Source: Cheilinus undulatus (Eukaryota; Chordata; Actinopteri; Labriformes; Labridae). Taken from it: DNA of 64,000 nt. The translations under genes and the position numbers were made by a program. The stretch lies in NCBI RefSeq assembly GCF_018320785.1, contig NC_054873.1, forward strand, positions 25,014,196-25,078,195, in the 5' to 3' direction. Positions 1-64,000 of the stretch are shown here, one piece after another. How positions within the stretch are numbered: the stretch's first letter is position 1; each line of letters opens with the position of its first letter. The notes below the pieces were generated by a model. It worked only from the letters and a program-made list of their open reading frames with translations. It made no database searches and was not told the origin of the DNA.

Positions 1-3000
1 TGACAAATAATCACACATTTATCAGTTTCCCTCCTATGGTTTTGGAGAGCAATGAAAAGCCCAAAATAGCACATCACTCACTAACAGAGCCCATTCACTG
101 GCAAACAGAGTCCTGAACTGGCAATCTCAAAGAATCTCTCATGGTTAGATACAACATTTGATCAAACAAACATGGCAGACAATGGGCAGGGAAATTTGGG
201 ATGTTTTTAAACTTCCTGAAGATTTATACAGAAAAAGTATGAAGTCAAGGAAACTGCATAAATGCAGACTGGAAAACTTGACTTTGTGCTGTTGTTGAGT
301 TTTCTTCTTCAGTTAGTTAACATCCAACCCACTATTGTTTTATTGATGCTCATAGTTATTGCATTGTAGAATTTGGAGATTTCTTACAAACACCCGGAAC
401 AGGTAAATGAATCTTGGCGTAAGTTCAAGCATGAAGACAGTTTCATTTCATTCACCCTTTCACTCGTTGATATTCTCTCTCACTTTTCCCACTCTGTTTC
501 CCGCTTTGGTGATCAGCTGGTATAAGCGTCTACTCACTTAAATTCTGAGCCAATCCCATTCTGCCACGACCTCTCTCAATCCAATCATCCTGCAGCTGTC
601 ATATTTTAAAAACCGTCTCCTCTCCTCTGCAGACAGTGTGTTGTTTCACTGAAGCAACCTTCCTCCACCCTAGCTACCTCCATTATAACTCATCAGTTTT
701 CAGGTTCACCTCTGTCTTGCCGTCCTGCACCCTTTAATCACCACCTCAAAGCTGTCTCATCTGTGTCCAGGCCCAGCTTCTCAGAGGTTTCTTAATCATC
801 TTTTCCTACTCCTTCCATCACCACCAGGAGTATCTTGACTCCATAACGGGGTGTCCTATCCTGCTGTTGGCCTCACTGCCATCCCAATGGAGTGCAATCG
901 GCAAAGACATTTCACAACATCAAACATCTCCAGACTTGTAAAATACTTGTGTATAAAATACTTGTCTTCTATCAAGTCTCTCCTGATTGAAGTAGGTTTA
1001 TTGGTAAGAGTTGACAGCATCATGTTATAACAGGTTTAACAATCAACAACAGTGCAAGGCTCTCTAAAAACAGAGACTGCATGGAAAAATACTTACAGTT
1101 TATGAACAATGTCCCTCAACAAGTAATTGCAATAAACTTAGTGATTCCACCATCTATAGTCTACAGTCTGTCTTCAAACAATTCAAAGAGTCTGGAGAAA
1201 TATCTGCCCCCAAGGGGCAAGGCTGAAAACCAACACTGAATGCCTGTGACCTTTGATTCCTCTGGTAGCACTGCTTTAAAAACTAGCACCATTGTGTGAG
1301 GGATTTTACAACTTGGGCTCGGGAAACACTTCAGAAAACCACTCTCAGTTCACATAATCCATTGACTCTTCCATGGAAGGCAAAAGGCATACATCAACCA
1401 CATACAGCAGTGCCGCCTACTTCTCTGGGCCTCAGCCCTTTTGAGATGCACTGACCTAAAGTGAAAAAGTGTGTTGTGGTCTTTCAAGTCCACATTTCAA
1501 ATTGTTTATGGAAATATTGACCCTCTAGTCCTCAGAGCTAAAGAGGAACAGGACCAGAGTTTAGGAGCCAACATCTGTGATGGTGCGTGAGTGTATTAGT
1601 GGCAATAGCATGGGTAACTTACATACCTTTGATGTCACCATTAATACTGAGAGGTAAATACAGGTTTGCAGCACCATATGCTTCCATCTACGTGACGTCT
1701 TTTTCAGGATTGCCCTGCTGATTTCAACAAGACAATCCAAAGCCACATTCTGCATCAGTTACAATAGCATGGCATTGCATTAAGAGACCTGTCAACAATT
1801 AGTGTCTCCAGTCCCCAGATGCTGACAGAGAGCTGTTAGAAGAAAAGGTGATGCAACACAGAGGTAAACATGCTCCTGTATCAACTTTTAGGGAAGTGGG
1901 GTTTGTTGAAATGTTCTTTGACAGTCTCAATATGGCAATGCAGATGTTTCATGATAAAATTTTCAGAGAGCCGGACTTTTCTTTTTGAGCTTCTGTTTGC
2001 AGTAAAGCCTTTAATCTGTCTCAAACATCATGGCTTAGTGTGGCAGTTACAGCGTTAATCCAGGCTTTAAGTGAGTAGTATGTTCACTCTGTAAATAAAC
2101 AGTAAAAAATTCAGAATAAAGCCATTAGGTTCAGTGTTTACATATCAGTCTACATGTCTGTATATTTTTGTCCGAGTTTCCTCAGGGAACAAGCACGGGT
2201 ATGCTGCGTTGTACTGATGAGGTTGTGAGATGCTTGAGTGAATGTAATACTATTAGCAGTGCAAATGTAATTCTATTAGTACTGCAATGTAATACCACAG
2301 AGCAAATCTAATAAGAGAGTTATTATCAATGTCACAGCACAAACACATTGTTGTGATTGCAAAGTGGCACAGATGACAGTGTGTCTATGAACACTTTTTT
2401 CCATCATTATGTTTTTGTACTTTCAAGCAATGCCAAACACTAAAAATCCAGCTGCTGTTTCATATCTCTGCTCCCATATGTATCCTGTTCAATCCATATG
2501 TAACTGAGGATATGACTCTGACTCTTTGTTCTTCTGCCATTCACAAAATATCACCAGAACACTTATGGCATATTCTGTCCTTATTTGGCCCAAGTATGAT
2601 GATAGTATTGTTTGACTTTTATTTCAAATGTTGATGGGTTCGAGCACCAAACAATCTGGGTGTTTTCTTTGTTAACAGAGTTCAAGGATGGCAGATACAA
2701 CATCTGTGTAAACTGAGTGTAGGTTTTGATTGAAATCTGCTAGAATAAAGGTGCTGGGAAAACTTTATTCCAGAACAAAAAATAATAATTACTACAGTTC
2801 TTTGTCAATTCAAATTTTCCAAACACAGATATTTCTAAACATAGTTTTTACATCTATACAACCTCTGTGCACCGTCTCCATCTTTCCTGATGCACAGATG
2901 CTGCAGGAGAAGTGTGGCTTTTTAGCTGTGCTGTTAGTATTAGCAGTGCTAGCTTTTAGCATCGGTAATGTTTACTTTGCTGTGTCTGCCATTCTGAAAA

Positions 3001-5229
3001 ACTGTCTACACTGTATATGGAGCTAAGTGCTGCTAAGGCCATCCAGTTTCTCCAAAAGAACTTTGACTAAGACTCACTGTGGATTCCACAACCCCTAGGA
3101 ATGAAAAAGTCTGACCCTACATGTATGCTAAGTGTGCTAAACTAAATGTAGCAAAGTCATCAGTGTTAATTCAACTCCCGCAGTGTTAAATTTAACACTG
3201 TTTCCTGATTTTTATCATTCTCACAGGTTCTGAGTGAAATTCATACTTTGGAAAGTGTTTAACTCTCTTTGGTGTTCATATTTAACAGCCACAGTTTTGC
3301 TTTAAACACATTAAGGTGTACTTTCAACACAGTATTGTGCAATTTCCTTTGTAATTGAAATATTTATAACTTCAATTATAAATATCCCTGTAATACAGGG
3401 CCGTTTCTTGCGATATGCGGTCTAAATGCATAGGGTCCCACAAGTCACCAGGGGGCCCCAAAGCTAAATGTTCAGCCTCATCTGAGGAGAATTAAAAATT
3501 GCCTGTCTTTATCTCAGAGGTGGTCCATTTTTGATTGGCCCACAGCAAATTTTTTAATAAAAAATATGGCCCACATTAGAACATGAAACTTCAGCTTGAC
3601 TGTTCCAGCACAAGGCAGTGCTACCATGCTAATCCTGTAAACAAACATTTTGACAAAGAATTTATTGATGTTTTCATTGATCTGTGACTACATTAAGATG
3701 ACACCGTAAATAGTGTCTTGATTTACAATGCCCTAATTGATTACCCCATTGAATAGCAGCCCCAATAGTGTTCCAGGTGCATAGCAGGTGGTAGCCAGGA
3801 CCACCAGGTCCCCCTGAAATCTGACTGGGGCCTCCTAAAATCGATTTGCCTTGTCAGCCACTAACTAGCCAAGAATATCTTAATGTACATTAGACTGGTT
3901 TATAACTTTAGAATTCTCAAGGTGCGGATTATGAAAGTTGCCCCACCATCCTAATATATTTCAATATGTGACCCTCAGTGGAAAAGGTTTGGACAACCCT
4001 GCCTTAAACGCTTATTTTTAACATAACAGAAGATGTTCTGTTTTAACATTTTTATAACTGCGACAACACTTTTCATTGAAAGTCACCTTTGAAAAGGGTA
4101 ACTTATTAAACCATAACACCTGCTCTCCTACATAGTTAACACTGAAGTGTTTGGATTTATAATCATTTTTCATTGACAAGTTTCTGATGAATACTTTCCC
4201 TGCTTAAGCTCACATATTTTATTTATATTAAATTATTTTGTCATAAATAATTATAAAATTTTGTATTTTATTTATATTAAATTATTTTGTCATTTAAAGC
4301 ACACATTACGTTACCTATGTTTTAGATTTCTCCTTATGTATTTATATTGTTGAAATCAGCTACTAAAATGTTACATATAGGCTTAAAAAGCATTATCTTA
4401 AACACATTTTATTAAGTTTTTTAATTTCAAATAGTAATCTACAGCTCCTGAGTGCAGATTTGAGTGGATGCTGAAATAATCGCCTCTAAAAATAGGGAAG
4501 GTGTTGTAAATAGGGGAATAAGTTTGAATCGAAAGATTCACATCTATATAATCTATACAGCTGCATTTATCTGAATAGCTGTTTGAAGAACAAAATGATG
4601 GAGAAGATGCATATCTTGATCAAAGTGTAAGAATTCTGTAAAGGAGAGGCCCTTGGACTCCACATGAAGAGGGAAGGACGACACCTCCTCTCACCTTTCC
4701 CAGCTGATGTGTGGGATAGGGGCCCCTTTGGTGAGCTGCCGTTGTCAGCCGAGACAAACTGCAGCTCCTGGGAGTGCCCCAGATCTGACAGAAGCCTTCC
4801 CCTCCATCAGTCACGTCATCTGAGTCAGTGAAGGAGTCTGCGCCCTGCTCGCGGTCACACTAACCAGGAGACACAAGCTGTTCCTCTCCAGGTGCTCATT
4901 AATGCACTTGTCCTTGATACCTCCAGCATACAACAACACAAAGACAAACACATGCCTGCCGTGTTCTAATTACACTCGCGCGCACACTTTGCAAGGATGT
5001 GCATCGTGCATTTCACTAAGAGACTTGTAAATGTCAAACAAAGGCAGACACCCCTTCACTTCCCCCTCCTGTTGTTGTTGTTGTTGTTTTTTATAGTTTT
5101 TGGAGGAGGGCGTGCACACTGATAGGACTGTTGTGCAGTAGAACGATGCAGAGTGAATGAAGTGCTGTGTAAAGATGGTTTGAGCCTTTGAAGTGGGGGA
5201 CATTGGGGACAGCTGATAGGAGAGCTCAC
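1..5229. other. Intergenic DNA, no gene seen
   Basis: AT-rich sequence with short MITE-like relics at 3.40-4.02 kb (GGGCCCCAAAGC- and ACCCTCAGTGGAAAAGGTTT-type) and the 30-bp repeat at 4.2 kb. A GC-richer stretch at 4.62-4.90 kb could be conserved noncoding DNA. No exon is supportable on either strand. Confidence 0.6.
4215..4293. repeat. 30-bp perfect direct repeat, AT-rich
   Basis: The 30-bp block beginning TATTTTATTTATATTAAATT at 4215 recurs exactly at 4264 with a 19-bp spacer. Confidence 0.8.
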
Positions 5230-6150
5230 ACTGGAGTGGAGGAATTCATCAAGCTTCCTGAGCAATTAGCATATGGGCCTAATTATCATATGAAACCAAT
5301 CCTCCATAACCAGCCTCTGTGTATGTTATGACTTCCTATCCCTCCACATTATCACCCGTCCCTCTGAAATATGGTGAGCATGGATGACCCCAGTATTGTC
5401 TTTTACTTCTCCTCTCCAAGGCCTGCTTGAATAACTACCATACCTCCAATGTTCCTTTTCTCCATTATGCAGTTAAGCCAGACAGTTAATTATCCAGGAG
5501 CAGGGAGGCCGGGTCTCTTTGCTGGCTGCGATAACGATATGCTTTGCTGGGCACAGAATGAAGAGGGCCAGCCCACAGGGAACCGTGCTGATGTCAGGCA
5601 ATCTTTCAAAAAAGGGCCCAGGCAATTAGATGCACCAGTGCTACCAGGGATGACTAGTGTTATTGAGGATACTGGCTAGCTTCTCTAATGGGGGTATTTA
5701 GGGCAATTATGATAAAGATGTCAGGGCGACCTCCCTGCGACTGCTGCTTTTTTACAAGAGGGGTGCCTCTAAGTACAAGATCACAGAGCAGGAATAAGGA
5801 GTGACTAAGGATGTGGCTGGTCCCGTGTGGAAGTCTTGCCACCAGCGGAACTGCACTTAAGACTTGTCTCATGTGGAAAATACTGTCTAGAGGTGCTAAA
5901 TGGGCTAATCTGCCCTCACAGTTGAGTTTTTTTGGAGTCGATTATGACAGTCTCAAGAAAATAAACACCCCAGCGCTCAATTAAAGAGCAAAGCCTGGCT
6001 GATTTGTTTCCGTTTAGCATTACAGAGGTTCAGCACATCTGGCCCGGGGAGAGATCGGAGCACTGTTATTATCTAATGGACGAGAGAAGCTGGCCATCTG
6101 TAAGGTAGCAACAGGGGCCCACAAAGGGGCCTTTTCATGTGGCTTCTGTT
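5230..6150. promoter_or_regulatory. Likely conserved noncoding block with homeobox-type sites
   Basis: This is a GC-balanced, low-repeat island in AT-rich surroundings. It holds several TAATTA/CAATTAG/ATTAGCATA-type homeodomain cores (GAGCAATTAGCATATGGGCC, CCTAATTATCATATGA, CAGTTAATTATCCAGG) and no sustained frame. The look is that of a vertebrate developmental enhancer. I cannot confirm conservation without an alignment. Confidence 0.4.
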
Positions 6151-7732
6151 GTACATCTGAATTGTTTCCATACACACATTTACGTCAGTCATCACCTTTC
6201 CACCCACCTCACAACAGAGAGCTACTGGTCAACGCACACACACCTCTAACCAGGTTGGACCCTACTACAATGTTAGCATATGCCATCCACATGGCTGGCA
6301 TGACACTAAACACACACTGGCTAATGTTTGAAGTAAGTTCAAAGAGGAAAAGTGCAACGTGGAGGCAGCATGTATCCTCTTTCCTCCTCTAAACTGCCAA
6401 ACAGCTGGTTGTGTTCCTACAAAGTGCTCAGTACATTTCCATGATTGTTTTTAAACCAGGGCTGTGGATAATGCAGCATGAGATCCCTCTCTCTGTAATA
6501 ACCTCTCAGGATAGATATTAGACAGTCAGGAAACAGCAGCCCTTCTATCCAGATGGAGGAAAGCTCTTCAGTGAAGCACATTCCTGGAGTAAGTGTTTCT
6601 TTCTGGTGTAGTTTGTGGAACAGAGCCATACACTATTCAGGAGAGACTGAAGAGATTAGATATGAAGTTTAGTGCAGTGAAACCCTCGAAGAACATGAGC
6701 CTCTCATTATAATACTGTAATGAAAAACTGCCGCAAGAGAAAACGAAGCTGACGAGACAAATTTAAAGCTTAATAAACCAAGAATCAAGGTTTTAACCCA
6801 TTGCAGTGAGTAGCCCATCATAATGAGCTCAATGAACAATATGTGTTTTGATATTGGGTTTAAATGTGTTACAGATCTTCATGTCAACTCCTTTTTCCTG
6901 TCTTTAAATATCATTTGAAAATGACTAACATATAGAAAAATCACAGTCACATAACACCAGCTAATGTGTGCTAATTATCACATTAGCTATTTTAAGATGG
7001 TAAACATTTACTAGCTGCATGTGATCATCATGCTGATTCTAGCGTGATGGCATTAGCAATCTAGCATGCTGATTCTTTGGTCATAGAGTGCTAGTTATGC
7101 TCAACATTTGTAGTCTTGTTGTCCATGAATGCATTTAAAACTGCTGTAAATTGCAATGGATATTATTTTTGATACGGTGTCTTTATATTTAACATACATG
7201 AGTTATGTCTCTGTAAGCTATGGTGGTGTAAACGGGTCACAGTAAAGGACATTTTGAGATGAGAGTTAAGTTGAAAAATAACAAGAATAATTTCATGATA
7301 TACAAGAAGAATCCAGTCATAAAGGCAAACATAAAAATTTCAAATTTGATGGTAAAGTTGTAATATTTTAAAAGGATGCAAGATATCACAGGCAAGATTT
7401 CAGTATCTGCAGATATTAGCTTAAAGATTATCAGTATATAGACTTATATAGACTTTTCTGCTGATATTTACATCTAATTTTATCTTTTTGCACTTGATAT
7501 GGATGTCTTTGATGTTATTAGAAGCACTTATTAGGATTGTCTTAGGGAACAAACCTGGGAACTTGTTACCTAATTTGGATCATTTGTTTTAATTTGAAAT
7601 TATAAGCACTTTTATTTAGTACACTACAGAGCTCACCAACTGTCAGCAGGTTGTGAGAGTGCTGTTTGTAGCTCTCAAAAAGGTAGATGAAGCTTGTTTT
7701 TACTGTACCTTGAAAACACATTTTGTAAAGTA
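6151..7732. other. Intergenic DNA, no gene seen
   Basis: Plain AT-rich sequence with a fragment of the 51.3-kb MITE family at about 7.37-7.55 kb. Nothing else can be named. Confidence 0.6.
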
Positions 7733-8700
7733 TCTATTAAAAGTGTATTCAATCCCTTTTATTAATTTAAAAATCAATCTTGGTTGATATAATTTGGCTT
7801 TGTTGACCACACAAAAACTCTTTGTCTAAGTGAAAACAGATTTCTCCAAAGTAACGTCAATTAAACATAAAAAATAAATAAGCAAAATAAATGACTGCAT
7901 AAATGTCCACCTCCTTCGAGTCAGAACTTAGTAGATACCCCTTTGGCTGCAATCACAGCACTGAGTCTGTGTGGATAGGTCTCTATCAGGCTTGCACATC
8001 TGGACACTACAATTTTACTCCATCCTTCTGTGTAAAGCTCCTCAAGCTCTGTCCGGTTGCACAGGAATCAGGCGTGAACAGCCCTTTTCAAGTCCTGCCA
8101 CAAATCCTCTGTAGGACTGAGGTCTGGGCTTTGGCCTGGCCAGAACATTCACCTTGCTGTCTTTAAATCGTTTTTGTGCAGCTTTCACTGTATGCTTCGG
8201 GTCATTGTCTTGCACAAAATAAATCTTCTCCCAAGTTGCAGTTTTCTTGCAGACTGAAAATTTCTGTCCCTCAGGATTTTCCTGTTTTGCTGCATTCATT
8301 TAACCGTCAACCCTTTACAGACCTTCCAGGGCTGGCAGCCAAGAAGCATCCCCACAGCCTGATGCTGCCACCACTGTGCATGCAGAGGGGATGGTGTGTT
8401 TTTGGACACATGCAGTTACTGTCCATCCCCTGACTTATACCTTTCAATAACCTGACTAACCTGTGACTGCACCTTCCAGACACAGGTACATTTATACTAC
8501 AATCACTTGAGACACATTCACTGCACTTAGGTGAACCCCTTTTCACTAGTTGTGACACTTCTAGCACCAACTGGATGGACCTCTGTTAAGTTAGGTTGGT
8601 CACTTTTAGGGGGTGAATATTTATGCTGTGACTTTTTATATAAGATATGACTTTGTAGAAATCTGTTTTCACTTTCACATTAAAGAGGGTTTTTTTTCTT
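7733..8700 (-). mobile_element. Tc1-like transposon relic
   Basis: Subterminal sequence CTAAGTGAAAACAGATTTCT recurs inverted near 8.66 kb and also in the 42.1-kb copy. The minus strand encodes VQDNDPKHTVKAAQKRFKDS, the Tc1 transposase signature, in broken frames. The right terminal repeat is eroded, so the boundaries are approximate. Confidence 0.8.
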
Positions 8701-10586
8701 TGCCAAAACATCTCATGATACTACGTCTTTATTGTTGCAACAAAGCTACTTAATCCCTAAGATCTCAGATATTTTTTCTGTAAACTCCAAAACTGATTCA
8801 GAAGTTTAACTGTGCCCCTTAAATACATGCACCTTTTCTCTAAAAAAATGAAGGCCTATCATAATCGGGAAGCTTTAAAGAGTTAAAGGAGAGCACACTG
8901 CTTAAATCATATAAATATCATCATGATCCTCTTCCCATGGCCTATCTCGTCCCTTTTCCTAATCCTCTCTTAATATTTTTTCATCCGGCATTGTCTGCTT
9001 TTTATCATTTGTCTTTACTCCTTTCTCAAAATGCTACCAAAGCATTCCAGCATCATAAGCAAATGGGCATGAGGGCAAACTTGCTCTGAAATACATCCAA
9101 TCAATCAGAGCAAGTTTGCCCTTCTGGAGCAACAAGCCCCTATCCTATTCCCCCATCAGTCATGCCCCACCTCTGGTTGTCCTCCTTCCTATTTTCACAC
9201 CATCTCTTTCACTCGGCACTAACACCATGACTTATTATGTTTTCCAACTTGATTCCCCTTGATGTTAGCTCTCCAAGTCTCTCGCTGCCTGTGAGTTACA
9301 AGCCGGTCTGTAGATTTTTCCGTCATGTTAGGAGGAGAAACAGCCCCAAATGCTTGGCACAGTGTCAAAAAAGGAAGGGGAAGGTTTTTCTGTTGTTTAG
9401 CTTCATCAGTAATAGAAATATCTCTGCCTCTTAAATACTCCATAGAGGCCTCTGATGAAGAGAGAACTGCTGTGCAGGCCAGAAGTGGCCTGAGTTTTGT
9501 ATCAACTTGCTTTATTCAAACGGTTCCAAAGATCCCAAGTTACAAGGAAGAATCAAACAATTCCACCTCCTCTTTTGAAGTGGTGTGTTGTGATCATTTC
9601 CTTCAGAAGCTTAAAATGAAAATACTTTGTGCATGCCAGTCATAAACCATCTCCTAAAAGACAAGTACCTCACTGTGCATGTTGTTGTACCGATGATCTA
9701 CAATGATCTGATCATAAATGGACAGCAGTTTGTGCAGCAGTTCAAAGTTTGCATTAGTTCCTACCTCCAGACAGGTCTCCTGTGACCACCTGTGATTAGC
9801 TTTGCCTGTAAAAGGAGGCGTGGAGTGGGGGGTCTTTTAGCAAATAATGAGTCCAAGTTTTTCCTTCTACAATCCCCACTGCTGGTAGCCTCTACCTCCT
9901 GTGGGCAGCACTTAATGCACCATTTTAACCAGGCAGGAGGCCTTTTGTCAGGGGACTTCAGGCAAACTGAAAAGAAGCAAGGTACAGTAAGTATTACCTG
10001 ACATGAAAGCACCCAATATCAAATTAAAGCATCTGATAGAATGTTAACTAAACTGTTTGCCCCCAAATTTGAAAATATTTGTCATAAATGCAGTAAAGTG
10101 AGATTTAAATAAGCTAGATAAAATAAGTAAATAAAATGACTTTGACTTATAGGCAAAATTAATACTAAAACGAGATGGCAGCAGGTGGTGGCCACAGAAG
10201 AGAATTTGGAGCAAAGAGCAAAGGGTGCACTGGAGCAAATGAGAGAGAAAGACTTAAATTAGGATGGGGGTGTGGATGTGATATAAAATATTTCTCTGTT
10301 GATGAGACCTAACATTGCTTAGCTGATCTGTTTCTTTATTCTAAACTACACAGCAGAAAATGTAATATTTAGGAGTGCTCCATCACAAATATGAGGTGTA
10401 AAATCACATTTTTATTCTGTATCTGAAATACATGTTAGACATAGATAATTGATGTCAGGTATGTAAAAGACAACTTAAGTTAGGATAATCTCATAAAGGA
10501 ACCTTTAGAGATGGCTGATATTGCCTAAAGCAAAATTTCAGATTCTTTTTACACTGAACATGATTTTGGTGAATTTCCTTCCTGCT
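8701..10586. other. Intergenic DNA, no gene seen
   Basis: Holds the 17-bp hairpin at 9.07 kb and a moderately GC-rich stretch at 9.2-10.0 kb with short unconvincing open frames on both strands. No splice-bounded exon or known protein. Confidence 0.55.
9073..9121. repeat. Perfect 17-bp inverted repeat, 15-nt loop
   Basis: GGGCAAACTTGCTCTGA at 9073-9089 is followed after 15 bases by its exact reverse complement at 9105-9121. The pairing does not extend much past the 17 bp. Confidence 0.85.
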
Positions 10587-10873
10587 TAATATAGTTAACC
10601 TTGCAAAGCAGATGGTTTGACCTTTGCCATGTGGTAACCAGGCAAATCCATCTTGGAAAGCTCCAATCTGAAACCAGAACTGTGCAGGATGAGAAAACTG
10701 GTCTGGCACACCTGAAGACGGGTCTGGCCAATCAGCATCGTTAGAGGAGAACGAGACAGTAGCTATGGGCGGGGTTTTGTAGTACTGTGAGCAGACAGCT
10801 ACGGATGCCAGGAGTGTAGCCATTAACTCTGCCATAGCTATAGCATAGAAGTACTCGGGCCACATTTCTTTAT
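10587..10873. repeat. ~290-bp dispersed repeat, direct copy 1
   Basis: Runs from TAATATAGTTAACCTTGCAA to GGCCACATTTCTTTAT. It is closely similar to copy 2 at 11.38 kb, including AAGACGGGTCTGGCCAATCA and GCTATGGGCGGGGTTTTGT. Probably a MITE family; open frames in it are not genes. Confidence 0.75.
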
Positions 10874-11380
10874 TTACCCTTCAAAACCTACAAGATTGCA
10901 CTCCCATTCTAATGTCTATTTTTAACCGTGTGTAGAATTGTAACTTGATGAGATAGAGCAATAATTCTTTTTGCATATAAAACCAAAGGAGTAACACTAA
11001 CATTTCACACATTCAGTGTTGTATTTCAAAAATGATGTTATGAACAAACACAAAATAATTTCTTTGTGGTTTGAAATGATCTTGTGCAACTTTTTTACAA
11101 CCACAATTTTGAAGGATACAGCTGTGATATTTCTGTATTTACAAAATATGTAAAAAAAAAAAAAAAACTCCCAAAAAACGCTTTTCATTTTTCTTGCGTA
11201 TTTTTGCACTTTTGAGCAATTTAATTTGTTATAGACTTATCACATACATATCATCAAAATTTGGGTTTTAAGGGTTGTATTGATGAATAGCCAATTCAAA
11301 TACTCCAAAAATGGCACTACAACATGTAAAAATGTAAAGATATGCTCTGGTGGACTTGTTCTATTGTAGGTCATAAAGGG

Positions 11381-11682
11381 TTAATATAGCTAACCTTGCT
11401 AAGCAGATGGATTGGTCTTTGCCACGTGGTAACCAGGCAAATCCATCTTGAAAAGCTCCAATCTGAAACCAGACCTGTGCTGGACCCAAAAACTGGTCTG
11501 GCCTGGGTCTGGCACACCTGAAGACGGGTCTGGCCAATCAGCATCGTTAGAGGAGAACAAGACAGTAGCTATGGGCGGGGTTTTGTTGTACTGTGAGCAG
11601 ACAGCTATGAATGCTGGGAGTGTAGCCGTTAGCTCTGTCATAGCTGTATAGTTTTAACAGAACTGGGGCCACATTTCTTTAT
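11381..11682. repeat. ~300-bp dispersed repeat, direct copy 2
   Basis: Same orientation as copy 1 and about 0.5 kb after its end. It has one short extra duplication (CTGGTCTGGCCTGGGTCTGG) absent from copy 1. Confidence 0.75.
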
Positions 11683-14554
11683 CAAATAAGGAGCAAACAG
11701 CCACACTAAAGCTTTCATGACAGAGAAGACGTGTTCACTCTTCTGCCAACCTGCTTCGGCATGAGTTTGTGATCATTACTGGGGGATGTAAGCCGATAGC
11801 CATTAGCTTAAATGTAGCTGTAGAAAAGCGGGATATTAGTCAGGCCTCAACCCTATTTCTTAATCAAAACGAGCAAAGAGAAGATGTTTTTGCACATCTC
11901 ACAATAGGCTCCTGCATAAATTTCAGTCTATCTGGCATGTCAACATTGTTTGCAAGGAGTAGAGAGACATTGTAAAATGTTAAATGGACTTAAACTTGAG
12001 TCACACTTTTGAAGAATTGGCCGTCAGTATTAGCTAATCATGCATACACATCCACAGATTTACACACCACTGACATAGCAGTTGGAGCAAATTGGGGTTA
12101 AGTGTCATACCAAGGGGCACTGACATGCAACTGCGGGAGCTTACTACTAATAAAATCAATAAAATCGCTAAAATCAAATTATTGCCCAGGTCTGCTTACT
12201 TTTATCAGCATCTTTTACTCACTTTGGATTGCCTTTTTCACTGAAATGTGCTTTACAAATACCTTGGTTTAAATTCAGCGATCCCCTGCTGCTACTGTAA
12301 GCAGACGGCAGTGTACGCCGCAGTTATGGCAGCTGCCCAAGATGGCAGAGCCCACAAATCTGCCGTAGGTCCATCTATAAACAGACAGCTAGGTCTTTAA
12401 AAGTTTATAATTCAAACCTTGCAGATAGCTGTTTCATTAAAAACCAAACCTAATGTTTTAAATTGCAGCTGTGAGTCATATAGTTACACGGGAGTCAGGT
12501 GTCTCTCTAAATGCAAATGGATAATCAAGAGCTCTGCATCAGGCGTGGACAGGGGACCAACATGACCTGCTGTGTGTATACACCTCAGCTTTAGTGATGG
12601 ATGACTGGCTTGACAGACTGTTGTTCTGTGATGTAGAGAGAGAAACTCCCACTGCGCCTCCCATCCAACATCACACACACAAACACCATGTGCCCCTGCC
12701 TGTAAATAAGGATATACAACATATGATTTTTATTTTTGGATAGAGAATGTGCAATGAAAGGGTAAAAATGTGTCTGTTTTGTGTAATTTAGCACACTAAA
12801 AGCTCTCCTTTCTGATTACATCAGATACAACAACTGTGACTATCAGCTGCTTTTGCTGCACAACCTCTATTTCTCTGTTATTTTCTGCTCCATCTGTGGT
12901 CAACAGGAGGATAACAAAAGGAAAAGCAGAAAAAGAGAGTGAGAACAAGGCCCACCATCCTCTTAGAGAGGACCCTGAAGGGTTTTGGGCCCTGAAAAAT
13001 AAGGCTAATTTGAAGGTCATTTAAAGAGCGCCAGGCAGTGCTGCTCAGGAGGGGGGCCTGTGAACGAGTGCAGGGGAGTAGTTTGGTTCACACCGCTGTG
13101 AGGTAGGCGCTCCGACGCTCTCCCTGGTGCTCTTCATCAATCTCTCCCATCCACAGAGAGCCTCCTCTGACCCACATAGCAACCAAAGAGAGGCGGCTGC
13201 CTTTCTTCCATTATTGATACCACTGCATCACACAACCTGCTCTTACCTGGACCCAGTCAGCAGAGGAGCCACAAAGGTCAGAGGAGCACAGGTGGACATT
13301 TAGCCTCTCATTCACATTCACAGGCAAGCTACTCTGCTTCATTTTGATTCTCCTCTTCCTTCAAAAGTCCTCCAATTTAAAATAAAAGAGATTTAAATAA
13401 AATGTCAAGCAGTTTAACAATTCTCTAGCTCTCTAGCTTAAAAGTAGAGGTCTGTCTAAAGCAGTCAGCCATCTTCACAGAGTGGTAAAACTTACACTTA
13501 AAGGCTAAAGTCTCCCTGACTGATTTAAATAACTTGATCGCTCAATTTATCAATTTTATCATCAAAGCCTTGTTTAATCCATAAAAATGCTCTGGGTTTT
13601 TGCACACAGCATCATGTTACACACTGAGTTAGGACATGTTGTGCAAAACATCATCCGCATATGAAAAGTGCGGAAAGAGAGAGAGAACATAGCAAGAAGC
13701 TAAAAACAGGACAGAGAAATGACATTAAGTGTCCAGAGCTTTTGAACGAGCTACAACAGAGTGAAAACACCACTCAGTACATCTTTTGTATCTCCCTCGT
13801 GTGCACCAAGATTATGTCAACATTGCATTTAGCATTCAATGCTAAAGACACTGACCAGTTTTCTTATTTGTGATTTCTTCTCAGCTAAGAACAAAATCTA
13901 AGAAAAGCTAATGCACTCTTACACACATTTGCATGCTCATTTTACAGGATGACTTTTTTTCGCCATTGTCAGTAGTCAAATATAAATAGAGACACAATGA
14001 TATAGAATTTTAACAACATTTTGCCAAATTTTCCTAAAAAATAGCCCTTTTATAATGTTAAATAACATGTAAAAATGCAGGATTTTAATCTTTTTATTTA
14101 ACCTAGCAATGTTTGACCTTAACTGCAACATGCTAAGATTTCAATTCATATCTTGCAAATTTAACATGCATGAATTTGTAACTTCTGCATATAAGTATAT
14201 TTTTAACAATAAACACTAATTCAAAACAATAAAACCTACCACTAAAAAGATATTTAAATGTGTTTCAGAGATGCTTAATTTATTAACATCAGTTTTTAGA
14301 TAAAAAGTAGGTTTGTAACCATTCCTATACAATTTGAAAAGCACGGCTACCTAATCTGGAATACATCCTTTTCTTATTATAGAACGATGAAAGTATTTTA
14401 TGATGTTAGTGCTGTCTGAAAGATTGATATCATCTGGTTTATGTGTATAAAGAATTTTTCTAATATCCACAACTGGTGTTAAATTAAATAAATTGTAGCA
14501 GCACTACATCCACTTTAGAACAACTGAAGTATTTCTTGGAGTCCAGAATGCAAT
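11683..14554. other. Intergenic DNA, mostly unremarkable
   Basis: Apart from the block at 13.0-13.3 kb, the sequence is AT-rich with no repeat I can name and no coding signal. Confidence 0.55.
13020..13330. promoter_or_regulatory. GC-richer noncoding block
   Basis: Unique-looking sequence with E-box (CAGGTG), GAGGTAGGCGCTCCGACG and CCATTATTGATACC stretches, no coding frame and no repeat match. Possibly conserved regulatory DNA. Confidence 0.3.
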
Positions 14555-14848
14555 TTCCATCCATCCATTTTCTATACCGATATCCCATTTGGGGTAGGGG
14601 GCCTATCCCAGCTGTCATTGGGTGAGAGGCACCCTGGAGTGGTTGCCAGTCAATCGCAGGGCTTATATCCAGAGACATACAACCAGGCACACTCCTACTC
14701 ACACCTACAGCCAGTTTAGAGTCACCAAATAACCTAACGTTGGTGATAGGGGCGGGGGGGCGTACCCAGAGAACTTCCACATGCATGGGGAGAACATGCA
14801 AACTCTGCACAGAAAGGCCCTGACCACAAACCTTCTTAAAGTGAGGCA
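14555..14848 (-). mobile_element. L2/Maui-type LINE 3' end
   Basis: CCATCCATCCATTTTCTATACC, CCTATCCCAGCTGTCATTGG (in part), GCCAGTCAATCGCAGGGC and GGGGAGAACATGCAAACTC are hallmarks of the fish L2 (Maui) 3' region, here inverted. The open frame across it is a relic. Confidence 0.85.
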
Positions 14849-17564
14849 ATGGAGCTCAGCCCTTTTAATTTGGGTATGAGTGATGTCTCATTTTATCTCC
14901 TCTGACTCCAGTGTACCTGTTGTGTTGTGTTTGCAAATAACCCTGTAGTCTCATGCTCTTTTATGGGCATAGAAGTGGTGTTTAAGAAAAACATGCACAA
15001 GCTTCTAGCTTAGGAGCACAATGGCATTCGTCAATTTAAGAACACAGAAAATTAACTTGATGCATGTTTCCTTAAGAAACTTTCCTAAAAACAAATTTAA
15101 GAAAATCGTAAGAAGATATTCCTGAATGAGGCCGAATGAGTCTTATGTTTCAGGGTTTTGACTTCCTTTGTATTTCATTCTAGAGTTTAGGCTCCCAGTG
15201 TTTTACTTGTTCTTCATGTATAGTTTTTCCCAGGCCTTAGATTCTAGTATCTAGTGTTATTTTGTATCAGCATAACTAAAACAGTCAACTTCTCCCTATT
15301 GTGCATCAACAGAAAGCATTTCTTGCCTGCCGTTGACCTCCATAATCAAATCAGATTATCCTTCAAAGTGAACAGAAATTTGTACAAAGTTTGAAGAAAA
15401 TCCTTCACAGCTTTCCTATGATATAGCATCAACAGGCAACAGATGAACATGAGGACCTATGACCTACGACCTTTGACTACTGACCTCCAAAATCCTCTCA
15501 GTTCTTGGGGGACCTTTGATTGAAGAAAAGTTGACCAAACAATTCTCTGTTTCTTGTACCTAAACAGATACTGCTCATTTAACACAAGCTGTAAGCAGGT
15601 GAAATATGTTTTTAATAGACCACTCTGTAAGATTTGAACAATAACTGTGAACTGTAGCAACATTATAGAGTAAGGAAAATGTACAGATTGTCCACTAGCT
15701 ACAACTAGGGTAATAGAGGATCCAAGGCTGGAACAAAGTGTACCAAGGACAGGGTGACGAACCCTTCTCTCTTCATTTTCAGGGATCTTAGCAGTGCCAT
15801 CTCTGTGTTATTGTGTATGTTTGTTTATAAAAGGTTTATGCTTTGGTTTAAAGGGTGTGAGACACAGACAAACCCCATAATGTAGATCCATTTTGATGCT
15901 TCCTTTCAAGGCCATTGGAAAGAGATGAAACTCCCCCATACACATATCTCCCTGACACAGTGCAGCTCAAACTGCAATTATAAAGGAATATACACGCTGT
16001 CAGCGCACAAAACACAGTTATTGGTTTAGTGCACCATTGTCTAAACAAAGAATGGCAATATCACCTCCAAAGCTGCACGTAATCTTTGATTCTGACATAG
16101 AATAGAAAGGCGAGAAGAAGCTTTCGTGGCGGAACAATAGTAGATTTGTTTGCTGCGTATGCTTCAAATTAGGCCAAGGTTTGGCTAAGGATAAACACAA
16201 GTTTAAGCCATTCTAAGTCTGTGCCATATAGCAGGGAACAATCACATTTGAATGCAGAACTATTGTTTAACAAAGCACTGGCATGGAAGAACGCCGCAGC
16301 ATGGAAAGAGAGCTTATCTTATCGCACGGTGACTATCGTGTCTTTGCTGCGGACAGCTTCTGTCGGCTGAAAGGAAGGGGTGCCTGGCTTAAGTGCCTGC
16401 CTTTGTTTTTACCTCTTAACGGCAGCATTGCTCACACATAAACATTTTGATTATAGCTCTGAAACACATTAACTTATGATATGTCCAGATGTCACACTTT
16501 ATCTTAAGTGCAGTAGCTGTGAAGACATCGGCACATTTGCAGAGTCAGAAAAGGTTAACTACAGTTAAAGGCAACAGAATAGAGAGTTTCCCCAAATAAG
16601 TTGCAAATGCATGCACAGTATTCTTCTTAATGTAAGAGGAACATCAAAAGTGCCATACAGAAAGAGCTAGTGAATGTTTTCTTCCTTTAGGACCTGCTCA
16701 AACAGCTGGGATAGACAATTATCTCATCTCACAGATGTTTTTTCAGCCTAAGATACAAGATTAAACTATGACAACTGAATGTAAGTTTGCAATCCCTGTT
16801 GTAAAAGGGTCTGATGATCATGTCAGAGAGGAGGGGTCTGTGGGTTAGCAAACAGGAAGTGAGGACAGCTGTATAAAACGTAGGTGCTAGTGTGTGGTTT
16901 TAGCAAATAACTGACACATCTGACAAGCTTAAGCATAAAATGACTAATGATTCTGGGTGAGTTAGAAAAACAGCAATTATTTTCTGTTGTTTTTATTCAC
17001 GACTGGCTTAAATCTGTGGTGCCAGTTAAAGCACCATGTTTGGAAAGTAGAACATAATATTAAGTCTAAATTGTCTTTTAAACCCACAACTGAAAAAACA
17101 AATTATTTCTTTATGAAACTGTCTTAATAGTTTCAAAGACATAGACTAATATAAGCTCTCTTCTAATGGTATAATGACCAAAAACACATGTTTAAAAGTA
17201 CAACAACATGAGAAACCCTTAAAATCCAATGCATGAAAATAAGTCAATGGGAGAAAAAAGATAATTTTGTTGTGTGGACCTTTTCAAAAAAAAGGAAAAA
17301 AGTAAGATAGGGTAAAGCAACACACGCAAGGTTTTCCACACCACACATAAATATGCTAACCTGACATGCCAGATAGGAAATGTTTGAGAAACGGCAGAGG
17401 CTTTGAAAAACTCGGTGTGTTATTGGATGATGTCTGTCACATCTCTACGGGCCAATCAGAGCAACAAAACATGTGATGTATCAGCTACCAGGGAATAATG
17501 CTACTATAGACATGTAAGTACTCGACTTTTGTCGTTTTTGAAAAGAAAACAACTCACTGTTGTT
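14849..17564. other. Intergenic DNA, mostly unremarkable
   Basis: No gene. Contains the GATA-bearing block at 16.26-16.45 kb. The rest shows only short AT-rich runs. Confidence 0.55.
16262..16445. promoter_or_regulatory. Noncoding block with GATA-type sites
   Basis: AGCTTATCTTATCGCACGG carries two TTATC (GATA) cores, followed by GC-balanced unique sequence. No frame, no repeat. Candidate conserved noncoding element only. Confidence 0.3.
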
Positions 17565-17579
17565 CTTTGTTCTTCTTTT

Positions 17580-17746
17580 TTTTTTTAAGATTTATTTTTG
17601 GGCATTTTTGTGCCTTTATTAGATGGAGGAGGGCAGTGGGTCGGGAGTGGGGGGGAGGCGTGCGGTGGGGGGCCTCGGGCCGGATTTGAACCCGAGCCGC
17701 CTGCGTACATGGGGAGTGCCTTTAACCACTAGGCCACCTGCTCCCC
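17580..17746 (-). mobile_element. tRNA-derived SINE with target duplication
   Basis: On the minus strand it opens GGGGGAGCAGGTGGCCTAGT with a Pol III A box (TGGCCTAGTGGTTAA) and B box (GGTTCAAATCC), then a G/C-rich body and an A-rich tail. A 15-bp duplication CTTTGTTCTTCTTTT flanks it at 17565-17579 and 17747-17761. It is a SINE, not a working tRNA gene. Confidence 0.85.
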
Positions 17747-17899
17747 CTTTGTTCTTCTTTTAACTAAGAATTGTTGTCAAGTTCTGATAAAACTTACGCT
17801 TTAGCAGCATCCACGCTAAGTTCTTCCGCCATAATTACACCGGCCTCTTGCGGCTGCTCGTTGACATCATGACTCTGCAGTGCCTGAAAGTAATGCCCC

Positions 17900-18032
17900 T
17901 CATCGCTGATTGGTCCTGTCACCTTCTAACTGGGCCCAAACGGTTCAGATGGGAGCTTAACAAGATGGATTCGCTAGTGAAAAACAAGGAAATGGACATA
18001 TCCATCTGCTTTGCAAGGTTATAAATATACTA
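17900..18032. repeat. Diverged inverted relative of the 10.6/11.4-kb repeat
   Basis: CAAGATGGATTCGC and CCATCTGCTTTGCAAGGTTA are the reverse complement of the repeat's left part (CTTGCAAAGCAGATGG ... AATCCATCTTG). Confidence 0.55.
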
Positions 18033-21000
18033 CTTTGTTATTTCATTACCCAGGTGATGAAAGACCAGAGTGGTCCAACAAACAAGCATACAACGCATAG
18101 AATTGTCAGAGCAGGTATCTGAGTTGCCATGTTTCCCATGGCACTAACACACAAACCAGAGAAAGGTGGGATATGAACTCCACTGTTCTGCCATGCCTAC
18201 ACGTTTAACAAAAAGAGGTACTATGAGGCTTGATGATAACTGGTTTGATAACTGATGGGCCTACAAGACAGGAAAGCTATCTGTGAAAGATTACTGAAGT
18301 TTGTATCAATGGGAAGCTCCTGCTGTGTGTTAGCCAGCGTGCACTTTGCATTTCTGCAACCACGTAATGCAGCAATGTGAAACCACAGCAAAGATGTGAA
18401 AGCACAAGGTTGTAACGATGGCAGAATCACAATCTGCAACAGGTGGACATGATTGCATACCAAGCTTAGGCATTGGCTCACTAAACTGCTGAATAATCAC
18501 ATTTGCTTTGATTTAAATAGCTCTCTGGTTTTATATCAATGCCAAATGTACCAAATGATTGCATTATTATCACAGAGATTACTGGCATCACCTCTGATTG
18601 TGTGGCTTAAATGGTCTCAGTAAAGTTATTCACTGTCAGTGTTTGTTGGAATGGGTCCATAGAAAAACTTTGAAGGACTGGTGTTTATAGTGTAAACATA
18701 CATTAGATTACATGTTTTTCTTCCGCTGCCTCTATAGAGAGATACTAAACCTACAGCATGCAGGAAGTTTCAGCAGTAAACTAAGTAGTTCAGGTTTAAA
18801 GGGAAATATATATTTATTAGCCAGAGAGCATTTACAGATTATAAGCAATATGTTTTTGGGAGCAACATCTCAACTTTAAGTGAAAGCAACTGTGATGTTA
18901 TCGTCTTTTGAGCGACATTCTTTGAATCTAAAACATAACTAAAAGCAAGAGGATTTTCAATAGAATTTTTTAAAGGACAAAACAATATTTGAAGCAGTTT
19001 CCCTGTAGGAAAATATACACCAGACAAGAATCCCTATCAAAGCAAAGGCTGATTTTGAAGGGTGTTGACCTTCTTCATATTCTTTCATACTGTTAAAATT
19101 TCTGATTATATAACAAGCCTGCAACATTCTTCTATTAAATGCTGCATTACTATAAATCTAGATGGGCAATTTTGTCAGTTAAGTTTCTGAAAGCCTCTCT
19201 GATATTTGGTTTGAATCAGCGATGGCAGGGGCATGGCCACAAGCATTTAATAAACAATGCTTAGGTCCAGGAGCATGCTTTCCCAGGTTTTTTTTTTTTT
19301 TGCTTATCAGGCAGTTATACACACTATTTCTAAGCTATTTTAAATAGGATTTGACCAATTTTGTTTTTTTCAGGGCCCATATTGATTATTTGTCATTCCT
19401 GAGCCTGATAACCAACTTTTAAAAACAATATGCATTTATTATGATGTATAAAATGAACTAAATGTAGCAAAAGTAAGATTGCACAATCAAAAGGATGACG
19501 CTAAAATAAACAATTTAGCCCTGTAATGATCGGCACGAGAAATTGCACAGAGCAGCAGGAACACAGAAAGTGATTTCATAAACTGTGTCAGGGGCGCCCA
19601 GGCTTACAGGTTGACTGGCAGGTAGTCAGGTGGCATCTAGCCAATCAGATTTGATGAGACTTTGGAGAGCGACAATCCAGAGGGAAAAACACACCTTACA
19701 GTGGAGCCAAAGTAGCACACGTTACGATTAACTAATTGTATCAATTTTTGGTAAAATTAAGAGCCAATACTGATAAGTGGCCAAATGCCAAATATCAGAG
19801 TTTATACTTGGCCAGGCTATTACTCCCTAATTTTACACACAAATGTAGGTTTAAAATGCCAACAAATCTGAACATCAGTCAGGAAAAAAATTAAAAACAG
19901 CATCATATTTTTAAAACCCAATTGTTTATAAAGTGTCCTAATCATTCTTAAACCATAATACATTATGTTGAAGATCAATATTGTTCACTTATGCCTGCTT
20001 AAAAAGGGCATAAGCTGTCATAGGTTTCTTCTTTAAAGTACATAACATAGGCACAAAAGGAATTTAGATTAAAAATGTACAACTGAATTGTATTTACCTA
20101 TTTATAGAAAAAGAGAGCATGAGAAGTAAATGTGGGCTTTCCAATACTGATTTATTTATGAATGTGCAGGAAATTTAATATATTGTTGAAGCTGTGTTTT
20201 ATACTGCAGTCTGTGTTTGAGCTCTTAGAAGTTAGAAAAACAAAGTGAGATTTTTTTAAAGTTTGGTAACTAAAATTTTCACAATGTGATTAGTAGGGTC
20301 CATTTGATTGATAACTGGTTTATTATAGTCTGCTTCCATTTTTCTCAACGTAACACTGCATTAACATACTTTTATGAAACTGAAAGATGTGAAGCTTCTG
20401 AGAAAACTTTTGGGGCTTAAGCCTTGAACGCCACTCTTCACTCCACCTTAGGTCGTGGTAAAGTCGATGACTTCTTTTGAAAAATGTTCAATTAAATCCT
20501 CAGGTAATTCTACACTATGGCAGTGCTATTTATTTCAATTTTATTGTTTTTGAGAAATGAGCATTCTCAATGGAGACATTGCAGAAGTATGAATTTAATA
20601 CAATAAATCGTTTTTTGTAACTTAAAGGACATTTTTCTCACTCCACATTCATATATTTGGATTTTTTAAAATCTCATTGTGTGTGAACAGAGGAAGCAAA
20701 AAAAAAAAAAAAGATTTTGTATGTTTTCCCAGAAAAGTTTGCAGTTCTTGGTCAAAATGATGTTTAAATTACACGTTGATGGTTTTGTTGTCATATCACT
20801 AAAAATGACTCCAGTTACTTCAGTTTTAATGTGTGCAGAAATTATGTCATGGACATCATTTATGTACTTTTTTCCAAACTGAATTTTTAATAAAACAGAC
20901 AAAAACATTTTTATGACATTTTTTTAACTCAAAACACTCATGAGCACTCCAACAATCTTAAACAGTTTAAACTGCAAAATAAGTTGGGTTTTTTTGTTAT

Positions 21001-23535
21001 TAGATATGACATTTTTATTCCGTTCAAATTCTAACATTGTGGACTTTAAGACACAATTCAACAGCCTTCAAAATAGAAAGCCTACAAAAAGTTACAGTTA
21101 TGACCTTGTCTCTATGGAATGAATGTTACAAATAGTGGTAGCAACCACTACTAATTTTCAAATCTAATATTCCATTCAGAGATTTTAAATGGCTTAAAAT
21201 AAAGAAAACTATCTTCTGTGATACCTAAAATCTACTCTGCAGTCTGGCTATGATGGTGTGAAAACCAACAATAGATACTTTGAGAGCAAAACAAAACACT
21301 TTAAATATTCTGCTGTGTAGACTAGTTTTGCTCCACACCCTCACCGTGTTGTTGGAATAAAACAGAGAAATGATTAGAAGTGTTTGTATGGAGTTTGGCA
21401 AAGGGTGAGAAATTTTAAGAGCTCACCCTCCACCTCTCATCATCCACCCCCACACACTCCCTGGAAAGTCTACACATCCACACAAACACACAGATGTCAG
21501 AGAGGTCTGAGTGGCTCGAGCCCTGTCACTGAGTGCCTGCTGTGAAAACAGCTCTCCCCCCTCTCCCTCTCCCTCTTCTCTCCTCCCTCCCTCCCTCCCT
21601 CTTCTCTGGACGCCAGCCTGACATACCAGACCTTGTTCGTTAGCACATATTTTTACCTACCGTTACTAAATTAGGAAGCCAGAGGGAGCAAATGGAGTGT
21701 GGCTGCCAAGGCAGAAGAAGAAGGGTCTGATCAGGCCTGGGTTTGCTGAGGGCCCATGCCAGCCCTACCGGCTTCATTAAGAGCCACTTGGGTTTCAGAA
21801 ATAGAAGCCCAGCAGGGACCAGGGCCAAACAGAGCCCTCAATGGCCAGCCAAAAACTCACGGGACAAACAAACAAATAAACGGGTTGTCTCATGGCCTGC
21901 CAGAATCAACCGGCAGCAGCCATCCCAAGGAGCCATAAGAAGTTATCTTAGGCAGTCTTGCACACAAAAAGTGCCCTGCCCCTGGTTTAAAAGTGGTGAC
22001 AGTACACACAGCACCAGCCCCATACTGAATAAATTAACCTAGAAAGCTGTCTCTGGAGAGCAATTTCTCAAAGCAGCCACTAAGACATTACTACTAGTTT
22101 GCTTGGCATGGATTCTGGGTGCTGATGTAAGAAATGATATTTTCACAAGGAAATGTACATTTCCCTTCCTCACTATTGACATAAAACATTTATACCTCTG
22201 AAAATAGTGTGGGAAACAGGTCATTTTTATTTGTATATTTACAATAATATAGGATAATGGCTTTAGTTTGTATTAAAAAAATTGAACAGCCTACTTTTAA
22301 TGAATAGAGGGATTGAGAAGTAACAAAGCTATAAAAAACATTACATCTGTTTCATAACACGTGCTAAAGAGACAAATGAATCCTAAAGACTGTGTAAATT
22401 GCAAAACAAAAAGTGCGACTATTGCATTTTTTTGATGTTTTAAACAAGAACTGTACTGGTTGCCTACAATTCCTACATTTTTTATTATGATTTTGAAACA
22501 GATGATGTATGGATATCCACCTTTGTGCTTATATTAAACAGACTGGACTTAGACATTTACTATTTAAAGCTAAAGTGCAGCAAAATTGTTTTTACTCTGC
22601 CACTTTCTAAGCCATTGCTATAAATGACTAAATGCTGTTATGTAGCTAGAAAATATAATCAGTTCTACTTTTAGGAGGCTTGTAGAAGCTAACATTAAAT
22701 AAAAACACTTCATCTCTGGAAACGAGATTTTAGAGACCCGCAGACAAACTGAAAACACTGTTGCATAATGTGCAATTCTACAAAAGGTTACGAAACCATC
22801 AGAGGAATATCTTTTCAGGTTCATTGTTCACCCTGCCATAGAAGTGCACCTCTCACCTGCTCACTACATCAGCTTCAGTCCATTAAGCATCCACCCACTA
22901 AAACTGATGAGCTATTAGCCACTGAATTTAACATCTTTAGGATCAATGTTGCCTCACCATAACATAAGAGGGCAGATTATGACACAGATAATGTATGCTT
23001 TTGATAAACTGTAACTCATATTTTGCTCCTGTAAATCAGTGCAGCCTCTGATTGCTAAAATGATGTTAATGTTTTACCATTTTAAGATTGTTGCATTTGT
23101 GACAAGGAGATGCTTTACTAAAAATACATAGGCTACCATTTTTAAAGTCTGATAAACAACAATAAGGTCTGAAGATGCACTTTGGATATCACTAAAAAAA
23201 CAGAAATTGCTCTTGGGTTAACTTGCCCCCAGTTTAACACTTTGAAGTAAGCAGGCCCCTATGTGAGGCTAAAATCTCAGCCAAGACTTCTAAAGAACAA
23301 TATTTCAACAATCTCTCTAGTAAGACTGTAACCTAACGTATATGTAGTATAATGTTACTACACCGACATCTTGTGGAGAAATGATCGACCTACAAGTCAT
23401 CTAAAGGATGGACAATAATAAAACGTTGCATCCCTGTTAACAACTTTGAATTTGGTTCTATACAGGTTGTAACAATGTAGCTAAAACCACACCTACCAAG
23501 ACTAAAATATGGCGTATGCGGAGAAGGCAACTTAC
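18033..23535. other. Intergenic DNA upstream of ttc23
   Basis: No exon supported. Contains a MITE fragment at 19.73-19.82 kb, the pyrimidine tract at 21.55 kb and a GC-richer stretch at 21.6-22.0 kb whose open frames resemble nothing known. Confidence 0.55.
21548..21607. repeat. Pyrimidine tract (CT/CCCT-rich)
   Basis: About 60 bases of nearly pure C and T, with CCCTCTCCCTCTCC and CCTCCCTCCCTCCCTC units. Such tracts can form triplex DNA. Confidence 0.8.
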
Positions 23536-23818
23536 TTAGTATTTAGATGTTTCGAGCGACGTATTTAAAACAGCGCAGCTCTTGAATGCACCCTGCTGGC
23601 ACCTCGCGCTCGCCGTGTATGTTTTCATTATCTTCCAGAGAGGCTGTTCCTCAACCTCAACCACAGTTTCACTGAAGAGAGGCAGCCAGCTCATGTTGAA
23701 AAAGCTTTAAGGGTTGAATGGCCTTATTAAAAAGCACGAACAAGTATTTTTGATATCCTAATAAGGACTTTATGAACAAAAAAAATGGGTTTTTGTACGC
23801 CACTGTAGCACGCACCGT

Positions 23819-23832
23819 GTAACCACGGAAAC
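23819..23832 (+). promoter_or_regulatory. RFX X-box upstream of ttc23
   Basis: GTAACCACGGAAAC fits the ciliary X-box consensus GTNRCCNNRGNAAC at every position. It lies 90 bp before the ttc23 ATG, the usual place for RFX-driven ciliary genes, and ttc23 is a ciliary gene. Binding is inferred, not shown. Confidence 0.7.
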
Positions 23833-23922
23833 AAACTCGTAAGGAACACAAACTGCTGATAGCGCGGTAAATGTTGCATTCGAAGACGAATAAAAACGAG
23901 TAAAAACCATAAAAGTCAACCA

Positions 23923-23999
23923 ATGTCTAGCAAAAAAACAACAGCTGAGGATGAAGCAGGGACGAAACGCCGTCCAGATACATCTGTATCGCTGGCTGA
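23923..23999 (+). CDS. ttc23: ttc23 coding exon 1
   Basis: Starts with ATG in context CCAATGT and encodes about 25 residues beginning MSSKKTTAEDEAG, a hydrophilic, poorly conserved N-terminus. It ends in phase 2 at a GTAAGT donor (24000). An alternative more upstream ATG was not seen in this frame. Confidence 0.8.
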
Positions 24000-26900
24000 G
24001 TAAGTAATATTTTATAACGTTTTATGTAACGTTAGCCAGTGAATGCCCATTGTAGCTGTTCATCGAGTTGTTCCTAAAAAGGGGAAAAAAGAAACCTTTT
24101 CGTTTATAAAAAAAACGTATCACAATTTTCTTGTCAGCTCGGTTGTATTTCAAAGTCTGAATGGTTGCAAACTGGTTTGTCAAATGCAGCCTAACTAATA
24201 AATTGCGGTCACCCTGTTTTGTCTGGCTACATTGACAGCAACAACAAGGGTCAGGGTGCATCACCTCCCGGTGATTCAGATATGTTGAGTGCCTCACAAA
24301 CAGGATACACAAAGAGGGAATTTACTATGATGCCACCTGAGGAGAAGCTCAGACACTTTGACAGCCGAGCAAAGAACCATGAATACAAGCAACAGGTGAG
24401 TGTTGTACATGGTGGAAAATTCATATTGCATCCATTGTTTATAGTTCTTAAAATTTACACGTGCATCTAAAAACAGAGAATATCATGAAAACAAGGAAGG
24501 TAAGGCACAAAAGGTCACTGCTGAAAGGGCAGGCTGTTTACATACTACTGTATCAAAGAATAATCATAGAAAGTTGACTAAAAGTAAAAAGTGTTGTAAG
24601 GAAAAGTGCACAAGCAACAGATTTTAGATGAAAGTATCTTTTTTTTATTTCATTTGGGAAATCAAGGTCCTAGAGTCTGGAGGAAGATCAAGCAGGCACA
24701 GAATCTAAGGTGCTTGAGGTACAGTGTGAAGATTTTAGCATCAGTGATGGTTTGAGGTGCCATGTCATCTGCTGCTGTTGGTCCACTGTGCCCTATCAAG
24801 TCCAGAGTCAACACTGTCATTCATCTACTAGTAGATCATCTCTGGGGAAATGTCAAGAAGAAGATGAGAGACACCAGACTCAGTGTTGAGTCCAAAAAAC
24901 TAATAACTTGGTGCATAGATGAGCATAGATTTCCATAAGGTCAATATTTCTGTATTATAAACCCTTTTTTGGACTGATTTGTGATACTCTAGCAGAAATA
25001 GTGGATTTTTTATTTTTATGAGCTGTAAGTTGTAATGTAAAAAAGAAAAAAAAATTTGTAATGACGGATCTGGACGATTGTTGTATTTAATTACATCACA
25101 GTAAAGAAACACATTTTTTCATGATGTTCCATTTTTTGAGATGCACATAAGCTTTGAAAATATTTCCTTAAGACTTTACCATAGCTTCTTGAGATCATGC
25201 CTATTCCTGAGTTTGCTACAAACACTCCTACATCTTTAACATGTAGTTTGATTATCACTGAATACATTAAAATGCATGAATATATTAGCAACAGCCATAC
25301 ATATAGGGGGAAATTAGGTTTCAGATCATCTGTGTGCATATTGATACCTTAACATCTCAGCCACTAGGATCTTGGTGATGCTAACAGTCATTTACTGTAC
25401 CTCCTCAGTTTGATGCTTGCATCCGGGACTTGATGCATTGTGTGGCTCTGACAAGGCTGGTGTATGGAGAGGGACATCTGAAACTAGCCCAGGCTCATGT
25501 TAGACTGGCGAAAGCATACTTCAAATTTAAAGGTAAATTTAAAGATAAGTTTAACTGTACAGCTGCATTTAAAATAAAATCTGAAATAAAACAGACACAT
25601 TTTGCTATGCTTCAGTTAGCTAGTACAACATTGGTTATTTTTAATTTGGAGTTTCCTCTATATATAGGTCTCGTGTCTGAACACTGATTTATAAAATCTA
25701 AATAATGTCTCTTTATTTTTCAGGCTGGGGTCTGCAAGCTCAGGAGCACCTGGCCATTGCCAGAGAGCTTCTTGCTTTCTACACATCCTGTGAGGATGAA
25801 AAGTTTGAGGTTCTTATGTGCCTCCTGAACATACACCTCACACAGGGAGGCACTTCTCTGCTTACAGAAAAATATCCTTGCCTTGTTTGAGCAGTACAAC
25901 ATAAAAACCAGATGGTGCTGGTGAATTAAAAGTATCAACTGTGAAAAAAGTAAAACAGTAAAAAAAACTTAACCTTTCAACTGGTGAAAATAAACTATTT
26001 AAAATTTAAACTACCAGTAACCACACTAGCTAACTAATGCACTGAAACTTTGCTGGCAAAGCTCCTTGAAGGTGTGATTCATCAGGTGCTCTTTTCTGAT
26101 TGGTTGGTAGTTCACTGCACCTGTGCACCAATGAGGCTTCACCAGCAGGCTGCACAGGTGATCATCAGGGTGGAGGATACGGTCACCAGCACTCACTCAC
26201 ACATGCATTCAGCCTCCAGAAAGAGGTCAGTTGCATACACAGGAGATGGAGCACCTTTGGCTGTAACATTTGCATAAAAACTTAAATATGAATAGCAATT
26301 TGGAAAACATTCTTAAAAAGTCCTTAACTCTTTTACTCTAGTGGAGGCAGAATCCTCCTTTCTGGATGCAGAACACATTCTTGAGAAACTTCATCAACTT
26401 TGTGACATCAACCAGGAAGAGAAGAAAAACAGTGAGCTGGAAATCTGCAATGGTCTATTCAGGTGAAGTGACAAACTATTTCTATGTGTATTTAAACCAG
26501 AAAAAAGCAGCAATATGATATATATACAAAATTAGAGGCTGTTGTGCAGAATTTGTGGCCAGTATGATGTCAAAGCAGGTGCTACTTGTGTTTAGCAGTG
26601 CTGTCGGGTAATCAGATGATTTGTGCTATTTATTTCCTATGACTCTTATGGTATCATGTTCAAGCAGAGCCATATAACTTGGTGCTTTCCAAATGATATT
26701 TTAACAGGTTACGTTTTTCCATGGCACATTTGGAGTATAGCCTGGATGGTGTAATATGTACATTGGTTTTTAATATACATTCATAGTTGTTTCATTTCTT
26801 GAAACATTGAAGATTCAAATACAGTACTTTCCTTTTATGTTTGGCCACAAGATGGTGATATGTCACTGCCTGTTTTTATAAATAACCCCTCTAGGTTGTT

Positions 26901-29900
26901 TTGGAGTGGAACTGGTTTGCTGACTGCTCAACAACATAATTGAATGAGCTCACAAATAACTTGACAAATCAGGGTTTTCCCATTTGCTGTCCAGGCCACT
27001 CAGCAATCAGTGTGGGTGTTTTTTATGGATGCTTGCAGTCCAGCTAGGTGTGGTCTTTATACTCAGTCGCTGATCAAGCAAAGGGAACAGTATGAGGAGG
27101 AGCATTTTGTCTCTTTTTAGTAGTATATCTCACTCTCTCTTTTTAGTTTAAACTTCAACCCCCTCACTTCATCTTTCATATTTTCTGTTATATGTGGTAA
27201 TAGTTTCAGAAAGCTTTTCATTTCTCTATTAGGTGATTACTCCACACTGATTATTATAGTGTTATTGATTTGAGTCTAAAATTTTACAACATGCATTTGT
27301 AACCTGATAGTGTTATTGACAGCAGACGCCATCAGGGCGGCACTACATGTTAAGAAAAGATTAGAGACACAGTGAATCAGACATCAAGTGCAGGAAAGAT
27401 TGATATGTATTGAATCTACTGAGGGAACTGTGTGGCCTACAGCATAAATTACTTACTAGCCATTTTCACTGGTAAGTTAATGTGATTGACATAGGAGGCA
27501 GAACAGAAAGCAAACAGAAAGTTAAGTGTATCATAACCTGGATTACCACTGACCAATACATTAAATTATTAATATTCTGTTGTTAATCTTTAGGGGCAAA
27601 CATTGAAAATTACCATTAGTTATAAATGTGGTGCAGTGCATTGGAAATTTGTTGTTCAATTCTTTATGTGTACTGAATCTGTCTATGCTAAATGAACCAA
27701 TAGATACAGTGTCTATGAAAAGTATTCACCCCCTTGGAATTTTTACCCTTTTATTGATTTTATAAATCAGTCATGGTCTATATATTTAGACTTTTTGATG
27801 TAGAAATCATTACAAAATTTAAAAAAAACAATATGTAAAGTAAATTAAGTGATTGCATGACCTAATTCAGCAGAGGTCCAGCCAGTTGGTGCTTGTACTC
27901 TCACTATTAGTGAAACGGGGATCACCTGAGTACAGTGAATGTTTATCAAGTGGTTGTAGTTTAAAAACACTTGTGTCTAAAGGGTTAGTGACTGATAAAT
28001 GAGTATTCATGACTACCATTACACCATGAATACAAAAGAACACTCCAAGCAACTGAAAGGAAAGATTATTGAGAAGTAGAAGTCAGGGGATGTATGCAAA
28101 AAAAAAAAAAAGAAATTCCAAGGCACTGAAAGAATATGGCACATGTGTAAATCTGCCTCGATCTGGCCATCTTCACAAACTGATTGACCATGTAAGAGTG
28201 AGACTTGTGAGAGAGGCCACCAAGACACCTATGACTACTCTGAAGGAGTTACAAGCTTCAGCAGATAGGAGAGACTCTGCACACAACTGTTGGCTGGGTT
28301 CTTCACCATTCAGAGCTTTATGGGAGAGTCAGTGGCATGTTTGAAGAAAAGTCATTAAATATCGACTAAATCTCGACCAAAATGGTGCGTTTTGGCCATC
28401 AGACAAGACACTATGTTTAGCGGACACTGTGAAGCAGTGGTGGCAGCATCATGCTGTGGGGATGCTTCTCGGTAGCCAGTCCTGGAAGGCTCTTAAAAGT
28501 AGAGGGTGAAATTAATGAGTCAAAATACAGGAAAATCCTGGACAATCTTACTCAATCTGCAAGAGAGCTACGGCTTGGGAGAAAATTAAATTTCCAGCAA
28601 GACAATGACCCGAAGCATACAGCAAAAGCTGCACAGAAATTGTTTTAAAGACCACAACGTTAATGTTCTGGAGTCACTGAGTCACAGCTCAAACCTCAAT
28701 ATAAAAGAGAATTTGTGGCAGGACTTGAGCTTATGCCCAATCCCCATGTAACCTGACATAGTTTGAAAAGTGGTGAAGTATAAATGCTGACTTGAAGGAG
28801 GTGAATATTTATGCAGTCACTTATCTTCCATTACATATTTTTCTGATATTGATATTACTTTATTGAAAACTTTTTACTTTAAAATTTATTAAAAAGTTTT
28901 TGTGTTTTTTTTTTTTGGTAAAAAAAAAAAAACACAAATCATATTGACTGTGATTGTTATATAAAATCAGTAAAAGGGTTATAACTTCAAAGAGGGTGAA
29001 TACTTTTTACAGGCACTTTACTTCCTAACTTTACTCAAGATTTAGTCAAATGCAGCTTAAACAACCCAGTACACTCCTTATGAATAGTCTTTCGTATAAG
29101 AGAAGGGAGTAACATGTTCAGACTTACAGCTAAACATATAGGTAGACATTGTTAAAGGGACATATTATGCAAAAATCACTTTTTCAGGTTTTTCTAACAC
29201 AAATATGTGCCCCTGGCCTGTCCACAACCCCCTCAAGTACCAGAAAAATCCATTCCCTTCCACCTCCTCTTTCTCCACCTTTCAGAAAATGTGTGCTAAA
29301 ACAATCCATTTTCAGATTTTACCCTCATGACCTCACATGGGGAGTAAGCACCTGCCCCCAAGTTTGAGTGGCCCTCCCCACGACTGATCTTCCTGCAGCT
29401 GCAATGCTGGATAGCTCAGTGGGTTACCCTGCTGACTTTGGTCTGGGCTGACTGACTCTGATTCTGACTGATGGTTCAAATCCCAGTCAGGTCCCAAACT
29501 TTGGATAAAAGTGTCTGTAACATTGTAACATCAGGAGTGCCATGACCATTTCCTGAGAGGGGTGTGGTCAGGGGCAGGGTCAGATAGCTAATTACCATTT
29601 AAAGGCACAGATATAGAAACGGCTCATTCTGAGAAGGGCTGAAACAGAGGGGTTTTCAAACATGAAAAATCCTATATTAGATTGTTTTTTCAGCATCAAA
29701 CTTCACAGGTGTGTTTTGGGGACCTCTGAGAGCAATATAAGCTTGTCTTAAAAGGGTAAAATATGTCCCCTTTAAAGGGTGAGTGTTTATACAGGTTCTC
29801 TCATTTAAAAGACATGATTAAGAGTTTAATTCTTCACTTTGTATGGAGGACCCCATGTTTTAGGATCTTGTTGCTAGGTAGAGGTCTAAAACTCCTGCAG

Positions 29901-32900
29901 CATTTACAGTAAACAAGCCATTACAGCAGCCAAGGTGAGCTACAATCACAGGAATTTGAAAATGATGCCATCTTGGTTTGTTTCAAAGAGTCAGAATTTG
30001 TTGACATGATGTGTGTAATTGAAAAAATGTGCAGACTCTGGCTGGTGTGTAAGCTTGCTTAATCTCTTTTGTTAGGTGGTGACTAAGAATTTGGCATGCC
30101 TCTAAAGCTCTGTCAGTCAACAGGGTTGTGATGAGGGGGAATGTTCCCACCACAGCCTGGAGTGAAAAAGTCAGCTCAGCTCTCTAATAGATCCTGATCT
30201 GAGTAATCTGCAGGGTTTTAGATCAATTCTCAAGGTGTGTACTTGCAGTAGTTCAGCCAGATGAGGAATTTAATTCAAGGAAGAGTAAGTAATAGTTATA
30301 AATTAGTTTTATATGTGTGTGGTGTCACGTTTTTAGTTTTGGCCATGAATGCTTACATAACTTACTCATTCTCTTTGATTTAGGTTTGAAACATTTTCTC
30401 ATACGATCTCCACTCTTAACTCAGTTATCCTTTTCATGAAAACATTCATCTATCCACTATCTATACAACTTATTCTATTTGGGTGTGTTGGGGGGTTACA
30501 CCCAAGACAGTCGCCAGTCAATGGCAGGGCTAGCATAAAAAGACAAGCAAGCAGTCACACTTACATTTTCCCCTGATTGACTTAATAGGGCTGGGTATTT
30601 CCCATAGCCTTGCAATATGATATGTATCACGATGCAATACACACATAGGATATGATATAAAATAAACTTTCTCTGCTGTTTTTTTTTTTTTATCTGAAGT
30701 TGCAGCCTTAGTTCAAGTGACATTTTTTAGAATAGTCTACAAAAATCTTGCTTTCTTAATTTTTGTGAGTTTTTCTTATCATATGAGAATTACATAAAAA
30801 TCATGATTCCCTTCAATGCATCAATTCATATCCAATTTGCAATACAAGTGAAAATCATGACAATAACATTTTTTTCACAATTGTTTAACCCTTTTAATGT
30901 AGTATTGTTTTGGTTATAGCATAGAATGATTTATTACTTGGGTTTGTTGGAAAATAGGTACGATGAGGAACTTAAAAAATAATCGCATATCAAATCGCAT
31001 TCGCAATATTGGGGAAAGAAATTGCAATTAGATTATTTTCTCAAATAGTTCAGCCCTAGTATGTAGCCAACATAGCTACATAGATAAACTAGAAAAGCAC
31101 TCAGAGAGCACAGACTTCTGCCATTAGCCCTATCTCCCAATAGTACAGAATCCTTTAAAAAATTTCTGGATCCAGACGGTGATCCGGATCACTCCCAAAA
31201 TCTAATCAGTTCTTCCTTAAGCCATTTGTGACATTTCCTGAAAATTTCATCAAAATCTGTCCATAACTTTTTGAGTTATGTTGCTAACAAACAAACAAAC
31301 AATCCCTGCTGATCACATAAACTCCTTGGCAGAGGTAAAAAGCTAAAGCTAAGCTCACAAAGCAGCTATGTAAGCTATATAGGCATTCTATCTATGTAGC
31401 AACATTAGCTTTAGCTACATTTGCTAAAGTTCACATTGTTAAAGCTAACATAGCTATAGATAATGTAGCTTATGTAGTGTGTAGCTAGCATAGCATAGGT
31501 TTAGCTTACAAAGTAGCTATGTAAGCTACATATACATGTTATCTATGTATACCATTAGCTTTAGCTACTTTTGCTGAAGCTCACATAGCTAAAGCTTACA
31601 TAGCTACATTGCTTATGTAATAATGTTAATTACATAGCTAGCTCAACTATGTTAGATTTAGTTTAACTTAATGAACCTAAAGCAAGCCATTATTGGTGTG
31701 ACTGGTTCTTAAAGAGGTCTATACATAATTGAGTCCCTGATTAGACCTCTAACATTTTTCTCTGTTTTATTTACAAAATGTTGCTTGGTGCTTAATGTTT
31801 GCTGTGCTATTTCATAATTGTAACTGTCAGACTTTGTTATGGATAACTTAATTTTAAAAAAACAGAACTGGAAATATGTTGTACCAGCAAATTACAGCAC
31901 TTCCTTTCTGAGATATACTGTCTCCAATGAACAGTCAGTGAGAGTGGCTGTCAGAGATGTACAGCCTGCAGCCAGTCACCTCTCACATTTGTGGTCAGAT
32001 AGCTTCTGTATCATCACTATCAATGTATGTATAGGCAGTGAGTACATAACCATATACTGCCATATAGATTAATAGACAGAACAGGTTATAACCTAATGAG
32101 CATGTCTTTCAACAGTGGGAAATGTCAAAGTACCAAGAGAGGACTAGGAACTTTCTTGCTAACCACTGCAGCTATTCACACAACTTATAAAATGTGAAAC
32201 TGTGTGAAGTAGCTAACAGAGTTTGTGAAGTTGCCATGTTCCCCTGTCCTTATTCCCAGGCGGATACACAGGATTGCTAATGTGCAGTAAATAACAGTGT
32301 TCTATTCATGCTTGAGGTCCAGAGTTTTGTTTATTTTTACCCGTCTTTTTCACTATTTCATGTGTTTGATCAGTTGTCTGAAATTAAACCAGCAGCCTCA
32401 GACTGAAAAGATATTTTTCTCCATAAAATTTCACCCAAATTTAGCCAAGGCAAACAATAAACATTCTCATGAGTCAAACTGCTGTCAGTTGAAGCACTGT
32501 AAATATTTGCAGTAAGCGGCTTTGTTTTTCTTATCCATCTAATTACCGTAGCTTGGCTTTTTGATGTCATTCTCTGAGTAATAGCAAAGAGTAAACCTAC
32601 GTAAACCATGTTCTGGAAACATTTACAATAGAGGACTGTGTGGCTTGCTTGGCAACTCATCTACAAATCCTCAATTATATAAAATTCCCCACTCTTCGGT
32701 CTCTTGGTAGATTGCAGTGGGCTGATGCATATTACAGTCCTGGGCAGGATGTGTGTAAGGATGTGGAGTGAATGAGAGGATAGAGGGGTATTGTATCTGT
32801 GTGTCCATGCAGGCAGGCTGGCAGGACTCAAGCAATACTGGAATGTAGCTCTGCTTCAACCATGGCTGCTGCCCTAAAAGGACTTAAAGAGCCTTCCCTG

Positions 32901-35900
32901 TGAAAACTAATGGGTGGGGCTCTCAATCTTCCATCATCGTGTTGGGATCATTTTTGATTCATGGGAGAATACAGTTAAAGGTGACATGTTACCATTTTAA
33001 GACAAGTTTATATTGTTCTCAGAGGTCCCCAAAACATGCCTGTGAAGTTTATTGCTGAAAAAACACTCCAGTTTTGGATTTTTGTATGTCTAAAAACTCC
33101 TCCGTTTCAGCCCTTCTCAGAAAGAGCTGTTTCTGTATCTGTGGCTTTAAATGGTAATTAGTTGTCTGACTCAGCCCCTGACCACACCCCTCACAGAAAA
33201 TGGATGCAGCACTTGTGATATTACAGACACTTTTTTCCCCCAAAGTTTAGACTGGGATTTGAACGATCAATCTTCTAGACTGTAGTCAGCAGGGTAACCC
33301 ACAGAGCTATCCAGCATCTCAGCTGGTAGCTGAGAGGATCAGTAGAGGAGGGTGGAACTTTCCTCCAAGTGGGGGAGGGCCAACCAACTCTGGGGGCAGG
33401 TGCTAAGGGCCCCTGGTGAGGTCACTAGATGTTAAATCTGAGAACTGCTTGTTTCAGCACAAATTTTCTGAAAGATGGAGAAAGAGATGGATTTTTCTGG
33501 TACTTGAGGGGATTGTGGACAGGCCAGGGACACATATTTGTGTTAGAAAAGCCTGAAAAAGTGATTTTTGCATAATATGTCCCCTTTAATTGATCAATCA
33601 CAATGTTTTAATCACCTGTGCTGCTTGCTTTAAGCACATAGCAATGAATATTCTGATTTATGTAGTCCAAAGAATGTTAGCACAATGCTGTAAACTTACG
33701 CTTGAATATATTTGATTTACTCATAATACCAAAACAAGCTTGCAATAAAACATAAATTGTAAGACATGCGCAGTGTTTTGGAGGCACAGTTTTCCTGTGA
33801 TGTTGTGAAACAGTGTTGTAGCTACAGACAGAGTATTAGTGAGTGTTGTGTCCTCTGAGAAAGGCCGCCCCTTCAACTGGAGAGTGAAATTAAATTTAGA
33901 GTCCATTAGGTGGTTGGAAACTGTTAGCAGAGAAGGCTGATGGATTCAGTGTCCTTGCAGGGGTTAATGCAGATATTGTCTTCAGCTCTCTCTCCCCACT
34001 CTCCTTTGATTGCTCTGTAAAAACCCAGGCATACCATAGTACAGTAGAATAAGAAATGATTGTTTTTTATTGTGAATATTAGGTCCTTGGTAGTACAGAC
34101 TGATGGCATATTGTATCTCTAAATTCTCACATATTACATTGAGAGTTTGAACACACTACCAGGGTTACTTATCAGAGTGTGGGATGCCATTGAAAGTCAG
34201 AGACTTAAAAGCAGCATAACTTTCAGAGGAGACAGCCAAGAGAAACATGAGAGAATGCAACAAAAACAGTTAAAGGGCAACATGCAAGTTTTCCCTATTA
34301 TAGCCTGCTCTGCACAAGGTTGCTGCTGCAGCAATCATCCAAAAAGCCCTTTACCGCTCTGCTGGGTCTGCATTGGCTGGAGACCAAACAGTTTCTTGGT
34401 GATGTAAAAAAAAAACTAATTTTAATGAAGTGATTGGCCTTTAGTTATTTATTGTACCAAAATACTGCTAAACAAATAATTTATTATGGTTGTTACAGTT
34501 GTTTATAATCAGTATCATAAAGAAATATAAACATTTTTGCAGATAAATATTTATTAAGAAATAATTTGTCACAGCTGTTTCTAGATGGCTCAATCATGTG
34601 GAAGACTTGGAGATCAGCTGCCTGGGTGTAGGTGGCCCAGCGGGCACAGCCCATGTATAGCAGACAGAGCAGGTCTGAATCCAACCTGTTGCTCTTTTAT
34701 AAAGTGTCATTCCCCAATTTCTCTCTTTCAGTATCCACTCTTCTGTCCACTCCAAATCTAGGAAAAAAAGAATAATGATCTTAATCTTTGTGTTCTCCTA
34801 GGGTTAAAAATGCCTTGCCCTATTCTTAATGTGCATGATTTTGTTTTGCATCTATTATTTTGAGGGCTGTCAAACAATATACTTTCAATTGTGTCTAACA
34901 TCAAAATTATTGTAGTTAACCATGATTAATGTCCCCTTTTTTGACAAATTTTGAAATTCTATTTGCATTCAAAACTTTTTTGTAAAATGTGTTGATTTAT
35001 GTACTGTCTTAAACTATGGGTAATTGGCTTCCTGTTTTGACACAGACCTGCCTTTATTTTGAAAGAAAATAAGGAACTAAGAAATAGACCCCAAAGGCTA
35101 TTGGTGTAATAACGTTATTATTATCATTGATGATGATAATAATAATAATAATAATAATAGTGTAATAGCATATTAACCATACGCACTCTTCTGTCAATAT
35201 TTTTAAATCAATTCAATACAGTTGCCTTTATTGGCGTGGAAAACATTAGTTTCATTGTCAAAGCAATGTACAAATTTAAAATATTATTTAAAGAAAAAAG
35301 TATTATAATTGGCATAAAAAATCTGGCTTTAACTTTGAAATTTTAGTTAAAAGGTCTAGAAATAATATAATCCTTTTTTTTAAATTGTGCAGACAGTCAT
35401 CTTCAGGTTGCTGAGGTGTCCAAGGTTTTCCTTTGGTCACAACAGCTCACATGATGTGCTGCAACGTTTTGCACACTGTTGCACTTCACCCAACAGATAT
35501 GGAAGCTCTTGTTCATTTTTTCATTCATAAATTCTTTTTGTTTGCTGGTGAAAAGTGGAAAGAATTTGACTCTGATGCCCTTGTTTAAAAGACAGGTGGT
35601 TTAAAAGTGCAGCTCAGTTTCTACCCTCTGTTGGCTGCAGTGGGTGCACAGTCTGTCTTCTTTAGGGATCCAGCTTTGTCCTTGCATCGTCTTTCAATAG
35701 CAAGGTTCTGCTCTCTGAGTCTGTACATAGTCAGACATTTCCTCAGCTGTGTATCAGTCACAGTGCTTAAGTATTCTACAACTGCATATTTCCTATTAAG
35801 GGACAAATAGCATTCAAGTTTGGTTTGGTTTTTGGTCAATTCTCACCAGTCAGTTGGATAGTTTTTTGTTTGTTTGTTTTTAATAATTTGGTTTAAGCTG

Positions 35901-38900
35901 GTTAGATTTGTGTCTGAGGACTCTCCAGGTGAGCAAAGTCTTTACCGACTGTCTGAGGAGGTAGATAGAAATAGGTTATTGTATTACAGTACACTAAACT
36001 GGAGTGCAGAGCACTTAATCACAAGTTAGTATTGTCCCTCTGCACTTACAGGTAGTGATGACAGTTTAACTGCCTCTGTTTTCCTTTTCTACTTCTTTTT
36101 TAACAGTAGTCATAAACAGATGTTAGGTGATTACAGTTGCAATTCTAGAGCTATTTTCAGTCACTTTTTTTCATGAAACTTTTATTTTATGTCAGCATTA
36201 TTCGCTCTACGAAAATTAATTTATTTTGCCTTATATGCCTTTTTCTTGGTTGCAATATGCTAGTGTTGTTAATAACACGATAGCTAATGGATGCTAATGT
36301 TGGCTAGCGCTATTATGCAGTACGATATCCGCTATGTCACAAATATGGCATTCATTGAAGGCACAAGGTATTTTGAGTGTGCCAGTACACTGTCCTGGTA
36401 CAGTGCCGGGAAAAAGTAGTCGCCCCCTTTCTGATTCCGGATTTTTTTGCATATTTATCACACTTAAATATTTCGGATCATCAAACTAATTTTAATATTT
36501 CACAAAGACAACCCAAGTGAATAGAAAATGAATGATTATTATTTATTTATTTATTATTATTTTTTATTTTTTAAGGTGGGGGGAATCCAAATCTATCTGG
36601 CCCTGTGTGAAAAAATAAGTGCCACGTCACTGTATACTGCTTGTAGGGATACTTCACAATGTAAAAGCCCTTTGTTCCCATGTATGTACTCAAAATATGT
36701 AGTATTCAGTACAGGGGTATGTGATTTGGGACACACTATATGACATAAACTTAGTAGTTGTGTGATGAGATCAAAACATCACGAGATGTCTCGTTGAGGG
36801 GAAATCATCTCTTGAGATCAATATTGCCAAGACATCAGGAGCAGCAGCTCTTTGACAGAAAACAATACCTAAATGGAAGTTATAAAACATCATAAAGATG
36901 CCCTGGACACTTTGAAATTGTTGGTTTGCCAGCTAATGAAGAAACAGAACTGATCCGCGACCCATTCAGATCATGCTCCATCCCCTACCCCCTCCTCCAC
37001 GTGCGCTACTCGGGGCTGCACATGATCCATCTATGCATAGTAAGTTCATCAAAACAGTCTGAAATGGTTAAATGCTTCTTCTGGAAACCTGTGCAGTTTC
37101 CGTGGGGTCGTGTATGCGCACAGACTCGCTCATAGTGCTGGTATCTGTGACTTTGTGACTTTGAATTAGTATTTGCTTCTTCATGTCTCCTTCTCTTCTC
37201 ACCGTCTGTCAGTCACTCATCCATCAGCTGTTAACTGTTGTGTATCAACATTCAGAAGCTAAACATGAGTAGCACAACGGGCCGTTGCATACTGCAGCAG
37301 TAAACTTAGCAAAACAAACTCTGTCTGAACGCCATAGAGTCCACTGTTAGTTCCAAAAGCAAAGTTCAAGTTCCAGTTAAATGCGCCATGTTTGTTAGTC
37401 TGACAGCAGACTGAGCAGACACACACTCGCTCACCAATGCACACACATTAATACACACGCTCATCTTTGCGTTGTGTCCAACACTGTCAAAGCTCTTATC
37501 AGAAAAAAAGACCACAGTAGTATAAAATAAGCTATTTCTCTAAATTACTGTAAAAAACGAACAAATGTGTTATTTACAATGATTTTCTTCTAAGTGTTTT
37601 AAATAAGGATGTCCTTAAAGAGGATGAGAAATAGTTTGATTTTACTGATGCAGCCCTTTATATTTCAGTCTGTTGTAAATAGTTTTTGAATTACTTTCAA
37701 ATTAATCTAAATGCTATCACCATTATTATAATTGAAGCAATGGTGCATAGTGTAGTAAAATAAATATGTGGTAGAATATTAAAATGAAAGGTCTGATTTG
37801 AAGGGCATTAAAATGTACAGTTTGAGTCAGAGTTAGACAAGACAAACTGTGTGTAAGCATTGATAGCCTGTTCAGTCCAAGAGGAGTTAGTTTAAATATT
37901 TCTGAATAGACCTAAATGCTTCGCAGTTATGACTTTCAGCTGTATAAAGGACATATTTGCCACTCATATATTTATTTCCAAACTAAAAAAAATGTAAACT
38001 CTCGTCTCGTCTCATGTCTTGTGGGCCCAAATCTCGTCTTGTCTCGTGAGATAAGCGTCTCGTCACACCCCTAGAACTTAGCCATGGGAAAAAGGAACTT
38101 GCCATTGATTATGAAGGAAATAGGGGAACAATAAAAAGTAAAATGTTAGTGCAGATGACTTTCTACTTGTCCATAGATCCATAGATGTGAGTTTTTTTTT
38201 AAAGTGAAATAAGACATTAGGGTGCAGTTTTGTATTAATTGTACATCATTGTGGCTGCTCGGAGACCTTGCAGTGGCTTGATCATGGTTTGCTGAAAGTG
38301 ACACAAAAAGCATGCAATTAGTGTGATTTAAAACTTTTTTTGCACCAAATATGGCCCTTAATTGCATTTCAGTTAATGCATTGATGTTGATGCTGACGGT
38401 ATAGTTGTCTATAGAAAATGTTAGCATAATTGAAAAAAAAAATAGGAGGAAACAGACTGAATGAGACTAATTTCTACCTTCTTCATGCAAAATGTAAAGA
38501 AGTAAAGAATTCTTTCCATGCCATGTGCCATTCGAATGTCATGGTTTTATTGTTTTTCTGCAGAACACTTAAGCAGGGCAGTTTTAAAAGAGAGATGCAG
38601 ACATGCTGCTGGAAGGCATCCAGTTTAATCATTAGTGTCTTAAGTACTGTCCTAATGGGGTCACTGAATCTATGTTATTCTTTCTATTTCTGATAGTCTC
38701 TTCATATATGTGCCTCTCTGCTCTATAGGGTCTATAGGAGACAGGCCAGACCAGAGGAGGCCTTTAGCCAGTGTGAGAAGTCTCTGCAGTTGCTGAAGGA
38801 CTGGGGTAAGCCAGAGAAGATGTGCTTTGTCTACAGGGACATGGCTGCCATCGAACAAGACAGAGGTCATCTGAATCAAGCCATAGAGCATCTCACCAAG

Positions 38901-41900
38901 GCAAGAGGATATACATCAACAAACATGACTCTTAAGCATAACATTTATAAACATGAGAGGGTTTTTTTGACTCAGTGCCATGCTCACCTCTTATTTGGTG
39001 AAATGTGATCTATCTTATTTCACGTGGGGGTTTCTGTTAGGCTCATGCCATTGCGATGAGTCACAACTCAGAGGAGCTTGAAGGGGCTCAGATCTCCCAC
39101 AGCCTGGCCCTCATCCTTTCTGCTGCAGCAGAGCCACATCACAATGGTGAGTTTATTCACAGACACAGGCTGAGCCTGAGCAACACGGTGAGGGGGCTAA
39201 TTAGGATTTGAATCAGCTATTGTCTGTCTATATGTGGAAATCTTTAATACCGCATCATAAAAACAAGAGCACATAATGGCCTTATTGAAAAAGAATTCAA
39301 GTATAGACATGTCTTTGTTCTGTAATGTAAGCTTTTTGTGCCACATGGCAACCAAGCATGTAAACAAAACATATGGAAACTATAATGTAGGAATTCTAGA
39401 AGAAACTATGACTTTGCATTGGCACTGGACTATATTTTCTTTTTTTCTCTCAATTATTGCCAAAATGATAGATAAGATGCATTTTTTTTTTGTTTTCTCC
39501 ATGCTATTGTAGATGCTGCTGTTCAGTACTTTGAGCAGAGTTTAAGTGCATACAAAAACTCTGCAGGTCCACAGGATCCAGCTTTTCTAGCTGTTCAGGA
39601 CGATTTCTGTCGCTTCCTTCTATTCAATGGCCAGCAAGAGGTTAATGGTGACGCATGCATGCACCATACACATACAGCTATACACAGGCTCATTTAATTT
39701 TGAGACCCATAATACATTTCATTTTCCACATGTTGTTTTTAGAGCATCACCAAGGAAACAGTTTGTATTTATTAAGGATTCTTTCCCTGCCTGCTAGACG
39801 TGGTGGAATAAATCCACCTTTTTCACCTTTCTTTCGCAGAGATGTGCAGAGATACAGAGGGCTTCCCTCCCATCAAAGAGATACACGTTTGGTGACCTGA
39901 GTGCGGAGGTAGCAGAAACCTTTCAGCTGATTGGAAGTTTGGAAATGACAGAGGGCAGAATGAAGCAGGCCCACAGCACCATGACAAAGGTGATCACACA
40001 TTTCAGATCACAGCTAATGTTTATCACGGTGACAACCTTTAGATACACATTTAGGAATGCTGGACAGAGTTAAAGGAAATGTCATCCCACATGACATTGA
40101 ACCTGCCAAACTATTTGAAGGGCTTTAATAAAAGGCCAGCAGTGAGTGGGTGCGTCCATCTGCACCAGTGAGAGGCTTGTTCAAAATATACACACAAAGA
40201 GCCCCTGTCATTCTCAGATGAGCTATTTCCACCATCCTCACTAAAGCTGGATGCTATCAGAGGCAAATGCTAATCTTGGAGGGGTTGCAGTGTGCACAGG
40301 CACTATCCCTGGTGTAAAATATCACACAGAGTGACTTTGTGCCTCCTCAGTCTGGACGGAGCCTGACAGATGGGCAGCGCAACTCTGGAAAGAGAAAGGC
40401 AGTTTGCTAACTGCTGTCACTTAAGAGGGCACTGATCCCAATTAGTGTGGCATGCCATTATGTCCTCGGCAACAGAATCTGAAATCCCATGTCTCTGCAC
40501 ACATGCTTTAAATAAAATATCCTTTTTAGATGATTTAATGAAGCTCCTCCTTAAGAGCTGTTTTCAATTTAGTTTTACGTAACTTGTGTTTTTGTTTTCA
40601 CTACCACAATGACGGCATATCTTCATCTATGACCTCAGTTCTGCCGACTACTAAACACAAAAATACACTTCCAAAGAGGGGTTTCTTCATACTAGTATTA
40701 ACATGTCTGTAAGTAAAGGAGCACAGTTGCTATGTTGGTTTGTTTTGGCATGCAAGTGTCTAAGGGGTTTCAAGTCCCCCTCTTACACTGATGGGTACAT
40801 CCAGGCTCTCGCTAGTAACCTTTCGGAAGTTCCCTGACACAGACCAGATATGTCAGCTCATTTCTTCCCTGTCATCATGACACCTTTTCACCCTAAGTGA
40901 CTTTTATTTTTCCAGAGGAAGACAAGCTCATACGGTACCTACAGTGCATAAGATCCACCACATAAACACAGAGAACAATAGTACCCACACACGTTGACTT
41001 ACACTTGACATTACCCTTTCCTCTGTAGTGAAAAAGCCCTTCCATTACATCAACCTTAGCAACAGTGAAAACATCTGAGAGGCCAGATGGATCTGCTCCA
41101 GATTACGGAGTGTTTTACTTTCCCTGATGAAGAAGGGAACTTTTTCTTCCTTTTTTCCCTGCTTCAACAAAGTTCTCTTTACGTGTTGTTAGGAGGATTG
41201 CCAAAAAGGCAGAAAAGCTCGGTAGGTTTTATGTCATGTTTGTGGCTTAGATTTTTCTATTGTATTAAAAAAAAATTTAAAAAGGAAAAATTACTTAACA
41301 CAGAGCCACACCGTCAGAGCTCTTTTCTCTTATTTGATTGGTTCAAACTAAAAGTAGAGTGGAAAAATGACTCAGGCTTCTTCCTAAATGTGTTGACTTG
41401 CCACAGATCCCAGGTTGTTGATCAGGACTCCTTGTTGTAAACGTAGCACAGCCCCCTTTTTGACCTGACACACGAGTGGTCAGCACAGGTGTTATGTAAA
41501 CCTTGGAGAGCAACAGTGGTTATTTTGGGATGTTTAGTGCTTTCACATGTTGCTAGGAAGTATTTTTTTCATCTCTGAGTATGAGTTGCGCCTATCATCT
41601 TCCACTGACCACTCACACTGCTGTCTTTATTTTTGTTTTATTATAGTGCCTGGAGATCCAGAGTTTGTTATTCAGTCCTCAGCACAAGAAGACAAAAGCC
41701 ACACAAAAAGCTGTGGATATGCTGGCCCGGTAAATCTGTAAAAAATTCACTTACATTAATAAAACTGCACTCATTAAATCCAATTTAATATTGTGCTCAA
41801 ACAGTTATTGTATTGCAGATGAATTAGTAATGTAATCTTTTTCTAATAGTGACAGAATAGTGAAAAAGTAAGATGCTTTATTTATTTGGCCATGTACTGT

Positions 41901-42022
41901 TTTGCAGGGCACCAGAGGTAGCTGAGAGACATCAGAGGAAAGGTAGAAGGAAAACAAAACCTCAGACACTTTCCATTCTACCATCCAGTGGGGACGATGG
42001 AAACTTTATGTCAGATTCTTGA
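23923..42022 (+). CDS. ttc23: TTC23, tetratricopeptide repeat protein 23 (11 coding exons, 461 aa)
   Basis: Coding exons are 23923-23999, 24239-24395, 25409-25532, 25724-25871, 26337-26462, 38729-38900, 39041-39146, 39513-39640, 39840-39989, 41647-41729 and 41908-42022. They join in one frame to 1386 nt. I recognise the family from segments such as HEYKQQ, CVALTRLVYG, GLQAQEHLAIAREL, FGDLSAEVAETFQLIG and CLEIQSLL, which follow vertebrate TTC23 in order; length is close to the ~447 aa of the human protein. The protein is mostly helical TPR-type repeats between about residues 55 and 425, with a basic, disordered C-terminus (RKGRRKTK) and no signal peptide or membrane segment. Known role: TTC23 lies at the EvC zone of the primary cilium with IQCE and supports Hedgehog signalling. 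The start is the first in-frame ATG of exon 1, 90 bp after an RFX X-box. Odd points are an apparent AT-AC intron 4, a GC-AG intron 6, a 12.3-kb intron 5, and a transposon directly after the stop. It converges on synm. Confidence 0.92.
24239..24395 (+). CDS. ttc23: ttc23 coding exon 2
   Basis: Begins after ...TTGACAG and ends before GTGAGT, phase 0. It encodes the PPEEKLRHFDSRAKNHEYKQQ region (written here in part), the first segment clearly alignable with TTC23 of other vertebrates and the start of the first TPR-like helix pair. Confidence 0.9.
25409..25532 (+). CDS. ttc23: ttc23 coding exon 3
   Basis: Begins after CCTCCTCAG and ends in phase 1 before GTAAAT. Encodes FDACIRDLMHCVALTRLVYG and the following HLKLAQAHVRLAKAYFKFK, a canonical TPR helix pair with the small/aromatic spacing A..H..LA.AY. 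Confidence 0.93.
25724..25871 (+). CDS. ttc23: ttc23 coding exon 4 (ends at an apparent AT-AC donor)
   Basis: Begins after TTTTTCAG with GWGLQAQEHLAIARELLAFY and runs to LLT-E. No usable GT donor keeps the frame. At 25872 the sequence ATATCCTTG matches the U12-type AT-AC donor consensus. Cutting there leaves phase 2, which fits exon 5 exactly. If read through, the exon meets a TGA stop at 25888-25890, about 17 nt past the donor. Confidence 0.85.
25872..26336 (+). other. ttc23: ttc23 intron 4, apparent U12-type AT-AC intron
   Basis: The intron starts ATATCCTTG, eight of nine bases of the U12 AT-AC donor consensus. It ends GTCCTTAACTCTTTTAC, which contains the near-perfect U12 branch-point motif TCCTTAAC about ten bases before the terminal AC. 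These boundaries restore frame and homology across exons 4 and 5, and no GT-AG pair does. A minor-spliceosome intron is inferred from these three agreeing signals. Confidence 0.82.
26337..26462 (+). CDS. ttc23: ttc23 coding exon 5
   Basis: Begins after ...CTCTTTTAC, giving NLVEAESSFLDAEHILEKL across the junction. This aligns with the FKEAAENLTKAERL region of mammalian TTC23. It ends ...GLF(R) in phase 2 before GTGAAG. The alternative AG acceptor four bases later (26340) would need a phase-1 donor, which was not found. Confidence 0.85.
27707..29018 (+). mobile_element. Tc1-like transposon relic in ttc23 intron 5
   Basis: The element is flanked by TA on both sides. The left terminus CAGTGTCTATGAAAAGTATT and the right terminus (AATACTTTTTACAGGCACTT) are inverted repeats. 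The plus strand holds transposase pieces: MNTKEHSKQLKGKIIEK then a stop, and later MLWGCFSVASPGRL and FQQDNDPKHTAKAAQKLF, the DDE-domain signature. It is 1.31 kb against about 1.6 kb for intact elements, with stops and a poly(A) run, so it is inactive. Confidence 0.88.
29152..29775 (+). mobile_element. TTAA-target MITE with tRNA-like core, copy 1
   Basis: Both ends show TTAA next to inverted termini AGGGACATATTATGC / AATATGTCCCCT, the pattern of piggyBac- or Kolobok-type elements. No transposase is present. Inside, at 29406-29490, is a tRNA-like stretch with an A box (TAGCTCAGTGGGTTA) and a B box (GGTTCAAATCCC). Copy 2 (32975-33589) is the same element inverted. Confidence 0.8.
30447..30534 (-). 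mobile_element. Short L2/Maui LINE fragment
   Basis: CTATCCACTATCTATACAAC and TCGCCAGTCAATGGCAGGGC match the same LINE tail as at 14.56-14.85 kb, more diverged. Confidence 0.65.
30596..31058. mobile_element. MITE with TAGGGCTG termini
   Basis: Starts TAGGGCTGGGTATT and ends TTCAGCCCTA. The interior has cAATATGATATGTATCACGAT-type and ATTGCAATTAGATTATTTTC-type sequence common in fish AGGGCTG MITEs. No clear target duplication. Confidence 0.6.
31155..31337 (+). mobile_element. RTE-type LINE (Rex3/Expander-like) 3' end
   Basis: GATCCGGATCACTCCCAAAA, TTTCATCAAAATCTGTCC, and a tail of (ACAA)n followed by CTCCTTGGCAGAGGTAA are typical of RTE 3' ends in fish. Only the tail remains. Confidence 0.7.
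31352..31655. repeat. Two-unit tandem repeat of ~151 bp, AGCT-rich
   Basis: Units begin AGCTCACAAAGCAGCTATGT (31352) and AGCTTACAAAGTAGCTATGT (31503) and stay alignable to the end. Each is itself full of TAGCT/AGCTA and ACATAGCTA motifs, so an older short-unit array is likely. Confidence 0.7.
32975..33589 (-). mobile_element. TTAA-target MITE with tRNA-like core, copy 2
   Basis: The ends are TTAA-AGGTGACATGTTACC and ATATGTCCCCT-TTAA. Its right end (CATAATATGTCCCC) is the reverse complement of the left end of copy 1. The tRNA-like part lies at about 33250-33320 on the minus strand, with box spacing nearer a normal tRNA than in copy 1. Confidence 0.8.
34863..35095. mobile_element. AGGGCTGTCA-type MITE, partial copy
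   Basis: Starts AGGGCTGTCAAAC. Internal GTCTTAAACTA...ACAGACCTGC is shared with the copy at 54.62-55.01 kb. The 3' part is missing. Confidence 0.55.
35129..35160. repeat. (ATA/ATG)n microsatellite
   Basis: GATGATGATAATAATAATAA and further ATA units. Similar short ATT/ATA runs lie at 36.53-36.57 and 61.50-61.54 kb, and a (GTT)n run at 5071-5087. Confidence 0.85.
36401..36635. mobile_element. Tc1-type terminal fragment
   Basis: TA|CAGTGCCGGGAAAAAGTAGT followed by CGCCCCCTTTCTGATT resembles a Tc1 terminal repeat. It is followed by an ATT-rich run and the CACACAGGGCCAGATAGATT-type subterminal sequence. There is no transposase. Confidence 0.5.
36755..38073. mobile_element. hAT-type non-autonomous element, 1.32 kb
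   Basis: The ends TAGTTGTGTGATGAGA and TCTCGTCACACCCCTA are inverted repeats. They are flanked by the 8-bp duplication AAACTTAG / GAACTTAG (36747-36754 and 38074-38081), the length typical of hAT elements. The right end has repeated CTCGTCTCGTCTC-type motifs. No transposase is recognised in its 1.3 kb. Confidence 0.8.
38082..38412. mobile_element. AGGGCTGTCA-type MITE, internal fragment
   Basis: AAAAAGGAACTTG, GAAATAGGGGAAC and the CATGCAATTAGTGTG block match the copy at 54.7-54.95 kb. It directly abuts the hAT element. Confidence 0.5.
38729..38900 (+). CDS. ttc23: ttc23 coding exon 6 (GC donor)
   Basis: Begins after CTCTATAG and encodes VYRRQARPEEAFSQCEKSL through DMAAIEQDRGHLNQAIEHL and TK, two further TPR helices. 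The donor is AAG|GCAAGA, a GC-type donor. The frame and homology continue only if exon 7 follows directly (TK|AHAIAMS). Confidence 0.9.
38901..39040 (+). other. ttc23: ttc23 intron 6, GC-AG type, 140 bp
   Basis: The donor reads AAG|GCAAGA and the acceptor TTTCTGTTAG. GC-AG introns are a known minor class with otherwise strong donor consensus, as here. The 140-bp length is short for this gene. Retention would add about 35 codons and a stop. Confidence 0.75.
39041..39146 (+). CDS. ttc23: ttc23 coding exon 7
   Basis: Begins after TTTCTGTTAG and ends in phase 1 before GTGAGT. Encodes AHAIAMSHNSEELEGAQISH and the SLALILSAAAEPHHN stretch, matching the human AHLIILS...AHIVAHAAVASGRHEH region. Confidence 0.92.
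39513..39640 (+). CDS. ttc23: ttc23 coding exon 8
   Basis: Begins after GCTATTGTAG. Encodes DAAVQYFEQSLSAYKNSAG and FLAVQDDFCRFLLFNGQQE. It ends in phase 0 before a weak GTTAAT donor, chosen because exon 9 then continues in frame with conserved sequence. Confidence 0.9.
39840..39989 (+). CDS. ttc23: ttc23 coding exon 9
   Basis: Begins after CTTTCGCAG and ends in phase 0 before GTGATC. Encodes the strongly conserved FGDLSAEVAETFQLIGSLEM segment, then GRMKQAHSTMTK. Confidence 0.94.
40085..40560 (+). promoter_or_regulatory. Candidate conserved noncoding element in ttc23 intron 9
   Basis: Unique, GC-balanced sequence, unlike the AT-rich introns around it. It includes GATGCTATCAGAGGCAAATG and CCAATTAGTGTGGCATGCC-type stretches and lacks an open frame with splice sites. 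Confidence 0.35.
41647..41729 (+). CDS. ttc23: ttc23 coding exon 10
   Basis: Begins after TTTTATTATAG. Encodes CLEIQSLLFSPQHKKTKATQ and KAVDMLA(R), the last TPR-like helix of the family. It ends in phase 2 before GTAAAT. Confidence 0.93.
41908..42022 (+). CDS. ttc23: ttc23 coding exon 11 with stop
   Basis: Begins after TACTGTTTTGCAG. Encodes a basic, low-complexity tail (APEVAERHQRKGRRKTK...) ending MSDS and a TGA at 42020-42022. Only 59 bp separate the stop from the Tc1 terminal repeat downstream. Confidence 0.88.
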
Positions 42023-42561
42023 AATGTTTTACTTCCCCTCCACAATATCCTTGCAAGTTTTAACTAAGAGCTATTGACTTACAGTTCCTATAGAAAGTAT
42101 TCACCCCCTTAGATGTTTTACCCTTTTATTGATTTTATAAATCTGTCATGGTCAATATAATTTGTATTTTTGACAAAAAAAACTTTAATGTCTAAGTGAA
42201 AACAGATTTCTACAAAGTAACATCAATCAAACAAAAATACATCAGGTTAAATAAGGGACTGCATAAATATTCAGCCCTTCAAGTCAGTATTTAGTAGATG
42301 TACCTTTGGCTGCAATCACAGCACTGAGTCTATGTGGATAGGTCTCCATCAGGCTTGCACATTTGGACGCTGGGCATGAAGTCCTTTTCAAATCCAGCCT
42401 TAAATTCTCTTTTGGATTGAGGTCTGGGATTTGACTCGCCCACTCCAGAACATGAACCTTGTTTTTTTGTTGTTTTTCTGTGTATCTTTTGCAGTATGCT
42501 TTTGGTCATTGTCTTACTGGAAAACAAAGCTTTTCCTAAGCTGTAGTTCACTTACAGAGTG

Positions 42562-42567
42562 AATAAA
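42562..42567 (+). terminator. First canonical AATAAA after ttc23, inside a transposon
   Basis: No AATAAA or ATTAAA occurs between the ttc23 stop (42022) and this point. The signal lies within the Tc1 relic, near the edge of an inserted segment. Use for ttc23 is inferred; weaker hexamers nearer the stop cannot be excluded. Confidence 0.4.
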
Positions 42568-42569
42568 GA

Positions 42570-43335
42570 GAAATTACTACATACAGCAACCACGCCGCGA
42601 TCTGCTGGCGAATCGTACCATGGAGCAAATTGTTCCCTCTCCATTCCATCAAAGCAGTTCCACTGCCCACGCTCCAGCCCAGCAGCAGCACGTCCTGGAG
42701 CGCCACTTCGCTCTGCTTTGTTCGAGATACGCTGCAGGTCAATTTTCAGCACTGGCCACTGCCAAAGACTGTCAATTCCTGTCAATCAGAAAGCTCTAAA
42801 CAGAAAGTCACAAGCGCAGAATATCCAGTTCTTTTAAAATACAACACAATGCACAGACTCTCAATCGTAAATCATCACTATATCAACATTATGTCTCATC
42901 CTGCAGCGAGAGCAAAGGGTCACAGAGAGGTCAGTGGGTCACTGAGCTATGACAGCGCCATTGACGATGAAAAGTTAACTTTTGAGGACATTTAGCCAAA
43001 AAATTTTACATAAAACCATAGATCCTTAAAGCAAACATTAACCTTTTAACTTCCGACGTACTCACCCAAAGGCGGAAGCAATGATATCATGGACTTATAC
43101 TGGAAAGGATGATAACCCCAAAAGGTAAAATAGTCCACTGTTGACATACTATTCCTGTGTGAACCCGCATTTCTCCCGTGATCTCTGCCCGCTGATCAGG
43201 GCAGCGTGCCATGGGGCAGCATTCTAGACACTCTTCCAGTGGGTGAGGTTGCTCACCTTTGGTCGGAGCAAACCTGCAGCACTTTGCAGTACGGCGCAGT
43301 CATTGAATATGTGGAAATTGCATATGACACAGTCC
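42570..43335. mobile_element. Unclassified ~0.77-kb insertion nested in the Tc1 relic
   Basis: Tc1 sequence breaks off after the GAATAAAGAG region and resumes near GATTTTCCATTTTGCC. The insert is GC-richer, contains CpGs (ACGCCGCGATCTG, GCGCCACTTCG, TTCCGACGTACTCACC) and two CCATGG-centred motifs near its ends. I found no convincing terminal repeats, target duplication or known protein. Open frames inside are not recognisable. Confidence 0.5.
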
Positions 43336-43705
43336 TCCCGGATTTTCCATTTTGCCACATTGATCTCACCCACTACCTTACAGGACCAGCTGCCAAGAAG
43401 CATCCCCACAGCATGATGCTGTCACTACCATGCTTCACAGTTGGAATGGTGTGTTTGTGGTGATGTGCAGTGTTTGGTGTCCACCAAACATAGCATTATG
43501 TCTGATGGCCAAAAGGCACCATTACGGTCTCATCAGACCAAAGAACTTTTCTACCATTCCCTGTACTCAAGGGATCCCCATTTCCATAATTGTGAGGCTT
43601 CTAGCACTGACTGGCTGGAGCTCTGTTGAATTAGGCCATGATTGAGTTATAAAATCAATAAAGGGGTAAAACATCCAAAGAGGTGAATACTTTTTGAAGG
43701 CACTG

Positions 43706-45754
43706 TTTTTTTAAGAAATGTGTTTATCATTTAGATAAGACTGACAGGAAAAAAAACACAACTGCACAAATGATGTTCACTGGCATTTCATGACTGTGTT
43801 ATTTTGTTCATTGGCTGAAATAATTAGTTTAAATAAGTACTCACACTCATAAAGGATACCCACAATAGCTTTTAATTGTGTTAGGGTATGAATCAGTTTC
43901 CAAATATGAGCTGGTACTTTTGTAACCAAAACAATCATGACATTTGGTCAATGGGAATCATGACATCAATGAAAATGACAGAAAGTCAATGGTGACAAAC
44001 ACCTAGGTATCAGCTGACTGATTTGACATTCTTCATACATAATTTTTGTTACCAAATGCTGATGTTGACAATTTAATGTTTTAACATGGCACATTATCTA
44101 GCTTTCAGTGTACATACACATAAATGAACCTGACAAGGATTCATTTTGTTTAGCTACACTTGAAGTACACTAATTTACGAATGCATTTAAAAAAAAAAAC
44201 AAATTAATGCCATTTATAAATAAGCTCATGTATGAAAAATGCTTATCTGGCACTTAAATGCAACTGTTTCATATGAGGTTTAATTTCTAGAATTTTTCAG
44301 ATTTAACATTTTCATATCAGCATGCCTTTATCTCTAAGCATAGCATTTTAGCGTAGTCTCCAAACAGAATTGTGCCAAAAGCTAAAAGGTGAATGCCATT
44401 TTTTTATACTGGTACCAAGTGTAAATGTTGCTTAAATTGTACAGCCACTTAAAGAAAATGTAACAACAGTGTAATTGTCTGCAGTAGGCTCCCCTATAAT
44501 ACAACAAACTCCAGTGAACTGTCAATGCCACTAAGCTGATGATCCAAAAATAAACTTGACCATGAGCAAACTCTTATTAGAGTAATAGTGAACCCTTTAA
44601 GACAACACTATGGCTAAATCACTGTCCTCTAGGAGCACACACTGTATATGGAAACCAGAACTTTCTTTTCTTTTCAAAACTATCATTCATTTGCCTCATT
44701 TGGATCCACTTTTTGTTACCATTTGACGTTTTGTAATTTTAAAGATTCAAAATTATAATCTCACAGATCCACAGAACCCTTACACATGTTCTAGTCAGTT
44801 TGTTTTACTGGTGGGAAACTACTATACTATACTAAACTATTTAAAGAAAAATTTGTCAAACATGTTTCTATATGTTAACCATGCTACCTGGCTTTGGTTA
44901 CACTTATTTTGTTTCTTAATAATTCAACATGTATTTGCAATTAGTAGTGTTTGTATTAAAGACCTCTAAATATTTAAAAAGTGCCCTTCAACTTACAATA
45001 CACTTTGATTTCAACATACATAACTTGCTAAGTTCCTCTCAACAATAACCCTCCTTTTCTTCATCACTCCTCTGCTGTCCTCTACAACAAGCTTTTACTA
45101 TATTCTGCACTCACATCTCTGACTAGCGCCTCTAAAGAAAAACAGTGTTCCAGGATGCTGTTTATACTATAGCTAACACATTTGGCAACGGTGCCCATGT
45201 CCACATAAAAAATTAATCTGCTAACAGCAGCAAAGCATCTTGTGCCTACTGCTCTGCTGTGAAACGCAGAAGTGTAAGCTGTACAGCACAGGTTAGTACA
45301 AAAATAGAGATATCTAGAGAGAAAAATCCCTCTTGGAAGAAAAACGGTTAGCTAGAAAAGGTTACCACATACCAAAACAGCACTCCCATCAGCAACTTAG
45401 GCTTTGTTACACAATGAAGATGTTAGGTTTTTAGCAAAACTAAACAATATTAGTAAGAAATCTCTATTTTACTTGTAGTCTGTCACATCTAATACTAGAA
45501 CATATTTTAACTCTGGTCATTGTAACTAGATAATTTTGCATCAGATATAAGCTGCACAATGTCCACAATGTTTAAAGGGACACACTCCTAGTAGGTACTG
45601 TAAGATAAATGAATTTACTGCAAAAGCCCAAGCATTATGGCAGTTTCAGCATACAGCATTAAAACCACCTCTTCGGACTGCTATTTTTAAAATAAGCGCT
45701 GAATGTATGTGCGTTTAAGCAACTGAAATTGGCAAGTGCTAACTGAATTCTTTC
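43706..45754 (-). other. synm 3' flank, probable 3' UTR
   Basis: AT-rich DNA after the synm stop with no open frame. On the minus strand the nearest ATTAAA is at 44279-44284 (about 1.47 kb after the stop), with others near 44.07 and 43.87 kb. No AATAAA was found. The 3' UTR end is therefore uncertain. Confidence 0.45.
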
Positions 45755-47697
45755 CTAATCATCTGTCGGACCTTCAAGGTAAAGTGTTGCAACTCTTTTC
45801 TCTTGGGAAATCTTCACTGGGGTTTCGATGATTTGAGAATCCAGCCCAGAGGTTCCTTCTTCAAACTCTTTCCCATACGTCGCATCCTCTTCTGTGGACA
45901 CTCTGATGCTGTATCCTCCTGCCCCGCCTTGCAAGACTTTCTCAAGCCCAAGGTTAGAAGATCTGAGAGTTGCCAAGATCTGCTCTTCAGAGAGATCGTC
46001 TCCCGCTTCCAGCAGCCCGGAGTCCTCTAGGGTCTGAGAGACATTCAGCTCTGCAACAATAGTTGTGGTGCCATTGCCACTAGACTGTTGCACTTTCTTG
46101 ATTGCCACGTTTTCTGGACTCTCACTGCTGACTTTTGTGAGGAATGCCAACTCCTCCCTCAGTGGACCTGACACTGATTCTTGTAGCTTCTCAAGAGCTC
46201 CCTTCAGCTGCTCTTTGGGCTCCAAAGACTCCTCTCTGAGGAACTCAAGCACTGACGTCTGGACTATCGGAGAGACACGTACCTCTTCTTCAATGACGCA
46301 GTCTGGGAAACTCTCTTTGATATACGAGTCATCACCTAACTTCAACTTATGTTTGTCACTTCGCTCTACAATCACTCTCTTTGGGGGAAGGTCTTCATCT
46401 TGATAGTACCTCTCATCTGACAGGTCGTCTACAAGACCGTAATGGCCATATGATGTAATGCCAAGACCATCCTCAGACTCAGAGAGATTTTCATCGGGTG
46501 TGGAGACAAAGTACTCGTCTGGCTCCCTGTCATGAGAAAAATATTCACTCTCTTTGGAAACCTCTTGAACTCTGATGGATCCCCTCTTCCACTGATCAGT
46601 ATCTGTTTCTGATTCTTTCGATGTATCCCTGCCACTTCTCTGAAATTGAGCTTCCTGGGGGACATTTTCTAGCTCCTCAATTTGGAAATATGTAGCAGAT
46701 GGGTCATAAAAAGTAGAAGTAGACTTCTGTTCAGTCTCAAACTCCTCAGCACTGTAAGTCTCCACTGGTTCCTCGATGATTTCTACATTGACAGACTTAT
46801 TCTGCAGGTCCTCGCCTCCCTGCAGGCCACTTAGCAGGTTCTTGATCATGCTTCCTGTAGCAGTGTCCTTGATGTCCTCCAGTGACACTTTCTTAACCCC
46901 CTGGCTCAGAAGTTCGTCCAGGGCTGCATCTTCTGAAACGTCAAGCTCTTCTTCCACCTTAGACTCTAGAACAATCTGCGTCTTCATTGTGCCATCCTCC
47001 TGTTCAGTTTTTTCCACGTGATACTTCACCTTTGACTCTCCTGATGAGCACACCTTAGCTTCCAAACCTGCAGGTTTTATCACTTTCTCTATTATCTCCT
47101 CTACAGTCACAGAGTCTAACATCTTTTTCTCACTTGGGCCTAGTGAGGCCTCTGTTTTCTCCCTGTCTTTGAACACCTCTCCATCAAAATCATCTTTCTC
47201 TTTTTTATCAGACACTTGCTTCTTGCTTTCAGTCTCTGTTTTCTTGCTAATGGCCATCATTGGCGGAGACACCACTCTTGTTGATTTGGTCTCAGTAGTG
47301 AAGGATTTGATAGGACTGCCTTGGTTCTCTACCTGTGAGACCTGTTTGATCGTCGCTGTTTTCTCATCTACTCTTGTTTTCTGTACATTTTGGCTGGGTA
47401 GGCTTTCACGCTGGACTGTTTGATTATCTTTGGCAGCAGTGATGGTGCTGGTGGATGTAGGAGTAGCAGCAGAAGCCCGGGCTTTGGTGAATGAGATCAT
47501 GTCCCTTCTGGATGCGGGACTCTGGTGCCGATCTCGGCTTGCAACTGAGATTGGAATTACTCTTGAGGGACTCATGGATCCAGAGGGACGCATGGGGGTT
47601 CTTCTCAGGCTGGAAGCTGGCGGTGTGTACTTGACTTGTTGCCTGGATGTTAAAGTGGAAGCTCTTGGAGTGTAGGGCTGGGCAGGCACTTTGATAT
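45755..47697 (-). CDS. synm: synm coding exon 4: tail domain
   Basis: Begins after TCTGCCTTAG with DIKVPAQPYTPRASTLTSR and runs 646 codons to EGPTDD and TAG. The early part is Ser/Thr/Arg-rich (TPPASSLRRTPMRPSGS). The middle is acidic, with VEEIIEKVIKPAGLEAKV and LDELLSQGVKKVSLEDIKD, which have the look of conserved helical segments. The rest is rich in Glu, Asp and Ser with many potential phosphorylation sites (for example STPDENLSESEDG). No Cys/His metal motif or membrane segment is seen. The open frame continues upstream past the acceptor but that part is intronic. Confidence 0.94.
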
Positions 47698-50600
47698 CTA
47701 AGGCAGACGATAAATAAGATTGAATAGTTAGACAGTTGAAAGGAAATGCTCTTACTTGCTTTCTTGGCAGAATGTGGATAAAAAAGTTGAAGCTGAGCTT
47801 CACAAGAATACTGCAAACACCAGCAGAGCATAAGCTGCCAAAAAGTTCCTTTTCAATTCTTCTAATTGGCTCAGTTTATTTTCTTCAGTTTGAGCAAAAA
47901 CCTGCAAGTAAAAACCTAAAGTTGTAGCTTTAGAGGATATTGTGTGGAATTGATTCCTTGCAGGTAAGAGTAACTGTTTTGAGAAGCAAGAAGTCAGAGG
48001 AACATGTGAAGCACATAACCCCAGGTTTTTGTTCTTGCACTCGGTTTTCACAGCAGTGCCAGCTTAAAAGAAGACAGATGATTATACTTCTCACACCTTG
48101 AAACTATTCCTCAAAACAAATCTGAAAATGTGCACTTGTTATCAACATGTAACAATCAATGTTATAGTAGTTTTAGATTTATCATTAGTTTTAATTTTCA
48201 TTTTATTCTGACATTTTTGTTTTCAATTCTAGTTTCATTTTTTATTTGTTTTTACTGTGGCAATTAATGTTAACATGTCAACATTAATGATTAATCTGAA
48301 AACCTTAACGTATTAAAAAATAACCCAAATTGGATATATGACTAACTATGACTAACAGGACTTCCCCTAAGCTAACTAATGCAATCACTAAATGGGTTGC
48401 CAAAGACTGCAGACCCATTAACATCTTTGAAGACGAGGGGCTTCAAGGCAAGCCTTTTACATTCACTTTGCAGCAGAGTTATTTTGTACCTGATGTGTTT
48501 TTCTTATAATTAAGTTCGCAGATTATGGAAATTATTGCTAAGCTAATTAAGATATTGTAATTTACAAACCTCTACTGAGCTGAGATGTTAAAAGTTCAAA
48601 AACTGTAGTTCACCATAGTACTTATTTAATCTCAAACCAAAAAACAGGTAAATGGTAGTACTTTAGATGTATTGATTAGGCAATTGATCTTGCAAAAACA
48701 TATGTCCTGTTACAATAATAAAAAAGTAATTTATGTATGAAAATTTTTAAGAAATATTTGGGAAGTTGTAAGACCTCAATGAAAAAGAAGAAAATAAATC
48801 ACAAGAATGGTCACTTTTTAATTTAACGTTGATTCTTCAGTGCAGAAATGCTACAAATTATGTCTTAAACTAAAATGATTTTTAAATTTATTTTACATTA
48901 TTTTGTTAGTTTTAATTAACTATAATAAACTTGGTAACAATAAGTGTTTTTAGAATACCTATTATTCTTTCTCCTTGACGTTGGGTCACCCTTCTGTGAG
49001 GCTCTTGAAGATTTAGCCTCTCCCCTTCCAGAAGAGCCCTGAACAAACAAGAAACAAGACAAAATACAGTTCATTATCAGAGCTAATTGGCAGTGATTAT
49101 TCTCCCCATATATAGAAATAGCAGAAAAGAATACCTCACAAGACGGTGTACTTCATCCAGCTCTGCCATCTCCACTCTCTCAAACTAAATGCAACAGGCT
49201 TACAACCCAGTATGAATACAGGACCTGGCCTTATAAGGTGGTAAATATGAAAACAAAACTAGCCACTGTTACTTAATAAAAGCCTTGTAATAATTAGCTT
49301 AAAGAGCTCACCTCTTCTTGGCCATGTTCCAACAAGCAAACAACCGCAAACTAAAGTGTCTCAGAGGGAACAACCTCTCAGGAGAGTGACTTCCCAAAGT
49401 CTGACCTAAAAATAACAGCCACGGTGCGAGGCTGTGCACGCTTCCCTTTCAGTCCCACAGCAAAAGCTGGCTCGTGACACACGTAAAAACACGTCACTGC
49501 TACGTCTCTGACCAAACATTCAGTCTATTCTGAAAATTCAAAACAAACCAGATGTGCTTGGAGGCAGTTTCCCATATAGAGACACATGCAGAGGAGACTG
49601 TCTCTGAGGGAAATTCATGGGAACTGGGTTGGCAAAAAGAATAAAACGAAAAAAATGTGCTATCCCTGAACAGCTTCAACTGCGGAAACACAGCCTTCCT
49701 GTGATATGGGATAACTGGCTGTATAATTGTAATGATGAGTGAAGACAGTTTGATATTAAACCTTCAAACATAAGATTACATTATGCTTGTTGAAGCTTTA
49801 AAAACAACCTTCCCTATGAGTTAAAATAGTCTCTTAGTATGTGACCTTGTGTGAATCTAGCTATGTTTGGAGCATGAGAAACAACACACTAACATACTGT
49901 TCTTTTACGTGAAACAAGTGCTAGATGTAATTTGTCTGTCTCAATAAACACTCAAAATAAACCATGAAGAGGTTAAAAACTTATATTGGAGTGGTATGCA
50001 CATGACAGCAGGACGCAGCAGCTCGTGTGTTTAAGGAAATCACTTATTAAGACTAATTAAGCTTAGAGTAAATTCAGTCAGTGGGGGGTGGTTTAACCAG
50101 TAATCTGACGACCTCTGTTTTTTCTCTGCTGATACTGCAAAGTACTTACTTAACAAAGCAGTGCAAAAATACACAAAATGGTCCAATTTAGGATTGGTTT
50201 AAGAAACTTACACTTTATGAACCATGTAACTACTAACCTCCCTTGCCAAAGCAGATATTAGTGGTACAAAACCATGCTTCTGAACACAAAGCAACACTTT
50301 CTTCAAGGCCTATTCACTGAGGACATTTTAACAGGTCAGAGCAGGAAAAGCACAGGTGCAATGAATAAAATATATGCTCTGAATTATATTTAGTTGCTCC
50401 AGTGGTGAAGGAATGTTGCTCAAGCAGAAGTTCATGCAGGAATCCTATATTCTGCATGCTGGTTTCGTGTTCATTCTTACACATGGAACTCATCCATGCA
50501 ACACAGCTATCAGCTGTCCACATCATCTGGTCATATCTACTCAAAAGCACTGCTCCACTCCCTCTTTGACAGCCTATCAAACCAAACTTTTCAGACATGT

Positions 50601-53600
50601 CAGGTAAAGGAAAGCCCCTGTCCATGGAAGTGGTTAAAAGCACATATTGTTGCACACAGTCCAGCACACTCTTGTCTAAAACAAAAAAGTCTAAAACAAA
50701 TAATATTATTTTCCATGGAAATTTTCATGAAAGAAAAGCACGAGAGAACACAAGCAGCACTAAGTGGACATGCTTGATTCAATAAGGTGAGACTTGTGTG
50801 TCTGTATGTATCCTTGAAGAGCAGCAGACCCCTACATTGTTGCTGGCCAACTACGCTTATAGGCATGGTTGGTAACACTGAGAAACTAGCAAGATTTTGA
50901 AAGTTGAATTTCCTTAGATCTCTGTTTAAGCCCATTCTCTGACAGCAGGGCACTATCAAAGCCCCACCCCAACAAGCACAAGCACCCCTGCTTCACAGTT
51001 GCCCCAGAAATGAACCTCAGCACATCACTTTCTCACAGCTACATCACCTAACAAAGTGGCTTTTGTTACTACTAACAAATGTCAGTGCTATAGTGTATTA
51101 GTATGATCCGCATCCAAGGTAGTGTGTTCTACATAAAGTTCATGTGAAAACAGGAAGGGAGAGAGTTGATTTGCTGTTTCCACGAGAACTTCACAGCAGT
51201 GACTGGCCATAGTTTTCACAGTCTTACAACTACAAGAGATGGTGGCACTTTTTTTATTCCTTTTAATGAATGTACATTTGTAAGGGGTGCATGTATTAAA
51301 GTTTTGCCAACATCTAATATGTCAGTGTTTACAAAATAATTTTAGCCAATACCAATATGGGTACCAATATTTAAATGTAGTTAAAATCTAAAACTTAAGT
51401 CCTTAATACACACAATGTAAAATTTAAGGATGAACAAATTTCAGTCCTAAAACACACTTAAAAGTGTAAGGACTGATGATGAATAAATAAAACAGACTTC
51501 AGCTGAACTAGGTCTGTTGGTCCAGCCTAAAACTCCACTAACCTATTTATTCATACGGCCAATATTTACTACTGATATTGGCAGATTTTGGCCAAATATC
51601 GTCTGTAAATATTTGCATAATTCTCTTTAAGCTAATATCTGCTGATACCATTGTCATGATAATAATATCATGGATCCCTAATGATTGAGGTTCAGACTCA
51701 AAGACAGTTTCCACCATGATATCAAGGTGTGTCTTGGATAATATTACCAGCCCTGCCTTTGAGGATTTTTTTTTCTTTAATTTCAGCCTGAATCTTACTC
51801 AATGCCTAGGATTTTGTATTTTAAATTAGAATGATTTTACAATAATGGGTAAAATATACCATTCAAAATCAGTTAAAAATGTTATGGGTTTTTTTTTGAC
51901 AGTATTTCACAACCACCGAGAGGTCCCAATTTCCAATTTGGAAACTCTTGGCATATCATATTGCCACTGTCTTTTTTTCCAAATATGGCTTTCTTCTCCA
52001 CCAATGGGACCCTCCATGTCACCATCACCACCAGATTCATCACTTTCTTCATCCCATTAGTATGAGACATCTTCAGCCATCATCTGGTCAGCTTCAGTCC
52101 CAGCAGTTTGATCAGCTTTTTATTTCAGCAGTCTCAGATGACATCATCAGCTAGCACCTTCCCCACTGGCTGATTGGTTCCAACTCCACAGTGTTTGGAC
52201 TCCACAGGGGGACACATCTTACTACCCTTTGACCCTCCATGCCCCTATAGAGTCCAACGACTCTCTGACAATTATTCAATATCACATCTATGTCAAAGTG
52301 TCTTGGATTCATTTACTAGTCTCTCTTGAATGAACTGGTGCTGTGTGTGCTTACTCTCTGTTGCACTGTTTTTGGCTTACAGGAAGATTTACTTAAAAAA
52401 GAGATTAATGCTATTAGTGAGCGTGTTTTCTGCAAGAGTCCCTTCTACTAAAAAGTCTAAAGAAAAAAAAAATTATCACCTGTAGGCAGCCACCTCCATG
52501 CCCAGATCCATCTTAACCTGCAGAAGGTGCTGATGTTCTTTCATCTTTTCTTCAATAGCATTTGCCATCATGTTCCTCTCATGCTCCAGCTGATCAATTA
52601 TCATCTGGGGGGTAAATAAAGTACAAAAACATTATGTTTTTCATCACACAAGTTTTATTAGTCTATGATCAGTCTGTTGGGTTCTATTATTATTTCAGCC
52701 ATTCCTGCAATGCAATACAGTATTCTGCAATCATTCTGGACAATTAAGCCTCCAAACTGTGTAACCATATTTTATGTATGTGTAGCCCACAACTTTGATA
52801 AGTCAGTACTTTGTTTTTGTTTGGGGTCAGCTCCTCTTATTTCTGTTGGCTCTGAATAAAGGTAGAAAGTAAAACCCACTGTACACTCTACTTTTTGTGA
52901 CCTGTCTGAACCCACGAGCAGACTATTGATCAATTTGACCGCTCAGTTAAGTCTACTTCATCATATCATGCCCAACAGTATGTCTTAACAGAATGCTACA
53001 ATGTTTGAGGCCTCTTTGCAGCCTGTAGTCATCTGTTACTGCCCGGCCTGCTTAGGGCTCCATCTTTAGGAGGCTAAGAGGGATTTGTCAGTCTGACAGC
53101 TAATTGGTTTAAGTGGCTGGTGTAATCTAGGAGCTATAAAGCCTTAAAAGGAAAGTCGAATGTCATTTAGACTGTCAACTAATCAATCCTTTTATACTGA
53201 GGTCGATGCACGCAAGATCCCATGTTTTACAGTTAGAACAGAAGAAAAGAGTGGCAGATAACTATTTGTATAATATTTTTCAGAGTTTGATTAACATGCA
53301 AGAGGCACAGACAGCTGCATCAGCCCCTTTAAGGACAGTGGGTGTGGCAGGTACAAGAGGGAGTAGCCTCTCCCCTCTTTCATGCCTCAGAGAGAGACAG
53401 CAGATTGTTCTGTCTGCAAAGGTGATAACATAATTCTTGTATGATATATTTTAGGAGTTCACAGAATTAAAATACAATTAAGTGCTTTCTTACTTCTATT
53501 TTCAGAATGAGCCTTCCTCACCTGGTATTCACTGCAGTCCACTCTGAATTTTTCCTGAATGTTCATCAGCTGTTCCTCTAGTCGCAGCTGAATGTGGCCT

Positions 53601-54313
53601 TGCTTTTCTGCTTCTCTGTGTAGCTTGTCCATCTCTGACACATACAGCATCTTCTCCCTCTGCATATCTCTCAGCCTCTCCTGGTCCGCTTTAATCGACT
53701 GCTCCATCTCCTCCACCTTCCTCTGGTACATTTCAAAAGTCTCCATCCAGCCCTCGGACAGACCCTGGGCGTACTGCTGAACCTCCTCCATGGAGGCCGC
53801 GGGAGGCCCGCGGTAGGTCTGCGTGATGATGGGCACCACCCGGGAGTCCACCTGACGCTGCAGACGGACCATTTCTTGCCTGTGCGCGTCCTCTAAGCGT
53901 TTATACTCGGTCTCTAAGCGAGCCAAACGCTGCTGGAGTTCAGTGTTGACCTTGTGAGCCTGGTGAAGCTCTATCCCGCAGCCTTTCAGCTCTCCACTGA
54001 TGTCCCTGCATACCTCCGTCTGCTCGTTACACAGAGACTGGACCATCTGTAACTCCCGCCATAGCTTCTCCCTCTCCATCTCCGCCTGGGACTTCTCAAA
54101 CGACAGCTGCCCCACCATTCTCCTAAGCTCACGCATCTCCTCCTTGTACTTCGGCTCCGCCGTCTTCACCTGTCTGAGTTTGTTTATTTCAGCTATGAGA
54201 TGCGCATTTTCTTGCTCCAACTGCTTCGTCCTGGAGAGATACTGAGCAAGTCTGCCGTTGAGCTGCTGCAGCTGCTGTTTCTCGCTGTCAAAAGTTCTCT
54301 TGAAAGGCAACAT
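45755..54313 (-). CDS. synm: Synemin, intermediate filament linker (4 coding exons, 979 aa)
   Basis: Coding exons on the minus strand are 54313-53522, 52604-52480, 49038-48959 and 47697-45755, giving 2940 nt in one frame. The head is very short (MLPFKRTFDSEKQQ), typical of synemin. Coil 1A opens with LQQLNGRLAQYLSRTKQLEQ, and the coil 2 end motif reads VAAYR|ALLEGE, split by intron 2. A ~660-residue acidic, disordered tail follows. Synemin joins desmin or vimentin filaments but cannot form filaments alone. It ties them to alpha-actinin, vinculin and the dystrophin/utrophin complex at muscle Z-lines and costameres. The fish protein is shorter than human alpha-synemin (about 1565 aa) because the tail is shorter. 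The chosen start matches the family's ML... opening; an in-frame ATG 17 codons upstream (54364) could add a short extension. It is head to head with pgpep1l, 1.5 kb away. Confidence 0.94.
48959..49038 (-). CDS. synm: synm coding exon 3: helix-termination motif
   Basis: Begins after TTGTTCAG and encodes (R)ALLEGERLNLQEPHRRVTQ and RQGERII, ending in phase 1 before a weak GTATTC donor. It completes the YR-ALLEGE motif with exon 2. It is also the exon that a candidate internal first exon could join. Confidence 0.88.
49312..49325 (-). CDS. Candidate alternative first exon of synm (rodless isoform)
   Basis: Within synm intron 2 the minus strand reads GGAACATGGCCAAGAAGAG|GTGAGC: an ATG in strong Kozak context (A at -3, G at +4), four codons (MAKK) and a strong donor in phase 2. 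This is the phase exon 3 needs, so splicing would give MAKK-R-ALLEGE and a 678-aa protein of tail without rod. A MEF2 site lies about 85 bp upstream. This is inference from sequence only; no transcript is known to me. Confidence 0.4.
49406..49415 (-). promoter_or_regulatory. MEF2-type A/T site in synm intron 2
   Basis: CTAAAAATAA on the plus strand (TTATTTTTAG on minus) fits the MEF2 consensus YTAWWWWTAR. It stands 81-90 bp upstream of the candidate internal synm start, and could serve as a muscle element or as a TATA-like box for it. Confidence 0.5.
51284..51682. mobile_element. MITE with ATATTGGC/AATATCTGC motifs in synm intron 2
   Basis: Left AAGGGGTGCATG and right CATGGATCCCTAATG are roughly inverted. 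The interior has repeated GCCAATA..., GATATTGGCAGATTTTGGCC and GCTAATATCTGCTGATACC. Related fragments lie at 7.37-7.55 and 19.73-19.82 kb. Confidence 0.5.
52480..52604 (-). CDS. synm: synm coding exon 2: end of coil 2
   Basis: Begins after TTTACCCCCCAG with MIIDQLEHERNMMANAIEEK and ends LGMEVAAY(R) in phase 2 before GTGATA. The last residues begin the helix-termination motif of intermediate filaments. Confidence 0.93.
53522..54313 (-). CDS. synm: synm coding exon 1: head, coil 1 and most of coil 2
   Basis: 264 codons, phase 0, with a GTGAGG donor. It holds the short head, the helix-initiation motif near residues 14-33 and long heptad-patterned coiled coil to VDCSEYQ. Putting most of the rod in a first exon is typical of the neurofilament-like (type IV) gene structure. 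Confidence 0.95.
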
Positions 54314-55801
54314 TGTGACATCTACCAAGAGTGAGTTTTTAAAAATGTCCTGTTTTAGATTCAATAAGTAGATACTTGCCCCGCTGCTCTTTGGTTACGA
54401 CTGTGATGTAATTTGCGATCCGTGTCCTTTGACAAGTGCAGGAGGAGGAGGGCGTGTACTGCTTCCCGGGATCGTCCCATAAGATCCACCGCCCTGGCAG
54501 ATGTTATGCTGCATTCAGTGGTTGTCTGAAATATAAACGCTCTGACCTCACAATAAAAAAAAAACGCCAACAGCAACTGTGAGATTGCAATTAGAGAACA
54601 GTAACATTTACACTGTTTTGTATTTTAAACTGTTTTTGTGTCATTTTGAGATTTTTCCTTTGTCTTAAACTAAGGTTAATTGACTGGCAGTTTGGATACA
54701 GACCTGCTTATAGAGGTAAATTGAAGACTTTGACATGAAAACCACTGAAAAAGGAACTTGTTATGGAATAAAAGGAAATAAGGGAACTGTAAAAAGGTAA
54801 AGGTTTAATTACACAAGTTCCAGATGGCTTTTGGCCTTTTGTAAAATGAAATTAAACATTAAGGAGCAGTGGTGCACTTATAAGTTATGATCTAGCTTGA
54901 CCAAAGTAGAGAAAGAGACAACATAGCATGCAATTGATCACAATAAAAAATATTGCATTAATTGTAGATTGTAGTTAATTGTGGTTAATGTGATTAATCT
55001 TGACAGCCCTAATTGAAACCTAAAATATAAATTCAGATTCTGAACATATTTTATTGTGTAAACTAGAGGTAAAGATGAAAAAAAAATGTTGTATTAATAA
55101 CAAAATTCCCTAAAAAATAAATGCTAGATGCTGAAAAATAAACATTAAAATGTAGAGATAACTTACAAAAATATCTATATGTATCATTACTTTTAAAAAT
55201 TTGAATAATATATATAATTATTAAAAATACAGTGTACTCTCAAAAAGATCAGTCTGTTACAATAAATTCCTAACAATTGCAATTAAGTATTTAAAAAATA
55301 TTCCTGAATATTTGTGGGCCTATAGCATGTATTATTAGCCTAGCTCTATTCTTATACTTGAACTGAACCATTTATTATAATACAATAGTTTAAATTATTT
55401 CACAAGAATGAGCAACAATTCGGAAAACTCTTATGTTGCATTGTAATTTCTTCTTCTTTTTTTACAACACCGAATTCTTCATGATTAAATGGGCTATGAC
55501 AAAATATGTTTTGAAATTGAAAAATAACGTAAAAACATATATGAGTGAAAAAAAATAACATAGAGCATTCTAATGACACTTTAAAGTTAAGTTTTCTTGT
55601 TATTCAGATTTCAAGATTTACCAGACACATCTGAACACACCACGTCCGCACAGACTTTTAACAAGCTATTTAAGAGAGAGGAGCGCCCCCAAGCGGACAA
55701 TGTGAGAGCTGCTGGACTGTAGACAGCGTGCCGCTTTTTGTTTTCCTCAGTCCTGACGTAAAGTGCGTACTGAACATTTTCTAACTAAAGTTTGCTGCGT
55801 C
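54314..55801. promoter_or_regulatory. synm / pgpep1l divergent intergenic region
   Basis: The two start codons face away from each other 1.49 kb apart. The synm side (54.31-54.58 kb) holds its 5' UTR and GC-richer promoter DNA. The pgpep1l side has a CRE-like TGACGTAA at 55754-55761, 41 bp before the ATG. Between them lies a MITE copy ending TGACAGCCCT at about 55.01 kb and otherwise plain AT-rich DNA. No clear TATA box was assigned. Confidence 0.5.
54620..55015. mobile_element. AGGGCTGTCA-type MITE, copy upstream of pgpep1l
   Basis: Ends AATCTTGACAGCCCTAATT and contains AAAAAGGAACTTGTTATGG and GAAATAAGGGAAC, shared with the fragments at 34.9 and 38.1 kb. The left end is not resolved. Confidence 0.6.
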
Positions 55802-55832
55802 ATGAGTAGTGGTGAAACGGTGGTTGTCACAG
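55802..55832 (+). CDS. pgpep1l: pgpep1l exon 1
   Basis: ATG AGT AGT GGT GAA..., encoding MSSGETVVVT and one base, before GTAGAG. The beta strand VVVTG leads into the GFGPF motif of exon 2. Confidence 0.88.
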
Positions 55833-58625
55833 GTAGAGTTAAACACGTTTGCTAATGAATAATCTTCAGACGTTTCAGTCAGAAGACGTGAAGGGCCATC
55901 TTGTATTTCTTGTTTAGGTTTTGGACCTTTCAGACAGTTTCTAGTAAACCCCAGCTGGAAGGCGGCACAGGTGAGGTTGCTAATGTTTGATAACCCGATG
56001 TTTTGTGATGAAAGACCCCGTGGGGCAGGAGAGCTGAAACTGTCTCGTATTTCATGGCTTCAGGGGTTGGAGGTGGTCGGACTGGGAGAGCATTTGAGTG
56101 TTTACATCAAAGAGTTACCAGTTAGTTATGAGAAGACTCAACGAATCATTGCTGAGATCTGGCAGACTGTGAAACCAAAGGTAAAGTAAGCTCTTGTGTC
56201 AAGACCGTCGATGTTTTAAGATGTTTTTATTTTTATTATCATCTCAAGAATGGACTGCTGAAATAGCTTAAGTGGCAGCATTTGAACGGATGACCGAGCA
56301 GTTTGAAAGGTTAGAAATGTACCTTACAGAATGTGGCAAATATTTAGCGTTTGTGGGGGTTCATTGTGATGGCCAAGTTTCATTTCTTTTGTGGGTTTTT
56401 TTTTTAAAAACACTATTACTGTCCAGACAACCACAGTTAAGAAGTGCATGCTATATGCATACATGATATTTGCTGCTTTAATCTTTTTGTCTTCATTCAT
56501 CAGGGCATCAGGAATCAAAATAACATTATTTTGGATGTCAGTGTGTTTATCATTCCAACTGTGTTCTTGATTAGTCATAAAACAAATTATCTTAATGAAT
56601 ATTAAAATGTGTGTGAAAGCAGCACTCCCTGCTCTCTAAACTAAAGAGTACACTACAGCCAAGTTCAAGCTCCATCCTTTAATGCAGGCCATATTACATT
56701 TTATACTTAAATTATCTTCAGGCCGATTTATAATGAACCAAGGGCCACACTTGACCCTTAAGCCACAGTTTGGACACCCTTGGTTCAAGTTTTGAATTGT
56801 TTTAACTTTATATATACTTTGGAGAGGATGGAAATGAAGAAAAGTCAGCTTTTTCAATCGCTTTGAGATACTTTCATCAGCGGTGTGAAGTGCCAAGCAG
56901 ATTGTGGGTGTGGTGTAAAAGTAAAAGTTCAAAGGTTGGAGCCTTCAAGGTCAGTACGTTGTACTGAATTGTACATCTAACTGCTTAGAAAATGTGGGCT
57001 ATCAATTTTTGCCTAATCAAAATTTTCTGTGCAAAACAAACAAAAAAGACTTTCTTGACTTTACATTTGCTCTCAATATTTGGTAGTATTCTGTAGCATT
57101 CTACCAGTATTCTACCTTTTGGTAGATTCTTAGATTGAATTGATTTGTAATGTTAAGATTAAAAAAAACTAAACCTTATATATGGTATGTATCATGTTTG
57201 TAATGTTTGTTTGACAGTTGTCAATAAAGGTTTGTTTAGGAAAAGAAAAAGTGTCTACAATCTATTTGGTGCTCCTGCCACAATGAAGACATGTCATAGA
57301 ATTTTTTTAAATGACTGTTTTTTCACTTTCTGTTTTCTTGTTATTTCCTTCTGTCCTTTTCCTTAATGGAAAATAAATTTTAAAAAAGATCATTTGAAGT
57401 GAACACAAGATACTTGTGCCAGAAAGGATAAGCTCTCAGCAGAGAAATCCTAAACCAAGATAAGCCCTTAATATTGGCCACCACAAGCCAACTGTGAGAC
57501 TGATGGGCAGCAAAAAGCCAGGATTGTGGAGTGGGAACCATCCTTCACCAGTGTTTCGTTCTGTCAGTCCCACGCCACCTCCAGTAGGGTGGGCAGTCCG
57601 CCCACCATGCTAACACAGAGGCATTATTTACCTATCCCACCCTCCCACATGGCCACCACAGCCAAAACAGCAATCCCACCTTCAACAGTCTTAGGCTTCG
57701 TACATGTAAACTCCAGGTAGTGTCAGTGTACCCTAACAGGACCCATGGGTGCAACTACAAAAAGACAAGTACTCCTGACATTGCAAGGAGAACACAAGGG
57801 GAAACAGAGGGGCCGAGATAAGGGTGAAGAGAGAGAGACTTTAACAAGAGGGAGGGAGACATCTTTGCTCATCTGTTGTTGATCATGAAAAAAAATCTAA
57901 TGACAACGCTTTTTTCTGTATTTGTTATTGGTATCGGACATAAATCCAATGACCCAAAAAGTAAATGGACCCATATCCACCTCTTGTAAGCAGCAAAGAA
58001 CATGACCTCAGTTTCCCACTGTAGGCTGCAGCCCTGGTTTTGATACTAAATGTAAATGAAATAAAGTCATTCTGGTTATTAAGGTAAGGAACTCACTTTG
58101 GCCTCAATGTTTGTATATCCCAGTTTGCTATCCATTTAGGCATTGCCAGAGGATCCAGTGCTGTCATTCTGGAGCAAACAGGGAAGAACTGCGGATACAG
58201 GGACAAAGATGTGTGCGGCTACTGTCCAAAGAGTTTCTGCTGTGTGGAGGGAGGATCAGAGAAGCTGGACTCAATTATTAACATGAGAGTTGTCTCCAAA
58301 GAGTTTCAACGTGCAGGGATGGATGTCATTTATTCAAGAGATGCCGGCAGGTAGGTATGTGTTTCTGGACTGTGTTCACAGACACAGAAGAATATGAGTT
58401 CATGTTGTCTTTCCTCCTCTCAGATATCTGTGTGATTTTGCATATTACTGCTCGCTGTATCACGGTCAGAGGAGGGCAGCCCTCATCCACATTCCCTCCA
58501 CTGGTAGTCTGAGCTCAGCTGACAGACTGGTACCTCTGCTGCAGACCCTCATTAAGGCCATGCTTTGTCAGGATCTTTTAGAAATGGAGCAAACGGACGA
58601 CAGCAGCCACAGCTTCTGTAGGTAG
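55802..58625 (+). CDS. pgpep1l: Pyroglutamyl-peptidase I-like protein (5 exons, 209 aa)
   Basis: Exons are 55802-55832, 55918-55970, 56064-56180, 58124-58350 and 58424-58625, giving 630 nt in frame. The product is a peptidase family C15 enzyme, which removes an N-terminal pyroglutamate from peptides in the cytosol. The substrate-pocket motif GFGPF is at residues 11-15, followed by NPSW. The expected triad is present: Glu84 (AVILEQ), Cys146 (DAGRYLCDF) and His165 (ALIHIP). Length equals the 209 aa of human PGPEP1. A two-residue gap before the Cys loop (MDVIYSRDAG) sets it apart from PGPEP1. I call it the -like paralogue because it sits beside synm, as PGPEP1L does in human 15q26.3. It may well be active, since nothing catalytic is missing. 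The 3' UTR appears extremely short. Confidence 0.92.
55918..55970 (+). CDS. pgpep1l: pgpep1l exon 2
   Basis: Begins after TTGTTTAG and encodes GFGPFRQFLVNPSWKAAQ, the pyroglutamate-binding motif of family C15. Phase 0 before GTGAGG. Confidence 0.93.
56064..56180 (+). CDS. pgpep1l: pgpep1l exon 3
   Basis: Begins after GGCTTCAG and encodes GLEVVGLGEHLSVYIKELPV and SYEKTQRIIAEIWQTVKPK, phase 0 before GTAAAG. The ELPV(S)Y segment matches the EIPVEY segment of PGPEP1. Confidence 0.93.
56181..58123 (+). other. pgpep1l: pgpep1l intron 3
   Basis: 1.94-kb intron with GTAAAG donor and TATATCCCAG acceptor. A MITE-like piece at 56.70-56.79 kb (CACTTGACCCTTAAGCCACA, CAGTTTGGACACCCTTGGTT) resembles the fragment at 3.97 kb. 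No extra coding exon is needed for a full-length protein. Confidence 0.75.
58124..58350 (+). CDS. pgpep1l: pgpep1l exon 4, with catalytic Glu
   Basis: Begins after TATATCCCAG with FAIHLGIARGSSAVILEQTG (the LxVHVG equivalent plus catalytic Glu84), then the Cys-rich VCGYCPKSFCCVEGG. It ends DAG(R) in phase 2 before GTAGGT. A second AG (58140) inside the exon was rejected because it would delete the conserved FAIHLG. Confidence 0.93.
58424..58625 (+). CDS. pgpep1l: pgpep1l exon 5, with catalytic Cys and His, and stop
   Basis: Begins after CCTCTCAG, giving (R)YLCDFAYYCSLYHGQRRAAL and IHIP with Cys146 and His165, then a helical C-terminus. It ends HSFCR and TAG at 58623-58625. Confidence 0.93.
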
Positions 58626-58632
58626 ACCTACT

Positions 58633-58638
58633 AATAAA
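58633..58638 (+). terminator. Poly(A) signal of pgpep1l
   Basis: AATAAA begins seven bases after the stop codon. If used, the 3' UTR would be only about 25-35 nt. A second AATAAA lies at about 58.92 kb and may be used instead. Confidence 0.55.
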
Positions 58639-58639
58639 G

Positions 58640-61600
58640 TTCATTTGGATGAGAAAGCTCAGCCACACTCAGAGTTCTCATTCATTTATTTATTCAAAAT
58701 CTCAGAAAAAAAGAAAATACAAGAAATTCTCAGATACACATTTTTATTGATGGCATGTGAAAAATACACCATCTCACCTAATAGGTGTGAAAAAAACTTT
58801 GAGGCCTCAGATACAGAGCTTGAAAAAAGACAGATTTCAGTGATTTTTTTTTCCTTTTTTGATTATTTCTGTCCCCAATCAGACAAAGAACACAGATTTT
58901 GTGAAAGTTTTATAATAAAATAATAGCAGTAGAGCAAGGCCCCCTCAGAAGGTATAGGAATGCAAATCATAAAAACAGAGGCATGACAATGATAAACCTC
59001 AAACTTATTATTGCAGTTTGAATGCACTGACGCATCCTCCATGAACCTGAGGTCTGCATGAAGAACATTCGGAAGAATTGAAATAATAAAGATGATAAAG
59101 CTGATTGTTTACGTAGTACCTTTACACTGAAATGCAAGAAGCAGAATGTAGCAACTAGTGTGAAGCTGTAAACTTAGGCCTATCACCTTTTCTAGTCATG
59201 TTGTTTACTTTACACCACTACTACCCGTAATCTACGCACCATCCCTGTCCTTTATCTGTCCACGGGTGTGTTTAAATGCTGCAGTAACAGGTGTGACATC
59301 TAATAGACTCTAGTGTTTCATCAGTAATTCAATTCACTACAGCTCACTGTAATGTCTACTACCAGAACTGAAAGAAGCAGAAATAAATCCCTAATGTTTA
59401 TTGTAGCATATAGATAAAATATGCACAGATATGTTCAGTAACTACCCAGGCTGATGCTTGTCAGTGGTGATTTGTGTACCGGTGTGATATTTAGCAGCAA
59501 TCAGACCGTTTTTCAACCAAAAGGTCGTTCACTCTTTGATTGTTATTCTCTAAAATCATGCACAGATATAATGCCAGAGATTCAGCACCCAGATTTCACA
59601 TTAGACGCCTATTCATTATCCAATTTTTATTGCTTTTGGGTTTTATTTTTTTACCATAAGCCTCCAGACTAGAACCCTTCTGAAGCAGCACTCTTAAGAG
59701 TTTTAAGAGACGATTTAAAATGTAAAAGCCCTGTCACCACCTTCACACTCCACTTTTATATTAGATGGCATTATAAGGTCCACTGAGGTGACTGTTTGAG
59801 GAAGCAGCATTGGTTAAAACAGGCCAGAGAAGGCATGCTGAGTTAACTTCCTAAAAGCCTGATAATGGTCACTAAGATTCATCCTGATGACAGTGGAAAT
59901 GAGCGTGAAGTCGAGATAAAAATGCCACAAAGGCGCACAAAATGTTTAAATACGATGGTGAACTCTAGATGAATGGCTGATGTAGGACTGAAGCTGCTAT
60001 GAATAGTAGGTTTGTGTAGAAAGGACATAAATTTCCTTGTTACATTCACAGTACTGATGTATATACAGAAGTAAATGTAGATCTCTACTGTGTAAATGGT
60101 ATCAGGAGGTTTGGAATAAACTGAAGTAGTAAAATGTAGTTTCTAGTGTCAGGTAAGCAGAAAATACTTTCTTTTTTATTCTTGGTGTTTCATTAAACAT
60201 TTCCCTTTTTAAATATTCCACATGATAATTGTCTAGACTTTTCTATAAATGCCTTTTTGAGGAATAGCTGTAGGTTTCTGTTTTGAGGATCTGACGTTGT
60301 GATATTATGTTTGGAGAGAGTGGAGATGGCATATCTAATGTGGATGTTGTCCGATCAATAGCACCTGCTTTATTCCCTGCATCACTCATAACTAAACTGC
60401 CTTTACAAAGGCTGATTATATCGTTCTGCATCCCACTTTTCTTTTCCTCTTATGAACTTTCTAGGAAAGAAAGTTGATGGTCTGTATTAACAATCATCCA
60501 CATTGATAGTCCACCTCCTGTCCTGGTCTGCTGTGTGAGGTTTCTTTAGCTTCCTGTGGGTTTAATCCAGATGTTGAGGTTGCGTTACAAACTGATGAGT
60601 AAGAGTGAGATGTATTTGTTTTCAATACGCATACATGTATTTAAAAAAGAGTGAGGTAGATATATACTTGAATGAAAAAACAAAAAAAGATTTTTTTAAG
60701 TCCCCCAGTCATGACACCAAAGGAAATACATACAAAAAAATCCAACTTTATACTGAATTATGGGGCATTTATACAGTGATTTAAACTGATATCACAATAG
60801 GAAAATAAAAAATAAATAAATAACACTCCTACAAAAAAAATCTTTTAAAGAGATAGAGAATGAGAGAAAAAAATAATCACCAGGCAACATTTCCAAAAGA
60901 TGAGGAAAAAATCCTTCAAAACACTTTCACTGTTCAGCCTCCGTTTTAAGACCTTTTTTTTCCATTCAGACATTGAAATGTGTTCCCTTCCCTGGCCTTT
61001 AACCCATCCTTTATTTGGTATTCAGAAGCAGTGATTATGAAGACAAAAATAAGACCTGTTCTCTCTTTGAAGACAGCTGAAAGGAGGAAATGGATAGCGC
61101 TTGAGGGTTTCACAAAATAAAATAAAAATCTGCGATGGAGAAACGCCAAATTTGAATGATTGAGAGATGGTTAAGGCAAATAAGACAACCCAATTAGCCC
61201 TGTTGAGTCAAGAAGAGGCAGGAAACGGATGGGTTAAAAGACCAGATCTGGTGTAAAGTAAGTATTTTGTATACTGGAACTAATCCTGAATTCAAAAGGA
61301 GGCACCGAGGGGAAGGGGAGGGGTACAAGCCGAGACAAGTAGAGGACAATCATGAGAATGTGTGGAGAAAGCAAAGCCTTTACTTTGACCTGAGATTGAG
61401 ACGCACCTAGAGGGCAGTGCTAGGCGCAGTGCTAGACAACAAGTACAAAAAGGGTGCAGAAAGTACACACTCACACATTGAGCTAAGGTGTCCATTCCAA
61501 ATAATAATAATATTAATAACAATATAATAATAATAATATAGACATCTACAAAACAAATACAGAAGGAAAGATTTCATAAAAATAAAAAGGCAATGAGCAA

Positions 61601-62604
61601 AGTATAGTGTTAGAGAAAACCTTTTGGGGTAACAGAAAAATGTCTGATATCTAAATTATCTTATTTTTTGATGTTTTATCATTTTTTAAACAGATTGCGA
61701 AGATATAAGAAATGGACTGTAGTGGAGACCATAAAATACCAAACCTGAAGGATTTCTTTTATATATAACATCCAAAAGAGAAAAAGAATAAAATAGCAGC
61801 TTTGTTCTGTACAGACATAGAGGCAAACATTTTGAACCGTAAAAAGGTTTAAAAAAGTGACAAAACCAATAATGTGTATAAAAATGATCCTGCAGTCTAG
61901 TATACAACTGTAAGACCTTAATATGTGTTTGAAATGCAGAGAAACTAACCACTACTCCAGAGACCTGCTGTGATTTTAAAGTCGTCTCTAGGCTACTAAA
62001 ATCGGATCCAACACCTTCTTGTTTTCTGTCTCAGGTCTTCAGACTTTTTACCGTGTGTTTGATGCCATTTCATTTACATAGCAGCAATAGTACCTGCCAC
62101 ATGAAACACACACTTCAAACACATTTAAAAAAGATTCAGATCAATAAAAAAGTGGAGGCAGAATCGTATCCTTTCATGGTGCACAGAAATGACTTTGACG
62201 CTTTTTTTATATTCTATTTTAAAGAAAACTTCAAAGTCATGTTTATGCTCTTGATTCATGTTTATGTTTTGTTGTAATAAAGGCAGACAAAGGCTGTGAT
62301 TCAGAGTCGGCCCTTCGATTTTTAAAGATGAAAGAGAGTTAAAGTTTAGATCTAAACAGACTTTGGTGATGCAACAGAAAGTTTGGAGAAGCCCATCACT
62401 GCAACAACCTGCTAGCATTCACAGAATTGTAAGAAAATATAAACCACTAATTATTTTTACTATTAACTCATCCAGCTAACATATTTTGTCTGTCTGGTGA
62501 ATGAGATGTGAGAAAACAGCAATAATCATCCTACTTGGTGTCCTCTGAAAAACACTGATATATAGCCTAGTCCCCAAATGGCATAATCAAAAGACACAGA
62601 AAAG
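58640..62604 (-). other. Noncoding; possible igf1r 3' UTR on the minus strand
   Basis: No coding frame on either strand. In human, IGF1R converges on PGPEP1L and has a very long 3' UTR, so the same arrangement here would place the igf1r 3' UTR on the minus strand in this stretch. Minus-strand AATAAA signals near 58.69 and 58.74 kb would suit its end. This is inference from gene order; I cannot verify the sequence match. Confidence 0.35.
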
Positions 62605-63675
62605 CAGCAAATCTGACTTTTGTCTCTGAAAATAATAAATTTCACACAAAAAAGTAAAAGATTGTGTTTGGTCATTAAATCTTATACCATTAGAAAGCCT
62701 GCTGGTTTCCTAATACATGATGCTTTTGTGGGATGAGCAGCAGAGCTGAGTAAGTGGATTGCACCCATTAAATAAAATTGCTGAACAGCTTATACTGCTG
62801 TTGCTACCGACTCTTGTTTTGAGTGTCTGGTACCCCCAGGTGCTGACACCTGTGTGCATGGGCCCTGATTCAGTGGTCAGTAGGTGTCTGCTCCATATTT
62901 GGTATGCCAGGTTTGACTGATCTAGATAGGGCCTGTGTGATAGGACAACTTCAGGCTGGTGTTCCACTGAACCAAATTGTGGCATTATTTGGAGTGAGCC
63001 CTAGCATCATCTCAAAACTGAAGGCCAGGTTCCATATGATGGGGGATGTTAGAGACAGGCTGTGATGTGGGTGTCCCAAGAAGATGACACCCCAGTAAGA
63101 CCGTTTCCTTACCCTGTTAGGAACTGTAGGCTGTTTTCTATAGATTTGCAGTCAAAGTTTGCAGGACAATATGGCTGACAGCTCTCTGCCAGACAAACCA
63201 GAACAGATGCACACAGCCAACGTGCTATCTCAGAGGTCTACCATGATCAAACATCAAGCCTGTTTGCACTGGTGTTGGCAACACGTGAGGAAAGTTATGT
63301 TCAGTGATGAGTCCAGATTCTGCTGACAGCAGTTGGATCATGGGGTCAAAGTGTGGATTGATTGCTGATTGCTGCACCGATCGAGTAACATCTTTTGGTG
63401 GAGGCAGTGTGATGATGGTGAGGATTTGGCTCATTTTTTCACTGGTGCAACCCACACACTCAGCTCTGCTGCTCATCCAACAAATGGATGTTCCCTACAA
63501 ATGTGGCACATATAAAAAGGGAAATAAACAGGCTTTCCAAAAGTATAAGATTTATTGCCAAGAAGATCTTAAGTTTATAGCCAATTTCCAGTCTCTGTTT
63601 GTGATGTCTTTGTTATTGTTTATGAACAATAAATATTGCATAATTTTCAGATGTGAAAGTCTTTTTCATGTGCTG
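62605..63675 (+). mobile_element. Tc1/mariner-type transposon relic
   Basis: The plus strand shows degenerate transposase: DLDRACVIGQLQAGVPLNQI, FGVSPSIISKLKARF, then after several stops PQ*DRFLTL and TSFGGGSVMMVRIW, which match the helix-turn-helix and DDE region of Tc1-type transposases. The ends carry related inverted sequence (CAGCA...GACTTT...TCTGAAAAT). There are many stops and frameshifts; the borders are approximate. Confidence 0.7.
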
Positions 63676-64000
63676 TTTGTGATTTCCAATTAATTTCACA
63701 GTGTTGAGTTTCTCCTCAAAGTACCTCTTAACTCTCAACATTCACTCCATCTTTGATGCAGACACTAAACATTGAGAGAAAAACCTCGACTGCAGGTGTG
63801 AATGCATCCCATCAACAGTACCGCTGTCATTTATACAGTTACAAACCACACGCATGCAGCTGCTCCAGGAGCAGTTAGGACTAGAGATCAACATGAAGTC
63901 TGAAAAGTTTTCGTAATATTCTCAGATGGATCTCAACTCTGAATCACAGCCTGAAACAAGAAGGGCGACTTGTTTGAAATTAGAGGAAAAAGCTTGATTT
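63676..64000. other. Window end, no gene seen
   Basis: Unique-looking AT-balanced DNA after the Tc1/mariner relic. No frame or repeat recognised. Confidence 0.6.

Follow-up and report, generated by a model that had tools for sequence, protein, structure and literature searches.

A predicted U12-type AT-AC intron in the ttc23 gene of Cheilinus undulatus, probably orthologous to the minor intron of human TTC23

The ttc23 gene of Cheilinus undulatus contains, with a probability that we put at about 0.95, a U12-type AT-AC intron that is most likely the ortholog of the known minor intron of human TTC23. This is the fourth intron of the gene, which lies in the 64-kb stretch of genomic DNA analyzed here (hereinafter, the window; Table 1). 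The coding end of exon 4 (...TSLLTE-AA) directly abuts ATATCCTTG, the boundary reading AAA|ATATCCTTG, whereas the intron ends with TCCTTAAC-TCTTTTAC, followed by the exon 5 start TCTAGTGGAGGC. The termini are AT and AC, and joining position 25871 to 26337 leaves the frame open and yields the stop-free LLTE-NLVEAESS. We assign the intron to the U12 type because all three signals, namely, the 5′ splice site, the branch site and the terminal AC, meet precisely where an exon junction is needed. As a donor of the major class, position 25872 is not strong (−3.8 bits with an approximate matrix that omits +1 and +2). The intron carries C at +5 and G at +9; at the latter position, it differs from the U12-type consensus, which usually has T. 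The initial annotation of the window had placed the intron at 25872–26336, with AC at its end and the branch-point core about ten bases before it, and had maintained that the 25871/26337 junction restores the reading frame; the coordinates and letters are correct, the junction behaves as claimed, and the interpretation of the element as a U12-type AT-AC intron of ttc23 is supported by the sequence marks of the intron together with the identity of the gene.

Table 1 Positions of ttc23, its fourth intron and neighboring splicing signals, numbered from the first nucleotide of the window
Feature	Position	Strand	Remarks
ttc23 coding model	23923..41733	+	10 exons, 424 aa, no internal stop
ttc23 exons 1-5	23923-23999, 24239-24395, 25409-25532, 25724-25871, 26337-26462	+	
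ttc23 exons 6-10	38729-38900, 39041-39146, 39513-39640, 39840-39989, 41647-41733	+	
Exon 4	25724..25871	+	
Predicted U12-type AT-AC intron 4	25872..26336	+	465 nt, phase 2
5′ splice site ATATCCTTG	25872..25880	+	RTATCCTT 8/8
Branch site TCCTTAAC	26321..26328	+	8/8 to TCCTTRAY; branch A at 26327
3′ splice site AC	26335..26336	+	9 nt after branch A
Exon 5	26337..26462	+	begins TCTAGTGGAGGC
First in-frame stop (TGA) if intron 4 were retained	25888..25890	+	
Cryptic GT donor CCT|GTGAGG in exon 4	25790..25791	+	with AG 26341, in-frame product 29 aa shorter
Nearby AG (TTTTACTCTAG)	26340..26341	+	resembles U2-type acceptor; joined to 25871 shifts frame
ttc23 stop codon TAA	41731-41733	+	

The assignment of the gene to ttc23 is supported by the alignment of its conceptual product with most of the length of a provisional human TTC23 sequence (133 of 369 aligned columns identical) and by a probable synm neighbor. 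Consistently, the protein contains TPR repeats (TPR_12, E value of 1.8e-15). The neighbor is an intermediate-filament gene on the minus strand (45758–54394, with the Pfam Filament domain at 53462–54394) that converges on ttc23 and is probably synm, the neighbor of TTC23 in human. By our reading, a 706-aa frame at 45758–47875, for which no Pfam match was obtained, belongs to this gene. The nine introns of ttc23 comprise seven GT-AG, one GC-AG and one AT-AC (intron 4). The GC-AG intron is intron 6 (38901–39040, AAG|GCAAGA...TTAG), so that the gene carries two non-GT-AG introns, each of a different class. When the genome (1.17 Gb in 46 contigs) was searched with the ttc23 protein, at least ten matches were obtained, one per exon and all inside ttc23; no retrocopy or paralog that could show the junction was present among these ten matches at E values up to 1. 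Searches of the window against Rfam at the gathering thresholds and of PDB at 0.001 returned no matches.

The two motifs of intron 4 stand out within the gene. It matches TATCCTT in seven of seven positions at +2 to +8 and the branch motif in eight of eight, and is the sole such intron among the nine; the remaining eight reach at most 4/7 at the donor and 6/8 at the branch site. Both motifs are scarce: the two strands of the window together contain 8 copies of RTATCCTT and 9 of TCCTTRAY. We also scanned approximately 127,000 starts on both strands, requiring that RTATCCTT lie within the first 37 nt and TCCTTRAY within the last 40 nt of a segment of 465 nt. Nine starts qualified, all at 25864–25872 on the plus strand, that is, at intron 4 and nowhere else. 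If only a spacing of 100–1000 nt on one strand is required, a pair is found in 45 of 300 Markov-simulated windows; the pair at 25872–26336 is significant because it is positioned at a required exon junction. For intron 4 alone, we roughly estimate the probability of a chance occurrence at 4e-6. A decoy pair, likely due to chance, is present on the plus strand at 50808 (GTATCCTT) and 51400 (TCCTTAAT), antisense to the filament gene. In the complete genome, the pattern RTATCCTT N20-50 TCCTTAAC, with a spacing too short for intron 4 and hence of little bearing on it, has 33 matches compared to 12 for the reversed control; near-identical pairs of this kind are found on contigs C15 and C22.

To weigh other junctions, we combined donors located at 25754–26329 with acceptors whose last base lies at 26200–26399 and scored the joined products against the provisional human TTC23 sequence. 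Altogether, 44 pairs preserve the frame, including 14 AT-AC, 12 AT-AG, 12 GC-AG and 6 GT-AG, so that the assertion of the initial annotation that no GT-AG pair does so is incorrect. The AT-AC pair 25872–26336 ranks first (178) and the GC-AG pair 25880–26341 second (176), and the respective full-length alignment scores are 610 and 608, a margin too narrow for homology to carry the argument alone. What decides in favor of AT-AC over GC-AG is the strength of the splice sites. Excision of the stretch as a major-class intron, via either GC-AG 25880–26341 or GT-AG 25885–26346, would keep the frame in both cases (full-length scores of 608 and 600, respectively), and the former could rely on the TTTTACTCTAG acceptor at 26341, which by eye has a decent major-class appearance. 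Nevertheless, we consider this reading very unlikely, given that the donors, CTT|GCCTTG and CTT|GTTTGA, score −9.1 and −6.1 bits (approximate matrix), whereas the donors of the remaining eight introns range from −1.0 to 9.1 bits, and that the perfect U12 motifs would be left unexplained.

The six frame-keeping GT-AG pairs share three donors, at 25885 (−6.1 bits), 25810 (−3.9) and 25790 (2.8), and each of these alternatives either has a poor donor or loses residues aligned with human TTC23. The best of these donors, that at 25790, falls within the range of the other donors of the gene and, joined in frame to AG 26341, would yield a product shorter by 29 residues. Yet the alignment score drops to 579, against 610 for AT-AC, and the deleted part is aligned with human TTC23; splicing at 25790/26341 is probably a backup rather than the predominant form, and as the principal arrangement it is slightly less probable still than the major-class readings above. 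A somewhat better, although still unlikely, possibility is a hybrid, twintron-like organization in which the major-class pair 25790/26341 overlaps the U12 pair, so that weak minor splicing would give in-frame TTC23 lacking the 29 residues. Such an arrangement would result in a shorter protein rather than a lost one, in contrast to human cells, for which retention of the intron has been reported. Two additional configurations, an AT-AG reading (25872–26341) and skipping of exon 4, were rejected, the former on account of an in-frame stop and the latter because it also yields a stop. The least credible explanation is that the motifs arose by chance in a broken gene copy: pairs do appear somewhere in 45 of the single-strand simulations, but the ten exons, across seven GT-AG, one GC-AG and one AT-AC introns, encode 424 aa without a stop, and the ten matches listed by the genome search fall within ttc23, with no better copy at that sensitivity.

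The splicing of the U12-type AT-AC intron can be envisaged from the observed sequence signals, frame and homology and from a U11 snRNA gene located on contig C16, whose score of 116.6 bits exceeds the gathering score of 39. As judged by eye, the 5′ end of this U11, AAAAAGGGCTTCTG, can form base pairs with the CCUU of the donor and an adjacent U-G wobble. In the predicted course of splicing, U11 would bind the donor by pairing with CCUU, and U12 would bind the branch site by pairing with UCCUUAAC; U4atac/U6atac and U5 would join next, and the intron would be excised at the AC ending at 26336, with exons 4 and 5 predicted to be joined as ...SLLTE + NLVEAESS.... If the intron were retained, translation would proceed through six extra codons (KYPCLV) to a stop, giving a protein of approximately 174 aa instead of 424.

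In its termini, 5′ splice site, branch site and non-0 phase, intron 4 resembles the AT-AC introns of the U12 type described in the IAOD/intronIC (PMC7367187) and MIDB (PMC6717393) resources, and its phase (2) agrees with the tendency of U12 introns to avoid phase 0 (PMC7367187). The 9 nt from the branch A to the last intron base are slightly short of the optimum of 11–13 nt (PMC6717393). According to the IAOD table, 22% of zebrafish and 26% of human U12 introns are of the AT-AC subtype (PMC7367187); thus, such introns are rare among all introns but common among those of the U12 type. The same termini are also found in AT-AC introns of the U2 type, such as intron 21 of SCN4A and those of other sodium channel genes (PMC2831892). 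However, the sodium channel introns have G at +5 (PMC2831892), whereas ttc23 intron 4 has C at this position together with a full U12 branch site.

The human gene has a minor intron in the corresponding region. A 2025 paper (PMC12332006) counts TTC23 among the well-characterized "model" minor introns and reports its retention upon RNPC3 knockdown. The TTC23 RT-PCR primers given there translate to ARQILA and SKELLQC, which align to exons 4 and 5, respectively, and intron 4 is the only intron of our model that lies between these peptides. The gene is the same and the primers are located in peptides flanking intron 4, although the species differs; we infer that the human minor intron occupies the same position and belongs to the same subtype. 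The initial annotation had implied that the intron was new, which does not stand: human TTC23 already being a model minor-intron gene (PMC12332006), intron 4 of the fish gene is real but most likely an ordinary ortholog of a known minor intron. The main texts of three other sources (PMC7367187, PMC6717393 and PMC9501576) make no mention of TTC23. Our literature search found two papers for TTC23 in combination with IQCE and Hedgehog, and no work joining TTC23, cilia and EVC2.

The function of TTC23 is linked to cilia, and intron 4 adds a clear case of a minor intron within a cilia-linked gene. The findings fit the view that the minor intron of TTC23 arose deep in vertebrate history. In addition, the intron could serve as a reporter in fish minor-spliceosome mutants. 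In zebrafish zrsr2 mutants, the median length of retained introns is 451 bp compared to 1398 bp for the non-retained ones (PMC9501576), and with 465 nt, intron 4 is close to the former value, so that retention is a fair prediction. A link between minor splicing and cilia has already been published (PMC13216214). The relevance to Hedgehog signaling and ciliopathies suggested in the initial annotation is plausible as background.

Several minor features of the locus were observed as well. Within intron 5, the region 27700–28500 resembles, by eye, a decayed Tc1-like transposon, and the frame at 28057–28341 in the same intron has no Pfam match. A weak 17-bp tandem repeat (2.2 copies, 25928–25966) is located inside the AT-AC intron, and a 12-bp tandem repeat at 25523–25554 spans the donor of exon 3.
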